IMG/VR virus record: IMGVR_UViG_3300044621_002117
Location: 1-46,963 of that record
Strand: one strand, 5' to 3'
DNA: 46,963 bases
Source: a virus
Program-made: the position numbers and the translations under genes
In this document: one piece after another, positions 1-46,963 of the stretch
How the letters are laid out: every line of letters starts with the position of its first letter
Numbering within the stretch: position 1 is the stretch's first letter
The notes under the pieces: generated by a model
What the model was told of the DNA's origin: nothing
What the model saw: the letters and a program-made list of their open reading frames with translations, nothing else
The model's database searches: none

Positions 1-288
1 GTAGCAACTCTTGGTGGACACATATCAGGGCAAAACCTTAGTCTATTAAATAGATACTTCAATACAGTTATAATTATGACGGATGCTGATAAGGCAGGAA
101 GAGATTTAGGCTCAACGATTGCATATAAACTAAATAATAAAAACATCTTGTGGGCTTCGCACTCTTATGGTAGAATATATCCAGAGGGTGTAAAAGATGC
201 TGGTGATATGTCTGATGAAGACATAAAATCTTGCATAGCAAATGCCATATCTAATTTTGAATATATATCTGGGATTCAAGAAAAATAA
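1..288 (+). CDS. DNA primase-like Toprim domain protein (5' end missing)
   Basis: The reading frame is open from the first base, so this is the C-terminal part of a longer protein. The visible part reads ATLGG, then a hydrophobic strand ending in TDADKAGRD. This is the Toprim signature of DnaG-type primases and primase-helicases, where the DxD pair binds metal. In the complete protein this domain would make RNA primers at the fork. It ends just before the ssDNA-binding protein gene and opens a replication gene block. Helicase or zinc domains, if present, lie outside the window, so primase cannot be told from primase-helicase. The internal ATG at 76 lies inside the Toprim fold and is not a credible start. 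Confidence 0.75.
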   Translation, partial: VATLGGHISGQNLSLLNRYFNTVIIMTDADKAGRDLGSTIAYKLNNKNILWASHSYGRIYPEGVKDAGDMSDEDIKSCIANAISNFEYISGIQEK

Positions 289-328
289 ACAGGCGAATAT
301 ATATCGTCAATATAAAAGGAGAATACAA

Positions 329-1003
329 ATGAGTATAGTAAAAGGTCTAAAAGACTTAAACAAGGCACTAGATAAGCCTACGTATACAGCAAGCGATGAC
401 AACAAAGGTCGTTGGTTTAAAATTGAAGATGGTGAAAGCGTAAAGATTCGTTTTCTGCAAGAGCTTGATCCAGATTCGCCACACTATAACGAAAAATTTG
501 GTTGCGGATTTATTGCTCTTGAGCATACTAATCCCAAAGACTACCGAAGAAAAGCTCTAGATACAATGGAGCTAGAAGGACGTGACTGGGCAAACGAACA
601 GCACCGAAAAGATCCAAAGGCTGGATGGAAAGCCAGAGCAAGACTTTACATCAACGTTCTTGTTGATGACGGAAAAGAAGCGCCGTATGTTGCCATTCTT
701 TCTCAGGGCACAAGTGGTAAGGCAATTACTCCAACATTAATTGAATATGCTGGAGAGATTGGAAGTATTACAAATCTCATGTGGCGCATCAAGCGTACAG
801 GAACAAAAACAGATACAAGTTATACAATAATTCCATTAGCAAAAGACGAAACGCCTTTTGATAGTTCTAGCATTGAGCTGTTTGATCTTGAAAAGTCAGC
901 AGTTCGTCACGTACCATATGATGAGCAAGAAGCATTTTATACTGGAGACTCTCATTCGGAAACACGAGAATCTTCTTCAACTAGCAGCAGCGTAGACTGG
1001 TAA
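329..1003 (+). CDS. T4 gp32-like single-stranded DNA-binding protein
   Basis: This 224-residue protein begins MSIVKGLKDLNKAL, has a central region rich in aromatic and basic residues (GRWFKIEDGESVKIRFLQEL), and ends in a Ser/Glu/Asp-rich tail closing on SSVDW. That layout matches phage ssDNA-binding proteins whose acidic tails recruit partners. The start at 329 is chosen over an upstream in-frame ATG at 242 because AAAAGGAG lies 7-14 nt before it and 242 is inside the primase gene. It sits between primase and polymerase genes, as expected for a replisome SSB. A second, bacterial-type SSB occurs at 8411. The family call is from layout and context, not from a strict motif. Confidence 0.65.
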   Translation: MSIVKGLKDLNKALDKPTYTASDDNKGRWFKIEDGESVKIRFLQELDPDSPHYNEKFGCGFIALEHTNPKDYRRKALDTMELEGRDWANEQHRKDPKAGWKARARLYINVLVDDGKEAPYVAILSQGTSGKAITPTLIEYAGEIGSITNLMWRIKRTGTKTDTSYTIIPLAKDETPFDSSSIELFDLEKSAVRHVPYDEQEAFYTGDSHSETRESSSTSSSVDW

Positions 1004-1011
1004 CATTAAAT

Positions 1012-1046
1012 AGTGGAGGCGGCATTGACCGCCTCCACTTTATTTA
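1012..1046 (+). terminator. Rho-independent terminator after the ssDNA-binding protein gene
   Basis: An 11-bp perfect stem (AGTGGAGGCGG with its complement, positions 1012-1022 and 1029-1039) encloses a 6-nt loop and is followed by TTTATTT. It lies 9 nt after the stop codon. The loop also supplies most of the -35 box of the next promoter. Confidence 0.85.
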
Positions 1047-1053
1047 GTAGAAT
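1025..1053 (+). promoter_or_regulatory. Leaderless-type promoter interleaved with the terminator
   Basis: TTGACC (1025-1030), 17 bp, TAGAAT (1048-1053), then 6 nt to the ATG at 1060. This is the same geometry as other promoters in the window. The -35 box begins in the loop of the preceding terminator hairpin. A TATAAT at 1053-1058 is too close to the ATG to serve as -10 for this start. Confidence 0.55.
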
Positions 1054-1059
1054 ATAATA

Positions 1060-1266
1060 ATGAGAACATACGACATCCCAGACCCGTTTGAGACTTTTGT
1101 TTCCAACAAGTATAAAAACTATGTGGGCGCTTTGTATGATTTCTTTGCCAGAGAATGGCATATGAAATGCGGATGTTGCAAGGAAGATTTATATGCACCA
1201 ACAAAAAAGATATTGACTAAAATTAGGTTATATCATACTAGAAATGAATGCACAGGCGGATACTAA
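1060..1266 (+). CDS. Small Cys-containing hypothetical protein
   Basis: This 68-residue protein has a CGCC cluster and a downstream HxxxxxC, giving a possible zinc site (C38, C40, C41, H60, C64 region). I recognise no family. Its stop overlaps the ATG of the polymerase gene by one base (TAATG), so the two are probably translationally coupled. It is preceded by a leaderless-type promoter, which would make it the first gene of the dnaE transcription unit. Confidence 0.6.
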   Translation: MRTYDIPDPFETFVSNKYKNYVGALYDFFAREWHMKCGCCKEDLYAPTKKILTKIRLYHTRNECTGGY

Positions 1267-4200
1267 TGAGTTTTACACATTTACACGTTCACTCTTACTA
1301 CTCGCTTATGGACGGGCTAAACTCTCCAGAAGAATTGTGTCAGGCAGCGTTAGATGCTGGTCAAACAGCAATCGCCATAACAGATCACGGCACATTGTCC
1401 TCTCATCGTGATATGCAGATAGCTGCAAAGAAGCTTGGCATAAAGCCGATACTTGGAGTTGAGGCTTACATATCACCAACAGATAGATTCGATAGATCTT
1501 CTAAGACAGATAAATCAATTCAGGCGTATAATCATATTATTCTTTTAGCTAAGAATAAAAAGGGTCTAGAGAATATCAATACCCTGCAGGAGCTTGCGTG
1601 GACAGAAGGCTTTTACCATAAGCCACGTATTGATAGGGAGGTGCTTAAGGAATATGCGGAAGGTATTGTTGTACTCTCTGGATGCCTTAATGGCCTCATC
1701 TCTAAAGCTATCGAGAAAGGCGAGTTCTCTGAAGCTAAGATGGTTCTCAAAGATTTTCAGAAAACTTTCGGTAAAGATTTTTATGTTGAGGTTCAATCTC
1801 ACAATCCAGAAGAAATAAATTCAAAGCTTCTAGAGCTTGCCGACGAGCTTAAGATTAAGGCGGTGGCAACTGGAGATGCACATTTTGCTAAAGAAGAAGA
1901 TAGAGTCTTAGAAGAAGCAATGCTTATTCTATCAACATCTCCTAAATCAGATAAAGATGCAGACTTTGAAATGTCTAGACAAATGCCAGACATGCTTGAT
2001 AGATTCAATTATCTATACCCAGACCGCAAGATATCATTTGCAGACTATAATTTATTTATTCAAAGTAGGTCTGAAATTGAGGCGGATTTTAATAAGGCAG
2101 GTATTACTCGTACAGATATATATGATAATACAATGGAGATTGCTGATAAGATTGAAGAATATGACTTCAATAGGGGTCTAGATCTGCTACCTATCCCAAA
2201 GACCAATGCTGACAAGAAACTGTCTGATATGGCCTTAGAAGGCCTTAAAAGACTATCTCTAGACAAAGATCAGGTCTACTTGGATAGAATTTCAGAGGAG
2301 TTATCTATAATTAAAGATAAGTCATTTGCTTCATATTTCCTAGTTGTAGCCGATATGATTACATGGGCAAAGTCAAATAATATTATGGTTGGTCCTGGTC
2401 GTGGTTCTGCCGCAGGTTCATTAGTTTGCTACGCCCTTGGAATTACAGATGTCGATCCAATTAAGTATGATCTTCTTTTCTTCCGCTTTATTAATCCAGA
2501 GCGAAATGACTTTCCAGATATCGATACTGACTTTGAAGACCGTCGCCGTAAAGAGGTTAAAGATTATTTAAAGAAGAAGTTTAAGCACGTTGCATCTATT
2601 TCTACATTTACTTACTTTAAAGATAAAGGTGTTATTCGTGATGCAGCTCGTGTGTTCATGGTTCCACTTTCCGATGTTAATCGTGCAATGAAATCGATTG
2701 ATACATTTGAAGACTTTATGGATTCACCAAACACAAAAGAGTTTAGAACAAAGTATCCAGAGGTTACGTGGCTAGCTGAAAAGCTACGTGGAAAAATTCG
2801 CAGCGTTGGAGTACATGCTGCTGGAGTTGTTGTAGCAAAAGATGATTTAAGAAAGTATGCACCAATAGAATCTAGAGCAGATGCAAACGATGAAGTGTCT
2901 GGAAGAATTCCAGTCGTGGCATACGACATGGATACGGTTGCAGATATAGGTCTTATTAAACTAGATGCCCTAGGACTTAAGACTTTATCTGTAATCTCTG
3001 ACACTCTGAAAACAATTAAAGATAGATCTGGTAAAGAGATTAATCTATATGAAATACCGCTTGATGATCAGAATGTTTATAAAATATTTAATGATGGATA
3101 CACAAAGGGAATATTCCAGGCAGAAGCAACCCCATATACAAACCTTCTTATTAAAATGCGGGTCGATAAGTTTGAAGATTTAGCTGCATCTAATGCTTTG
3201 GTTCGCCCAGGCGCAATGAATACAGTGGGTGCTTCTTATATTAAGCGTAAGCATGGAGACGAAGCAGTTCATTATACTCACCCTATAATGAAGCCTTTTA
3301 CAGAAAATACATACGGAGTTATTATTTATCAAGAGCAAGTTATGCAAGCATGCGTACACTTGGGAGGAATGACCTGGTCGGAAGCAGACAAGGTTAGAAA
3401 GGTTATCGGTAAGAAGCAGGATGCAAAAGAACTCAGTCCTTTCAAAGATAAATTTATTGACGGCGCTAAGAAACATATCAGCACCGATGAAGCAGAAAAC
3501 CTCTGGAAAAACTTCGAAGCACATGCTGGATACTCATTCAATCGCAGTCACGCTGTCGCTTATTCTATGCTTTCTTATTATACCGCTTGGCTTAAGTGTT
3601 ATTATCCTTTGGAATTTTTATTCTCGATCCTTAAAAACGAAGGAGACAAAGACGCCAGAACAGGCTATTTGATTGAAGCAAAAAGGCTTGGCATCAAGGT
3701 TAAGCTACCACATATAAATGAATCTGATGTAAACTTTTCATTACAGAAAGATTCTATCAGATTTGGATTGGCAGAAGTTAAATTTATTTCAGATAGCATT
3801 GCGAATAAGATTATAGAAAAGAGACCTTATGAAAACTACAAAGACTTTGTTGATAAAGCATCCAAGAAAGGCAGTGGTATTAATTCTAGGGCCATTTCTT
3901 CTCTTAACACTATTGGCGGGGCTGCTTTTGATGATAACCCTAGAAGCGGTAAAGAAGCCGAGTCTTATTACGAATTTTTAGGAATACCATCATTTAATCT
4001 TTCTAATTTAGACCCAAAGATTAAAGCGCAGGCTAGACCGATTGATGAGTTTGAAGAGCTTGGATCGTTTGTCATGTTTGGAATGGCAAAGAGCATAAAG
4101 CGTGGAAATGGCTGGTCAAGAATTGAGCTTGTCGATGAGAGCGGATCAGTGGGTCTTTTTGATATTGAGCAAACAAAAATAGAAACAAATAAAATGTACT

Positions 4201-4535
4201 TTGTTCTTGTCGGAGATAATAGAATATCCAGATATGTAGAGGTTGATTTAATCAATAGGGATTCGGATGATGCTTTTGTGAAATACTTGTATTCGAGCTC
4301 ATACGACATTGACGAAAACCAAAGGATTGTGATAAGCTATACTCCATATAAAACTAAGGCTGGAAAAACTATGGCCCACCTTATTATGTCGGATAAAGAA
4401 AAGAATTTAACTAGAGCTATTGTATTCTCTAGCATGTACCCTATCTCTCTGGCTAAAATGAGAGAAGGAATGATTTGTGAACCAATTCTAAAGTCGTTAG
4501 AAGATGGTACAATTATGGTAAAGGAGATAAAATGA
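1266..4535 (+). CDS. dnaE: DNA polymerase III alpha subunit (DnaE-type)
   Basis: This is a 1089-residue replicative C-family polymerase. An N-terminal PHP domain is clear: HLHVH at residues 5-9 and ITDHG near 38-42. The polymerase core shows PGRGSAAGSLVCYALGI and then PDIDTDFEDRRR, placing the catalytic aspartates at about D418 and D420. Further blocks include GVHAAGVV and the YQEQVM and RSHAVAYS motifs. The length is close to bacterial DnaE1 (about 1160), with a somewhat short C-terminus. The start at 1266 is preferred to the in-frame ATG at 1248 because HLHVH normally lies at the extreme N-terminus and the TAATG junction fits. The next gene overlaps by 4 nt. A phage-borne DnaE implies substantially independent replication. 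Confidence 0.95.
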   Translation: MSFTHLHVHSYYSLMDGLNSPEELCQAALDAGQTAIAITDHGTLSSHRDMQIAAKKLGIKPILGVEAYISPTDRFDRSSKTDKSIQAYNHIILLAKNKKGLENINTLQELAWTEGFYHKPRIDREVLKEYAEGIVVLSGCLNGLISKAIEKGEFSEAKMVLKDFQKTFGKDFYVEVQSHNPEEINSKLLELADELKIKAVATGDAHFAKEEDRVLEEAMLILSTSPKSDKDADFEMSRQMPDMLDRFNYLYPDRKISFADYNLFIQSRSEIEADFNKAGITRTDIYDNTMEIADKIEEYDFNRGLDLLPIPKTNADKKLSDMALEGLKRLSLDKDQVYLDRISEELSIIKDKSFASYFLVVADMITWAKSNNIMVGPGRGSAAGSLVCYALGITDVDPIKYDLLFFRFINPERNDFPDIDTDFEDRRRKEVKDYLKKKFKHVASISTFTYFKDKGVIRDAARVFMVPLSDVNRAMKSIDTFEDFMDSPNTKEFRTKYPEVTWLAEKLRGKIRSVGVHAAGVVVAKDDLRKYAPIESRADANDEVSGRIPVVAYDMDTVADIGLIKLDALGLKTLSVISDTLKTIKDRSGKEINLYEIPLDDQNVYKIFNDGYTKGIFQAEATPYTNLLIKMRVDKFEDLAASNALVRPGAMNTVGASYIKRKHGDEAVHYTHPIMKPFTENTYGVIIYQEQVMQACVHLGGMTWSEADKVRKVIGKKQDAKELSPFKDKFIDGAKKHISTDEAENLWKNFEAHAGYSFNRSHAVAYSMLSYYTAWLKCYYPLEFLFSILKNEGDKDARTGYLIEAKRLGIKVKLPHINESDVNFSLQKDSIRFGLAEVKFISDSIANKIIEKRPYENYKDFVDKASKKGSGINSRAISSLNTIGGAAFDDNPRSGKEAESYYEFLGIPSFNLSNLDPKIKAQARPIDEFEELGSFVMFGMAKSIKRGNGWSRIELVDESGSVGLFDIEQTKIETNKMYFVLVGDNRISRYVEVDLINRDSDDAFVKYLYSSSYDIDENQRIVISYTPYKTKAGKTMAHLIMSDKEKNLTRAIVFSSMYPISLAKMREGMICEPILKSLEDGTIMVKEIK

Positions 4536-4792
4536 CAGATAGCAATCAGGAAATGTTAAAGTCTATGAATGCAACTACAATACTAATTGCAATTTTAAAT
4601 CAAATAGGATCAATTAGTGTGCCTACAAAAGATTTTTTAGCGGTTAACTCTGAAGATAGGCAGCTATCGGTTGAGTATGATAGTGAAACTCTTTCTTTTA
4701 ACTTTAAGATGAATGACACTGTAGAAGATGTTGAATCTGAGGACCTCAGAAATTATTCAGAAGATTATAATCTAAGCGGTAAAGTAGAATAA
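4532..4792 (+). CDS. Small hypothetical protein, paralogue of its downstream neighbour
   Basis: This 86-residue protein starts within the dnaE stop (ATGA overlap). Its core, MNATTILIAILNQIGSISVP, aligns with MRATSILVAILKHNGKLGVP in the next gene, followed in both by a strand-rich tail (SVEYDSETLSFNFKM versus VTYEKEKDMFFFELGYM). The pair looks like a tandem duplication. I know no function. The position between polymerase and RecA suggests a replication or recombination accessory role, which is inference. Confidence 0.7.
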   Translation: MTDSNQEMLKSMNATTILIAILNQIGSISVPTKDFLAVNSEDRQLSVEYDSETLSFNFKMNDTVEDVESEDLRNYSEDYNLSGKVE

Positions 4793-4794
4793 CT

Positions 4795-5160
4795 ATGGAT
4801 CGATTGGAAGACATAGAGTTTGTTGATCACCAGCCACCAAAGAGAATCGTAGATACATTTGAGGCAATGAGAGCAACAAGCATCCTTGTTGCTATATTAA
4901 AGCACAACGGAAAGCTTGGTGTGCCTAGGTCTATATTGGATGAGCTATTGACTCAAGAACAAGTTTTTCCAAACGATTTTATAACTAAAAATGGAAGTAT
5001 GGCAAGAGTTACTTACGAAAAAGAAAAAGATATGTTCTTTTTTGAACTTGGATACATGGATGAAAAACCTTATCCAAACCACCTAATAGGCTTTCAGTGT
5101 ACTAGGTCAGATACAAGAGTTGGAGATATAAGTTACGATGATCCCTATTACAGAAATTGA
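4795..5160 (+). CDS. Small hypothetical protein, second member of the tandem pair
   Basis: This 121-residue protein begins two bases after its paralogue ends. The shared part is an ATSILVAILK helix, a GKLGVP turn and a C-terminal beta-rich segment. This copy has an N-terminal extension (MDRLEDIEFVDHQPPKRIVDTF) and a longer C-terminus. It overlaps the RecA gene by 23 nt. No family is recognised. Confidence 0.7.
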   Translation: MDRLEDIEFVDHQPPKRIVDTFEAMRATSILVAILKHNGKLGVPRSILDELLTQEQVFPNDFITKNGSMARVTYEKEKDMFFFELGYMDEKPYPNHLIGFQCTRSDTRVGDISYDDPYYRN

Positions 5161-6148
5161 GAGTGTTTTAGCAAAGCTCGATCCAAAAACAAGAGCACGT
5201 GTTCAATCGGCACAGGATATTAAAATTGAAAAGCAGTTAACTCCAAGCATAGGATTAAACTTTGCTTTACGTGGCGGTCTTGGTTATGGTAGACAAGCAC
5301 TTGTTTGGGGAAATAAGTCTGCTGGAAAATCTTCGTTTTGCTTACAAATGATTGCGCTTGCACAAAAAGAAGGAAAAACTTGTGCCTGGATTGATGCCGA
5401 AGCATCTTACGATCAGTCATGGGCAGAAAAACTAGGAGTAGATTCTTCCTCTCTTATCTACTCTCCAGCAAAAACAATTAATGACATGGTAGATGTCGCA
5501 ACAAAACTTATGGATGCTGGAGTAGACCTTATTGTAGTAGATTCAATATCAGCACTTCTCCCAGCGATCTACTTTGAAAAAGACGGAAATGAAATGAAAG
5601 ATTTGCAAGACACAAAGCAAATCGGCGCAGAAGCAAAGGATATGACCCACGCAGTCAAAATGTTAAATTATGCAAACAAAAACACACTACTTGTTCTCAT
5701 CTCACAACAACGAAATCAGTTTGGATCTATGCATGCTAGTCACATCCCCACAGGCGGCATGGCTGTCAAGTTCTTCTCTTCCACAGTTATCAAACTCTGG
5801 TCTTCTGAAGCTGAGGCTAACGCTATCAAGGCTGGCATTAAAGTTGGCGACAAAATTATTGAGCAAAGAGTTGGCAGGCCAGTTAACTGGATTATTGATT
5901 ACAACAAGCTCGGCCCCCCAAATTTATCAGGACAATACGACTTTTACTACCAAGGGGAAACTCTTGGTGTAGATGGCGTTGGAGAAACTTTAGATGTTGC
6001 AGAAATGTGTGGAATTATAGAAAAGGGTGGCGCATGGTATACAGTAAATGGAGAACGTTTTCAAGGACGTGCGAAGGCTGTAGCATATTTAAAGGACAAT
6101 CCAGATGTTGTAGGCAACTTAGTCGAGGAAATAAATGCCAAATATTAA
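5138..6148 (+). CDS. recA: RecA-family recombinase
   Basis: This 336-residue strand-exchange ATPase has Walker A GNKSAGKS at about residues 58-65, an AWIDAEASYD segment carrying the catalytic Glu, Walker B LIVVDSISALLP, and the L2-region glutamines in LISQQRNQFGSMH. It should form filaments on ssDNA for recombination-dependent replication and repair. The length matches bacterial RecA (about 350) rather than T4 UvsX (391). The start overlaps the previous gene by 23 nt and has GGAG 12 nt upstream, which is acceptable but not strong. Confidence 0.93.
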   Translation: MIPITEIESVLAKLDPKTRARVQSAQDIKIEKQLTPSIGLNFALRGGLGYGRQALVWGNKSAGKSSFCLQMIALAQKEGKTCAWIDAEASYDQSWAEKLGVDSSSLIYSPAKTINDMVDVATKLMDAGVDLIVVDSISALLPAIYFEKDGNEMKDLQDTKQIGAEAKDMTHAVKMLNYANKNTLLVLISQQRNQFGSMHASHIPTGGMAVKFFSSTVIKLWSSEAEANAIKAGIKVGDKIIEQRVGRPVNWIIDYNKLGPPNLSGQYDFYYQGETLGVDGVGETLDVAEMCGIIEKGGAWYTVNGERFQGRAKAVAYLKDNPDVVGNLVEEINAKY

Positions 6149-6176
6149 TGAGTTTTTTAATTCAGGAGATAAAAAA

Positions 6177-6329
6177 ATGGATTTAGAAAATGCACAAATG
6201 ATTAATGGTGCCAAGCCATGCTCCAAATGTGAAGAAAACTCAACTACATACACCTGGAATCAAGATACTTTTACTATGACATGGAAATGTAAAAATGGTC
6301 ATCCAAATGAATTAAAGGTTAACTCATGA
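6177..6329 (+). CDS. Small zinc-ribbon-like protein
   Basis: This is a 50-residue protein with CSKC near the N-terminus and a later WKCKNGH, giving three Cys and one His arranged like a short zinc ribbon. The start at 6177 is chosen over the in-frame ATG at 6135, inside recA, because AGGAG lies 8 nt upstream. The 3' end overlaps the next start (ATGA). Function unknown; nucleic-acid or protein binding is plausible. Confidence 0.65.
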   Translation: MDLENAQMINGAKPCSKCEENSTTYTWNQDTFTMTWKCKNGHPNELKVNS

Positions 6330-7120
6330 TAGAAAAAATTATTATATCTCCTCAGATAGTAGTTTATAAAAACATTTTGAAAAATAGCCAAGGCGTAGTT
6401 GATTTTTTAAATTCTGATGATAAGAAAATAGTTAATAACTCATGGCAAGATTGGTATGATAATGGCTGGAGATTTTCTGTAAACTTTGATGAAATTGAGA
6501 AATCTGAATTGCCTGAATACTCATACTTAAAAGAAATGTGTGACGCGTTTGACTATATTTCAAAAGATTATATGCTTGAATATTCAAAAGAGAATGGAAT
6601 CTGGCCTAGCTTTATAAAAGACTGGAATAATGTTAATCTAAATAATCATAACATTGATTTTTTTAGATATAAGCTGGATCACTCTAGAGATAGAAATTGG
6701 GACTCAGACTTTCTTATGAACTACCACGTAGACGAATTTGATGTTGACGGAGTATTTAAAAGTCAAAAAAACATAGTAACTGTTAACTTTTACCTTAACG
6801 ACAATTACGATGGCGGTGAGATATGTGCATATAACAAAGATTTAAACTTAAGCTACAGGTACAAGCCAGTTGCTGGAGATGCAGTTGTAATGCCATCGGC
6901 AAGTCCATTTTTTCATGCGGTAAAGCCGTTCTACTTGACCGACAGATATTTTTCTAGAATATTTATAAACTATAATGATAGTCTAGTAGACAGCAGCGTA
7001 GACAGTGATTTTTTTTCTAAAGAGCACTCCGTAGGAAACCCTTACGAAAAAAAGTTTATAGATGAAGGCTTTCAGTTTTTAAATGTTAACATTGAAGAAG
7101 TAGAGGTGCCAAATGTCTGA
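6326..7120 (+). CDS. 2OG-Fe(II) oxygenase (prolyl 4-hydroxylase-like)
   Basis: This 264-residue double-stranded beta-helix enzyme has an Fe-binding HxD at H134/D136 (NYHVDEF), the family strand VNFYLNDNYDGGEI, a distal His at about H197 (PFFHAVKP), and a following DRYFSRIF whose Arg should bind the 2-oxoglutarate carboxylate. It would couple decarboxylation of 2-oxoglutarate to hydroxylation of an unknown substrate. It lies one gene from a second oxygenase at 7412 and overlaps the nuclease gene by 8 nt. Such genes are frequent in aquatic phages, and their substrates are mostly unknown. Confidence 0.85.
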   Translation: MIEKIIISPQIVVYKNILKNSQGVVDFLNSDDKKIVNNSWQDWYDNGWRFSVNFDEIEKSELPEYSYLKEMCDAFDYISKDYMLEYSKENGIWPSFIKDWNNVNLNNHNIDFFRYKLDHSRDRNWDSDFLMNYHVDEFDVDGVFKSQKNIVTVNFYLNDNYDGGEICAYNKDLNLSYRYKPVAGDAVVMPSASPFFHAVKPFYLTDRYFSRIFINYNDSLVDSSVDSDFFSKEHSVGNPYEKKFIDEGFQFLNVNIEEVEVPNV

Positions 7121-7415
7121 AAGATCTGAAGTAAAAAGAGACGGAGCCAAGGCTCAAAAAAATAGTGGGCGTGGGGACTATCAAAAGGGTGACGCTAAAT
7201 GGAATGGTTTTCTTGTAGATTATAAAGAGTCTAACTCTTCTTTTAATTTAAATAAAGAGGTCTGGTCAAAAATATGCACAGATACATTTAAAGTGGATAG
7301 GAATATGTACCCAGCTCTTAAATTAATAATAGGAACTGAATCAAAGGTTAGGTTGGCAGTAATAGAGTGGGCAACGCTTGAAGACTTAGTTAATAACCAA
7401 AAGGGGGAAGAATGA
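7113..7415 (+). CDS. Small PD-(D/E)XK-like nuclease, possible Holliday junction resolvase
   Basis: This 100-residue protein reads KRDGAKAQKNSGRGDYQKGD, then FLVDYKESN, then a helix (LNKEVWSKI) and a final strand (VRLAVIEW). The KGD and VDYK elements fit the D...(D/E)xK active site of small endonucleases of the Hjr/RecU superfamily, with a basic N-terminus for DNA contact. It sits between two oxygenase genes with 3-8 nt overlaps, inside a recombination gene block. The alternative is an inactive DNA-binding relative. Confidence 0.55.
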   Translation: MSERSEVKRDGAKAQKNSGRGDYQKGDAKWNGFLVDYKESNSSFNLNKEVWSKICTDTFKVDRNMYPALKLIIGTESKVRLAVIEWATLEDLVNNQKGEE

Positions 7416-8374
7416 TAAAGAAAGAAATTTATGACAAGGTAGTTTTGTATAGGGACATATTCTCTGAAGAAGATATTAATCTAATTAGAAATACAATTTT
7501 AGAATCAGAAGATGATGTCTCTGGCAAAGCGTTTGCTCTCCCAGAAGATTCTTCTTATGCAGATTATCATGGACCAGACCCAGTTGAAAAGGATGACGGC
7601 ACAATAATTAAATCATGGTCAACTTGGTATAACTATGGCAAAAAAACATTTTTTAGCAATAACATAGAGAAAGACCTTTCTGATGTTGGCAAAAAGCAGG
7701 TTGCTGTAAGAAAGCTAATATTAGATGGAATATCAAAAGCTCACGAAGATTATTTTTCCAGCTACGATAAAAATAGCTGGCCAGAGTATGCTGGCAGAGA
7801 TTTCTCTTTAGATAGAGGAATTTATGGTATGTGTTTTTCAGACATAGAAGTTCTTCAGCACAGAATAAATAATGACTCAGAGTTTACTATAGATATTCAT
7901 ACTGATTGGCATGAGCAAAGACATACCTGGCCAGGTCCAAAACAAATTGTCACATATACTTTTTATTTGAATGATGATTATGAGGGTGGGGAAGTAGATT
8001 TTATTAGTGAAAATGAAAAGTCTATGACAACATACAAGCCTAAAATGGGAGACATAACAGCATTCCCATCTGGAAGACCATACTGGCACAGTGCACGTGC
8101 TGCAAATGAAGGAAGCAATAAAATATTCGTAAGGGTTTTTGCGTCTAAACAGTATGTTGGGTCTTCTGAATGGCATGAAGGTGCGGCAAAACATGGTGTA
8201 GAAAATTGGCTAGAAAAAGAAAAAGAGAAGGTTCTATCTTTTGTTAATGATGGCGAAACATCTAGAAGAATTGTTATTGATGGTAAAGAGACAAGCGATT
8301 TTTCACACCTATTGCCATTATTTATTGATAATGATAAAATATTCTACATAGATGGAAAAGAACTTAGCTTGTAG
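7412..8374 (+). CDS. 2OG-Fe(II) oxygenase
   Basis: This 320-residue protein belongs to the same broad family as the one at 6326. The iron site is H163/D165 (DIHTDWHE), followed by YTFYLNDDYEGGEVDF, the distal His H226 in PYWHSARA, and an IFVRVFAS strand with the 2OG-binding Arg. About 60 C-terminal residues lie beyond the fold. It contains an insertion ahead of the core (HEDYFSSYDKNSWPEYAGRDFS). The start overlaps the nuclease stop (ATGA). Substrate unknown. Confidence 0.85.
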   Translation: MIKKEIYDKVVLYRDIFSEEDINLIRNTILESEDDVSGKAFALPEDSSYADYHGPDPVEKDDGTIIKSWSTWYNYGKKTFFSNNIEKDLSDVGKKQVAVRKLILDGISKAHEDYFSSYDKNSWPEYAGRDFSLDRGIYGMCFSDIEVLQHRINNDSEFTIDIHTDWHEQRHTWPGPKQIVTYTFYLNDDYEGGEVDFISENEKSMTTYKPKMGDITAFPSGRPYWHSARAANEGSNKIFVRVFASKQYVGSSEWHEGAAKHGVENWLEKEKEKVLSFVNDGETSRRIVIDGKETSDFSHLLPLFIDNDKIFYIDGKELSL

Positions 8375-8410
8375 CAAATGCTTTCAAGCACTAATATAAG
8401 GAGCAAAAAA

Positions 8411-8797
8411 ATGGCTAACCCAACAATTACAATCGTAGGTCGAGTTGGAAGTGACCCAGAGGCTATCGGATCGAATGGTCTTCGTTTTAGAGTTGCAACA
8501 AATGATCGTGTTAAAAATGATACAACAGGTGCGTGGGAAGACAAAAACACTTCATGGTGGACCGTAAAGGCATGGCGAACACTTGCCGATCAATCTAAGT
8601 CTGTAATTCGAAAAGGCATGGAAGTAACAATAGTTGGTAAAATTTATGAAGAAAATTGGACAGATAAAGACGGTATTAAGAGAAGTTCATACGAAATTAA
8701 TGCAGATTCAATTTCTGTGACTACATACAGTTTGGCAAAAGATAAGCCTGCAAACGATTTTCCTTCATACAAGACGTATGCAGAGGTTCCATTTTAA
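8411..8797 (+). CDS. ssb: Single-stranded DNA-binding protein (bacterial SSB type)
   Basis: This 128-residue OB-fold protein has the N-terminal PTITIVGRVGSDPE and FRVATNDR strands, SWWTVKAWRTLAD and GMEVTIVGKIYEENWTDKDG, all typical of SSB. The C-terminus ends EVPF, resembling the DDxPF tip that recruits host replication proteins. The start is fixed by AAGGAG 7-12 nt before 8411; an in-frame ATG at 8378 lacks a site. It is shorter than host SSBs because the glycine-rich linker is nearly absent. This is the second SSB-like gene in the window. Confidence 0.9.
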   Translation: MANPTITIVGRVGSDPEAIGSNGLRFRVATNDRVKNDTTGAWEDKNTSWWTVKAWRTLADQSKSVIRKGMEVTIVGKIYEENWTDKDGIKRSSYEINADSISVTTYSLAKDKPANDFPSYKTYAEVPF

Positions 8798-8904
8798 TGC
8801 TATCTTTTTTATTTGGGATTGCAATTGGATTCCTATTTGGCTACGCAATGGGATTGTTTATAGATAAATGGGATAAGAGGATTAAGAATGACAGAGGACA
8901 ATAA
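8797..8904 (+). CDS. Single-pass membrane peptide
   Basis: This 35-residue ORF starts on the last base of the ssb stop (TAATG). It has one hydrophobic segment, LSFLFGIAIGFLFGYAMGLF, followed by a charged tail (IDKWDKRIKNDRGQ), which suggests an N-out or small helical membrane anchor. It overlaps the next gene by 17 nt. Many phages encode such peptides; function unknown. Confidence 0.5.
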   Translation: MLSFLFGIAIGFLFGYAMGLFIDKWDKRIKNDRGQ

Positions 8905-9226
8905 CACTCTTCAATTAATTAGCTCTATAACTGAATTCAATGATCTTCATGAGTTTATGAAAGACGAGCATTTAGATAAGGCTTTATCAATTGTAGTAAA
9001 GCTATTGATGAATCCAGACGTTCCTTCCGCAAAAGCCCCTTTGCTGATAATGGAGCTTCAGGCAATGTCAACAAAGTTTGCCGTAATGTCTTCATTCTAT
9101 TCAACGATAGCAAAAGACAAAGCTGGTACAGTTAACAATAACAAAAAAAATGTTTATTATTCAGTGAAGGAGTCCATAGACAAACTTGTAGATGCACTTA
9201 AGTATGTCGTTAGGTATAATTCGTAA
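8888..9226 (+). CDS. Helical hypothetical protein upstream of the Cas4-like nuclease
   Basis: This 112-residue, mostly alpha-helical protein (TEFNDLHEFMKDEHLDKALSI...) has no obvious catalytic motif. Its stop overlaps the start of the Cas4-like nuclease (TAATG). Coupling with a RecB-type nuclease suggests a partner in DNA processing, but this is inference only. Confidence 0.7.
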   Translation: MTEDNNTLQLISSITEFNDLHEFMKDEHLDKALSIVVKLLMNPDVPSAKAPLLIMELQAMSTKFAVMSSFYSTIAKDKAGTVNNNKKNVYYSVKESIDKLVDALKYVVRYNS

Positions 9227-10017
9227 TGGGTAGAGATATAGTTAGAAACCTTAAGTTTAAAAAGCACACCATGAAGCATTTTGACCCAGATCTTTTTGCC
9301 GAATTGCTTGATGAGTCATACAGAAATACTAAACGTGCAGATGGAGATATGACAAAGAAATCTTTTAGCCCAAGCTCTTTGGGCTATGGCCATGGTACAT
9401 GCCCAAGATATTGGTACATGGCTTTTTCAGGAGCAATGTTTATAGATAACAATGATGCCATCGCTGTTGCCAACATGGCTCAAGGGACACAAGCTCATGA
9501 AAGGCTTCAAAATTTAATTAAGACAATGCCTCAATGGAGAGCTGAAGAAGAAGAAATTGTAAACGAGTATCCGCCAATCAGAGGTTTCATTGATCTTATC
9601 ATGGAGTATGATGGTGAGACGGTTATTGGTGAAATTAAAACGGCTAAGCAAGAAGTCTGGGATACAAGACAATCCGAAATGAAGTCTTCCCCAAACCACA
9701 TGTTGCAGCTACTAACATACATGAAGCTAAAGAATGCTAAAGAAGGATTCTTTTTGTATGAAAATAAAAACACTCAGGAGATATTGGTTATTCCAGTTTC
9801 TATGAATGAAAAAAATACAAAAATAATCGAGGACACATTTATTTGGATGCAAGAGGTTTGGGATAACTTTAAAGATGGCAATCTTCCCATGAGACCAGAT
9901 GGAGCAACAAAATCTAAGATGCCCTGCACATATTGTCCAATTAAAAAAGAGTGCTACTCAAAAGAAACTCCAGTTGGGACAGTTCAAATTGAAAGATTTC
10001 AGGTTCCAGTTATATGA
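9226..10017 (+). CDS. Cas4-family RecB-like exonuclease
   Basis: This 263-residue PD-(D/E)XK nuclease has an iron-sulfur-type cysteine set. One Cys is at about residue 59 (GTCPRYWYMAF) and three are near the end (C234, C237, C243 in CTYCPIKKEC), the arrangement of Cas4 and AddB. The nuclease core is RGFIDLIMEYDGETVIGEIKTAK, followed by MLQLLTYMKL. No cas1, cas2 or repeat array is present, so this is a phage recombination exonuclease rather than a CRISPR gene. It lies in a tight cluster with a RuvC-like gene. Confidence 0.85.
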   Translation: MGRDIVRNLKFKKHTMKHFDPDLFAELLDESYRNTKRADGDMTKKSFSPSSLGYGHGTCPRYWYMAFSGAMFIDNNDAIAVANMAQGTQAHERLQNLIKTMPQWRAEEEEIVNEYPPIRGFIDLIMEYDGETVIGEIKTAKQEVWDTRQSEMKSSPNHMLQLLTYMKLKNAKEGFFLYENKNTQEILVIPVSMNEKNTKIIEDTFIWMQEVWDNFKDGNLPMRPDGATKSKMPCTYCPIKKECYSKETPVGTVQIERFQVPVI

Positions 10018-10292
10018 TCTGCCTTAATTCATCATGCTCAAAGGACTTTACTCAGAAAACCCATAACCAAAAGTATTGTTCTGATGAGTGTTGCAGAATT
10101 GCAACTAATAAAAAAATCATGGAAAAATATTATGAAAAAAAGGCTATAAGAAATGGGGCTAAAAGAACATGCTCAAAATGCAATATTGTTTTAAGTAGGT
10201 ATAACTCTTTAAACATATGCTCTAAATGTGAAAAGAATAAGTCTTTGGAAAATAAGAAAAAGATTATCGGTATGATTAATGACATTAGCTAA
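10014..10292 (+). CDS. Double zinc-finger hypothetical protein
   Basis: This 92-residue basic protein has two cysteine clusters. The first, C..C...QKYCSDEC, resembles short zinc fingers found in phage and mobile-element proteins. The second is CSKCNIV...NICSKCEKN. The high Lys content suggests nucleic-acid binding. It overlaps both neighbours (4 and 14 nt). Function unknown. Confidence 0.65.
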   Translation: MICLNSSCSKDFTQKTHNQKYCSDECCRIATNKKIMEKYYEKKAIRNGAKRTCSKCNIVLSRYNSLNICSKCEKNKSLENKKKIIGMINDIS

Positions 10293-10845
10293 CCTAGTTA
10301 AAACAAAAGCCCATAGAGTTCTAGGGATAGACGCTTCAACAAGCTCAATTGCTTTTTGCTTAATTGAAAATAATAAACCAATTAAATGGGGTAAAATTAA
10401 TTTGGTGGGTAACGATATATATGAAAAAATATATGATGCTAAAGTAAAAACATCTCTAATGCTTGATGAGCTTAAGTCTGATTATATATCAGTAGAGGGA
10501 GCCATACTTGTCAAATCTGCTGATGCTGTGATAAAATTATCTTATGTGTACGGAGTTGTAATCGCTGAGCTTATGTCTACTGGAGCGTCAGTTATTACCA
10601 TATCTCCAAGTGCATGGCAAGCGCACATTGGAAATAAGAACCCAACTAAAGATGAAAAAGAAGCGATAAGAGTAAAGAATCCAGGATACGCAGACTCATG
10701 GTATAAAAACCAGCTAAGGAATATGCGTAAACAAAGAACAGTAGATTATTTTAACAAGATGTACAACTTAAACATCAACGACTTTGATGTTGCAGATGCA
10801 TTTGGAATTGCATATTATTCAAATGAGGTGTTAACTAAACGATGA
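10279..10845 (+). CDS. RuvC-like Holliday junction resolvase
   Basis: This 188-residue RNase H-fold nuclease has acidic active-site residues in register with RuvC: D18 in RVLGIDASTSS, E73 in YISVEGAI, and D170/D173 in NDFDVADAFGIAYY. It would cut four-way junctions before packaging or during recombination. A lysine-rich insertion (GNKNPTKDEKEAIRVKNPGYADSW) lies between the second and third motifs, as in some phage RuvC relatives. The start overlaps the zinc-finger gene by 14 nt. Confidence 0.82.
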   Translation: MTLANLVKTKAHRVLGIDASTSSIAFCLIENNKPIKWGKINLVGNDIYEKIYDAKVKTSLMLDELKSDYISVEGAILVKSADAVIKLSYVYGVVIAELMSTGASVITISPSAWQAHIGNKNPTKDEKEAIRVKNPGYADSWYKNQLRNMRKQRTVDYFNKMYNLNINDFDVADAFGIAYYSNEVLTKR

Positions 10846-10982
10846 AGCCCTATAAGAATAAAGAGTGGCTGTACAGAAGGTATGTTGTTCAGAAGAAAAC
10901 TATGGAAAATATAGCACAAGAATGTGGCGTAACTGTTATGACCATATATAGAGCTTTAAAAGAAAAGGGATTAATAAAATGA
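10842..10982 (+). CDS. Small helix-turn-helix DNA-binding protein
   Basis: This 46-residue protein reads MKPYKNKEWLYRRYVVQKKT followed by MENIAQECGVTVMTIYRALKEKG, a clean helix-turn-helix of the Psq/resolvase-tail type. It overlaps both neighbours by 4 nt (ATGA junctions). It could be a regulator or a DNA-targeting subunit; the tiny size favours a regulator. Confidence 0.7.
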   Translation: MKPYKNKEWLYRRYVVQKKTMENIAQECGVTVMTIYRALKEKGLIK

Positions 10983-11320
10983 GTCCAACACCAGTTTTTG
11001 AAGATTCAAAAGTATTTAAATATGACGACCTTTATCTGCTTACAGTAGGGACAGAGGCTGGTAAAGAAATTCTATCTACATGCCTTGATATTGCTCATAT
11101 GCTTATAAAGAAAAACATTTCATATGGAAACTCTGCACTAGACCCAGTTCGTATATTTTCAAAGGCGGGTCCAAAAGAGCAGCTATATGTCAGAATTGAT
11201 GATAAATTAAATAGACTAATTAAAGGTGAAGAATATCCAGGCGATAATGATATTGATGACCTAATTGGTTACTTGATCTTATTAAAGGTTGCTAAGGAAT
11301 TTGCTATTTCAGTCGACTAG
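10979..11320 (+). CDS. DUF1599/Nmad1-like protein
   Basis: This 113-residue helical protein has the pattern KKNISYGNSALDPVRIF followed by QLYVRIDDKLNRLIKG and IDDLIGYLILLKVAKEF. This resembles DUF1599 (nucleotide-modification-associated domain 1), a phage family related to MazG-like all-alpha nucleotide pyrophosphatases. The acidic and basic residues of the second helix pair are conserved in kind. The role may be nucleotide handling for DNA modification, which is a tentative family call. Confidence 0.5.
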   Translation: MSPTPVFEDSKVFKYDDLYLLTVGTEAGKEILSTCLDIAHMLIKKNISYGNSALDPVRIFSKAGPKEQLYVRIDDKLNRLIKGEEYPGDNDIDDLIGYLILLKVAKEFAISVD

Positions 11321-11329
11321 AAGTATAAT
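11301..11329 (+). promoter_or_regulatory. Promoter for the terminase operon (leaderless type)
   Basis: TTGCTA (11301-11306), 17 bp, TATAAT (11324-11329), then 8 nt to the ATG of the small terminase gene. No Shine-Dalgarno sequence can fit between, so the message would start at or beside the ATG. Confidence 0.65.
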
Positions 11330-11337
11330 AAAGTCAT

Positions 11338-11874
11338 ATGGAAATTGAACTAGCTGATCATTTTGATCGCATGAATAAAGTAGTTGAAGAACTGCTTAGG
11401 GGAAACAACCCTACCCAGATTGCTACCCTTACAGGGTTTAAGAGGGCAGAAGTGGTTGGCCTGATAGATGAGTGGAAGAACGTTGTCCGCAACGATACAT
11501 CGGCCCGTGAACGTGCTAAAGAGGCTATCTCTGGAGCTGATCAACACTATGCTATGCTAATTAAAGAAGCATGGAAAACAGTTGAAGATGCTGATCAGGC
11601 TGGACAGCTAAGCGTTAAATCTGGAGCCCTCAAGCTGATTGCTGATATAGAGGGCAAAAGAATAGGAATGCTTCAAGAGGTTGGCTTGTTGGATAATGCA
11701 GAGCTGGCTGGACAGATAGCAGAGGCGGAAAGAAAACAAGAAGTCTTAGTTAAAATACTAAAAGAAGTTACCGCAACATGCCCAAAATGTAAAATGGAAG
11801 TAGCTAAAAGATTATCACAGATTACTGGAATTGTTGAACCAATAGAGATTATCGAGGAAGTAAGTGGAATTTAA
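11338..11874 (+). CDS. Terminase small subunit-like protein
   Basis: This 178-residue protein has an N-terminal helix-turn-helix (NPTQIATLTGFKRAEVVGLIDEW, about residues 24-46), a long helical middle and a C-terminal CPKC pair. It lies immediately before the large terminase gene, with an 11-nt overlap, so DNA recognition for packaging is the natural role. The call depends on position and the HTH. Unlike upstream genes it has its own promoter and no leader. Confidence 0.65.
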   Translation: MEIELADHFDRMNKVVEELLRGNNPTQIATLTGFKRAEVVGLIDEWKNVVRNDTSARERAKEAISGADQHYAMLIKEAWKTVEDADQAGQLSVKSGALKLIADIEGKRIGMLQEVGLLDNAELAGQIAEAERKQEVLVKILKEVTATCPKCKMEVAKRLSQITGIVEPIEIIEEVSGI

Positions 11875-13654
11875 CTTTGATGACCTTATTGACATACTCG
11901 ACGGTGAAGAGTTTGACGAGAGACCTGTCGACTTAAAAACATTTGTAACTGATAAAAATTATCTTGGTCTTCCAGACTTATCAGACCATCAGTATACTCT
12001 TATTGAAAAATCATCTCAGATTTATAAAGAGTCAACACTGATAAAGCTGTTTGGCGAAAAAGAAGGATCTCTTAGATATAGACAAACATGTAATGAAGTT
12101 GTAGCTCAACTAGGAAAAGGAAGCGGTAAAGACTACTGCTCTACTATATCTGTTGCCTATATAGTATATTTACTATTATGTCTTAAAGACCCAGCATCAT
12201 ATTATGGCAAACCTCCAGGTGATTCAATTGATATTATTAATATTGCTATTAACGCTCAGCAGGCAAACAACGTATTTTTTAAAGGATTTAAGAATAGGGT
12301 AACACATTCGCCATGGTTTATAGGAAAGTACTTTGAAAAAGCTTCAGAAATAAAATTTGATAAGAATGTTACTGTTTATTCTGGACATTCAGAAAGAGAA
12401 GCATTTGAAGGATACAACGTTTTAGTAGCAGTTCTAGATGAAATTTCTGGCTTTGCACTAGATAGCACAAGTGGTCATGATCAAGCAAAAACTGCTAGCG
12501 GAATTTATGATATGTACAGGGCATCTGTTGACTCTCGTTTTCCAGATTATGGAAAGGTAATTCTTCTTTCTTTTCCAAGATTTAAAAATGACTATATTCA
12601 ACAAAGATACGAAGATATTATTTCAGAAAAAGAAGTTATATCGAGGTCACATAGATTTAAGTTAGACCCAGACCTGCCAGATAATACGGTTGGAAATGAG
12701 TTTGACATATTTTGGGATGAAGATCAAATTATTTCTTATAAGTATCCAAGAGTGTACGCAATACGTAGGCCAACTTGGGATGTAAATCCAACAAGAGGCA
12801 TTGAAGATTTTAAAATTGCCTTCTATAGAGATGTTACAGACGCACTAGGAAGATTTGCTTGCATGCCACCAGAAGCAATTGATGCATTTTTTAAATCTCG
12901 TGAAAAGGTTGAGATGGCATTCAATGATCTTTCAATAGCCGTAGATGGATTTGGAAGATTTGAAGAATGGTTTCAGCCAGAAGAAGACAAGGAATATTTT
13001 ATCCACGTTGACTTGGCGCAAAAGCACGACCATTGTGCAGTATCAATGGCCCACATTGAAAAGTTTGTTAGTGTAAAAGTTACAGATAGTTATTCTCAGC
13101 CAGCTCCAATTGTTAAAGTGGATGCTGTAATGTATTGGACCCCAACTTCAGATAAGTCAGTAGACTTTGCAGAGGTAAGAGACTATATATTATCATTAAG
13201 GTCTAGGGGGTTTAATATTAGAATATGTACATTTGACAGATGGAACTCTCACGATATGATGCAACAACTAAAGCAGTATGGAATAAATACAGAAACTTTA
13301 TCTGTGGCAAAAAAGCATTATGATGACATGGCCATGGTGGTTTTAGAAGAAAGATTAAATGGACCACACATACCGCTTCTCATTGACGAATTGTTAGAGT
13401 TAAGAATTATGCGTGACAAGGTTGACCACCCAAGAAAAGGTTCTAAAGATTTAGCTGACGCAGTTTGCGGATCAATATATAATGCAATTAGCTTAACCAG
13501 AGCTGCATTTGGAGATATAGAGGTTCACGATTACGGCTCAGTAAAAAAACAATACCGAGAAAGCTTGGTAAAAGAAAGCACCAATTTGATAAAAGCTCCT
13601 TCGGCAATGCCAAGAGACCTTTCTGATGCCTTGAGTGGAATGGAAATAGTATGA
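11864..13654 (+). CDS. terL: Terminase large subunit (packaging ATPase/nuclease)
   Basis: This is a 596-residue GTG-start protein. Walker A GKGSGKD is at about residues 84-90 (QLGKGSGKDYC) and Walker B is LVAVLDEIS at about 187-195. The C-terminal nuclease begins IHVDLAQKHDH (D383), continues with CTFDRWNSHDM, and ends with GSKDLADAV. It translocates phage DNA into proheads and cuts concatemers. The start is supported by GAGGAA just upstream. No portal or capsid gene follows, so the structural genes must lie elsewhere in the genome. Confidence 0.92.
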   Translation: MEFNFDDLIDILDGEEFDERPVDLKTFVTDKNYLGLPDLSDHQYTLIEKSSQIYKESTLIKLFGEKEGSLRYRQTCNEVVAQLGKGSGKDYCSTISVAYIVYLLLCLKDPASYYGKPPGDSIDIINIAINAQQANNVFFKGFKNRVTHSPWFIGKYFEKASEIKFDKNVTVYSGHSEREAFEGYNVLVAVLDEISGFALDSTSGHDQAKTASGIYDMYRASVDSRFPDYGKVILLSFPRFKNDYIQQRYEDIISEKEVISRSHRFKLDPDLPDNTVGNEFDIFWDEDQIISYKYPRVYAIRRPTWDVNPTRGIEDFKIAFYRDVTDALGRFACMPPEAIDAFFKSREKVEMAFNDLSIAVDGFGRFEEWFQPEEDKEYFIHVDLAQKHDHCAVSMAHIEKFVSVKVTDSYSQPAPIVKVDAVMYWTPTSDKSVDFAEVRDYILSLRSRGFNIRICTFDRWNSHDMMQQLKQYGINTETLSVAKKHYDDMAMVVLEERLNGPHIPLLIDELLELRIMRDKVDHPRKGSKDLADAVCGSIYNAISLTRAAFGDIEVHDYGSVKKQYRESLVKESTNLIKAPSAMPRDLSDALSGMEIV

Positions 13655-13896
13655 TAAACTATCAAGAACAAGCAAGACAATGTCTGTGTTGCACGAAGCA
13701 TGTACCCTTACCTACCTTGTTAAGAGAGTATGAAGGAATACCTTTATGCCCCACTACATTTGCAAATGTTTTAGAGTATAAAAGAATATGGGAGTCTATT
13801 GGGTCAAGGCCTACTGGCTCAATAAGAAAGCATTTTTCTGAGTATACTCAGAAAATAGTAGAGAAATCAATAAGCGGGGTAGAAAATGGAAAATAG
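13651..13896 (+). CDS. Small Cys-rich hypothetical protein
   Basis: This 81-residue protein has CLCCTKHVPLPTLLREYEGIPLCPTT, a cysteine arrangement that could hold zinc, followed by a basic helical tail. It overlaps the terminase stop (ATGA) and the next gene by 11 nt. No family recognised. Confidence 0.65.
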   Translation: MINYQEQARQCLCCTKHVPLPTLLREYEGIPLCPTTFANVLEYKRIWESIGSRPTGSIRKHFSEYTQKIVEKSISGVENGK

Positions 13897-14566
13897 AATA
13901 ATTTATAATGTTTTTTCAAAAGAAGAAATACAGGATATCCTGTTGGCTAATGAAAAAAGAGATGATACTAAAGAAATTCAAGACTTTTTAGGAAGAACTA
14001 GATTAGATTATGATAGAAATAGCCTACATCTTCTTCCAGAATCCTTACTTGCAAAAGCGGAAAAGATAGCTAAAGAGCTTTTAAACCATGACGGCAAAGA
14101 GTTTAAGTTCTGGTACTACAGCTTTGTTGAATACAACAACGAATATGGAGAACCCAAGCTTGGTCCGCATAAAGACCAAGCCCCATTTACCGCAAGCCTT
14201 CTTTGCCAAATAGAATCTAATGTAAACTGGGATGTTTACGTAGAGGGTGTACCTTACTCTCTTGAAGACAATAGCGCACTAACAGTTAATGTTAGAGATC
14301 AAGATCACTGGAGAATGGAAACAAAGTTCGAGGAAGGCCAGTTCCTTAAGATGGCATTTTTTCACTACATAAATGAAGATGATAAGGCTTTAAACGTAGC
14401 AACAAAAGAACAGCTAGATGGAATAAATAGAAAGTGGGCCCATATTACTGGATGGCAAGAAGAAAATTCAGCAGATACTGCAAAATATGGCCTATCCTTT
14501 ATCAATGCCCGCAAAATTGATGGATGGGAAAAAGGAAAAAACAAAATTAATGGAGAAGATCAGTGA
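13886..14566 (+). CDS. 2OG-Fe(II) oxygenase-like protein, subfamily B
   Basis: This 226-residue protein has HxD at H95/D97 (LGPHKDQAPFT), a conserved NWDVYVEGVPYSLEDNSALTVN block, a second His at about H141 (QDHWRME) and a terminal MAFFHYIN strand. It resembles the proteins at 34448 and 37948 (PHMDEGP..SDWPLNVDD and AHTDNLF..DWPLIVQD), so these three form a phage subfamily. The classic 2OG-binding Arg is not obvious, so oxygenase activity is likely rather than proven. Confidence 0.65.
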   Translation: MENRIIYNVFSKEEIQDILLANEKRDDTKEIQDFLGRTRLDYDRNSLHLLPESLLAKAEKIAKELLNHDGKEFKFWYYSFVEYNNEYGEPKLGPHKDQAPFTASLLCQIESNVNWDVYVEGVPYSLEDNSALTVNVRDQDHWRMETKFEEGQFLKMAFFHYINEDDKALNVATKEQLDGINRKWAHITGWQEENSADTAKYGLSFINARKIDGWEKGKNKINGEDQ

Positions 14567-14658
14567 TGAAATATTTATTGTTTTTAATAAAATATAAATA
14601 TAGCAAACTAAAAAGATTAATCTTAAAAAAGGGGAATAAGGATAGGTTTACTTACTAA
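14566..14658 (+). CDS. Tiny basic peptide
   Basis: This 30-residue ORF (MKYLLFLIKYKYSKLKRLIL...) links two genes by ATGA and TAATG junctions. It is hydrophobic at the N-terminus and strongly Lys-rich after that. It may be a real peptide or only a coupling ORF for the carbamoyltransferase. Confidence 0.4.
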   Translation: MKYLLFLIKYKYSKLKRLILKKGNKDRFTY

Positions 14659-16100
14659 TGATTATCCTTGGCATAAACGAAACATCCCATGATGCTTCAG
14701 TGTCCCTTATAAAAGATGGAGAAATCTTGTTTGCGGGGCATGCAGAAAGATACAGTAAGGAAAAAAATGATTGGTACAATAACAAAGAAATTATACTAGA
14801 CGCTTTAAATTATGGCACACCAGATGCAATTGCCTATTACGAAAAGCCTATGCTAAAAAGATCTAGAATTATTTTAAGGGGTGGGAAGTCAGACTGGAAG
14901 CCTACATTTCCTATTGATGTTCCAGTTCACTACTTTAAACATCATTATTCTCATGCAGCAGCTGGGTACTATACAAGCAAGTTTAATGACGCATGCATAG
15001 TTGTTTTAGATGCAATAGGGGAGTATAACACTTCAACAATTTGGGTTGGAGAAGGAGAAAGTATTAGTCTAAAGTACAAGAAAAATTACCCCACAAGCTT
15101 CGGCCTATTCTACTCTGCATTTACGAAACTTATTGGCCTTATGCCAAATCAAGAAGAATACATAATGATGGGAATGGCTGCTTATGGAAATGCAGAAAGA
15201 TATGCTCCAAAAGTATCTAACTATTTTCTTAGACATGACATGCAAAAATACAATTTACATAAAGGGATTGTTGATTGGAATGAAGCAATTACAGAACAAG
15301 ACAGATTTGATATAGCGGCAGCCGTACAGTATGTATATCAAAAAAGACTGTTAGAGTTTATGAAAATGGCTAAAGAATTAACTGGGAAAAGTAACCTAGT
15401 ATTTATGGGTGGGTGTGCACTTAACTCATCAGCAAACACCGCTCTGTGGGATATTTTTGATTCAGTTTGGATTATGCCAAACCCAGGAGATGCTGGCAGC
15501 TCTTTAGGAGCAGCAGCAGCACTGTACGGAAAGCATATAAATTGGAAAACACCTTACCTTGGCCATGATATGGGTGGAACATATCCAATTGATGATATTG
15601 TAAAGGGTATTTTAAAAGATGGTATAGTCGCAGTTGCTTCAGGAAGAGCTGAGTACGGCCCAAGAGCATTAGGCAATAGATCTATTTTAGCAGATCCTAG
15701 AGACCCTAACATAAAAGATAAAGTTAATTCAATAAAGCAAAGGGAACAGTTCAGACCATTTGCACCAGTAGTCATGGCAGAGCATGCTTCCAAATGGTTC
15801 GATATGAATTTTGAAAGTCCTTATATGCAATATACAGTTAAATGTCTACAGCCAGAAAAAATACCATCTGTTGTGCACGAGGATGGAACATCAAGGGTGC
15901 AAACAGTTACTAAAGAACAACACCCTGGACTATATAAAGTTCTTAATAAGTTTTATTTACAGACTGGAGTTCCTATTTTATTAAACACTAGTTTAAACAT
16001 TAAGGGTCAACCTCTTTTAAATGATCATCAAGATGCTATTGACTGGCAGGCACATTACGGATATAATATACTAACTAGTGCCAGTAGCTTAGTTGGTTAA
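14658..16100 (+). CDS. NodU/CmcH-family carbamoyltransferase
   Basis: This 480-residue protein has the N-terminal HSP70-like fold motifs ILGINETSHDASVSLIKDG and FKHHYSHAAAGYY (metal-binding His residues), then IVVLDAIGEYNTSTIW, MGGCALNSSAN and the C-terminal YrdC-like block SGRAEYGPRALGNRSILADPR. The family transfers carbamoyl from carbamoyl phosphate to hydroxyl groups of sugars or antibiotics; I recall relatives from phage metagenomes acting on 5-hydroxymethylcytosine. The C-terminus is slightly short and the last eight codons, stop included, lie inside tRNA-Met, so the end may have been remodelled when the tRNA arrived. The start follows a TAATG junction. Confidence 0.85.
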   Translation: MIILGINETSHDASVSLIKDGEILFAGHAERYSKEKNDWYNNKEIILDALNYGTPDAIAYYEKPMLKRSRIILRGGKSDWKPTFPIDVPVHYFKHHYSHAAAGYYTSKFNDACIVVLDAIGEYNTSTIWVGEGESISLKYKKNYPTSFGLFYSAFTKLIGLMPNQEEYIMMGMAAYGNAERYAPKVSNYFLRHDMQKYNLHKGIVDWNEAITEQDRFDIAAAVQYVYQKRLLEFMKMAKELTGKSNLVFMGGCALNSSANTALWDIFDSVWIMPNPGDAGSSLGAAAALYGKHINWKTPYLGHDMGGTYPIDDIVKGILKDGIVAVASGRAEYGPRALGNRSILADPRDPNIKDKVNSIKQREQFRPFAPVVMAEHASKWFDMNFESPYMQYTVKCLQPEKIPSVVHEDGTSRVQTVTKEQHPGLYKVLNKFYLQTGVPILLNTSLNIKGQPLLNDHQDAIDWQAHYGYNILTSASSLVG

Positions 16101-16151
16101 AGCCCCGAACTCATAATTCGGTAATCGTAGGTTCAAGTCCTACCTGGCACA
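16078..16151 (+). tRNA. tRNA-Met (CAT anticodon)
   Basis: A cloverleaf can be drawn: a 7-bp acceptor GTGCCAG/CTGGCAC, D-arm with AGTTGGTTAA, anticodon stem CCGAA/TTCGG around loop CTCATAA, and T-arm GTAGG TTCAAGT CCTAC. CCA is not encoded. CAT could be elongator Met or lysidine-modified Ile. The 5' 23 bases overlap the end of the carbamoyltransferase gene. Confidence 0.88.
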
Positions 16152-16152
16152 C

Positions 16153-16224
16153 ACCTTTGTAGCTCAGCGGAAGAGCAACAGACTTCTAATCTGTAGGTCG
16201 CTGGTTCGATCCCAGCCAGGGGTA
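16153..16224 (+). tRNA. tRNA-Arg (TCT anticodon)
   Basis: Acceptor ACCTTTG/CAGGGGT (two G-U pairs), anticodon stem ACAGA/TCTGT with loop CTTCTAA, T-arm GCTGG TTCGATC CCAGC. It reads AGA, the arginine codon favoured in many genes of this AT-rich window. One base separates it from tRNA-Met. Confidence 0.9.
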
Positions 16225-16225
16225 C

Positions 16226-16298
16226 GTTCCTATAGCTCAGCTGGTAGAGCAGCAGACTTTTAATCTGCGGGTCGATGGTTCGAAACCATCTGGGGACA
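16226..16298 (+). tRNA. tRNA-Lys (TTT anticodon)
   Basis: Acceptor GTTCCTA/TGGGGAC, anticodon stem GCAGA/TCTGC with loop CTTTTAA, T-arm GATGG TTCGAAA CCATC. It reads AAA, very frequent in this window. It is one base from tRNA-Arg, so the three are probably processed from one transcript. Confidence 0.9.
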
Positions 16299-16330
16299 CG
16301 GGGTTGTACCCACTTACATAAGGAGAAGAA

Positions 16331-16867
16331 ATGAAAACAGTAGGAGATGTATTAGGAAATTTTGCGGTAACTGGTGTAAAGCCAGGAGCACTAACATATG
16401 ATGACTCATCGTTTGAAGTGCTAAACCAAGATTCATTTCCTGGGAAATGGAAAGTAATTGTATTTTATCCAAAAGATTTTACATTTGTTTGTCCAACAGA
16501 AATTGTTGCTTATGATGCATTGGTAAATGATTTTAACGATAGAGATGCAGTTTTAATGGTAGGATCAGTCGATAATGAATTTTGTAAAATTGCATGGCGC
16601 AACGCACACGATGATCTTCGCAAGACAAACTCATGGTCATTTGCAGACACAGCACACCAGTTAGCAAGCGACTTGGGGATTCATCATTCGTCAGGAGTAA
16701 CATACCGTGCAACATTTATTGTCGATCCAGATAATACAATTCAGCATGTAACTGTTAACAATTTAGATGTTGGAAGAAATGCACCAGAAGCTCTTCGTGT
16801 TCTAGATGCACTTCAGACAGGCGAATTATGTGCTTGCAATAGACCTTTAGGGGGAGAAACACTATGA
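16331..16867 (+). CDS. ahpC: Peroxiredoxin AhpC
   Basis: This 178-residue peroxidase reduces H2O2, organic hydroperoxides and peroxynitrite. The peroxidatic Cys is C54 in FTFVCPTEI. The C-terminal CxC (C167, C169 in GELCACNR) is the resolving arrangement known from mycobacterial AhpC, which is recycled by AhpD. A strong AAGGAG precedes the ATG by 7 nt. The gene lies right after three tRNAs and overlaps the AhpD gene by 4 nt, forming a complete reductant pair. An antioxidant operon in a phage is unusual. Confidence 0.93.
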   Translation: MKTVGDVLGNFAVTGVKPGALTYDDSSFEVLNQDSFPGKWKVIVFYPKDFTFVCPTEIVAYDALVNDFNDRDAVLMVGSVDNEFCKIAWRNAHDDLRKTNSWSFADTAHQLASDLGIHHSSGVTYRATFIVDPDNTIQHVTVNNLDVGRNAPEALRVLDALQTGELCACNRPLGGETL

Positions 16868-17403
16868 TGTGGGTAGATCAAATAAAAGGTACACTGCCAG
16901 AGTATGCTAAAGATATAGCTTTAAATCTAGACGCAGTTATCAATAGAAGTACCTTGGATCCAGAATTTGCAACAGCACTTTCACTATCAGCAGCTTTTTC
17001 TACTGGCAATGATAAGCTGACGGCATTTATAAAGGATTGCGTAACTGATTTAGTTGAAAGAGATGCTGCCTTTACAGCAGCGTCACTAATGGCTCAGAAC
17101 AATGTTTGGTATCCTTATGTTGAAATGACTGGTGACACCAACCTAAAAGGTTTGCCAGCTCAGCTTAGAATGAATTCAATTTCATCTCACGGTGGCACAA
17201 CAAAACTAAAGTTTGAAGCGTACTCACTTATATCTTCAATTATAGGAAAGTGTCATTTTTGTGTTAAAGCACATTACGAAACATTAAAGCAAGAAGGACT
17301 TTCTGTTGAGCAATTGAGAGACATTGGGAGAATTGCATCGGTTATTAATTCGGTTGCTAAGATTCTAAATGCACCAACGTCTTTGTGGCCTAAGCCACAC
17401 TAA
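16864..17403 (+). CDS. ahpD: AhpD-type alkylhydroperoxidase
   Basis: This 179-residue all-helical protein of the carboxymuconolactone decarboxylase superfamily has the CxxC and His site at C130, C133 and H137 (GKCHFCVKAH). These fall on the same residue numbers as in M. tuberculosis AhpD. It passes electrons from a lipoamide protein to AhpC. It overlaps ahpC by 4 nt, which supports equal production. The phage carries no obvious dihydrolipoamide partner here, so it would rely on the host. Confidence 0.9.
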   Translation: MMWVDQIKGTLPEYAKDIALNLDAVINRSTLDPEFATALSLSAAFSTGNDKLTAFIKDCVTDLVERDAAFTAASLMAQNNVWYPYVEMTGDTNLKGLPAQLRMNSISSHGGTTKLKFEAYSLISSIIGKCHFCVKAHYETLKQEGLSVEQLRDIGRIASVINSVAKILNAPTSLWPKPH

Positions 17404-17423
17404 CTGTAAGAATAGAGGATCCA

Positions 17424-17729
17424 GTGAGCGAAGAAGAAGATTCACTTAAAAAAATAGAATATTATCTAGAAATAGGTGCGATCAAGTTTGCTGGCTATGA
17501 CGAGTATGGCGAGGTCCTTTTTGAAATAAATGAAGAAGTCACTAAGGACCTCGCTCCAGAATTATGGTACGCCCACGAAGAATACGTTGAAGACGGATTG
17601 CTAGACCTACTTGAAAGTAATTTGATGAGTGTTGACTATAATGAAAATTTAGAGGCAACTATGATATTTACAGAAGAAGGATATGATGCTGCAAAAAGAA
17701 TGGGGATAATTCCGCTTGAAGATCTATAG
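17424..17729 (+). CDS. Acidic hypothetical protein
   Basis: This 101-residue, strongly acidic protein uses GTG as start, preceded by GAGGAT. It contains GYDEYGEVLFEINEEV, which looks like a short beta domain, and a C-terminal helix (TEEGYDAAKRMG). No family recognised. It overlaps the next gene by 14 nt. Confidence 0.65.
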   Translation: MSEEEDSLKKIEYYLEIGAIKFAGYDEYGEVLFEINEEVTKDLAPELWYAHEEYVEDGLLDLLESNLMSVDYNENLEATMIFTEEGYDAAKRMGIIPLEDL

Positions 17730-18252
17730 CGATAACGAGCTTTTGCCAAAAATAACAAATGAAGTTACTTTAAAGCATAACTTAGTAAATCCAAGGAAAA
17801 GTCTGTGGCATACGCTTTATGAGAATAACCCAAATAATTACTGGTGCAAAGTTTTTGTTAACAGAATGTCTTCTGCCACAAAAGATGAAATTGATATGAT
17901 GATTCATTACGGGGTTAGATTAGAAGAGATATTGGTTAAAACAGTCGGAAAGCTTGATTCAGTTACGGCTGATGAAGAGAATGAGATTTTGATCTCTATA
18001 GTAAGACATTTAGAGTTTTTTCATACAATGAATGAACATTTTTTTGATACAATAATTGAGTTATGCGAAAGAGCCGAAGATTTTGACAAGCAGCTTCCAT
18101 GGCTAGATACTATGATTTTATCAAATCCTGGCTTTTTAAGCCAAAATCCTCTTGTGGGAATGCTTTCAAAACGTTATAATGCTACAATGTATACTACGTT
18201 GGTTGCCAACAAAGAAAAAATATTAGGGGGAGAATTTAGTGTTTCAAGATAA
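17716..18252 (+). CDS. Helical hypothetical protein
   Basis: This 178-residue protein probably starts at TTG 17716, inside the previous gene. It is all-helical in appearance (TADEENEILISIVRHLEFFHTMNEHFF) and has no catalytic motif I recognise. The later ATG codons would remove part of the conserved-looking N-terminus, but the start is uncertain. It overlaps the downstream oxygenase by 14 nt. Confidence 0.6.
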   Translation: MKIYSDNELLPKITNEVTLKHNLVNPRKSLWHTLYENNPNNYWCKVFVNRMSSATKDEIDMMIHYGVRLEEILVKTVGKLDSVTADEENEILISIVRHLEFFHTMNEHFFDTIIELCERAEDFDKQLPWLDTMILSNPGFLSQNPLVGMLSKRYNATMYTTLVANKEKILGGEFSVSR

Positions 18253-19078
18253 TCCAAATGTAGAAAAGCTAGCCGATAAGGTTTTTATATATAGAAATTT
18301 TATTGATGAGGAGACCTGCAAACTCATAGAAGGTTTGATGAAGCCTTGGGAACACCAAGCTAAAAAAAGCTTTTTTGCAGATAACCTAATTGATTGGTAT
18401 CATGGAAAAACTTCTCCAAGAATTCCGCAGCTTTATGATGTTTGGTGCAAAATGAATGAGTTGCTTCTTCCAGAATACTGCATACATCCTCAGATTACCC
18501 TTTTGACAACTCAGGCTGGCGACGAAATGTTTATTCACTCAGACAGCCCAGGTGAATCGATGGAGCAAGATCTTACTGGAATGGATACGTGGAACACCTG
18601 CTGCGTTTTGCATTACGGTGCCATCGTATACTTTGGAAATTGGGAGGGCGGAGACGTATTCTACCCACATGTAAACAAAGAAGGTAAGTGGGTTGGAGAC
18701 AATAAACCACTTATAGAAAAAAATGAATTACGAGTTAGTCCAGGAAGAGGAGATCTTGTAATACATGGAGCACATGATGATTATTCTCATGGTGTTCATG
18801 AAATTACTTCTGGAACTAGATACGCATTTTCAAATTTTGTATTGCCAGTTGAAAAAAATCCAGGAACATTCCCTATTTATGGAACAAAAGAGAATGAAGA
18901 GCGTTGGGCAAACGGCGGAATAAATGGTCCTTGGCTTGAGCCTATAGGGTTTCAGTGGGAGCCACCAGAAAAGTTGAAAAAAGAAATGGAAGAGAAGAAA
19001 TTAAATGCTCTTCCAACAACAACAAAATTCCCATCGGAGTACACAATTGTCTCCTCATACAATCCTAATAAAGATTAA
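18239..19078 (+). CDS. 2OG-Fe(II) oxygenase
   Basis: This 279-residue GTG-start protein has a GGGGGAG ribosome site upstream. The iron-binding HxD is H100/D102 (MFIHSDSPGE), followed by GAIVYFGNWEGGDVFYPH, a GRGDLVIHGAHDDYSHGVHEI segment with the distal His, and GTRYAFSNF with the likely 2OG Arg. It resembles hydroxylases from T4-like cyanophages more than the two enzymes at 6326 and 7412. Substrate unknown. Confidence 0.8.
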   Translation: MFQDNPNVEKLADKVFIYRNFIDEETCKLIEGLMKPWEHQAKKSFFADNLIDWYHGKTSPRIPQLYDVWCKMNELLLPEYCIHPQITLLTTQAGDEMFIHSDSPGESMEQDLTGMDTWNTCCVLHYGAIVYFGNWEGGDVFYPHVNKEGKWVGDNKPLIEKNELRVSPGRGDLVIHGAHDDYSHGVHEITSGTRYAFSNFVLPVEKNPGTFPIYGTKENEERWANGGINGPWLEPIGFQWEPPEKLKKEMEEKKLNALPTTTKFPSEYTIVSSYNPNKD

Positions 19079-19123
19079 TTTTAGTTAAAACTAATTAGCT
19101 AAAATATAAAGATCGGTGTATCA

Positions 19124-19876
19124 ATGAAGTCCTTATATATAACAGGAGATTCTCATGCTGGGAAAATGGCAAATGTGCTATTTGAAAATATGCACAATAA
19201 ATACGTGCCCAACAGAGAATTTTCAACTGTAACTTCAGAGTATTACGACAAAGTTGTTGACCATATAGATGAAAATGGAAATAAAATTCTTCATGGAATG
19301 TCATCTATACTAGCATCTATAAAATCTGAAGATGGAAGCATTACTATAGCAAGCACACCAGGTAGATCTGCATTAAATCTGGATTATGATTTTTATGGTT
19401 ATACTTCTGAGTGGGATAGCGAAGAAAGCATTGTTATGCCATGGTACGGCTACATAGATATAAAGAACTGGCTTCCTCAAACTGGTCTAAATAATTATAA
19501 AAATACCGAGCAGGTTGTTGATGCATATGTAGAAAAAACTATTAAGAAGTTTAAAAAGTCTAAAATAGTATTTATAAATCCTATGCCACAATTTTTAGTT
19601 GTAGCAACAGCAAGATGGTCAAACTTTGCAAGTGACCCAGACATACAGTTTGAAGATAGATACTCTTATCATTTAGAATTTACTGAAAATCTAAAGAACA
19701 AATGTCTGTCTTCTGGTCTAGATTCGCCAATTAATATTTCTGAAATTCTTAATTCTGAATGGATAGAGCCAGATATGCAATTTAAAAAACCAATAAATAT
19801 GGCATACAATGATCACTTAACCCCTAAATATTATGACAAAATTCTGACTAATATAATTTCAAGGTTTATTGGATAG
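19124..19876 (+). CDS. SGNH-hydrolase-like protein
   Basis: This 250-residue protein opens with LYITGDSHAGKM, the GDS(H) block with the nucleophilic Ser. It has NPMPQFLV in the middle and NMAYNDHLTPKYYDKI near the end, the D-x-H block of the family. It would act as an esterase or acyl/acetyl hydrolase or transferase on glycans. It is the first of three such genes close together. It has no signal peptide, so any activity would be inside the cell or on the virion. Confidence 0.65.
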   Translation: MKSLYITGDSHAGKMANVLFENMHNKYVPNREFSTVTSEYYDKVVDHIDENGNKILHGMSSILASIKSEDGSITIASTPGRSALNLDYDFYGYTSEWDSEESIVMPWYGYIDIKNWLPQTGLNNYKNTEQVVDAYVEKTIKKFKKSKIVFINPMPQFLVVATARWSNFASDPDIQFEDRYSYHLEFTENLKNKCLSSGLDSPINISEILNSEWIEPDMQFKKPINMAYNDHLTPKYYDKILTNIISRFIG

Positions 19877-19932
19877 ATTGTATATTTATGATAGATGGAA
19901 TGTGGCCACTAAAGATGGTAAAAAGGAGAAAA

Positions 19933-20862
19933 ATGAAAGAAAATGAAGAGGACAATTTTATACGCTTTGCTCAAAATAAACAAAATAAAAACTTTATTTC
20001 TAGCAGGCTAGACAGAAACTCACTTGATCCAAGATCGAGTTGGAACCATGGCGAGATAAACTATAACATAAATGAGTTTGGGTACAGAAGTTTTGATGAG
20101 TTTCAAAAAAACGTTGATCTATTAGCTTTGGGATGCTCAAATACTTGGGGCCATGGACTTCCAATAGAGTCAACATGGCCAGAAATGCTAAGGTCTGAAA
20201 ATATAAAAACTATAAACTCAATAGCATCCAATGGTGATAGCGCAATGGGCCAAGTAATAAAGTTTTTTCAATATGTTAAAATGTTTGGTAATCCAAAAAA
20301 TGTAGTTGCTGTCTTCCCATCTTCCAGAATGGAGTTTCCATTAGAGGATGGAAGGTGGCATATATCAAATAAAGAAAAAACTTACACTCTTATAAATGAT
20401 GACGTAGCAAGCATAATTTTAAGTGACCCTCATGATGAAAATTTTAAAGAATATTTGACGGCACCGTATGACCCAAATGATTTGCTCACAAAAGATGTTA
20501 CCAGATACTTTACGCATACTTTTATTGATATTTTAGAAACTTACTGCGAGATGTTTGGCATAAACTTTAAATATACTATATGGGAACGAGAGTATAGAGT
20601 TTTTGAAGAAGACGACTACGCCAACTCACTTCTTGAGTATATGCAAAAAACAAAGCCTAATTTTTTTACATGGGACTACCCAAGAGAAACTAAGTATATT
20701 ACTGAATATGAAAAGAGCCTTGAATGCCATAGCGAGCATAAGGATCACCCACAATTTTATAGAGCTTCAGATTTTATTGAAGGTAGAAAAATTGGTCACT
20801 TTGGAATGCATAGCAATTTGCACCTTGCGGAGGCAATAAAGAAAGCTTTGGGTATAGAATGA
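19933..20862 (+). CDS. SGNH-hydrolase-like protein
   Basis: This is a 309-residue protein from the chosen start. The start at 19933 follows AAAAGGAG by 4 nt, while in-frame ATGs at 19888, 19900 and 19915 lack a site. Block I is LLALGCSNTWGHGLP (Ser nucleophile), block III-like is SIASNGDSAMGQV, and the C-terminal block is GHFGMHSNLHLAEAI. It is related in layout to the protein at 21912 (GGCSQTLGVGLPEENTW). Likely acyl-ester chemistry on sugars; target unknown. Confidence 0.65.
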   Translation: MKENEEDNFIRFAQNKQNKNFISSRLDRNSLDPRSSWNHGEINYNINEFGYRSFDEFQKNVDLLALGCSNTWGHGLPIESTWPEMLRSENIKTINSIASNGDSAMGQVIKFFQYVKMFGNPKNVVAVFPSSRMEFPLEDGRWHISNKEKTYTLINDDVASIILSDPHDENFKEYLTAPYDPNDLLTKDVTRYFTHTFIDILETYCEMFGINFKYTIWEREYRVFEEDDYANSLLEYMQKTKPNFFTWDYPRETKYITEYEKSLECHSEHKDHPQFYRASDFIEGRKIGHFGMHSNLHLAEAIKKALGIE

Positions 20863-21620
20863 TAATTCAAATTATTGGCCTGCCTGGTTCTGGAAAAACA
20901 GAACTAGCAAAAGCTCTAAAAGAGCGTATTAACGCTATTCATCTTAATGCAGATGAAGTTCGTGCAACAGTAAACTCTGATCTAGGGTTTAGTCCTGAAG
21001 ATAGAATTGAGCAAGCACGACGCATGGGAGAAATGGCAAGACTTATCTCTAAGCAAGGTGTTGCTCCAGTAATTGTAGATTTTGTATGCCCAACAGAGCT
21101 GACTCGTACAGCATTTGGCAAGCCAGACATCTTGGTATTTATGGACACACTTGCTGAAGGTCGTTTTGAAGATACAAATAGGATGTTTGAGAGACCAATT
21201 AATGCCGATGTTTCCTTTATCAGTCACAACCTTGACCCAGAAGCAAAAGCTTCAAGGATTATTGATAAGTTTAATCTACATGATTGGTCTGCCCCAACAA
21301 CATTAATGCTTGGAAGATACCAGCCTTGGCATGAAGGACATCACGCACTTTATAAAGAGGCGGGAAAGAGAACAGATCAGGTTCTTCTTGGTGTACGTAA
21401 CACATACAACACAAGTGAGAAGGATCCTCTCACATTTGATCAGGTAAAAGAATATATTGCTAAGGATGATTTCATGGATGGAGCATTAGTATTAAGACTA
21501 CCTAACATTACTAACATTGTATACGGAAGAGATGTTGGATACAAGATTGAACAAGTAGATTTAGGTGCAGATATTCATGCTATTTCTGCTACACAAAAGC
21601 GTAAGGAAATGGGCATATAA
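20859..21620 (+). CDS. APS-kinase-like / nucleotidyltransferase fusion protein
   Basis: This 253-residue two-domain protein has an N-terminal P-loop (GLPGSGKT, residues 7-14) and IHLNADEVRATVN resembling adenylylsulfate kinase. The C-terminal domain has LMLGRYQPWHEGHHALY (the HxGH signature of cytidylyl- and NMN-adenylyltransferases) and ends ISATQKRKEMG, the ISxTxxR motif. It may phosphorylate and nucleotidylate a small metabolite, in the manner of NadR-type bifunctional enzymes, although domain order and kinase type differ. The start is an ATGA overlap. Confidence 0.75.
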   Translation: MIIQIIGLPGSGKTELAKALKERINAIHLNADEVRATVNSDLGFSPEDRIEQARRMGEMARLISKQGVAPVIVDFVCPTELTRTAFGKPDILVFMDTLAEGRFEDTNRMFERPINADVSFISHNLDPEAKASRIIDKFNLHDWSAPTTLMLGRYQPWHEGHHALYKEAGKRTDQVLLGVRNTYNTSEKDPLTFDQVKEYIAKDDFMDGALVLRLPNITNIVYGRDVGYKIEQVDLGADIHAISATQKRKEMGI

Positions 21621-21728
21621 ATGTTAGAGAATGCTATTGCTATTGTTGTTTCACTTATAATTGCTGGTATTGCTGTCTACTTTGTTGATAAAAAATGGGG
21701 TGGAGCTGATGACAGTAACCAAGGCTAG
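21621..21728 (+). CDS. Single-pass membrane peptide
   Basis: This 35-residue ORF directly abuts the previous stop. A hydrophobic stretch, AIAIVVSLIIAGIAVYFV, is followed by DKKWGGADDSNQG. It overlaps the next gene by 20 nt. It closely resembles the layout of the peptide at 8797. Confidence 0.45.
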   Translation: MLENAIAIVVSLIIAGIAVYFVDKKWGGADDSNQG

Positions 21729-21912
21729 GTCATTTGCAAAGGCACTTAGTTATCGTATATGGGGAACTCTTTCTTCATTTATTATAGTTTATATTTTTAC
21801 AAGGAGCGCTACGCTATCAAGCGCAATCGCGTTTTGGGAGACAGTAGTTAAAATATTCATTTACTACGTGCATGAGCGTGGATGGAACTATATAAAATGG
21901 GGAAGAAAGTAA
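21709..21912 (+). CDS. DUF2061 membrane protein
   Basis: This 67-residue protein has two hydrophobic helices and the DUF2061 signature: ARSFAKALSYRIWGTLSSF at the start and FIYYVHERGWNYIKWG at the end. The start at 21709 follows GGTGGAG; an upstream ATG at 21661 is inside another ORF. A relative with the same HERxW ending is encoded at 33345. DUF2061 members are small inner-membrane proteins of unknown role, sometimes linked to sulfate assimilation genes. The neighbouring APS-kinase-like gene is therefore suggestive. Confidence 0.75.
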   Translation: MTVTKARSFAKALSYRIWGTLSSFIIVYIFTRSATLSSAIAFWETVVKIFIYYVHERGWNYIKWGRK

Positions 21913-22940
21913 TGTTGGTTAATAAAAAATTTTATTCTAATACTGTAAAAAATTCTATTATGCCAAATAATTTTTTTTCAAAAAATTTAATAGACAAGGA
22001 TAACTTTAATAAAGAAAATAATTCTTTTTATAAAAAAGGCAAATATTTTTATTCAAAGTACTTGTTTTTATATGAACGAGATGTAGTCTCTGGAGATAGC
22101 TTTGAATATCAAATTAACTCTCAGGGTTTTAGAGGAAAAGACTTTGATGAATTTGATAAAAATAATATAAATATTTTATTTGGTGGGTGCTCGCAAACAC
22201 TTGGAGTCGGTCTACCAGAAGAAAACACCTGGTATAAAAAACTTTCAGATAGGGTTGCTCTTATGCATGAGGGAAAGAAAGTTGATTTTTACAATATTTC
22301 TGTCAATGGATCTAGTATTGAGCTTATTGTAAAGAACACTATTGCTTTTATAAAGAGGGGCACGAAGCCAGACTACATATTCTTGTTTTTACCAGAATCA
22401 TCTAGGGTAATGTCATTTAATAAAGATGAAAATGAATTTGACTTGTATATTCCTAATGCTAAATTTGAAAAAGAGAGAAAGTATTATTTAAACAATTATA
22501 TACATGAAGATAAACTGCTTATCAATTTTATTTTGCTATCACTTCTTGAAGAAGTGTGTATTCTATCTGGAATCAAATTGTTATGGACTACCTGGGAAAG
22601 ACCAGAAAGCAAAATGTATATGGATGGAGGGTTTAATAATTTTTTTAAAATTGATGAAAATTTAGCTAGCATTGCGGTAAATCCACCAGATGAAAAATTC
22701 GGAAGAATGGATTTTTTAGAAAAACAATACAAGATTGAAATAGAAAAATTTAACAATAGGTATAACAATAAAAATAATGAGCCTTACTGGCATTCAGCAA
22801 GGGACGGTCTGCATTATGGGTCAGCGGCAAGTAGTGTAATAGCTGATATCTTTATTAAAGAATTAGATCCATATTACTATTCATCTTTATATACAGAAAA
22901 AATTCAAAAAAATCAAAAAGATGCTAGCAATAATACTTAA
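21912..22940 (+). CDS. SGNH-hydrolase-like protein
   Basis: This 342-residue protein starts on a TAATG junction; the ATG at 21882 lies inside the DUF2061 gene. Block I is ILFGGCSQTLGVGLPEENTW, then YNISVNGSSIELIV, DYIFLFLPESS, and the terminal ARDGLHYGSAASSVIADI supplying D and H. It is a paralogue of the gene at 19933. The first 90 residues are very Asn/Lys-rich and AT-rich in codon use. Confidence 0.65.
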   Translation: MLVNKKFYSNTVKNSIMPNNFFSKNLIDKDNFNKENNSFYKKGKYFYSKYLFLYERDVVSGDSFEYQINSQGFRGKDFDEFDKNNINILFGGCSQTLGVGLPEENTWYKKLSDRVALMHEGKKVDFYNISVNGSSIELIVKNTIAFIKRGTKPDYIFLFLPESSRVMSFNKDENEFDLYIPNAKFEKERKYYLNNYIHEDKLLINFILLSLLEEVCILSGIKLLWTTWERPESKMYMDGGFNNFFKIDENLASIAVNPPDEKFGRMDFLEKQYKIEIEKFNNRYNNKNNEPYWHSARDGLHYGSAASSVIADIFIKELDPYYYSSLYTEKIQKNQKDASNNT

Positions 22941-22965
22941 CATTTTAAGATACATTTGATATAAT
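22937..22965 (+). promoter_or_regulatory. Leaderless-type promoter
   Basis: TTAACA (22937-22942), 17 bp, TATAAT (22960-22965), 6 nt, ATG at 22972. One of the clearest examples of the recurrent geometry. The -35 overlaps the stop region of the preceding gene. Confidence 0.75.
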
Positions 22966-22971
22966 ATTATT

Positions 22972-23160
22972 ATGCCAGTATACGAATACAAATGCTCATA
23001 TGATGAAGCACATGCATTAATGTCAGTAAATAGATCAATTACCGAAGATGACCCAGGATATACATGTGTTGAATGTGAATCAAATATGGTAAGACACTTC
23101 ACCCCGTTTGGCATACAATTTAAAGGTAATGGGTTTTATAAAACAGATAATCCTAAATAG
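22972..23160 (+). CDS. FmdB-family zinc-ribbon protein
   Basis: This 62-residue protein begins MPVYEYKCSYDEAH, has a second Cys pair CVEC, and ends with FKGNGFYKTDNPK. This is the FmdB regulatory-protein signature seen across bacteria and many actinobacteriophages. The four cysteines should bind one zinc. The role is unclear, perhaps nucleic-acid binding. It is a single-gene unit with a promoter 6 nt from the ATG. Confidence 0.85.
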   Translation: MPVYEYKCSYDEAHALMSVNRSITEDDPGYTCVECESNMVRHFTPFGIQFKGNGFYKTDNPK

Positions 23161-23168
23161 TTAAAGTG

Positions 23169-23205
23169 GTATAATTACTATATAACAAGGTATGTTATGT
23201 AGGAG
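23169..23205 (+). promoter_or_regulatory. Extended -10 promoter and ribosome site for the PA14 protein gene
   Basis: TGG-TATAAT (-10 at 23170-23175) gives an extended -10; no good -35 is visible. A leader of about 30 nt follows, with AGGAG at 23201-23205 placed 6 nt before a TTG start. Unlike its neighbours this unit is not leaderless. Confidence 0.5.
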
Positions 23206-23211
23206 TTATAA

Positions 23212-25356
23212 TTGACTAGGACTAAAGCATGGAGATTATCATTAGCCACCATTTTAATGTTTGGATGGGTATTTCTTACTCCTGCCCACGGAGATGATCC
23301 ACTTAGCCTAGCCGCTCAAGAAATAGAAGAGCTTAATAGTAAGGTGTCTAATTTAGTTTATCAAGATGATTTTATAGATCTTATAGACATAGCAGAAAAT
23401 AAATTTACATATGCAACAAATGCTATGGAGCTTAAAGACGATGCATATGATGCCTACGATGATGCAGTAGATGCAGAATCCGCAGCACTGGAAGCTAAAA
23501 ACCTTGCTCAGTCAAATGTAGATGGCCAGACAGTCACAGTAGCCTTGGCCCTTGAACATAAAGACAACGCTCTTGAAGAAAAGAATGATGCTCAAGATGC
23601 ACTCAGCATAGCCAATATTAATGTTCAAACTACTCAATCAAGTATGCAGAGTGCTGTAGGAACAGGTTTGGCATACACTGTTTATACTCTTGTTAGACAG
23701 GGTAATGTTGCTACCCCAGGATCTGTTCTTTGTTCTGGCACCTGGAACTCAAGCCATATGAGTCTTCCAGTGTGCGGAAATAGATATGAAAACCTTATAG
23801 TTAAATTTACTGGACAGATAACAGTCCCTTCATGGTTTACACAAACCTACTTTGCAGGATATACGGATGATGGTTTTAGAATGTATGTTGACGGGCAACT
23901 TGCTGTTGATAACTGGGTAGAGCAAGGGACAACTTGGAGCGATTACTCTCCCGTATATGATGTTAGTGAAGACAAAACTTTAGATGTAGAAATATGGTGG
24001 TATAACGGTGGAGGACCAGGTTCCTATCATCTTGGCTGGGCTATACCTGGTGGATGGACTGGAGCAGGATGCGATTATGCTGGAAATCCAAGAGTCTGGG
24101 GACAAAATTTTAGCTGTAATCTTAATACATTTTCTTCTGGATCAGGACCAACTCAAGCACAGATAAATGCTTACAATGATGCTGTTGCAGGACAGGCTAT
24201 AGCACAAACAAACTATAATAATAAATTAGCAGTATATAATGACAAACTAAATGTTTATAATCAAGAAGTTCAAGCCTTACAAAATCTCACATCAAACCTT
24301 ACAACAGCAAGCCAAAACCTAACAATTGCACAACAAAACCTAACATCTGCTTTAGAATTAAAAAATAATAGAATAAACACATATGATCAATCTATAATTG
24401 ATTTAAATTCTGCTATTGAAGACGCATGGACTTATTATTTTGAACAGTCTGAAAGAGAATTAAACGCTGCAATCGCACAAGCGGCAGCCAATGCTGCAGC
24501 AAATCAGCCTACACCAGAGCCAAGTCCAGAGCCCACACCTGAGCCTACAGACGAGCCCACACCTGAGCCTACAGACGAGCCCACACCTGAGCCTACAGAC
24601 GAGCCCACACCTGAGCCTACAGACGAGCCCACACCTGAGCCTACAGACGAGCCCACACCTGAGCCCACAGACGAGCCCACACCTGAGCCTACAGACGAGC
24701 CCACACCTGAGCCTACAGACGAGCCCACACCTGAGCCTACAGACGAGCCCACACCTGAGCCTACAGACGAGCCCACACCTGAGCCCACAGACGAGCCCAC
24801 ACCTGAGCCTACAGACGATGTTGAAATTAAAGATGAGGTTCTGTCAGCTTTAGTTCCTGAAAAAGGAAGCGGAACTGAAGAAGATCTTTCTAATGTTATT
24901 GCAAATCTCACAAGCAAAGATAATAAACTAGTTGTATTGTCTCCAGAGCAGATATCTGCAGTTAGTCAAACCCTAAAGGCTTTAACCCAAGAGGCTAAAG
25001 CAGAGGTTGCAGAAAATCTAGGAATCAAAGCTTCAGATGTTGCTCAGGTTGCAGAAGCTATGAAAAGCAACCCAGAGCTTGCTCAGGCATTTGTTGAGTT
25101 TGAATCTAGAGCAGATTCTGCAGGAGATGCAAGCATGCCTTATACTTTAGCAGACGCAACAACAGAGGTTCAGACAGAAGCATTTTTGGCGGATCCAATA
25201 GGAGCACTTACAGACATCGATTTTGAAAAGATATTTAGCCCATCTGAATGGGGTAAAGATATGACAGATGACCAAAGAGAAAAAGCGCAGGAAGTTGTAA
25301 TACCAGTTATTATCGCATCAAATATTATTGCAGCTGCAATGACTAGGAGGATATAA
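23212..25356 (+). CDS. Secreted PA14-domain protein with EPTPEPTD repeats
   Basis: This is a 714-residue TTG-start protein with AGGAG 6 nt upstream. A signal peptide (basic start, LSLATILMFGWVFL, then TPAHG) leads into heptad-rich Ala/Asp/Asn helices. A PA14-like beta domain (TYFAGYTDDGFRMYVDG, then IWWYNGGGPGSYHLGW) spans about residues 145-305, followed by a second coiled coil, a 96-residue EPTPEPTD linker and a helical C-terminal domain. PA14 domains often bind carbohydrate. Export to the host surface or display on the virion is likely. It precedes the lysis-like genes. An exported adhesin, anchor or superinfection factor are all possible. Confidence 0.75.
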   Translation: MTRTKAWRLSLATILMFGWVFLTPAHGDDPLSLAAQEIEELNSKVSNLVYQDDFIDLIDIAENKFTYATNAMELKDDAYDAYDDAVDAESAALEAKNLAQSNVDGQTVTVALALEHKDNALEEKNDAQDALSIANINVQTTQSSMQSAVGTGLAYTVYTLVRQGNVATPGSVLCSGTWNSSHMSLPVCGNRYENLIVKFTGQITVPSWFTQTYFAGYTDDGFRMYVDGQLAVDNWVEQGTTWSDYSPVYDVSEDKTLDVEIWWYNGGGPGSYHLGWAIPGGWTGAGCDYAGNPRVWGQNFSCNLNTFSSGSGPTQAQINAYNDAVAGQAIAQTNYNNKLAVYNDKLNVYNQEVQALQNLTSNLTTASQNLTIAQQNLTSALELKNNRINTYDQSIIDLNSAIEDAWTYYFEQSERELNAAIAQAAANAAANQPTPEPSPEPTPEPTDEPTPEPTDEPTPEPTDEPTPEPTDEPTPEPTDEPTPEPTDEPTPEPTDEPTPEPTDEPTPEPTDEPTPEPTDEPTPEPTDEPTPEPTDDVEIKDEVLSALVPEKGSGTEEDLSNVIANLTSKDNKLVVLSPEQISAVSQTLKALTQEAKAEVAENLGIKASDVAQVAEAMKSNPELAQAFVEFESRADSAGDASMPYTLADATTEVQTEAFLADPIGALTDIDFEKIFSPSEWGKDMTDDQREKAQEVVIPVIIASNIIAAAMTRRI
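24529..24816 (+). repeat. 24-bp tandem repeat (12 units) coding EPTPEPTD
   Basis: Twelve copies of the unit GAGCCCACACCT-GAGCCTACAGAC lie in frame. A T-to-C variant recurs exactly 120 bp apart (24661 and 24781), so a five-unit block appears to have been duplicated. Copy number should vary between strains by slippage or unequal exchange. Confidence 0.95.
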
Positions 25357-25550
25357 TGAAAATAATCAAGGCCCTATTTAAATATATGTGGGAAGTTATC
25401 AAGGAAAGTATAGCCCAAATATTCACCCTATTGGGATTTTTTATCGCTTGGCTAACCCTTACTGGCTCAGCCCAGCAGGTAGTTGGAGTTGCTACAGTTA
25501 TTGCTACAGCAATATGGCTACTAACCATACCTCTGAGAAAAGAGGACTAA
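25356..25550 (+). CDS. Small two-helix membrane protein (holin candidate)
   Basis: This 64-residue protein has two hydrophobic segments (IFTLLGFFIAWLTLTG and VVGVATVIATAIWLLTIPL) and charged ends (MKIIK, RKED). AGGAGG lies 5 nt before the ATG, and the start overlaps the previous stop (TAATG). Size, topology and position upstream of an endolysin make it a class II holin candidate. A second candidate lies at 25776. Confidence 0.6.
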   Translation: MKIIKALFKYMWEVIKESIAQIFTLLGFFIAWLTLTGSAQQVVGVATVIATAIWLLTIPLRKED

Positions 25551-25561
25551 TAGTGTATAAT
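25533..25561 (+). promoter_or_regulatory. Leaderless-type promoter for the lipoprotein gene
   Basis: CTGAGA (25533-25538), 17 bp, TATAAT (25556-25561), 6 nt, ATG at 25568. The bases GTATAATTACCTTAT around the -10 recur at the promoter near 28718. Confidence 0.6.
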
Positions 25562-25567
25562 TACCTT

Positions 25568-25783
25568 ATGAAGAAAATAAGTGCTATTGCTTTGGCATGC
25601 TTGCTAATGCTATCATTAACTGGATGTGACTCTTTAAATAGATATCGCTATCCATGTCAAGATCCTAAAAATTGGGAAATTGCAGAATGCACTCCTCCAG
25701 AATGTGAAGCTTCACAGACTTGTACAAAAGATGTAATAAAAATTACACCTACAACACCAGAACAGGAAATAACAAATGGCTAA
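25568..25783 (+). CDS. Small lipoprotein
   Basis: This 71-residue protein begins MKKISAIALACLLMLSLTGC, a classical lipoprotein signal with lipobox LTGC (C20). The mature part is short, Thr/Pro-rich and has four more cysteines. The leaderless promoter fixes the start at 25568. Lying between holin candidates and the endolysin, it could help disrupt the cell envelope or act in superinfection exclusion. Overlap of 8 nt with the next gene. Confidence 0.75.
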   Translation: MKKISAIALACLLMLSLTGCDSLNRYRYPCQDPKNWEIAECTPPECEASQTCTKDVIKITPTTPEQEITNG

Positions 25784-26186
25784 AGAAAAACTAACGCCCG
25801 CAGACTTAGATGCTCGATTAAAGTTTATTCTAGGAATAACCCTTGGTAGTATTCTTTTCATGACAGCTCTTGGAATTATTTATGGGCTATTGTTTGTAAC
25901 ACAACCTATCGGGGCTCAGTCAGAAAATGACAAGATGTTCTTCAATGTTCTAGGTAGCATTGCAACATTTATTACAGGAACACTTGCAGGAATTCTAATT
26001 GGCAACTCAGGCGCTAAAGATATTATGGCAGCACAGATAGCAAACAAAGAAGTAGATGCAAAAAATACACAAGCAGATAAAAAATTAGAAGCAGAAATTG
26101 ATGCAACTGCAGCTCGTTTGGCAGCAAAGCCAGATGGCGCAATGCCAGAAGAGCAACCAGTTGATCTAGATTGGGATAAAGACTAA
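25776..26186 (+). CDS. Membrane protein with two TM helices (second holin candidate)
   Basis: This 136-residue protein has transmembrane segments FILGITLGSILFMTALGIIYGLLFV and FNVLGSIATFITGTLAGILIG. The C-terminal half is soluble, helical and charged (ANKEVDAKNTQADKKLEAEIDATAARLAA), ending in the acidic DLDWDKD. It overlaps the endolysin gene by one base (TAATG), the usual place for a holin. Confidence 0.65.
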   Translation: MAKEKLTPADLDARLKFILGITLGSILFMTALGIIYGLLFVTQPIGAQSENDKMFFNVLGSIATFITGTLAGILIGNSGAKDIMAAQIANKEVDAKNTQADKKLEAEIDATAARLAAKPDGAMPEEQPVDLDWDKD

Positions 26187-26764
26187 TGGCAGAACAAGGT
26201 ACAGCAGCTCGTTTAATTGAAGTTGCTACAGCAGAGATTGGTACTATTGAGGGTCCAAAAGATAACGAAACTAAGTACGGTGCTTTCATGAAAGCAAACT
26301 TTCAACCATGGTGCGGAAGTTTCGTAAATTGGTGCGGGTCAGAATCTGGCGTAAAGATTCCTAATACTGTTTATACACCAGGCGGTGCGGCAGCATTTAA
26401 AAAAGCAGGAGCTTGGATTGATGTAGATGTTGCAGATCCAGAACCAGGAGATATAGCCTATTTTGATTTCCCATCAGATGGTGTCGATAGAATTTCTCAC
26501 GTAGGTATTGTTGTCAAAGATAATGAAGATGGCACAGTCTGGTGTATAGAAGGCAACACATCTTCAAAGAAGTCTGGAAGTCAACGAAATGGCGGAGAAG
26601 TGTGCAAGCAACTTCGTGCATATAAGAAAAATAAAGCTGGGGTTTTAATTTCAATCGTGGGCTTTGGAAGACCAAAGTTTGGCGCAGCATCTAAATCTGC
26701 AGATAAGCCAGCAGCAAAAACTTCAACATCTAAAATAAAAAAGTGCCCAACCTGCGGTAAATGA
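26186..26764 (+). CDS. CHAP-domain endolysin
   Basis: This is a 192-residue amidase/endopeptidase of the peptidoglycan-cutting CHAP family. Catalytic Cys is C43 in FQPWCGSFVNWCG and His is H105 in RISHVGIV, with a conserved EPGDIAYFDF strand between and WCIEGNT afterwards. The C-terminal tail is Lys/Ala/Ser-rich and ends KKCPTCGK, perhaps a minimal zinc knuckle or wall-binding tail. No signal peptide is present, consistent with holin-dependent release. Confidence 0.88.
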   Translation: MAEQGTAARLIEVATAEIGTIEGPKDNETKYGAFMKANFQPWCGSFVNWCGSESGVKIPNTVYTPGGAAAFKKAGAWIDVDVADPEPGDIAYFDFPSDGVDRISHVGIVVKDNEDGTVWCIEGNTSSKKSGSQRNGGEVCKQLRAYKKNKAGVLISIVGFGRPKFGAASKSADKPAAKTSTSKIKKCPTCGK

Positions 26765-26904
26765 AAAAATATTCAATAAAAATAGAGATTGATGCTGTAG
26801 TAGAAGCATTTAGCTCAGAAGATGCAAAAGAGTATATCAGTGATATATTTGGTGTTGACGAAGAAATTGTTTCCGTCAAGATTAAAAAAATAGAAGAAAG
26901 ATAA
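26761..26904 (+). CDS. Small acidic hypothetical protein
   Basis: This 47-residue ORF overlaps the endolysin stop (ATGA). It alternates beta and helix (KKYSIKIEIDAVVEAFSSEDAKEYISDIF...VSVKIKKIEER), like the small alpha/beta protein at 40560. Function unknown. Confidence 0.55.
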   Translation: MKKYSIKIEIDAVVEAFSSEDAKEYISDIFGVDEEIVSVKIKKIEER

Positions 26905-26909
26905 TTTTA

Positions 26910-27593
26910 TTGAAAAATGTAATAGTAACTGGTGCCAGCTTTGGCATAGGTGAAGCAATATCAAAGGCACTTTCTTCAGATTTTAATGTTTTAGCCTGTG
27001 CAAGAAGAAAAGATTTACTACAAACACTCTCTTTGTACAGCGGCAACATAACCCCAATTGAATTTGATATAACAAATACAGAGTCTGTTAAAAACTTAAC
27101 TAATATTATTTCTGATGTTAGCATACATGCTTTAATAAATTGTGCTGGCGGTGGCGGTGGACCAATGAAAACCAATATATTAGAAGAAGAGCAAGAGTTT
27201 TTAAATAATTCTTTTAATCTTAATGTGTCTTCAACATTTAATCTAATAAAATCAGTATACCCAAGAATGAAGAACGAAGAGCACCCAATAGTAATAAATA
27301 TAACTTCAATAGCTGGATATCAAATATTTAGATCTTCATCTCCATACACAATGTCTAAGCACTCTCAAGCAATAATGTCTAAAATATTAAGAAGAGATTT
27401 AGCGCCGCATGGAATTAGATTAACTGAGTTTGTACCTGGATCTGTAAATAGTCATAAAGACAGTAGCCAAAGTAGTTCAATAATGCCAGAAGATATTGCT
27501 GAAATAGTTTCATTTATTGTAAAGTCAAAAAGTCCTGTGAACATAAACACCATATATGTTAGCCACATACAAGATGTTCCGTTTTTGTCTTGA
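26910..27593 (+). CDS. Short-chain dehydrogenase/reductase
   Basis: This 227-residue NAD(P)-binding protein has TGASFGIGE at residues 7-15 (nucleotide motif), an INCAGGGGG segment replacing NNAG, Ser in INITSIAG and the YxxxK pair in SPYTMSKHSQ. The fold is complete up to the PGSV motif. Substrate unknown; sugar or polyol oxidation would fit the glycan-related genes nearby. The start is TTG at 26910, the only codon that keeps the Rossmann strand whole; the ribosome site is weak. Confidence 0.85.
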   Translation: MKNVIVTGASFGIGEAISKALSSDFNVLACARRKDLLQTLSLYSGNITPIEFDITNTESVKNLTNIISDVSIHALINCAGGGGGPMKTNILEEEQEFLNNSFNLNVSSTFNLIKSVYPRMKNEEHPIVINITSIAGYQIFRSSSPYTMSKHSQAIMSKILRRDLAPHGIRLTEFVPGSVNSHKDSSQSSSIMPEDIAEIVSFIVKSKSPVNINTIYVSHIQDVPFLS

Positions 27594-27630
27594 CAAGCAG
27601 CTCAAAACACCTGTATAATAATATACAGGT
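27590..27630 (+). promoter_or_regulatory. Promoter with palindromic operator
   Basis: TTGACA (27590-27595), 18 bp, TATAAT (27614-27619). The -10 lies inside a perfect inverted repeat with 9-bp arms ACCTGTATA and TATACAGGT around 4 nt (27609-27630). This looks like a repressor site, perhaps for the downstream regulator genes. Confidence 0.6.
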
Positions 27631-27652
27631 CCAAAATAGATAAATAGGTAAA

Positions 27653-27886
27653 ATGTTACATTTATATGAAAACGGAGTAGAAGTTCTAAGAAAAAAAGCT
27701 AACAATAATAAGTTAGATATTTATTGGAACAACTATAATCTAATTGTTTGGAGTAAGGACCAAGGCGGGTTCTTTAGCACTGATGGTGCTTATAGGAACA
27801 ATAGCTGGGGGATCAAAAAAGAGTTCCCAGTAAACAAAAAAGGAACCTGGGCCTTGCCTGAAAAATATGTCAAATATTTTAGATAA
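27653..27886 (+). CDS. Hypothetical protein
   Basis: This 77-residue protein is rich in Asn, Lys and Trp (DIYWNNYNLIVWSKDQGGFFS). It precedes and overlaps the WhiB-family gene by 20 nt, downstream of a promoter with a palindrome. The ribosome site is weak (AGG 7-10 nt before ATG). No family recognised. Confidence 0.55.
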   Translation: MLHLYENGVEVLRKKANNNKLDIYWNNYNLIVWSKDQGGFFSTDGAYRNNSWGIKKEFPVNKKGTWALPEKYVKYFR

Positions 27887-28163
27887 CTATAGATACGATG
27901 AAAACGATATAGAATGGCAAGACCTAGCTGGATGCTTGGGAATGGACACTCTTCTATTTTTTGAAAAATACGAAACAGATGTTCAAATCGCCAAAGCAAT
28001 AGATGAATGCTGCCTATCTTGTCCAGTTAGAAAGATGTGTTATCAGGCTGGAGTGGACGGCAGCGAGTACGGGGTTTGGGGTGGAATCTACCTAACACTT
28101 GGTAAAATTGATAAAATGAAAAATATACATAAAACAAAAGAAACTTGGAAAAAATTAAAATGA
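27867..28163 (+). CDS. WhiB-family iron-sulfur transcription regulator
   Basis: This 98-residue protein has four cysteines in WhiB order: C23, then C49-x2-C52-x5-C58. The EYGVWGGIYL turn and a basic C-terminal tail follow. WhiB proteins hold a 4Fe-4S cluster and act with the primary sigma factor only in actinobacteria and their phages, so this strongly indicates the host phylum. It may sense redox state or redirect transcription. Its own transcript appears to be under a palindromic operator at 27609. Confidence 0.92.
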   Translation: MSNILDNYRYDENDIEWQDLAGCLGMDTLLFFEKYETDVQIAKAIDECCLSCPVRKMCYQAGVDGSEYGVWGGIYLTLGKIDKMKNIHKTKETWKKLK

Positions 28164-28468
28164 TATTTATAAATAAAGACAAAGACCACTTTAAGCATGG
28201 CATTAATATGTGGAATGGTGAACCCAGAAAACCAGTTTTTTACAATGAGGATATGAAGAAAAAGCTTAGGGAGTTAAACAAGCCAATGTTTTTGCTTATG
28301 GATGTTGTTCAGTATCCAGATTTTCTAGCACTGCGTTTGTATGAAGATAACTTTATTCAGTTTGATGGGATAGAAAAAGAAAAAGTAATTGATTATGTTT
28401 CAAGAGCAAAAAAGCTTTTAGAATCTTATGGAGTCAGAGTAGAACTTGAGGGAAAGCCAGCATTATGA
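28160..28468 (+). CDS. Hypothetical protein
   Basis: This 102-residue protein has a start chosen at the ATGA overlap with whiB (28160) rather than TTG 28145. It contains FLLMDVVQYPDFLALRLYEDNFIQF, then a helix (EKVIDYVSRAKKLLESYGVRVEL). It looks like a small alpha/beta domain. No family recognised. Confidence 0.65.
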   Translation: MIFINKDKDHFKHGINMWNGEPRKPVFYNEDMKKKLRELNKPMFLLMDVVQYPDFLALRLYEDNFIQFDGIEKEKVIDYVSRAKKLLESYGVRVELEGKPAL

Positions 28469-28704
28469 GTGAAAAAATATTGTGTTATTCATGCAACAAG
28501 ACTAAGAATAAGTTGAATTTAAAAAGATCTTCTCTTCTTCCAATAAATCTTTTTATGTGCCAAACATGCATAGATGAAAAGATGGAGCCCAGATGGGTCG
28601 TAGTTATTTCTGGAAGACAAAATGGTCATGAGTCAGTAAAAGAATTTGTGCAAAAAAAGAAGTATATAGGACCAGAAATTACAGCATCTGAACTATTAAT
28701 TTAG
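28465..28704 (+). CDS. Zinc-finger hypothetical protein
   Basis: This 79-residue protein has LCYSCNKTKNKLN and MCQTCIDEK, two CxxC pairs forming a zinc ribbon, followed by RWVVVISGRQNGHESVKEFV. Similar small proteins are common in actinobacteriophages. It ends the whiB operon, with an ATGA overlap to the gene before. Confidence 0.7.
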   Translation: MSEKILCYSCNKTKNKLNLKRSSLLPINLFMCQTCIDEKMEPRWVVVISGRQNGHESVKEFVQKKKYIGPEITASELLI

Positions 28705-28710
28705 ATCAAT

Positions 28711-28732
28711 TATAAGGTATAATTACCTTATA
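28711..28732 (+). promoter_or_regulatory. Promoter -10 box inside a perfect palindrome
   Basis: Inverted repeat arms TATAAGGTA and TACCTTATA flank 4 nt; TATAAT (28718-28723) lies across the centre, 9 nt from the ATG at 28733. No strong -35 is visible. Arm length and spacing match the palindrome at 27609. Confidence 0.55.
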
Positions 28733-29047
28733 ATGGAAACAATTTATATAACGGTTGTAGCATCAATATTAGCTGCAGCGCTTAGCGGATTTGCTACTGC
28801 GCTAGTTAATGGATTTAGGGAATCTAAAAAAGAAAAAACAAGGCGGGAAGAGCGTGAAAAAGACCACCTTAAATTAGATATAAAAGACTTAAAGATAGAG
28901 TTATATCAGCTTGAAAAAGAATTAAATGAATGGAAAGACAAATATTATAGAGCCATTCAGGACCTAATTGAAATGAAATCTGAGCTGGAAAGCGTATTAT
29001 CCCAATTAAATCATATTGAATATCATGAGATGATGGACACAGAATAA
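28733..29047 (+). CDS. Membrane-anchored coiled-coil protein
   Basis: This 104-residue protein has an N-terminal transmembrane helix (TVVASILAAALSGFATALV) followed by a basic patch and a long, highly charged coiled coil (about residues 40-95). The layout suits an inner-membrane anchored spanin-like or scaffolding protein. It is apparently leaderless. Confidence 0.65.
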   Translation: METIYITVVASILAAALSGFATALVNGFRESKKEKTRREEREKDHLKLDIKDLKIELYQLEKELNEWKDKYYRAIQDLIEMKSELESVLSQLNHIEYHEMMDTE

Positions 29048-29062
29048 TTAAAATAGTACAAT
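29034..29062 (+). promoter_or_regulatory. Leaderless-type promoter
   Basis: TGGACA (29034-29039), 17 bp, TACAAT (29057-29062), 6 nt, ATG at 29069. The -35 lies in the 3' end of the preceding gene. Confidence 0.7.
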
Positions 29063-29068
29063 AAAGGT

Positions 29069-29626
29069 ATGACTTGTATTGTTGCAATTGCCCAAGGCGG
29101 TGTCGTTTATATGGCATCAGATCATGCCGCATCAGATGATAAAACTGGATGGATCTTATCAAGAAAAGAACCCAAGTGTTTTAAAGTTGGTCAGTATGCT
29201 GTTGCATTTACAGATTCATTTCGCATGGGACAAATTCTTCAGTACATGTGGACCCCGCCAAAATATACACCAACAAAAACAAATTCTGGATTAGATAAAT
29301 TCATGCGAACAAAATTTGTTGATTCAGTAAAAGCCGCCTTTAAAGAACATGGATATGGAAGTATTGGATCCTCATCAGAAGAGGATACAGGAGGTATTTT
29401 TATAGTAGGTGTTGAAGGTAGAATCTTTACTATAGATGAAGACTTTCATGTTGGAGAAAACATAGTAAACTACATGGCAGAAGGTAGCGGTGGCATGATC
29501 GCTTTGGGAGCACTTCATGCAACAAAGAATCAAAAGAACCCTAAACTAAGACTTAAAGCAGCGCTAGAGGCAGCAACTGAGTTTAACATGAGCGTAGCAG
29601 CCCCCTATACATACATTCAAGTTTAG
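29069..29626 (+). CDS. Proteasome-like Ntn hydrolase
   Basis: This 185-residue protein begins MTCIVAIAQGGVVYMASDHAASD. Removal of Met would expose Thr2 as the nucleophile, followed by the strand pattern of 20S proteasome beta subunits and HslV. The later GSGGMIALGALHAT and AALEAATEFNMSVAAPY match the conserved Gly-Ser and helix of the fold. It may be a peptidase or self-compartmentalising regulator. A phage proteasome-like protein in an actinobacterial host with its own proteasome is notable. Single-gene leaderless unit. Confidence 0.8.
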   Translation: MTCIVAIAQGGVVYMASDHAASDDKTGWILSRKEPKCFKVGQYAVAFTDSFRMGQILQYMWTPPKYTPTKTNSGLDKFMRTKFVDSVKAAFKEHGYGSIGSSSEEDTGGIFIVGVEGRIFTIDEDFHVGENIVNYMAEGSGGMIALGALHATKNQKNPKLRLKAALEAATEFNMSVAAPYTYIQV

Positions 29627-29634
29627 TGTATAAT
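29606..29634 (+). promoter_or_regulatory. Leaderless-type promoter
   Basis: TATACA (29606-29611), 17 bp, TATAAT (29629-29634), 6 nt, ATG at 29641. The -35 is weaker, 4 of 6 against TTGACA. Confidence 0.6.
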
Positions 29635-29640
29635 TAGTTA

Positions 29641-29853
29641 ATGGATATAAACGACTTAAGACCAGACTATTCAAAATCAATGGACATAAGAGGTGTACCA
29701 ACACATGTATGTCCTTGTGGTTGCGAAATATGGAACCTTAAAGTTATTTTTGATAGTTGCGAAATTGCAACTTATTTCTTAGACATGGAGTGTGCTAATT
29801 GTGGCACACTGGCAACAGCACCAACGCCACTGGATAGAGAAGAAGAAGAATGA
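29641..29853 (+). CDS. Zinc-ribbon hypothetical protein
   Basis: This 70-residue protein has CPCGCEIW and later MECANCGT, a four-cysteine zinc site, with an acidic C-terminus (DREEEE). This type of small protein is widespread in actinobacteriophages. Overlaps the next gene (ATGA). Confidence 0.7.
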   Translation: MDINDLRPDYSKSMDIRGVPTHVCPCGCEIWNLKVIFDSCEIATYFLDMECANCGTLATAPTPLDREEEE

Positions 29854-30026
29854 GATCACAAAGAAGAATTGATATGTTGGAGCTTGAACTATACAAGCTT
29901 AGAATTGAATTAGATATAATGCATGAGATTATGAGCAATATTATCAATACTCAGCAGGCAGCAGCCGAAGCTAAAAACATGGATTCTGGTAAATGGTATC
30001 CACGCACACGACCACAGCAAAGCTAA
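29850..30026 (+). CDS. Small helical protein
   Basis: This 58-residue ORF is coupled by ATGA to the zinc-ribbon gene. It contains a helix with heptads (RIDMLELELYKLRIELDIMHEIMSNII) and a basic proline-containing tail. It probably forms a coiled coil; function unknown. Confidence 0.55.
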   Translation: MRSQRRIDMLELELYKLRIELDIMHEIMSNIINTQQAAAEAKNMDSGKWYPRTRPQQS

Positions 30027-30033
30027 TATCCTA

Positions 30034-30062
30034 TTGACAATATCTGGTCAATTTAGTAGAAT
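30034..30062 (+). promoter_or_regulatory. Consensus promoter of the subtilase gene
   Basis: TTGACA (30034-30039), 17 bp, TAGAAT (30057-30062), 7 nt, ATG at 30070. The perfect -35 suggests strong expression. Confidence 0.75.
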
Positions 30063-30069
30063 TAGCTTT

Positions 30070-31029
30070 ATGAAAAAACTAATAACTATGGCACTTGCTG
30101 CCACACTAATCGCTATGACATCTATGCCCGCTGAGGCAAATTTAAAACCTAAAACGGTTACACCTACACTTGCTATTCTAGATACTGCGCTTGACACATC
30201 AATTCCTGGAATTAAGTCACGAATTGTTGCAGAGGTTTGTATTTTAGATTGGCCATCATGTCCAAATGGAACTAGATACATGGAGGGTCCAGGGGCATCT
30301 GTTATCCCACTCAACATTCTTTCAACATCATCATTTAATCATGGAACTCAAATGGTTTCAGCAGCACTGCATGCTAATCCAAACCTGAATATTGTTTTTG
30401 TAAGAATTGTTGGAAACACAAGAGCTGGTGCTCAGCAGACATACGGAATTAATACACTTGCAAACGCATTATCTTGGGTTAATAGCAATAGGCTAAAGTA
30501 TAATATTGTTGCCGTAGCATCATCACATGCAACTAATGCTCCAGTTATTAGAATGAAAACTGCCGACTATTGCTTACCAACTAAAATTGATTCAATTGTT
30601 TCTACTTTGAATAACTCTGGCATTCCAGTGTTTTTCCCTTCAGGCAATAGTGGAACTAATCCAGCAATGAAGGATAAGATTGAATGGCCTGCATGCATTA
30701 AGCAATCAGTTGCAGTGGGTGGCATTGAAACTCTTAACCTAGATCGACCACAGATATCTTTGATTAGCAATTACGATAAGAACCTGGTAGATTTGTGGGG
30801 AGAAGTTCAGCTACCAACCATATACCCTGGAAACAAACCTGGTTTTTCTTACGGAACATCTGTTTCTGTCCAGGTTATCGCAGCAAAGTACGTGCAGTTA
30901 AAGACTATCTTTCCAGCATATACAGCTGATCAATTGATTACGCTAATGAAATCTTCTTCTGTAGAAATTTCATCACCTAACGGACAAAGCGTTTACTTGT
31001 TTAATTTGCTAAAGGCAATCAATGGATAG
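30070..31029 (+). CDS. Secreted subtilisin-like serine protease (S8 family)
   Basis: This 319-residue protein has a signal peptide (MKKLITMALAATLIAM...AEA). The catalytic set is D38 in AILDTALD, H91 in FNHGTQMV, the oxyanion Asn in FPSGNSGT, and S264 in SYGTSVS, all in subtilase order. No long propeptide is visible. The promoter fixes the start at 30070, not the in-frame codon at 30034 that lies in the -35 box. It would be exported and cut proteins on the host surface or outside. A secreted protease in a phage is rare. Confidence 0.85.
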   Translation: MKKLITMALAATLIAMTSMPAEANLKPKTVTPTLAILDTALDTSIPGIKSRIVAEVCILDWPSCPNGTRYMEGPGASVIPLNILSTSSFNHGTQMVSAALHANPNLNIVFVRIVGNTRAGAQQTYGINTLANALSWVNSNRLKYNIVAVASSHATNAPVIRMKTADYCLPTKIDSIVSTLNNSGIPVFFPSGNSGTNPAMKDKIEWPACIKQSVAVGGIETLNLDRPQISLISNYDKNLVDLWGEVQLPTIYPGNKPGFSYGTSVSVQVIAAKYVQLKTIFPAYTADQLITLMKSSSVEISSPNGQSVYLFNLLKAING

Positions 31030-31231
31030 CAAGCTAACAGTACTAGAAGAAATTATTAAAGATATTGGTGAGGAGTTGTACCAGAAATGGTACAACGCCT
31101 TAGCAATTGAAGACAGAACAGAAGAGGCCTCAAAGGCAATGGCTGCTAATGCGGGAGAAACTGCAATTTGGGTAATTCAAACATTTATGAATAAGTTCAA
31201 TGATGCAGCGGATGAATTAAAGGGAGAATAG
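31022..31231 (+). CDS. Small helical hypothetical protein
   Basis: This 69-residue protein overlaps the subtilase gene by 8 nt and directly precedes thioredoxin. It is all helical (LEEIIKDIGEELYQKWYNALA...). No family recognised. Confidence 0.6.
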   Translation: MDSKLTVLEEIIKDIGEELYQKWYNALAIEDRTEEASKAMAANAGETAIWVIQTFMNKFNDAADELKGE

Positions 31232-31232
31232 A

Positions 31233-31535
31233 TTGATAGTAACAGATGAAAGTTTTGATAATGTTCTTAAATCTCACGATTTAGTTCTTGTCGACTTTTG
31301 GGCTCCATGGTGTGGACCATGTAAAAAGATATCTCCAATCCTAGATGAGATATCGGAAGAGCGTGGATTATGGGTGGGCAAGTTAAATGTTGATGAAAAT
31401 CCTATAAAATCAGCAGAATACTCTGTATCTTCTATCCCTTATATGGTACTATTTAAGTCGGGGAAACCAGTAAAGACTATTACTGGAGCAAAGCCTAAGC
31501 ATGTAATGCTAGAAGAACTTTCAGAATGGATCTAG
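31233..31535 (+). CDS. trxA: Thioredoxin
   Basis: This 100-residue protein has FWAPWCGPCKKISPIL (active-site C27, C30), the buried Asp strand VLVDFWA, SIPYMVLFKSG with the cis-Pro, and a final helix. It reduces disulfides and could regenerate the phage GPx and other enzymes. The start is TTG at 31233 preceded by AGGGAGA. It is part of an apparent peroxide-defence set together with AhpC, AhpD and GPx. Confidence 0.93.
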   Translation: MIVTDESFDNVLKSHDLVLVDFWAPWCGPCKKISPILDEISEERGLWVGKLNVDENPIKSAEYSVSSIPYMVLFKSGKPVKTITGAKPKHVMLEELSEWI

Positions 31536-31536
31536 A

Positions 31537-31710
31537 ATGAAGATAAAACTCTTTAATTTCTGGATTAAATTTGGATATCGTATGGGTTGGGTGTCTGATG
31601 TATTTTGCGATACACATGATGGTCCACCTTTAACAGATGAAGAAATGCAAGAATGGGAAGAAGGCGGGGACCCCTGCTCATTCCATGTAAAAATAAATGC
31701 ACTACACTAA
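31537..31710 (+). CDS. Small hypothetical protein
   Basis: This 57-residue ORF begins two bases after the thioredoxin stop. It reads KIKLFNFWIKFGYRMGWVSDVFCDTHDGPPLTDEEMQEW and has two cysteines and several His. No family recognised; the composition looks protein-like. Confidence 0.5.
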   Translation: MKIKLFNFWIKFGYRMGWVSDVFCDTHDGPPLTDEEMQEWEEGGDPCSFHVKINALH

Positions 31711-31714
31711 CATT

Positions 31715-31748
31715 CTGTGATCGCAAAGATTACAGAGGAAATAAGGAG
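31715..31748 (+). promoter_or_regulatory. Leader hairpin and strong ribosome site of the secreted Ig-like protein
   Basis: CTGTGATC (31715-31722) pairs with GATTACAG (31728-31735) around a 5-nt loop with one G-U pair. AAGGAG follows at 31743-31748, ten nt before the ATG. A structured leader with a consensus site suggests high translation. No clear -10 is seen. Confidence 0.4.
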
Positions 31749-31758
31749 AATAAATTAA

Positions 31759-32925
31759 ATGAACTCATTTAAGAAAATCGCACTAGTCATGATTGCAGTC
31801 ATGACTCTGGGCACAATGGTAGCAACACCTGCAAGTGCTAACACCATGACAGTTGTAGCAACAACGTGGAAGTCGACTCTATCGACTCCAGCGTTTGATG
31901 CACCAGCAACTGCTGGAACGGCGCTAACAACTGCAATCGTACGTCCAGTACCTGCAGACAACACAATTGACAACACAGATGTTGTTAAGCTAGAAGCAAC
32001 AGTAACTGCTGGAACAAATGTAGTAGCAACCGCAACAAACGCAACAATCGTTTCTGCATTGCACTCATCAGCTGCACCAGTAGGAGCATCTTCAGGTTCT
32101 TCAACCTTGACAGTTGCAACTGGCACAGGAACAACAGCAACATTTTATGTATACACAAAGACAACAGCAATTGGAACAGTTGTAATTACAAATGGCCCAG
32201 TTACAGTAACATACTACGTACAGGGTACTGCTGGTCTAATTAACAACCTAACTGTTTCTGCACCTTCTGCAGGAGCAGCAGGAACAAAGCAGGACATTGT
32301 TGTAACAGCAACAGATGCGTTTGGAAACAAGGTATCTGGTAAGTCAATTACAGCAACCGTATTTGCTTCGACAGCAGTTATGGACACAGCAACAGTAACA
32401 ACTGGTGCTACACTAGCAGATTTTGGAACAGCAACCTTTAAGGCAACTCTTCCAACAACAGGAACACGCTCATTAATTACATTTGCTCCAACAACATCAA
32501 CAGATGCAGTTGCAGCAGCAGTAGTTGGATTGACTGCTCCAACACTTGCACCATTCGCAGAGATTTCAGTTCGTGATCTAGTATCAGAACTTGCTGCTGA
32601 GAAGGCTGCTAAGGATGCAGCAATTGCCGCTAAGGCAGTTGCAGACAAGGCACTTGCTGATGCACTAGCAAAGGCAACAGCAGATGCAGCAGCAGCTAAA
32701 GTTGCAGCAGATGCAGCACTAGCAGCAGCAGTTAAGGTTGAAGCAGACAAGGCAGCAGCAGCAGCCAAGGTTTCTGCTGACTTACTAGTTGCTAAGGATG
32801 CACAGATTGCTAAGTTGACTGCAGACAATGCAGCAGCAATTAAGTCACTTAAGGATGCTTTCAATAAGTTGGCTCGTCAATGGAATGCAAAGAATCCAAA
32901 GGCTAAGGTTACCTTAGTTAAGTAA
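31759..32925 (+). CDS. Secreted Ig-like protein with Ala/Lys coiled-coil tail
   Basis: This 388-residue protein has a signal peptide of about 27 residues (FKKIALVMIAVMTLGTMVATPASA). A Thr/Ala/Val-rich beta region follows, including a Big-1-like Ig unit (AGTKQDIVVTATDAFGNKVSG). About 110 residues of Ala-rich coiled coil come next, with a basic tail (RQWNAKNPKAKVTLVK). Composition and codon use (many GCA, ACA, GTT, CGT) differ from neighbours, suggesting separate ancestry, perhaps a host surface-layer-like protein. It could mask receptors or coat the infected cell. Confidence 0.7.
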   Translation: MNSFKKIALVMIAVMTLGTMVATPASANTMTVVATTWKSTLSTPAFDAPATAGTALTTAIVRPVPADNTIDNTDVVKLEATVTAGTNVVATATNATIVSALHSSAAPVGASSGSSTLTVATGTGTTATFYVYTKTTAIGTVVITNGPVTVTYYVQGTAGLINNLTVSAPSAGAAGTKQDIVVTATDAFGNKVSGKSITATVFASTAVMDTATVTTGATLADFGTATFKATLPTTGTRSLITFAPTTSTDAVAAAVVGLTAPTLAPFAEISVRDLVSELAAEKAAKDAAIAAKAVADKALADALAKATADAAAAKVAADAALAAAVKVEADKAAAAAKVSADLLVAKDAQIAKLTADNAAAIKSLKDAFNKLARQWNAKNPKAKVTLVK

Positions 32926-32932
32926 TTAGTTT

Positions 32933-32962
32933 AATATGGGGCAGGGTCACCTGCCCCATATT
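32933..32962 (+). terminator. Strong terminator after the Ig-like gene
   Basis: A 13-bp perfect stem (AATATGGGGCAGG with its complement) encloses a GTCA loop, followed by TACTATTAT. It is the longest perfect hairpin I found, consistent with a heavily transcribed gene upstream. Confidence 0.85.
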
Positions 32963-32973
32963 TACTATTATGA

Positions 32974-32979
32974 TAAAAT
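32974..32979 (+). promoter_or_regulatory. Putative -10 box of a leaderless unit
   Basis: TAAAAT lies 7 nt before the ATG at 32987. The -35 position falls in the terminator stem and is not consensus, so activity is uncertain. Confidence 0.35.
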
Positions 32980-32986
32980 ATATATT

Positions 32987-33139
32987 ATGGAATGGGATCA
33001 TTTTCACGTAATTCAAAAAAAAGTTTTAAATGAATTAATTAAAGATATGGAAAGTTTAGAAATTCCACCAGACTGGAGACCAAGAGAGGTTTTGAGTTTA
33101 GTAATTAGAAAATTAAAAGAAAAAGAGGAATCATGTTAA
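32987..33139 (+). CDS. Small hypothetical protein
   Basis: This is a 50-residue protein. The upstream in-frame ATG at 32936 lies in the terminator, so 32987 is preferred. It reads EWDHFHVIQKKVLNELIKDMESLEIPPDWRPREVLSLVIRKLKEK, a helical protein. Overlaps the next gene by 7 nt. Confidence 0.6.
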   Translation: MEWDHFHVIQKKVLNELIKDMESLEIPPDWRPREVLSLVIRKLKEKEESC

Positions 33140-33345
33140 AGAATTTAAAAAATTGGTTAGGATTTAACTCAGTTGAATCTCAAGTTGAAGCCATGCTAGA
33201 AGAAATTAAGACTTCGGCTAAGAAGGCACCAGCCAAGAAGGTTGCTAAGAAGGCACCAGCCAAGAAGGTTGCTAAGAAGGCACCAGCCAAGAAGGTTGCT
33301 AAGAAGGCACCAGCCAAGAAAACTTCGGCTAAGAAAACAAAATAA
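33133..33345 (+). CDS. Histone H1-like basic protein with AKKAPAKKV repeats
   Basis: This 70-residue protein has a short N-terminal amphipathic part (LKNWLGFNSVESQVEAMLEEI) followed by four AKKAPAKK units. This Lys/Ala/Pro repeat matches the tails of actinobacterial HupB/H1-like proteins that bind DNA without sequence preference. It may compact phage or host DNA. The next gene starts in its stop (TAATG). Confidence 0.75.
   Translation: MLKNLKNWLGFNSVESQVEAMLEEIKTSAKKAPAKKVAKKAPAKKVAKKAPAKKVAKKAPAKKTSAKKTK
33213..33323 (+). repeat. 27-bp tandem repeat coding AKKAPAKKV
   Basis: About four nearly identical copies of a unit spanning AAGAAGGCACCAGCCAAG plus GTTGCT lie inside the H1-like gene. 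The flanking units carry ACTTCGGCT in place of GTTGCT. The near-identity indicates recent expansion. Confidence 0.9.
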
Positions 33346-33563
33346 TGGAATCAAACAAAAGAAGTTTTTATAAATCAATTACTTGGCCAGCAGTTCATAT
33401 TGGATTTGTTGGCACATTAGTTTACTTCTTTGAAATGGCTATTACTGGCGAAGCCCACTGGGAGTACGCTGGCACATTTGCAATTATTTACACTGCATGC
33501 GAAATGATAGGGTTTTTTCTACATGAAAGAGCATGGTCAAAATTTGGTGGGAAGATTAAGTAA
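33345..33563 (+). CDS. DUF2061-like membrane protein
   Basis: This 72-residue protein has two hydrophobic helices and the terminal FFLHERAWSKFGG, similar to YYVHERGWNYIKWG of the protein at 21709. It starts with SNKRSFYKSITWPAVHIGFVG, the charged-then-membrane pattern of the family. Role unknown. TAATG junctions on both sides. Confidence 0.7.
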   Translation: MESNKRSFYKSITWPAVHIGFVGTLVYFFEMAITGEAHWEYAGTFAIIYTACEMIGFFLHERAWSKFGGKIK

Positions 33564-33703
33564 TGGGAAAACACCTAGATAAAATGCAAAGAGCTTTGGC
33601 GCAAAGACAAGCAGGAACATATGCCAGTGGTCAAAAAAAGCCTGGATCTATGAATATAAAGAAGACTGGATATAGAGGACAAAAGGCTAAAGGCTCTAAG
33701 TAA
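33563..33703 (+). CDS. Small basic peptide
   Basis: This 46-residue ORF is rich in Lys, Gln and Gly (MGKHLDKMQRALAQRQAGTYASGQKKPG...RGQKAKGSK), with no hydrophobic core, so it is probably disordered and may bind nucleic acid. TAATG junction at both ends. Confidence 0.5.
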   Translation: MGKHLDKMQRALAQRQAGTYASGQKKPGSMNIKKTGYRGQKAKGSK

Positions 33704-33825
33704 TGTTTAGTGGATTTTGTGAAGTAAAAGGGTGCGGAAATAAAGCTACTAGGCTTTCAGGACATCAGTCAGGACCAATTATCGATATATGTGATGATTG
33801 CTGGCATGAGCAATATAAGTCCTAA
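33703..33825 (+). CDS. Small zinc-binding protein
   Basis: This 40-residue ORF reads FCEVKGCGNKATRLSGHQSG..DICDDCWHEQY, with Cys pairs C-x4-C and CxxC followed by His, a compact zinc site. Similar miniature zinc proteins occur in actinobacteriophages. TAATG start. Confidence 0.55.
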   Translation: MFSGFCEVKGCGNKATRLSGHQSGPIIDICDDCWHEQYKS

Positions 33826-33835
33826 TCAACTAAAT

Positions 33836-33893
33836 GCTATAATAGTCTTATAAGCGGAATACTAGTCCCGCTTAAATAAATAACCTATAGGAG
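33836..33893 (+). promoter_or_regulatory. Extended -10 promoter with leader hairpin
   Basis: TGC-TATAAT (-10 at 33838-33843) has the extended -10 form. The 14 bases TAAATGCTATAATA here are identical to those at 39144. The transcript would carry a hairpin (TAAGCGG with CCGCTTA, 33851-33874) and a ribosome site AGGAG at 33889-33893, 7 nt before the ATG at 33901. Non-leaderless unit. Confidence 0.55.
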
Positions 33894-33900
33894 TAATAAC

Positions 33901-34053
33901 ATGTCAGACGGAAAAGATTTAAACGGATTTACATCACCAAAAGTAAATGATTCAACTGTTTGGGGCAACAACGAGCAGTATGCAGCTGATCCAAAGGCAG
34001 CATTCCCATCAACAGACGTTTCAAACCAAGCGCAGGCTCAGGGCCCTAAGTAA
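33901..34053 (+). CDS. Small Asn/Gln-rich hypothetical protein
   Basis: This 50-residue protein (MSDGKDLNGFTSPKVNDSTVWGNNEQYAADPKAAF...) is low in hydrophobic residues and probably disordered. It has a strong ribosome site and a hairpin leader, suggesting abundant expression. No family recognised. Confidence 0.55.
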   Translation: MSDGKDLNGFTSPKVNDSTVWGNNEQYAADPKAAFPSTDVSNQAQAQGPK

Positions 34054-34054
34054 T

Positions 34055-34147
34055 ATGTGCGTTGAATGCGGTTGCGAAAGCTTAGGCAGTGAAACTGGTA
34101 TTAAAGAAGTTAGTATCCAGGATGTTTCAGATCAAGGCAACAGATAA
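34055..34147 (+). CDS. MCxxCGC peptide
   Basis: This 30-residue ORF begins MCVECGCESLGSETG. The N-terminal CxxCGC is the same arrangement as the nickel-binding N-terminus of HypB and some metallothionein-like peptides. It overlaps the next, similar ORF by one base (TAATG). A real but miniature metal-binding peptide is plausible. Confidence 0.45.
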   Translation: MCVECGCESLGSETGIKEVSIQDVSDQGNR

Positions 34148-34254
34148 TGTGTAAAGATTGTGGATGCGGAGTTAATGAAGAAATTCAAAACGAGTCTGCT
34201 GAGTCACCAGCTAGCAGAAACGTTGTAACTATATCACAAATTAAGGGTGCGTAG
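34147..34254 (+). CDS. MCxxCGC peptide, paralogue of the preceding one
   Basis: This 35-residue ORF begins MCKDCGCGVNEEIQ. The CxxCGC motif is repeated from the previous ORF with different following sequence, indicating selection on the metal site rather than chance. TAATG start, and its TAG overlaps the next GTG start. Confidence 0.45.
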   Translation: MCKDCGCGVNEEIQNESAESPASRNVVTISQIKGA

Positions 34255-34430
34255 TGTCAGAAAACGTTGTAAACTCTGGAGAAGCTACTAAAAAAAATCC
34301 TTCTCAGGGTAAATTTAAATCTGGAATACAGCCTAAAAGGCCCCCATTGAAAATAGATGTTAATAAGCACGGAATAAGAAGAGAAACTGTTCCAGGGCTA
34401 CCTAAGAAAACTGGAAGAAAAAAAGTATAG
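34254..34430 (+). CDS. Small basic disordered protein
   Basis: This 58-residue ORF has a GTG start overlapping the previous stop. It is rich in Lys, Pro, Gly and Arg (KKNPSQGKFKSGIQPKRPPLKI..PGLPKKTGRKK) with no hydrophobic core; perhaps nucleic-acid binding. Function unknown. Confidence 0.5.
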   Translation: MSENVVNSGEATKKNPSQGKFKSGIQPKRPPLKIDVNKHGIRRETVPGLPKKTGRKKV

Positions 34431-34447
34431 ATCCCTTGGAGAATTAA

Positions 34448-35095
34448 ATGTCTAGCAATAAATATGGATCAGTAATAAAAAACATTATAGAGCCATTTAA
34501 GGTAGAAGGTTTCTTTGAGGAAGAGCAATTTAATATAGTAAAAGATTACTTTGTTGATCATGAGGATCTTAAGTCAACTCCAAAATCTTACTACTTGTCT
34601 AAAAAAATTAGCTCGTACTCAGATGATTTTTTAAAAAAACTTCACGTAGATCTTTTGCCTAGAGTAAAAGAAGTATTTGGTAATGACTCTATAGTTCCAT
34701 CCTACGCTCTACTTTTAGAGTATAGCGGTAGCGATGGTCATGTCACGCCTCATATGGACGAGGGTCCCTGTGCATTTACAATAGATGTATGTCTATATGA
34801 AAATAGCGATTGGCCACTAAATGTAGACGATAAAGTTTTTTCTTTAAAGCCTAACGATGCTATATTTTTTCATGGGTCAAGGCATATGCACAGCAGAACT
34901 GGTCTAAAAAATAATGATAACCACAATGTAGTTATTCTATTTCATTATGATCTTCCAGACCACCAATTTTTTAAGTTACCAGAATCATTGCAAAAGATGT
35001 ATATACCTCAGACTGGTAAAGATTACATATTTAAATTGATAGATGAGTTTAACGATATGGGAAAAGTAGAAAATACTATTGACTCTAAGCAGTAA
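34448..35095 (+). CDS. 2OG-Fe(II) oxygenase-like protein, subfamily B
   Basis: This 215-residue protein has HxD at H102/D104 (VTPHMDEGPCAFT), then SDWPLNVDDKVFSLKPNDAIFFHG, a distal His near H148 (RHMHSRTG) and VVILFHYDLP. It belongs with the proteins at 13886 and 37948. A GGAG site precedes the ATG. Substrate unknown; protein, nucleotide or sugar hydroxylation are all possible. Confidence 0.7.
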   Translation: MSSNKYGSVIKNIIEPFKVEGFFEEEQFNIVKDYFVDHEDLKSTPKSYYLSKKISSYSDDFLKKLHVDLLPRVKEVFGNDSIVPSYALLLEYSGSDGHVTPHMDEGPCAFTIDVCLYENSDWPLNVDDKVFSLKPNDAIFFHGSRHMHSRTGLKNNDNHNVVILFHYDLPDHQFFKLPESLQKMYIPQTGKDYIFKLIDEFNDMGKVENTIDSKQ

Positions 35096-35107
35096 TTATT
35101 GTATAAT
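35079..35107 (+). promoter_or_regulatory. Leaderless-type promoter
   Basis: TTGACT (35079-35084), 17 bp, TATAAT (35102-35107), 6 nt, ATG at 35114. The -35 box lies in the last codons of the oxygenase gene. Confidence 0.75.
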
Positions 35108-35113
35108 TTATTT

Positions 35114-35275
35114 ATGAATAACTTTATTATAATCGGACTAATTGTATTTGTTTTATCAGCATACTTAGGAGTGAAGCTTTATCGAGATATGTCTTTTATA
35201 TTTAATGCAAAAAGGATTCAAGAGCAGTACAAAAAAGATAAATTTTGGGAAACCCAAGAATTTTTTGAAGAATAA
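35114..35275 (+). CDS. Single-pass membrane peptide
   Basis: This 53-residue ORF has a transmembrane helix NFIIIGLIVFVLSAYLGV and a charged cytoplasmic tail (RDMSFIFNAKRIQEQYKKDKFWETQEFFEE). The promoter directly upstream supports it as a real gene. Function unknown. Confidence 0.65.
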   Translation: MNNFIIIGLIVFVLSAYLGVKLYRDMSFIFNAKRIQEQYKKDKFWETQEFFEE

Positions 35276-35285
35276 GGATATCTAA

Positions 35286-35582
35286 ATGATAAAGCCGTAT
35301 GGCAACTTGCTATTAGTTAAAGAGCATAAGGTAGAAGATAAAACAACTTCATCTGGAATAGTTTTAATGGCTTCACTTAATGATTCTGCTCTTAGAACTG
35401 GAGAAATCCTAGATCTTGGAAACGGTGAGCATAACTATAAAGGTGAACTTATACCAATTAATGGTCTAGACATTGGAGATATAGTTTACTACAATCAAAA
35501 TAGTGGTACAGATATTGAAGATGAAGGCGGAGAAAAGTATTTACTTTTAAACACTAAGAGTGTACTAGCTCTTAAGGAGTAA
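35286..35582 (+). CDS. GroES-like co-chaperonin
   Basis: This 98-residue protein has the cpn10 layout: IKPYGNLLLVKEHKVEDKT, the mobile-loop-like TTSSGIVLM, GEILDLGNGEH, a GDIVYYNQNSGTDIE strand and KYLLLNTKSVLAL at the end. The equivalent of T4 gp31 would cap host GroEL and help fold phage capsid protein. No GroEL gene is present. An AAGGATA ribosome site lies about 7 nt upstream. Confidence 0.8.
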   Translation: MIKPYGNLLLVKEHKVEDKTTSSGIVLMASLNDSALRTGEILDLGNGEHNYKGELIPINGLDIGDIVYYNQNSGTDIEDEGGEKYLLLNTKSVLALKE

Positions 35583-35584
35583 AA

Positions 35585-35770
35585 TTGAGAAATAGATTTA
35601 ATTTTAATGTACTGCCAAATTCGGTTTTACTACAGGTGAAAACAAAGTCTCCAGAAAAGTGGCTCCTTCTTGATAGAGAAACTGGACAGGTATACCAAGG
35701 TAGCGAAAATGGGCATTGGGATAGATTAGATCCAGTTATAAAATACAATGATGACTCATCTGTTTTGTAA
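35585..35770 (+). CDS. Small hypothetical protein
   Basis: This 61-residue protein has a TTG start with AAGGAG 5 nt upstream. It reads NRFNFNVLPNSVLLQVKTKSPEKWLLLDRETGQVYQGSENGHWDRLDP, a beta-hairpin-like domain. It follows the GroES-like gene directly. No family recognised. Confidence 0.6.
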   Translation: MRNRFNFNVLPNSVLLQVKTKSPEKWLLLDRETGQVYQGSENGHWDRLDPVIKYNDDSSVL

Positions 35771-35775
35771 ATCTA

Positions 35776-35804
35776 TTGACAGCACCTATTAAATATTATA
35801 TACT
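35776..35804 (+). promoter_or_regulatory. Leaderless-type promoter
   Basis: TTGACA (35776-35781), 17 bp, TATACT (35799-35804), 8 nt, ATG at 35813. It drives a chain of tiny overlapping ORFs. Confidence 0.7.
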
Positions 35805-35812
35805 TAACCATA

Positions 35813-35944
35813 ATGATAAATAAAATTATATGTATCTTCAAGGGGCATATGCTTGTAGATGCTGGCACATGTCCCTATACTGGCTCAACATATCAATATT
35901 GTGAAAGATGTACTGCAATGATTCCAATTCAGGTGGCAGTATGA
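35813..35944 (+). CDS. Small zinc-binding protein
   Basis: This 43-residue ORF reads MINKIICIFKGHMLVDAGTCPYTG...YCERCTAMIP. A Cys/His set followed by CERC suggests a zinc site, and this type of short protein is common in actinobacteriophages. The promoter 8 nt upstream supports the start. It overlaps the next ORF by 4 nt. Confidence 0.6.
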   Translation: MINKIICIFKGHMLVDAGTCPYTGSTYQYCERCTAMIPIQVAV

Positions 35945-36051
35945 AAGAGCCTAAGATTATGAAAATGGATTGGCGTTCATTAGGATATTGGCCAGTATAT
36001 AAAGATGGAAAGCTTACATGGGAAAAGGATCCAAAAGAAGATGTGCAATAA
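35941..36051 (+). CDS. Tiny hypothetical protein
   Basis: This 36-residue ORF (MKEPKIMKMDWRSLGYWPVYKDGKLTWEKDPKEDVQ) is coupled by ATGA and overlaps the following zinc peptide by 11 nt. No family recognised. Confidence 0.45.
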   Translation: MKEPKIMKMDWRSLGYWPVYKDGKLTWEKDPKEDVQ

Positions 36052-36133
36052 ATGCGGAATGTACAGAGAAAACATAGAGTATTGGGATAACCACCAGACT
36101 ATGTCAGATAATAATGTGTGGTGTGCAAAGTGA
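36041..36133 (+). CDS. Tiny zinc-binding peptide
   Basis: This 30-residue ORF begins MCNKCGMYRENIEYWDNH and ends VWCAK, a CxxC plus His/Cys arrangement. It overlaps its neighbours on both sides. A real peptide is suggested by the coupled arrangement but not proven. Confidence 0.4.
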   Translation: MCNKCGMYRENIEYWDNHQTMSDNNVWCAK

Positions 36134-36216
36134 AGCCATTCTTTATAATTATGCTAGGCCTATTTATATTCTTAAACTATATGGCTTGGCTACAACAGCA
36201 GAGGATGGTTGGATAA
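36130..36216 (+). CDS. Tiny membrane peptide
   Basis: This 28-residue GTG-start ORF (VKPFFIIMLGLFIFLNYMAWLQQQRMVG) is one hydrophobic helix. It overlaps the previous ORF by 4 nt and ends in a TAATG junction with the next. The arrangement favours translation. Confidence 0.4.
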   Translation: MKPFFIIMLGLFIFLNYMAWLQQQRMVG

Positions 36217-36479
36217 TGATTGAATGGTTAGCAAGACGTATATTTAGTTGGACAAGCCTTAGAGAATATATTTTTGATGAAGTTCATTTACATGATTATT
36301 TAGATAGCATTATGAGTGACCCAGAATCTATGGAGACAGCTTCATTGAGCTGGTGTGAAGGAGATACATGGTATGGTTGGACACATGATAGTAACGCAAA
36401 GCGTTACTACTTTGACGATATTGGTAACAAATCCCTTATCGGTTTATGGGAAGATCAATTCCTAAGCAAGGCAGACTAG
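36216..36479 (+). CDS. Hypothetical protein
   Basis: This 87-residue protein starts at the TAATG junction (36216) rather than the in-frame ATG at 36114. It is rich in Trp and Asp (WLARRIFSWTSLREYIFDEVHLHDYL, GDTWYGWTHDSNAKRYYFDD). No family recognised. It is adjacent to the glutathione peroxidase gene. Confidence 0.55.
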   Translation: MIEWLARRIFSWTSLREYIFDEVHLHDYLDSIMSDPESMETASLSWCEGDTWYGWTHDSNAKRYYFDDIGNKSLIGLWEDQFLSKAD

Positions 36480-36480
36480 C

Positions 36481-36942
36481 ATGTCAATATACGATTTAAA
36501 TTTTACAGACAACAAAGGAAACACAGTAGAGCTAAGATCTTTGAAGGACAAAGTAATCTTGTTAGTTAATGTGGCAAGCAATTGCGGATTTACTAAGCAA
36601 TATAGTGGTCTCCAGCAACTTCACGAATCTTATGCAGAAGGTGGGCTTGAGGTTATTGGCTTTCCATGTAATCAGTTTGGTGGCCAAGAGCCAGGAACTG
36701 ATCAAGAAATTGAGGATTTTTGCAAGACAAACTATAATGTAAGCTTTACATTAGCAACAAAGACTGATGTGAATGGGATTAACGCACACCCTATTTATAA
36801 ATACATTAAGGAAAAAACTGGAAAAGAAATTCAATGGAATTTTGAAAAGTTTTTGATTAATAATGGAGATATTGTTGCATACGGAAACTCAAATTTGCCA
36901 GTCGCTTCATTGGAACCACAGATAAAAGATCTATTAAAATAG
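36481..36942 (+). CDS. Glutathione peroxidase-family peroxidase
   Basis: This 153-residue thiol peroxidase has its active Cys at C35 in NVASNCGFT, where animal enzymes use selenocysteine. The Gln is in FPCNQFGGQEPG and the Trp/Asn in QWNFEKFL, so the tetrad is complete. Bacterial Cys-GPx enzymes usually take electrons from thioredoxin, which this phage also encodes (31233). It would remove hydroperoxides. No signal peptide, so it is cytoplasmic. Confidence 0.92.
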   Translation: MSIYDLNFTDNKGNTVELRSLKDKVILLVNVASNCGFTKQYSGLQQLHESYAEGGLEVIGFPCNQFGGQEPGTDQEIEDFCKTNYNVSFTLATKTDVNGINAHPIYKYIKEKTGKEIQWNFEKFLINNGDIVAYGNSNLPVASLEPQIKDLLK

Positions 36943-36990
36943 ATTATATGTTGGCCCCAATTAGTGAGGTCGGCGAAAAGAGAGATCCTA

Positions 36991-37022
36991 GTCAACTACG
37001 TTGACACAACTGATGGTATAAT
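36991..37022 (+). promoter_or_regulatory. Promoter with GTCAAC/GTTGAC palindrome
   Basis: GTCAAC-TAC-GTTGAC (36991-37005) is a perfect inverted repeat. It overlaps TTGACA (37001-37006), which lies only 10 bp before TGG-TATAAT (37017-37022), an extended -10. This spacing recalls the 11-bp class of the minus strand. The leader is about 25-30 nt. Confidence 0.5.
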
Positions 37023-37051
37023 AGATACCTAACGATAAGGGTATATTAAAT

Positions 37052-37300
37052 ATGGAACAGTGGGTAAATAGCTACGCCTCATACGTGCTTGTTTTAAGCG
37101 GTGCTGCAGCTATGTTTGTAATTGGCAGGAAGAAAAGATTTGGTTGGCTCTGGTTCATATTTAATGAATTTATGTGGACTGCATATGCTTTGATAACAAA
37201 GCAGTACGGTTTTATTCTTGGCGCTATCCTTTATGGGATAGTAGGTGTTAAATCTTATTTACACTGGTCTAAAAAGGGAATAAACAAGATACATTTATAG
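37052..37300 (+). CDS. Small multi-span membrane protein
   Basis: This 82-residue protein has three hydrophobic segments (VLVLSGAAAMFVIG, WLWFIFNEFMWTAYALI, FILGAILYGIVGV), each bounded by basic residues. It resembles the repeat unit of PnuC-like transporters. A link to the NMN-adenylyltransferase-like gene at 20859 is speculation. Function unknown. Confidence 0.6.
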   Translation: MEQWVNSYASYVLVLSGAAAMFVIGRKKRFGWLWFIFNEFMWTAYALITKQYGFILGAILYGIVGVKSYLHWSKKGINKIHL

Positions 37301-37309
37301 GGGGAACCA

Positions 37310-37558
37310 ATGGCATACTCTAGATTTACAGATAGTGATATATACATATACTCTCATGTAGGCGGATGGATAGAGTGTGCTGCATGTTGGTTAAATGAGC
37401 GTTCAGATGAATACTCCTTATTCTCAATGTCAGAAGAAATACATGATGATGGACACTTGATAGCTCATGTTCGGGAGCATATTAAAGCTGGGCACGATGT
37501 ACCACAGGGATTACTAATGCATATCCTTGAAGATAATAACAGATATGGTAAACTATAA
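37310..37558 (+). CDS. Conserved actinophage-type protein
   Basis: This 82-residue protein (SRFTDSDIYIYSHVGGWIECAACWL, then HVREHIKAGHDVP) follows a layout I recognise from many mycobacteriophage small proteins, with Cys and His that could bind zinc. A ribosome site GGGGGAA precedes it. Function unknown. Confidence 0.65.
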   Translation: MAYSRFTDSDIYIYSHVGGWIECAACWLNERSDEYSLFSMSEEIHDDGHLIAHVREHIKAGHDVPQGLLMHILEDNNRYGKL

Positions 37559-37560
37559 CT

Positions 37561-37782
37561 ATGGATAATATTGAATTAACAGATGAAGAGATCTCAAAAG
37601 GGTATGAGTCAGAGAACCCAGATGAAGATAAATGGGATAACATTGAAAAGGCTTGCTGGAGCGGATACAAGCAGGTAGGTATGAAAGACAAAGGCGGAAA
37701 AAGAGTTCCTAACTGCGTACCTATAAAGAAGTCTCTATTCGGCACAGAAGGACCCCAGAACCTCATACCAAGGAACAAGTAG
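37561..37782 (+). CDS. Small protein with GYKQVGMKDKGGKRVPNCVP motif
   Basis: This 73-residue acidic protein contains CWSGYKQVGMKDKGGKRVPN followed by CVP. This motif occurs at the ends of several T4-like and cyanophage virion-related proteins. The role is unknown; a structural or maturation-associated tag is one guess. Adjacent to other tiny genes. Confidence 0.6.
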   Translation: MDNIELTDEEISKGYESENPDEDKWDNIEKACWSGYKQVGMKDKGGKRVPNCVPIKKSLFGTEGPQNLIPRNK

Positions 37783-37783
37783 T

Positions 37784-37948
37784 ATGGGAATACTAGACAA
37801 CCTTGAAGCAGCCTTAGAGGCGGAAGAGGCAGAAAAGTGTCATTACTGCCAAGCCATAGCTACATATAATGATCTAGCTGAAGTAGATAGAAACTATCAA
37901 ATAGTAGGCGTATGTGCATGTCATTCATATAAAGGATTAGTTTCTTAA
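37784..37948 (+). CDS. Small CxxC protein
   Basis: This 54-residue ORF is acidic at the N-terminus and has CHYC and CACH, a four-ligand zinc pattern. It ends on a TAATG junction with the next oxygenase gene. Confidence 0.55.
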   Translation: MGILDNLEAALEAEEAEKCHYCQAIATYNDLAEVDRNYQIVGVCACHSYKGLVS

Positions 37949-38523
37949 TGGAATCTTTTAACAAGATAGACGTATTTGATAGTACAGTTTTTTCCAGGAT
38001 CCAGGAGTTTGTATTGGATCACATAAAGCATTCAGATAATCTTAAGTATGCAAGCTCTTATGGAAGATACTGGAATTTGATTGAGTTTCCTAAAGACATA
38101 GAGGATATTCTGGTAAGTACTGCTCAGTCTGAGTTTAATAAAGATCTAGACATACTTTATACGCAATGCGTTAAATATCAAATAAAAGATGGTGTAGCCC
38201 CAGCTTTAGTAGCACACACAGATAACCTTTTTTGCACACATACAATGAATCTAATAATAGATACGAATATAGATTGGCCACTAATAGTTCAAGATGTAGA
38301 GTTCCCAAGCAAGCCAAACTCAGCTGTATTCCTAAAGGGTGACACAGAATCTCACTGGAGACCAGAGTACCCATCTAAAGATGAAGATGACTACCTGATA
38401 GCGGTGTTTGTTAACCTTGCCACTAAAGGTAGCGAAATGGCGGAGATTACTAAAAAATTTAGGGGCATGTCCGATCTTACGAAGAGTGCTTTCCTAGATC
38501 ATGGCAACCCTCATGGTCAATAA
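37948..38523 (+). CDS. 2OG-Fe(II) oxygenase-like protein, subfamily B
   Basis: This 191-residue protein has HxD at H90/D92 (VAHTDNLFCTHT), DWPLIVQDVEFPSKPNSAVFLKG, and a distal His near H136 (ESHWRPEY). It matches the pattern of the proteins at 13886 and 34448. It overlaps the following oxygenase-like gene by 23 nt, so the two are probably made together. Confidence 0.65.
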   Translation: MESFNKIDVFDSTVFSRIQEFVLDHIKHSDNLKYASSYGRYWNLIEFPKDIEDILVSTAQSEFNKDLDILYTQCVKYQIKDGVAPALVAHTDNLFCTHTMNLIIDTNIDWPLIVQDVEFPSKPNSAVFLKGDTESHWRPEYPSKDEDDYLIAVFVNLATKGSEMAEITKKFRGMSDLTKSAFLDHGNPHGQ

Positions 38524-39091
38524 TACATTCATCTATGATGACAACTTTTTATCTGAAAAAGAAATACAGGAAATAGAAGATCTATTTAATTCCAATAGCA
38601 ACAAGTGGATGTATTCTGAGGTAAGCATTCAATCAGATCATCAAGAATATGAGACAATCGTTTCATCTGAACAATTTGGAGACTCTCAATATTTTGTGCT
38701 TTATCCAGAACATCAGGATAATGCCTATAAGTTATGTGAAAAGATTATAAATAGGTTTACCGAAAAGCATAAGGTTAAGTATAATCAATTATTAAGAGTT
38801 AAGCTAAACATGACTCCATCTGGGGCGGGACCGATAGTAACCTATCCCCATATAGATGATACCAATCCACACTACATATTCCTATATTATGTAAATGATT
38901 CCCAGGGAGATACAATAATATATAATGAAACTTATAATGGATCAAAGATAGATGATGTATCAGTCATGACCAGAATATCTCCTAAAAGAGGATCTGCATT
39001 TATTATAGATGGAAGACATTTCCACAGCCTAACAGTACCAAATAATGGAGATTTAAGAAGAGTAATTAACGCTAATTTATTCTATATATAG
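38501..39091 (+). CDS. 2OG-Fe(II) oxygenase
   Basis: This 196-residue protein has HxD at H117/D119 (YPHIDDTNPHYIFLYYVND), a GDTIIYNE strand, GSAFIIDGRHFHSLT with the distal His (about H175), and a following RRVIN that could bind 2-oxoglutarate. The YYVNDSQGDTIIY block matches the canonical prolyl-hydroxylase pattern. The start may be 38501 or 38513; neither has a strong ribosome site. Confidence 0.75.
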   Translation: MATLMVNNTFIYDDNFLSEKEIQEIEDLFNSNSNKWMYSEVSIQSDHQEYETIVSSEQFGDSQYFVLYPEHQDNAYKLCEKIINRFTEKHKVKYNQLLRVKLNMTPSGAGPIVTYPHIDDTNPHYIFLYYVNDSQGDTIIYNETYNGSKIDDVSVMTRISPKRGSAFIIDGRHFHSLTVPNNGDLRRVINANLFYI

Positions 39092-39127
39092 GGTGCGAAA
39101 AAGTGAAGCGGAAAAGTAGAGAACATC

Positions 39128-39156
39128 TTGTCAGTACCTGACTTAAATGCTATAAT
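39128..39156 (+). promoter_or_regulatory. Leaderless-type promoter with overlapping palindrome
   Basis: TTGTCA (39128-39133), 17 bp, TGC-TATAAT (-10 at 39151-39156), 6 nt, ATG at 39163. A GTCAG-TAC-CTGAC palindrome (39130-39142) overlaps the -35 and resembles the one at 36991. Confidence 0.7.
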
Positions 39157-39162
39157 AAATAT

Positions 39163-39327
39163 ATGGCAAAAAAACGGAAGTTCAATTGGGATCAACAGGT
39201 TAAATATGCCCAAGAAGCATTAGATAAGAATAAAGCCCTAATAGAGTCTACATCTAGAGGAACTAATGCAAATAAGGCTTCATCTTGGTCTAGAAGACCA
39301 TCTAAGAACAAGAGCCCATTGCAATAA
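39163..39327 (+). CDS. Small basic hypothetical protein
   Basis: This 54-residue ORF is rich in Lys, Arg and Ser (MAKKRKFNWDQQVKYAQEALDKNKALIEST...RRPSKNKSPLQ). It has a dedicated promoter 6 nt from the ATG. It is the last plus-strand gene before the strand switch; DNA or RNA binding is possible. Confidence 0.6.
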   Translation: MAKKRKFNWDQQVKYAQEALDKNKALIESTSRGTNANKASSWSRRPSKNKSPLQ

Positions 39328-39562
39328 ATTAGCTCCTACCCATTATATCCCCCCTCCCTTTATCTCCCTTGTATCAGCCTCCTAGAGGCTTATAAAGTGG
39401 AGTATTGTGGAGTAAAGTGGAGAATCACACTATCAATTTGGATCTAAATACTATCATTATATATAGTTAAACATATGTATGTAATGGAACACGATATCAG
39501 ATGGGGTTCATAATGTCAATAGGGCCCATATAAAGCATATTGGCCAATATTTGTCAATAGAT

Positions 39563-39618
39563 ATTCCAGGAAATTTTTTTATTTGTTCGTAAAGAGCAAT
39601 TTCGGCCCATATTTATGG
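39563..39618. repeat. Dispersed intergenic repeat, copy 1
   Basis: ATTCCAGG, 16 nt, TCGTAAAG, then GGCCCAT and a short ATGG arm. Same anchor order as five other copies. Spacing between anchors is 24 nt start to start here. Confidence 0.65.
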
Positions 39619-39707
39619 CAAAAAATTATGTCTAATTCTGTATAATTTGTCTCATATAATGAGATATTTTATACAGATATTGACAGATTTTATTCGATTT
39701 GCTACAA

Positions 39708-39756
39708 ATTCCAGCGTATTTTTATATGCGTCGTAAAGAAGAAATTTGGCCCATAA
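39708..39756. repeat. Dispersed intergenic repeat, copy 2
   Basis: ATTCCAG then TCGTAAAG 23 nt on, followed by a small hairpin GCCCAT-AAG-ATGGGC (to about 39763). It lies about 10 nt downstream of the minus-strand terminator. Confidence 0.65.
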
Positions 39757-39767
39757 GATGGGCATAC

Positions 39768-39804
39768 AAAAATGGGACATATAGTATATAAACTATATGC
39801 CCCA
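39768..39804 (-). terminator. Terminator of the minus-strand block
   Basis: Read on the minus strand, GGGGCATATAGT pairs with ACTATATGTCCC (one mismatch or bulge) around a 6-nt loop and is followed by ATTTTTG. It lies just after the stop of the last minus-strand gene. Confidence 0.75.
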
Positions 39805-39819
39805 TAGGGGAAAGCTATC

Positions 39820-40164
39820 TTAGAATGAATCTAAGTCCATTATGTATTTGCTATCTCTTACTCTTGTTTCTTCAAGGGATTTAATAGTTAGGTTTCTATC
39901 CACCGCCCCGTATTTTGCCTCAATCATATCGTTGAGAGCATCAGCCAAAAGCAATCCTTCGGATGTATATCCTTTATCCCATTCTGACTTTAATCTAAGG
40001 GAATTATATTGGATAATATATCTAACTAGTTCCATTAGCCTGTCTTGTGTATACAAGGTATGTTCAGTTGTTAGTACATTAGCCATTACTGCTGGTGAGA
40101 AGTTAGCATTATTTAGATAGTCTGTTAGTTTTTCTGCCGCCTTGAATTCGTTCGCCTTAGCCAT
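39820..40164 (-). CDS. Hypothetical protein
   Basis: This 114-residue helical protein (MAKANEFKAAEKLTDYLNNANFSPAVMANVLTTEHTL...) has no motif I recognise. It has an 11-bp-spaced promoter and an AACGAAAGG leader, and ends at a strong terminator, so it is a single-gene unit at the far end of the minus-strand block. Confidence 0.7.
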   Translation of the reverse strand: MAKANEFKAAEKLTDYLNNANFSPAVMANVLTTEHTLYTQDRLMELVRYIIQYNSLRLKSEWDKGYTSEGLLLADALNDMIEAKYGAVDRNLTIKSLEETRVRDSKYIMDLDSF

Positions 40165-40184
40165 GAGTTCCGCCTTTCGTTTTG

Positions 40185-40207
40185 ATTATACCATTGACCA
40201 CTGACAT
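40185..40207 (-). promoter_or_regulatory. TGTCAGTGG-class promoter (copy 1)
   Basis: ATGTCA, 11 bp, TATAAT with TGG before it (extended -10), followed within 10 nt by AACGAAAGG. Drives the gene at 39820-40164. Confidence 0.7.
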
Positions 40208-40219
40208 TTGTAAATGAAG

Positions 40220-40249
40220 GGGGACCTGCCTCCGAAGAGGAAGGTCCCC
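40220..40249 (-). terminator. Terminator after the Lsr2-like gene
   Basis: GGGGACCT and AGGTCCCC enclose a second small stem CCTC/GAGG. It is located just past the stop of the Lsr2-like gene. The U-run is poor, but the stem is strong. Confidence 0.6.
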
Positions 40250-40260
40250 ACAGTTAGTTA

Positions 40261-40410
40261 TTACTTGACGTTCTTCTTGTCTGTAAAGACTACGCCTTCT
40301 TGTGCTGCCTTGCTGATGACTCCTAGAGCTGCAGCTGAAAAGCGACCACGCTTGCCCACGGCAATTCCCTGGGTCTTTAGGTATTCACGAGTTGTTGTTG
40401 GTGTTGACAT
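40261..40410 (-). CDS. Lsr2-like DNA-binding peptide
   Basis: This 49-residue protein reads TTREYLKTQGIAVGKRGRFSAAALGVISKAAQEG. It matches the C-terminal DNA-binding domain of the actinobacterial nucleoid protein Lsr2 (REWA..NG..V..RGRIP), with the RGR hook at about 21-23 that inserts into the AT-rich minor groove. The dimerisation domain is absent, so it could act as an anti-silencer or competitor of host Lsr2. AAAGGAT precedes the ATG. Confidence 0.8.
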   Translation of the reverse strand: MSTPTTTREYLKTQGIAVGKRGRFSAAALGVISKAAQEGVVFTDKKNVK

Positions 40411-40445
40411 TAGTTTGATCCTTTCTAGATCGAGTTGTTATATAT

Positions 40446-40474
40446 ATTATATCCGAATTTCGGGGTTTTGTAAA
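40446..40474 (-). promoter_or_regulatory. Sigma-70-type promoter of the Lsr2-like gene
   Basis: TTTACA, 17 bp, TATAAT on the minus strand. It overlaps repeat copy 3 and lacks the TGTCAGTGG element, so this gene appears to be controlled differently from its neighbours. Confidence 0.65.
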
Positions 40475-40515
40475 TAGGGTCGTAAAGCAATATTTTTGCC
40501 CGTGTCCCTTAGCTT
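40455..40515. repeat. Dispersed intergenic repeat, copy 3
   Basis: AATTTCGGGG replaces AATTCCAGGG; TCGTAAAG follows 24 nt later, then GCCC and CCCTTAGCTT. It overlaps the Lsr2-like promoter. Confidence 0.6.
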
Positions 40516-40556
40516 AATGGCCGTTATGTCCGAATTGTCCATAACGGCCAAAGCTA
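40510..40556 (-). terminator. Large hairpin after the gene at 40560
   Basis: TGGCCGTTATG pairs with CATAACGGCCA (11 bp, 11-nt loop), extended by TAGCTT/AAGCTA with a 2-nt bulge. No U-run follows on the minus strand, so termination or RNA stabilisation are both possible. Confidence 0.55.
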
Positions 40557-40559
40557 TCT

Positions 40560-40742
40560 TTATTCAGTTGTTAGTTCTTCTACTTGGTATGGCTCTATCT
40601 TGTCCTTACGATTGGCACCCTTTTCCCATTCCTTTTTGGGTGAGGCTACCGCTTTGTACCATGCTTCATCACTGTCTTCGGCTTCTACTACAATGTAGTA
40701 CTCCTGAATGATGTCTCCGTATACTTTAAATTGTTTACTCAT
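40560..40742 (-). CDS. Small alpha/beta protein
   Basis: This 60-residue protein (MSKQFKVYGDIIQEYYIVVEAEDSDEAWYKAVASPKKEWEKG) has a strand-helix-strand pattern typical of small phage proteins, similar in layout to the ORF at 26761. It is last in an operon that runs from 41418 down to 40560; the start overlaps the preceding gene. Confidence 0.6.
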   Translation of the reverse strand: MSKQFKVYGDIIQEYYIVVEAEDSDEAWYKAVASPKKEWEKGANRKDKIEPYQVEELTTE

Positions 40743-40882
40743 AGTCCTACCTGCTCTATCTTATCTTTAATTAATTTAGCAATGATGTTGTGCGCCTCAA
40801 TGTTTTCTGTTTCGGACCCACCCCACAAAAGTTTTTGGGCTTTGCTAAGTTGATCGTTTAGATACTCATCACTCATCTTCAT
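40739..40882 (-). CDS. Small helical protein
   Basis: This is a 47-residue protein. The start at 40882 is chosen because GGAGG lies 6 nt upstream; in-frame codons further upstream fall inside the previous gene. It reads MSDEYLNDQLSKAQKLLWGG...AHNIIAKLIKDKIEQVGL. It overlaps both neighbours. Function unknown. Confidence 0.55.
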   Translation of the reverse strand: MKMSDEYLNDQLSKAQKLLWGGSETENIEAHNIIAKLIKDKIEQVGL

Positions 40883-41186
40883 CTTCGTCCTCCTCATCTT
40901 CTTCAAACATTGTATCCACAATGTAGTCACGGTTAGTCATCCATTCAAGTACATCTTCTTGGTGCTGTTCTGCGCCATACTCCAAGGAGAACCCTTGGCC
41001 AGCCTCCACAGCCTCGCAGAGGTGGTCCCACATCTCATCTATGGTGCAGTTCTGCTTGTAGGTCTCATCCTCAAAGATGTTGTTGATTGTTGACCAAGTC
41101 CACAACCAAACCAGGGATAGACCAAGGTCAGTGCTGTCTAGAATCTTTAAACATTCGTTTAGTTTATCTTTATCTTCAGGCTTCAT
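40869..41186 (-). CDS. Acidic hypothetical protein
   Basis: This is a 105-residue protein. GGAG sits 6 nt before the ATG at 41186, so this is preferred to the ATG at 41204. The core has LSLVWLWTWSTINNIFEDE, and the C-terminus is EEDEEDEDEDE, a strongly acidic tail that could mimic DNA or bind basic proteins. No family recognised. Confidence 0.65.
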   Translation of the reverse strand: MKPEDKDKLNECLKILDSTDLGLSLVWLWTWSTINNIFEDETYKQNCTIDEMWDHLCEAVEAGQGFSLEYGAEQHQEDVLEWMTNRDYIVDTMFEEDEEDEDEDE

Positions 41187-41418
41187 TACGTGCTCCAATC
41201 GCAAATGACAGGTCGTATGTTAAGTTGTATAGTTCTGTAAATCCGTCTAGTTTACCAGACCAGTACTTTTTGTGGTCAGGGTTAGTCCTAGTTAACATCA
41301 TGTTTTCTGCTTCAAGCATTAGATTTTTTAGTTCGCCGTGCATTATATCTAGTCCACTAACATTTGCATTAACTAAGCGTTGCAAATGGGGCGGGAGCCC
41401 AATGTCTTCTCTATTCAT
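41176..41418 (-). CDS. Hypothetical protein
   Basis: This 80-residue protein (EDIGLPPHLQRLVNANVSGLDIMHGELKNLMLEAENMML) is helical. It has its own 11-bp-class promoter and heads the operon that runs to 40560. Function unknown. Confidence 0.65.
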   Translation of the reverse strand: MNREDIGLPPHLQRLVNANVSGLDIMHGELKNLMLEAENMMLTRTNPDHKKYWSGKLDGFTELYNLTYDLSFAIGARNEA

Positions 41419-41624
41419 TAATATACCCTTTCGTTGTCAATCATTATATCATTGGCCACTGACAAAATATGTTCCATAGTATCAATGGCACCAGTGTAAT
41501 AAGCATCTGATTCAAAATACTCATCTTCATTTAAAGGTACATTATTTCTAGCATCCTCTAAATCTTGATTAAGACTAATTAAATGTATCTTCATGTATTC
41601 CAGGAAGTGTGATGATCTAGTCAA
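41418..41624 (-). CDS. Hypothetical protein
   Basis: This 68-residue protein has a TTG start with GGAGGG 5 nt upstream, which is better supported than the internal ATG at 41594. It reads THFLEYMKIHLISLNQDLEDARNNVPL-like helices; the real start is MTRSSHFLEYMKIH. It overlaps the gene upstream by 8 nt. Confidence 0.6.
   Translation of the reverse strand: MTRSSHFLEYMKIHLISLNQDLEDARNNVPLNEDEYFESDAYYTGAIDTMEHILSVANDIMIDNERVY
41443..41465 (-). promoter_or_regulatory. TGTCAGTGG-class promoter (copy 2)
   Basis: TTGTCA, 11 bp, TATAAT with TGA before it, followed by GACAACGAAAGGG. It overlaps the 3' part of the upstream gene and drives the gene starting at 41418. Confidence 0.7.
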
Positions 41625-41769
41625 AGTAGCCCTCCGACCAAAGCCCGTCTAAAAAGTCTGCTGTCTTTTCTAATCCTTTTTCAGTCGGCAGTCCCTTAGA
41701 ATCATATAGAGCCTTAGTAACAACAGCCCTCATTTCATCTAAATCGTTTAATGTATATCCTAACATCAT
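41617..41769 (-). CDS. Small helical protein
   Basis: This 50-residue ORF reads MMLGYTLNDLDEMRAVVTKALYDSKGLPTEKGLEKTADFLDGLWSEGY. It overlaps both neighbours by a few bases and has AAGGAGATGAG about 10 nt upstream. Composition and packing support translation. Confidence 0.6.
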   Translation of the reverse strand: MMLGYTLNDLDEMRAVVTKALYDSKGLPTEKGLEKTADFLDGLWSEGYFD

Positions 41770-41978
41770 AGTAAGAACTCATCTCCTTCAATATAACCAT
41801 AGTATTCATTGTATGATTGTTTTAAGTTATCAGGAGCAAATTGCATGAACTTGTATTCAGCATATGCCTCCCCTTCTTCTAAGTTAGAATTGTTCCATTG
41901 CTCAAATAGATGTTGCTCAATATCTACTTGAATTGCTCCAAGGATATGTTCTCCAACTGTATCTGTAAATGCTTCCAT
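41766..41978 (-). CDS. Small acidic hypothetical protein
   Basis: This 70-residue protein starts at the TAATG junction with the Api92-like gene (41978). It is acidic with several aromatic residues (EQHLFEQWNNSNLEEGEAYAEYKFMQF). No family recognised. Confidence 0.6.
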   Translation of the reverse strand: MEAFTDTVGEHILGAIQVDIEQHLFEQWNNSNLEEGEAYAEYKFMQFAPDNLKQSYNEYYGYIEGDEFLL

Positions 41979-42703
41979 TATGCATCCGCCTTTTCCATAG
42001 AAGGTAATAATACCATGTGGGTCTGACAAATTGCCATAGCATCAAGGTCAGCATCATGGCTAAAGAAACAAGATGAACATATCTCGCCACAATCATTGTC
42101 GCAATACTCAAATGTATCTGTTGCATCACAGTTGTTACATTTTGTATCATATGATGATTCTGAAATAACTTCTCCACGGAGGAATTCCATTTCTCCACCC
42201 CAGCCTGTTTCTTCTTCATATACTAAAGTAAATAGTAGATTAGGGTATTGTGCAGATAGTTTAGATATAGCAGGAAGAGGTCTTGACCATGCCGTCTCAA
42301 AGTTGTAATAGACTACATAGTTCTCGCCATTCTCGGCTTCTTCCATATATGTAGTAGGACTAGTTTCTTCTTCTGTTACAGCAACATCCCACTTAGTTCC
42401 CCAGTTGCGGATATTCCAGTTGTACCAGTCATTAGTTTCAAACTTGTACCAATTCTTGTCGCCAACCGTACCAAAGTCGGGCTGGGAAAGATAAACCTCG
42501 TCAGTAACATTATCATCTATATAGTTATAGATGTTATGAAAACTAAAGATAGGATTAACATGCTTGATATGTTTAATCTCAAATGCTAAATCACCACGAG
42601 ATTGAACTTTGCTTACATATGGCTTATTCATTTGTTTAATTAAAGATTTAACTTGGTCAGGATTACCTTCAATAGTTAAACCGTTATATACCCAATTTGG
42701 CAT
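41978..42703 (-). CDS. Api92-like/DUF1281 protein with zinc ribbon
   Basis: This 241-residue protein begins MPNWVYNGLTIEGNPDQVKSL, the ferredoxin-like start of Api92-like proteins, and has the conserved NWYNWNIRNWGTKWDV block and EEETGWGGEMEFLRGE. The C-terminus holds a cysteine cluster (CNNCDATDTFEYCDNDCGEICSSC) that should bind one or two zinc ions. The role of this phage and plasmid family is unknown. The start follows AAAGGA by 8 nt; upstream in-frame ATGs are in the promoter. Confidence 0.75.
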   Translation of the reverse strand: MPNWVYNGLTIEGNPDQVKSLIKQMNKPYVSKVQSRGDLAFEIKHIKHVNPIFSFHNIYNYIDDNVTDEVYLSQPDFGTVGDKNWYKFETNDWYNWNIRNWGTKWDVAVTEEETSPTTYMEEAENGENYVVYYNFETAWSRPLPAISKLSAQYPNLLFTLVYEEETGWGGEMEFLRGEVISESSYDTKCNNCDATDTFEYCDNDCGEICSSCFFSHDADLDAMAICQTHMVLLPSMEKADA

Positions 42704-42730
42704 TTTATATCCTTTCGTTGATATGTGATA

Positions 42731-42753
42731 ATTATACATTGGACCACTGACAA
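42731..42753 (-). promoter_or_regulatory. TGTCAGTGG-class promoter (copy 3)
   Basis: TTGTCA, 11 bp, TATAAT, then TTATCACATATCAACGAAAGG before the Api92-like start. Drives the operon from 42703 down to about 41617. Confidence 0.7.
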
Positions 42754-42817
42754 ATGGAATAGAATTGGCATGTGATACATGCCACATAATTCAGATTTGT
42801 GGTCAAGATCACAGCAA

Positions 42818-42880
42818 ATTCCAGGGAATATAATTGACAGTCGTAAAGACAATATGCTACCCTCAAGTCTTTGCGGGCAA
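42818..42880. repeat. Dispersed intergenic repeat, copy 4
   Basis: ATTCCAGGG, then TCGTAAAG 23 nt later, then CCCTCAAG and TTTGCGGGC. It lies between a terminator and the next promoter, as do the other copies. Confidence 0.65.
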
Positions 42881-42908
42881 TAGAAAACCCCCAGCTATGC
42901 TGGGGGTT
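42880..42908 (-). terminator. Terminator with CCCCCAGC/GCTGGGGG stem
   Basis: A 10-bp stem including AAC/GTT closes over a TAT loop; the minus-strand product ends TTTTCTATT. It would end transcription of the 43032-44572 operon or of the candidate small RNA. Confidence 0.85.
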
Positions 42909-43024
42909 ATGAATATGGCTGCTGATTTCCAACGAAAGAAATAAACCGCTTTACTTAGCGCCTGGCCATAAAGACTAAATAGACGCACCATTTCATTTCC
43001 TATTAAAACCAGGACCAAAGTCCT
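42880..43024 (-). ncRNA. Candidate small RNA or orphan leader with terminator
   Basis: On the minus strand an extended -10 (TGG-TATAAT, 43036-43031) lies in the 43032 gene's stop region. A hairpin AGGAC/GTCCT (43011-43024) would be at the RNA 5' end. A rho-independent terminator (AACCCCCAGC with GCTGGGGGTT, then TTTTCTATT) lies about 145 nt further. The only ORF runs through the terminator stem and is not convincing. Confidence 0.35.
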
Positions 43025-43031
43025 AGTCTAA

Positions 43032-43397
43032 TTATACCATAACTAGTCGACTGTATTTGTCTACAAATGCCGCTAATGATGAACTAAATACAACTGTTTC
43101 TAGGTCTTCCTCGTATAGCGTAAATGTTTGGCTTGCCCAATTAATTACAGGCACCTTGTGCTCGTTGTCCCCCAATTGGTTGACATAGATACCCCACGAT
43201 AATGTTTGGTTCCAGTCTTCTCCAATTAGATGTGAGATGGCAATGCGTGTTGCATATGATGGGTCCTGCCATCTTGTTTCTGCAGCCTGCACAGCATTTG
43301 CTAGTTTTGCTAGCATGTCGTATCCTGCCCAGTGCCCGTATAAAAATACTGTATCACCCTTTTGGTCTTTAAACCCAAAGTTTGCTCTGTCTCCCAT
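43032..43397 (-). CDS. Conserved phage protein (GDRANFGFK type)
   Basis: This 121-residue protein (GDRANFGFKDQKGDTVFLYGHWAGYDMLAKLANAV) matches a layout I recall from several actinobacteriophages, with no known function. It contains an LYGHWAG turn and mixed alpha/beta character. It lies in a chain of short genes. Confidence 0.7.
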   Translation of the reverse strand: MGDRANFGFKDQKGDTVFLYGHWAGYDMLAKLANAVQAAETRWQDPSYATRIAISHLIGEDWNQTLSWGIYVNQLGDNEHKVPVINWASQTFTLYEEDLETVVFSSSLAAFVDKYSRLVMV

Positions 43398-43398
43398 T

Positions 43399-43599
43399 TT
43401 ATTCCGCCGTTTCTAAAGTAGGTATTGCTGGTTCTATCTTGTCTAATTCTATCACTTCATAGGCTACCTTGTCTAGGCCTGCCTTATTTTTATTGTAGTG
43501 GTGACCGCAAAAAGCTAACTCACCATCTACTAGTTTAACTAGATACATTGCATCTGCTGATCCACATGCATCACATGGAATGAACTCTCTGTCTCTCAT
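43399..43599 (-). CDS. DUF7455-like zinc protein
   Basis: This 66-residue protein has CDACGSADAMYLVKLVDGELAFCGHHYNK, a CxxC...CxHH zinc site characteristic of an actinobacterial protein family with unknown role. It supports an actinobacterial host. It overlaps the upstream gene by 4 nt. Confidence 0.75.
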   Translation of the reverse strand: MRDREFIPCDACGSADAMYLVKLVDGELAFCGHHYNKNKAGLDKVAYEVIELDKIEPAIPTLETAE

Positions 43600-43742
43600 A
43601 GAGCACCGCCTTCAATCATTTCAGAAAGACGGTCAAGAATCCAAGAATCAATATCGTTGATATCAATTTCTGATAACTTCTCCATTATTTCTTCACGGGC
43701 AAACTTATACCCGTCATCCCATCCATCCTTATACTCTGACAT
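43596..43742 (-). CDS. Small acidic helical protein
   Basis: This 48-residue ORF (MSEYKDGWDDGYKFAREEIMEKLSEIDINDIDSWILDRLSEM) is coupled by ATGA to the DUF7455-like gene. Strongly helical; the DGWDDGYKFAREEI start is like many small phage proteins. Function unknown. Confidence 0.6.
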   Translation of the reverse strand: MSEYKDGWDDGYKFAREEIMEKLSEIDINDIDSWILDRLSEMIEGGAL

Positions 43743-43751
43743 AATCTCTCC

Positions 43752-43955
43752 TTAATAACCTGTGGTTTCGTAGTCTGATACATAAGATTCAGTTAAGTTA
43801 TACTTATCTCTAAGTCTACTTACTTTCTCAATACTACCAGTTCCAATGTTGAATGTCAATGGAGACATTGCTTGTGGGTCGAGCCCTGTGATTTGTGCAT
43901 CCCAATAGGCCCTCTCCATGGAGAGCCTATCAGGAGCGGTGAGTTCAAAATACAT
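43752..43955 (-). CDS. Hypothetical protein
   Basis: This 67-residue protein (MYFELTAPDRLSMERAYWDAQITGLDPQAMSP) starts at a TAATG junction. Mixed alpha/beta; no family recognised. Confidence 0.6.
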   Translation of the reverse strand: MYFELTAPDRLSMERAYWDAQITGLDPQAMSPLTFNIGTGSIEKVSRLRDKYNLTESYVSDYETTGY

Positions 43956-44572
43956 TAGTCCACCTCTACTGAATCGATAGATGATGACATATATGTAATA
44001 GGCTCATCATAAGATACTGTGTCAAAGTCTGTTTCGTGAATTGCATTGATAGCAGACTCCTCGTCACGAGCATTAACTGTAACTGAATATTGTACTGTTA
44101 CAGTCAACTCAAATTCATTTGTAAGTTCGAACCCACAGATGCTTGCAATCTCTTCTGCTTGAAACTCAGTCAATGAATCATCATCAAGGCCCTCTAGTGT
44201 AAAGACCTTCATGTTATCACGTAACTGATTTAGAACGCTTGCAGTATTGTAATCTCGTTGAGTTACACGCTGGATGTGCTCTTCCAACTGTGTAATGCGG
44301 GCCTTGTTCTCAACTAACTGTGACTCAAGGAATTCTCGTGTCATGTAGTGATTATCTGTTGTTGTTTCCATTTTATCCTCTTTCGTTGTTGTTGGTGTAA
44401 TTGTAGCATGCTCCACTGACAATAATGTGGTCTTGCGTCCGCATGGGCATGTGAGCGTTGTCACACCTGAAGGAAAGCCAAATCCATCAGATGATGTTAG
44501 TTCTATTAATGAATCACATTCATCTGGGTCACAGACAAATGTATACTTGCTTGATACTAGTTCGTTGGTCAT
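43955..44572 (-). CDS. Zinc-ribbon/coiled-coil protein with internal start
   Basis: This 205-residue protein starts at 44572, 7 nt after a TATAAT box. The first 60 residues form a zinc ribbon (FVCDPDECDS..LTCPCGRKT). The rest is a coiled coil (LVENKARITQLEEHIQRV) and a ferredoxin-like end (ELTVTVQYSVTVNARDEESAINAIHE). A second promoter and ribosome site (GAGGA before ATG at 44371) lie within the gene in frame, so a 138-residue shorter product is likely too. Confidence 0.6.
   Translation of the reverse strand: MTNELVSSKYTFVCDPDECDSLIELTSSDGFGFPSGVTTLTCPCGRKTTLLSVEHATITPTTTKEDKMETTTDNHYMTREFLESQLVENKARITQLEEHIQRVTQRDYNTASVLNQLRDNMKVFTLEGLDDDSLTEFQAEEIASICGFELTNEFELTVTVQYSVTVNARDEESAINAIHETDFDTVSYDEPITYMSSSIDSVEVD
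44400..44422 (-). promoter_or_regulatory. TGTCAGTGG-class promoter inside the coding region (copy 4)
   Basis: TTGTCA, 11 bp, TACAAT with TGC before it, then AACAACGAAAGAGG and the in-frame ATG at 44371. It is inside the long ORF and would give the short form of that protein. Confidence 0.7.
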
Positions 44573-44579
44573 GAAGAGA

Positions 44580-44602
44580 ATTATACAGGATCCGACTGAC
44601 AT
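44580..44602 (-). promoter_or_regulatory. TGTCA-class promoter, leaderless (copy 5)
   Basis: ATGTCA, 11 bp, TATAAT, then only 7 nt to the ATG at 44572. It is the one member of the class that lacks the AACGAAAGG leader. Confidence 0.65.
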
Positions 44603-44610
44603 TATCAAGG

Positions 44611-44670
44611 ATTTCCAGGGGATTTTTATGTGAGTCGTAACACACTTTTTGCCCCCTTAGCTTTGAGGGC
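44611..44670. repeat. Dispersed intergenic repeat, copy 5
   Basis: ATTTCCAGGG, TCGTAA 23 nt later, then GCCCCCTTAGCTTTGAGGGC, whose ends can pair. It lies between tRNA-Asp and the promoter at 44580. Confidence 0.7.
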
Positions 44671-44673
44671 GCT

Positions 44674-44750
44674 TGGCGATCCATAACGGACTTGAACCGT
44701 CGACCTCTACCGTGACAGGGTAGCGCTCTAACCAACTGAGCTAATGGACC
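44674..44750 (-). tRNA. tRNA-Asp (GTC anticodon) with encoded CCA
   Basis: Acceptor GGTCCAT/ATGGATC (one G-U), D-arm GCTC..GAGC, anticodon stem CTACC/GGTAG with loop CTGTCAC, T-arm GACGG TTCAAGT CCGTT, discriminator G, CCA. It lies 3' of the DUF932 gene in the minus-strand unit. Unlike the three plus-strand tRNAs it encodes CCA, suggesting a different origin. Confidence 0.88.
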
Positions 44751-44798
44751 TAGAAAAAATTGTGAGCAGTTTTTATTCATGCTCAGGAATTTATTTAT

Positions 44799-45806
44799 TT
44801 AGAACGCAGAAATTAATTTCTTAATTTTATTTTTTTCTGCGGTTAGAATTGGGTCAAACCCTGATGCACCCGCCATGAGTGTTTCAGAATTTCCACGCCC
44901 TGAACGATAGTAATCAAGGCGTTCAGTAAGTGCATTGAATGCACCCCACTTTGTTCCCTTGATATTAGCGTTAGTTGGTGAGTTGTGATACAACTCGTCA
45001 AGCAACACGACTTTGTTTTCCCACTTAGTCAATGCAACTTTAGCAGCATCCTTGTCAGGCTTAGGATAAATTGTCTGAATTAATTTTGAGAATTCAGCAT
45101 CAGTGATTGATTGAGAATAAAGAGCCTGAGCCTCTTTCTCGAATTCATCAAAGTACCCAAGAGCAAGCCCAAGAGTTTCACGAGCAACTTGGATGCGACC
45201 TTCAACAGATTGCGTGTGGCGAATCTTGAAAGATTGCTTAGCATTCTTCATTGCAAGGTTAAGAGTGTTTTGGCATACAACACGAACAGGAGTAACAGCA
45301 GCCTGAACGGCAACTGACCCGTCATGAGATGTCCAAACAATTAGATACAACTTAGTTGCATCATTTGCGCCTTGTGGGTCAAGCACCATTGTGCGAGGAA
45401 TATCCACTGTACCGAATACAACCTTACCGCTACGAAGTGAGCCAGCAGATTCCCAACGGCAATCAGCATTAGCATCATGAATTGCATCAGCGAATGCGAA
45501 TAGTTCCTCATTCTGCACAGGCTTGTAACGCTTTCCAACAGTTGCAAGAACATCAGTTCCATTGTTGAATGGGTTGTCACGAATAACTAATTGAGCATTA
45601 GATACATCATTCCATGTATCTGAGATATGGTCAGTTAGTGGAGACAGGCGAACATTCCAATTAGAAAGTTTTGCCTCATCTAACATCATTTGAGTTGTGA
45701 CATCTTCATCTTGTGTAAAGATGCGATTTGCGAGATTGTGCCAAGCGGGTGCGCCACGCAGAGCGAATGCAACTTGACCATTTTCGGTTTCGAGATTATG
45801 AGCCAT
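44799..45806 (-). CDS. DUF932 family protein
   Basis: This 335-residue protein (NLETENGQVAFALRGAPAWHNLANRI at the start, TPVRVVCQNTLNLAMKNAKQSFKIRHTQSV in the middle, LDYYRSGRG and KNKIKKLISAF at the end) matches the phage/plasmid-like DUF932 family (TIGR03299), whose function is unknown. Length agrees with the family. The start follows a long leader with GAAAGG, about 12 nt upstream of the ATG. It is the largest gene in the minus-strand block. Confidence 0.85.
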   Translation of the reverse strand: MAHNLETENGQVAFALRGAPAWHNLANRIFTQDEDVTTQMMLDEAKLSNWNVRLSPLTDHISDTWNDVSNAQLVIRDNPFNNGTDVLATVGKRYKPVQNEELFAFADAIHDANADCRWESAGSLRSGKVVFGTVDIPRTMVLDPQGANDATKLYLIVWTSHDGSVAVQAAVTPVRVVCQNTLNLAMKNAKQSFKIRHTQSVEGRIQVARETLGLALGYFDEFEKEAQALYSQSITDAEFSKLIQTIYPKPDKDAAKVALTKWENKVVLLDELYHNSPTNANIKGTKWGAFNALTERLDYYRSGRGNSETLMAGASGFDPILTAEKNKIKKLISAF

Positions 45807-45836
45807 TATTTTTTACCTTTCGTTTGATTAGTTGTA

Positions 45837-45859
45837 AGTATAACAGACCCCACTGACAT
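45837..45859 (-). promoter_or_regulatory. TGTCAGTGG-class promoter (copy 6)
   Basis: ATGTCA, 11 bp, TATACT with TGT before it, then AATCAAACGAAAGG. Drives the DUF932 gene. Confidence 0.7.
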
Positions 45860-45913
45860 TGTCTAGGATTAGTTACAATATGTCCGAATTGATCCATGTG
45901 ATTAATCTCACAA

Positions 45914-45973
45914 AATTCCAGGGTTATCCACAAGTGGTCGTAACCCTGTGGATAACCCCTTAGCTTTGCGGGC
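45914..45973. repeat. Dispersed intergenic repeat, copy 6, with inverted DnaA boxes
   Basis: AATTCCAGGG and TCGTAA keep the 23-nt spacing, and CCCCTTAGCTTTGCGGGCC follows. Between and around them lie TTATCCACA (45924-45932) and TGTGGATAA (45947-45955), perfect DnaA-box consensus in opposite orientation within a 12-bp inverted repeat. The structure could be a replication origin, a DnaA-titrating site, or a terminator hairpin for the minus-strand gene ending at 46003. Confidence 0.7.
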
Positions 45974-46002
45974 CAGCTGCATATGCAACTGGTGCTAGAT
46001 CT

Positions 46003-46257
46003 TTACAGACCTAACTCTTCCCTAGTCAATTGGTTTTTGCGATTGAAGTTAATAACTTCGGACGGGAGATAAAGAGCAGTAGTCTTAGTCTTCTTCAATG
46101 TATCATAGACATAAGCACGAACATCCCCTAAGAAATTACGTCTATTAGAGAATGCTAACTCAGTTAGATAATCTTTATCTACACCTTGTTCTGAATAGAT
46201 TGTTACATCATTTGCTTTGTTTGCATCATAGATTTCTACTCTGAAACGATTTTTCAT
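46003..46257 (-). CDS. Hypothetical protein
   Basis: This 84-residue protein (NRFRVEIYDANKANDVTIYSEQGVDKDYLTELAFSNRR...) is mixed alpha/beta and basic at the end. It is preceded by AAAGGCAACAAA, and no promoter is seen, so it is probably co-transcribed with the gene at 46329. No family recognised. Confidence 0.65.
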   Translation of the reverse strand: MKNRFRVEIYDANKANDVTIYSEQGVDKDYLTELAFSNRRNFLGDVRAYVYDTLKKTKTTALYLPSEVINFNRKNQLTREELGL

Positions 46258-46328
46258 TTTGTTGCCTTTGTTAGTAGTTGTCCCAAAAGGGAGAGCAGTT
46301 TGGCGACATACTCAGGTCGTTGGATTAT

Positions 46329-46751
46329 TTACAGATAACGAGCAACTGCATTGTATGTAGAAGTATTTACTACTTCCTCATCTGTCATCTTGAGAATACG
46401 AATAGCGTTCTCAATTTCTTGCTTTTGCTCTAGGTATGTGTGGCGACCCATTTGCTCAAAATCACGCTCAGGCTCTGCTGGTAGTTCTGATTGTGTAACT
46501 GTCAAATCAAAGTCAATGTTGAGAGTGTTGTTCCAAGCACGATAGTTAGTACGGAAGTTTTCTGCCTTCTTGATGTTAGAAACGGCATAGGCAGTAATTT
46601 CCTTCTGCCACTTTTCCATAGCCTTCTTATACTTTGCTTCGTTTGTTTCTTGATTAGCATAGTTAGCATTAAGTTCTACCAACTTTGCTTCTAGTGCCTT
46701 GATTACCTTTGGTGTTGCGATTTTAACGCTGATTGCTTTTCCTCTAGCCAT
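46329..46751 (-). CDS. Coiled-coil hypothetical protein
   Basis: This 140-residue, strongly helical and charged protein (TPKVIKALEAKLVELNANYANQETNEAKYKKAMEKWQKEI, then YLEQKQEIENAIRILKMTDEEV) probably forms a coiled-coil dimer. Promoter and AACGAAAG leader upstream. No family recognised. Confidence 0.65.
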   Translation of the reverse strand: MARGKAISVKIATPKVIKALEAKLVELNANYANQETNEAKYKKAMEKWQKEITAYAVSNIKKAENFRTNYRAWNNTLNIDFDLTVTQSELPAEPERDFEQMGRHTYLEQKQEIENAIRILKMTDEEVVNTSTYNAVARYL

Positions 46752-46790
46752 TTGTTTCCTTCTTTCGTTGTTGGTTGGTTTGATTAGATA

Positions 46791-46813
46791 ATTATAGCAG
46801 GGGGGTCTGACAT
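46791..46813 (-). promoter_or_regulatory. TGTCA-class promoter inside a terminator hairpin (copy 7)
   Basis: ATGTCA, 11 bp, TATAAT with TGC before it. The TGTCA element lies in the loop, and part of the spacer in the stem, of a G-rich hairpin that would end transcription of the gene upstream. The leader again carries AACAACGAAAG. Confidence 0.7.
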
Positions 46814-46830
46814 TTCTGCGACCCCCCTCC
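46800..46830 (-). terminator. Terminator of the partial gene at the window end
   Basis: GGGGGGTC pairs with GACCCCCC around a 12-nt loop. It lies a few bases after the stop of the partial gene. No U-run is visible, so efficiency is uncertain. Confidence 0.55.
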
Positions 46831-46837
46831 CATTAGA

Positions 46838-46963
46838 TTAAACGCCTAGTAGTGTTTGAGCGGATACGGAAGTCCAACGAGTTTCCTTGTTGGGCATTTC
46901 CAATAGCACACGCACCGAGCCAGATGTTTGTGGGTGGATTTCTTTAATCACACCTGTTTTCTT
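46838..46963 (-). CDS. C-terminal fragment of a hypothetical protein
   Basis: The last 41 codons of a gene that continues beyond the window (KKTGVIKEIHPQTSGSVRVLLEMPNKETRWTSVSAQTLLGV) show a beta-rich end with basic and Trp residues, like a small SH3-like or KOW-type barrel. No function can be assigned. Confidence 0.6.
   Translation of the reverse strand, partial: KKTGVIKEIHPQTSGSVRVLLEMPNKETRWTSVSAQTLLGV

Follow-up and report, generated by a model that had tools for sequence, protein, structure and literature searches.

Mycobacteria possess PafBC, and the known promoters of this type, from mycobacteria and other actinobacteria, lie 5' of host genes, many of which are DNA repair genes. In the parts of the published descriptions drawn on here, the mycobacterial PafBC (RecA-NDp) damage-response consensus is given as tTGTCRgtg, 8 nt and TannnT (PMC5656591), and the RecA-NDp consensus as TGTCGG, TGTCAG or TGTCAC followed by 10N and TA-3N-T, the direction being essential (PMC8151990); under PafBC, sigma-A is steered to a -26 motif instead, with PafC on SigA domain 4 and ssDNA as the activating signal (PMC11804915), and RecA-NDp promoters exist in Streptomyces (PMC5087735). 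In the middle promoters of phage T4 (MotA/AsiA sigma appropriation), as described in the sections used of PMC2988021, the -10 is good and is preceded at 12 ± 1 bp by a MotA box, (a/t)3TGCTTtA; a -35 is lacking, TGn occurs in about half of the promoters, and MotA and AsiA are encoded by the phage. Both these promoters and those described below have, in place of the -35, a known or putative activator box set at a constant distance from a strong -10, but the sites studied here carry TGTCRG at exactly 11 bp rather than a MotA box and probably depend on a host factor. Streptomyces phage Jay2Jay (Stanwilliamsviridae) shares with the window (the whole 46,963-nucleotide stretch of viral DNA analysed here, IMG/VR record IMGVR_UViG_3300044621_002117) a homologous DUF932 gene, 50.7% identical, within a one-strand array of small genes; in Jay2Jay the array lies at the genome ends, and the homologue is annotated at both of them; among the matches listed, DnaE polymerases of Streptomyces phages were 54–57% identical to that of the window. 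Jay2Jay differs in its array promoters, which by eye look canonical (TTGtnn-17/18-TAGACT), and its whole record contains no strict -26 match.

The host of the virus is an actinobacterium, probably a freshwater one. The minus strand of the window carries an array of eight candidate -26/-10 promoters, which runs past the window end. The promoter TGTCAGACCCCCCTGCTATAAT (46791–46812) precedes a 140-aa ORF with no assigned function (46329–46751), the ATG being 39 nt 3' of the -10, and TGTCAGTGGGGTCTGTTATACT (45837–45858) precedes the gene of a 335-aa DUF932 protein (44799–45806; Pfam PF06067, 3.8e-56; PHROG 1221). The ORF 43955–44572 has two in-frame starts, each with its own -26 promoter: a leaderless ATG at 44572, 7 nt 3' of the -10 of TGTCAGTCGGATCCTGTATAAT (44580–44601), and an ATG with a ribosome site at 44371, preceded by TGTCAGTGGAGCATGCTACAAT (44400–44421). 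Further along the strand, TGTCAGTGGTCCAATGTATAAT (42731–42752) lies before the ORF of an Api92-like protein (DUF1281_C; 41978–42703, family scan run from 42691), TGTCAGACCCACATGGTATTAT (42007–42028) lies 28 nt 5' of the ATG of a 70-aa ORF (41766–41978), and TGTCAGTGGCCAATGATATAAT (41443–41464) and TGTCAGTGGTCAATGGTATAAT (40185–40206) lie before ORFs of 80 aa (41176–41418) and 114 aa (39820–40164), respectively; the last three ORFs have no assigned function. Seven of the eight sites are followed by a ribosome site and an ORF, and the remaining one by the leaderless ATG. In the related genome G012, an ORF similar to 41766–41978 sits after TGTCAGACCCATAAGATATACT, and its protein has no match in Pfam or PHROG; family matches were obtained for 1 of 10 array proteins of G012 in Pfam and for none of the 10 in PHROGs, and 3 of 10 window proteins matched PHROGs. 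This array of small genes, mostly without an assigned function, is probably a host-takeover module, presumably expressed early.

The original prediction had listed seven of these sites, all of which were found where it placed them, with TGTCA, 11 bp and a -10 box; its total of seven was too low, since the site at 42007–42028 had been overlooked. Its description of the seven is accurate in other respects: the -10 reads TACAAT at 44400, TATACT at 45837 and TATAAT at the other five sites, GTGG directly follows TGTCA in five, TGn stands just before the -10 in five, and six have AACGAAAG ahead of the start codon. The pattern TGTCA-N11-TAYRMT matches seven times on the minus strand of the window and never on the plus strand, and 300 dinucleotide shuffles gave a mean of 0.39 and a maximum of 3 matches on both strands together. 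When spacings from 4 to 25 were scanned, minus-strand matches occurred solely at 11 (seven matches), and the plus strand gave one match each at 17, 21 and 22; as had been claimed, no plus-strand site shares the full module.

All eight array sites read TGTCAG, exactly 10 nt and a -10 hexamer, and all eight fit TGTC(A/G)G, 10 nt, TA-3N-T; the original prediction had not identified the motif as the published PafBC/RecA-NDp promoter. The longer form TGTCRGTG-8N-TAnnnT is found in five of the eight (expected 0.05; none on the other strand or in the reversed control), the gtg after TGTCR being absent from the other three. A ninth match to TGTC(A/G)G-N10-TANNNT, at 2982–3003, falls within the DNA polymerase ORF, is not associated with any ORF that it could serve and was taken as chance. 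The features shared with PafBC promoters are the hexamer with its A/G degeneracy, the 10-nt gap to TA-3N-T, the direction and the dispensability of a -35. In contrast to the known promoters, the phage sites are arranged in tandem before small phage genes and have a near-consensus -10, often with TGn. Judging by this likeness in sequence, the motif itself is one already known, that of PafBC-type promoters of host genes.

The module lies 5' of the DUF932 gene in all of the best 80 relatives; these loci contain 909 sites on the DUF932-sense strand and none on the opposite strand, many of them near-identical (194 distinct 22-mers). All 18 long relatives carry sites, 4–16 each on the main strand, with 229 sites in total, 6 of them on the minor strand, and 18 in the reversed control. 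A first clustering of loci merged 305 of them via small shared ORFs and was discarded. In IMG/VR viral contigs, the strict form was found in at least 120 stretches and its reverse in none, and shifting the spacing by one base, to 10 or 12, left one stretch each. In a collection of 84,980 species genomes, the strict form occurred in 7 stretches, close to the 7.5 that chance alone would give if base composition were uniform, and none was titled as an actinobacterium.

The family A logo was built from 157 deduplicated sites, with TGTC, TA and the final T fixed by the search and the other positions free or partly free. After TGTC it shows A83/G16, then G95, T63/A31 and G52/C40, so that A replaces the consensus t after TGTCRG in 31% of the sites; the base before TGTC is A57/T38, where the published consensus has a weak t, and the TGn positions before the -10 show T63 and G77. 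TTGACA is absent upstream, the region from -19 to -17 being just A/T-rich. The statement that the -35 position lacks a consensus therefore holds for the logo, but not for three of the eight window sites, which have -35-like hexamers with one mismatch: TTGATA (44580) and TAGACA (45837) at 17 bp and TTTACA (40185) at 18 bp. The small gene 40261–40410, called Lsr2-like in the original prediction and located within the array, provides an internal control: it has a canonical minus-strand promoter, TTTACA-17-TATAAT (40446–40474), and all 33 of its distinct upstream regions contain the canonical promoter and none the -26 element. Of 12 leaderless candidates on the plus strand of the window, 6 likewise have a TTGACA-like -35; since ordinary -35/-10 promoters exist in the same phage, the -26/-10 promoters represent a separate class. 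Lineage C did not show this contrast between -26 and canonical leaderless promoters, as none of its 15 leaderless candidates had a -35.

The module is also carried by a second phage lineage, with three strict sites in L134. The terminase of DSL-LC01, a GenBank relative of this lineage, is unlike that of the window (E 0.51), and the second-lineage genome G021 has 6–9 of its 164 proteins in common with each of four other genomes compared. Gene exchange between families A and B was rejected as the source of the shared motif, 1 of 23 distinct downstream proteins matching family A. Sites of family B are few and many are weak, with 0–4 strict matches in eight long records (none in G019), and they show a partial TTGACA at 18 bp, which lies outside the PafBC consensus as read here. 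So does the additional AGTTT element of lineage C, whose logo (39 sites) has G79/A20 against A83/G16 in family A; its shared genes indicate that lineage C is not independent of family A, the two forming one family. A DnaE tree of 11 rows placed four Streptomyces phages together (98/99) and did not resolve the A–C relation; of the four, BillNye, Elmer, Larnav and Emma1919, all labelled motif-less, the motif scans covered BillNye and Elmer. Among 21 GenBank actinophage records, none contains an array; the strict motif was absent from 17 and occurred once in each of four, with one match overall in the reversed control.

We consider it likely, with a probability of roughly 70%, that the sites are PafBC-type (RecA-NDp) promoters served by the PafBC of the host. 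Host RNA polymerase with sigma-A would read the -10, often an extended one, and the host WYL-domain heterodimer PafBC would stand in for the missing -35 contact, its PafB half reading TGTC(A/G)G(TG) at about -26 and its PafC half holding sigma-A domain 4 (sigma adaptation). As ssDNA activates PafBC, ssDNA arising from infection, DNA processing or damage would switch on the array through the host's own damage sensor. A phage-encoded WYL activator was rejected, no WYL domain being present in the window or in any of the 18 relatives; this, the presence of the motif in a second lineage and the lack of an array in the 21 actinophages point to a host-encoded factor, most likely PafBC. Weighing against PafBC is that the tested phages of Streptomyces and mycobacteria have no array, though their hosts have RecA-NDp promoters or PafBC. 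Also on this side are the chance-level count in the species genomes, the bases before TGTC and after TGTCRG that depart from the consensus, the AGTTT element of lineage C and its lack of contrast with canonical leaderless promoters, the partial TTGACA and the sparse, often weak sites of family B, and the -35-like hexamers of three window sites.

Another activator, phage-encoded or a different host protein, might bind TGTCRGTG and replace the -35 contact in the manner of MotA; T4 middle promoters, in the account consulted, have the same architecture (PMC2988021), and more than one lineage encodes WhiB and a small DUF7455 zinc-finger-like protein. We regard this as unlikely: by our estimate, both the hexamer and the spacing of PafBC would seldom be matched by coincidence (2 of 4096 hexamers and about 1 of 20 spacings), and the motif is common to lineages with few proteins in common. 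The phage WhiB, named earlier as one candidate for binding the site, was rejected as determinant of the motif because it occurs also in relatives that lack it: Jay2Jay, BillNye and Annadreamy encode related WhiB proteins (49–52% identity), and the strict motif was found in none of them. The ORF ending at 10845, near the HTH candidate placed at 10842 by the original prediction, is RuvC-like.

More doubtful still is constitutive firing by sigma-A through an extended -10 (TGnTATAAT), with TGTCRG acting as a repressor operator or a tuning element in the spacer. The TGn found in five of the seven listed sites and in the logo would suit it, as would the -35-like hexamers of three window sites and the partial TTGACA of family B; however, family A sites lack TTGACA, whereas other promoters of the same genome retain a -35, and an operator needs no single fixed distance or orientation, while the one-base shifts are nearly absent from viral contigs. 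As originally argued, sigma-70 alone does not account for the invariant 11-bp spacing, and of the options then offered an activator site fits best; neither an unusual sigma nor a repressor operator gained any support from the proteins scanned. Reading by an alternative or phage sigma factor is very improbable, for although two elements at a fixed spacing are sigma-like and a sigma-70-type factor is present in the genomes of two isolated phages of Nanopelagicales (PMC10202952), the promoters have the ordinary TATAAT of sigma-A as their -10, in many cases with TGn, and the scanned window and array proteins, a part of all proteins, include no sigma factor.

Among publications retrieved for PafBC, RecA-NDp and the motif strings, represented mostly by titles and abstract openings, phage genes under PafBC were not found. 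The chances seem about even that phages of low-GC actinobacteria, from at least two unrelated lineages, have placed a whole host-takeover array under the ssDNA-sensing PafBC of the host, exploiting sigma adaptation without a phage factor. The match to a damage-response signal suggests that the virus uses the damage alarm of its host to turn on these genes. If so, phage takeover would be linked to ssDNA sensing, an odd class of phage promoters would be explained, and ssDNA from damage or infection would be predicted to license the array genes; the motif would serve as a marker by which phages whose hosts carry PafBC could be recognised from sequence, and the alarm of the host would be the start switch of the virus.

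The seven minus-strand sites of the original prediction, in which TGTCA stands before a -10 box, were all located in the window (40185, 41443, 42731, 44400, 44580, 45837 and 46791), and the claimed invariance of their spacing was borne out, since spacings of 4 to 25 tried on the minus strand gave matches at 11 bp alone. A search with TGTC(A/G)G-10N-TANNNT indicated nine minus-strand matches: these seven, an additional one within the array (42007-42028, before ORF 41766-41978), and a ninth that falls in the DNA polymerase ORF and that we take for chance. The plus strand contained none, in line with the earlier statement that no plus-strand gene carries the full module. Three forms of the pattern were observed 7, 9 and 5 times, against means of 0.39, 0.74 and 0.05 in window shuffles. 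A single minus-strand ORF has two in-frame starts (44371 and 44572), each behind a conserved -26 promoter of its own; the two promoters are separated by 180 bp, and by 167-168 bp in some relatives, where the extension may be out of frame. The array region also contains tRNA-Asp (44674-44750, minus strand).

The motif would have been doubtful if absent before orthologous genes, and it is present: relatives were fetched from viral contigs with the DUF932 gene downstream of site 45837, and the module lies 49-55 bp upstream of the DUF932 ATG in 80/80 of the best relatives (of 255). These 80 loci contain 122 distinct TGTCA-11-TATAMT sites versus 0-4 at every other spacing from 5 to 17, and 909 sites on one strand with none on the opposite one, although many loci are near-copies and the distinct 22-mers number 194. 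All 18 long records (96-117 kb) carry 4-16 sites each on the main strand (229 in total, including six on the minor strand; 18 for the reversed control pattern); in most long records with listed positions the sites cluster within about 7-12 kb. A scan of viral contigs with the strict form of the motif revealed at least 120 stretches, 80 of which were made into loci, compared with none for the reversed form and one for each one-base shift of spacing; the form with G instead of A and no leading T gave 78 stretches. Nine more long records, all drawn from the latter scan, have 2-16 sites each by the strict RecA-NDp pattern, on a single strand per record (reversed, 0).

The logo of the phage sites agrees with the actinobacterial damage-response promoter PafBC/RecA-NDp, including the choice of A or G, while TGTC, TA and the final T were set by the search itself. 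The LexA-independent damage promoters of M. tuberculosis have been given the consensus tTGTCRgtg - 8 nt - TannnT (PMC5656591), and a later RNA-seq study describes TGTCGG, TGTCAG or TGTCAC - 10N - TA - 3N - T, where direction matters (PMC8151990). At the A/G position, A occupies 83% of 157 sites in the family of the window (family A), and G occupies 79% of 39 sites in a related group, lineage C. In a solved complex, the PafB HTH lies on the -26 motif and the PafC HTH on SigA domain 4, and PafBC is activated by ssDNA (PMC11804915); the promoter has been described in Streptomyces (PMC5087735) and, according to a review, extends to other Actinobacteria (PMC8223512).

Canonical promoters of the window are built differently. 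Family A sites lack TTGACA and show just A/T richness at positions -19 to -17. The stated lack of a -35 consensus holds for the logo of these sites, although -35-like hexamers occur at three sites of the window (40185, 44580 and 45837). Thirteen promoters in the window are candidates for leaderless transcription; seven of them have a TTGACA-like -35 spaced 16-18 bp from the -10, and none has one at the control spacing. Site 44580 is one of the seven and the only candidate with TGTCRG; on the plus strand the count is 6/12. TTGACA-like-17-TATAAT-like promoters precede several plus-strand ORFs (e.g., 1025-1062, 22937-22974, 30034-30072 and 35079-35116), with ATG 6-7 nt after the -10 and likely leaderless starts, whereas most array genes have a leader with a strong ribosome site. 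The tRNA Met-Arg-Lys trio (16078-16299, plus strand) follows TTGACT-17-TATAAT at 16039; other plus-strand features are a Nol-like carbamoyltransferase (14658-16100) and a ferrochelatase-family match (34448-35095). Within the array itself, the small gene 40261-40410, originally called Lsr2-like, has TTTACA-17-TATAAT or similar in 33/33 distinct upstream regions and the -26 element in none of them. This difference stands out in the window but was not seen in lineage C: leaderless candidates with a -35 number 0/15 in its genome G027, 6/23 in genome G001 and 2/10 in G021 of a second lineage, family B (control 0 each). Since canonical promoters stand beside -26 sites, normal -35 promoters are probably recognised by the polymerase that the phage uses, and the array relies on something else.

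Lineage C shares terminase and polymerase with family A (54-55%) and therefore belongs to the same family. Family B is more distant: its member G021 has 6-9 of 164 proteins in common with each of four genomes from the wider family of the window, and the closest GenBank record by one protein, DSL-LC01 (60% over 85%), has a terminase with no similarity to that of the window. The family B phage contig L134 carries three strict sites; 33 family B loci, including DSL-LC01, have 45 plus-strand sites, many of them weak, and one on the other strand (reversed, 2). Eight long family B records contain 0-4 strict sites each, on opposite strands in one case, and DSL-LC01 has no strict site. Searches for a WYL domain gave no match in the window or in 18 relatives. 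Of 21 actinophage records from GenBank, 20 of which have a named laboratory host, 17 showed no strict match and four showed one each (reversed, 1 in all). Taken together, the absence of WYL from the phages scanned, the spread of the motif across lineages and its scarcity in GenBank actinophages would most simply make the shared factor a host protein.

PafBC is the likely candidate for this protein, and several points speak against it. The strict form occurs at chance level in a collection of 84,980 species genomes, with no actinobacterium among the matches; host promoters may match the consensus less strictly. The scanned GenBank phages without the array include those of Streptomyces and Mycobacterium. 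Deviations from the consensus also count: it does not account for which base precedes TGTC, for the TGTCAGACC variant, for family B's partial TTGACA or for an extra AGTTT element in lineage C (G027, L335-L339), which is conserved at positions -23 to -19 relative to the -10 and ends two bases before TGTCGG. An actinobacterial host is supported by the phage WhiB and the Streptomyces phage relatives, and the low GC content (37%) suggests Nanopelagicales or similar freshwater lineages.

Most of the scanned array proteins have no family match. Both families, as well as lineage C, encode a small zinc-finger-like protein, whose family B copy matches DUF7455 (L343:17194-17403, plus strand; L348:4050-4334, minus strand); in genome G012 its gene sits within the promoter array. 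In phage Jay2Jay, the annotation places homologous array genes, including the DUF932 homologue and an Lsr2-like gene, at either end of the record with their order preserved, as would be expected of terminal repeats; this arrangement suggests that the array may be an early takeover module.
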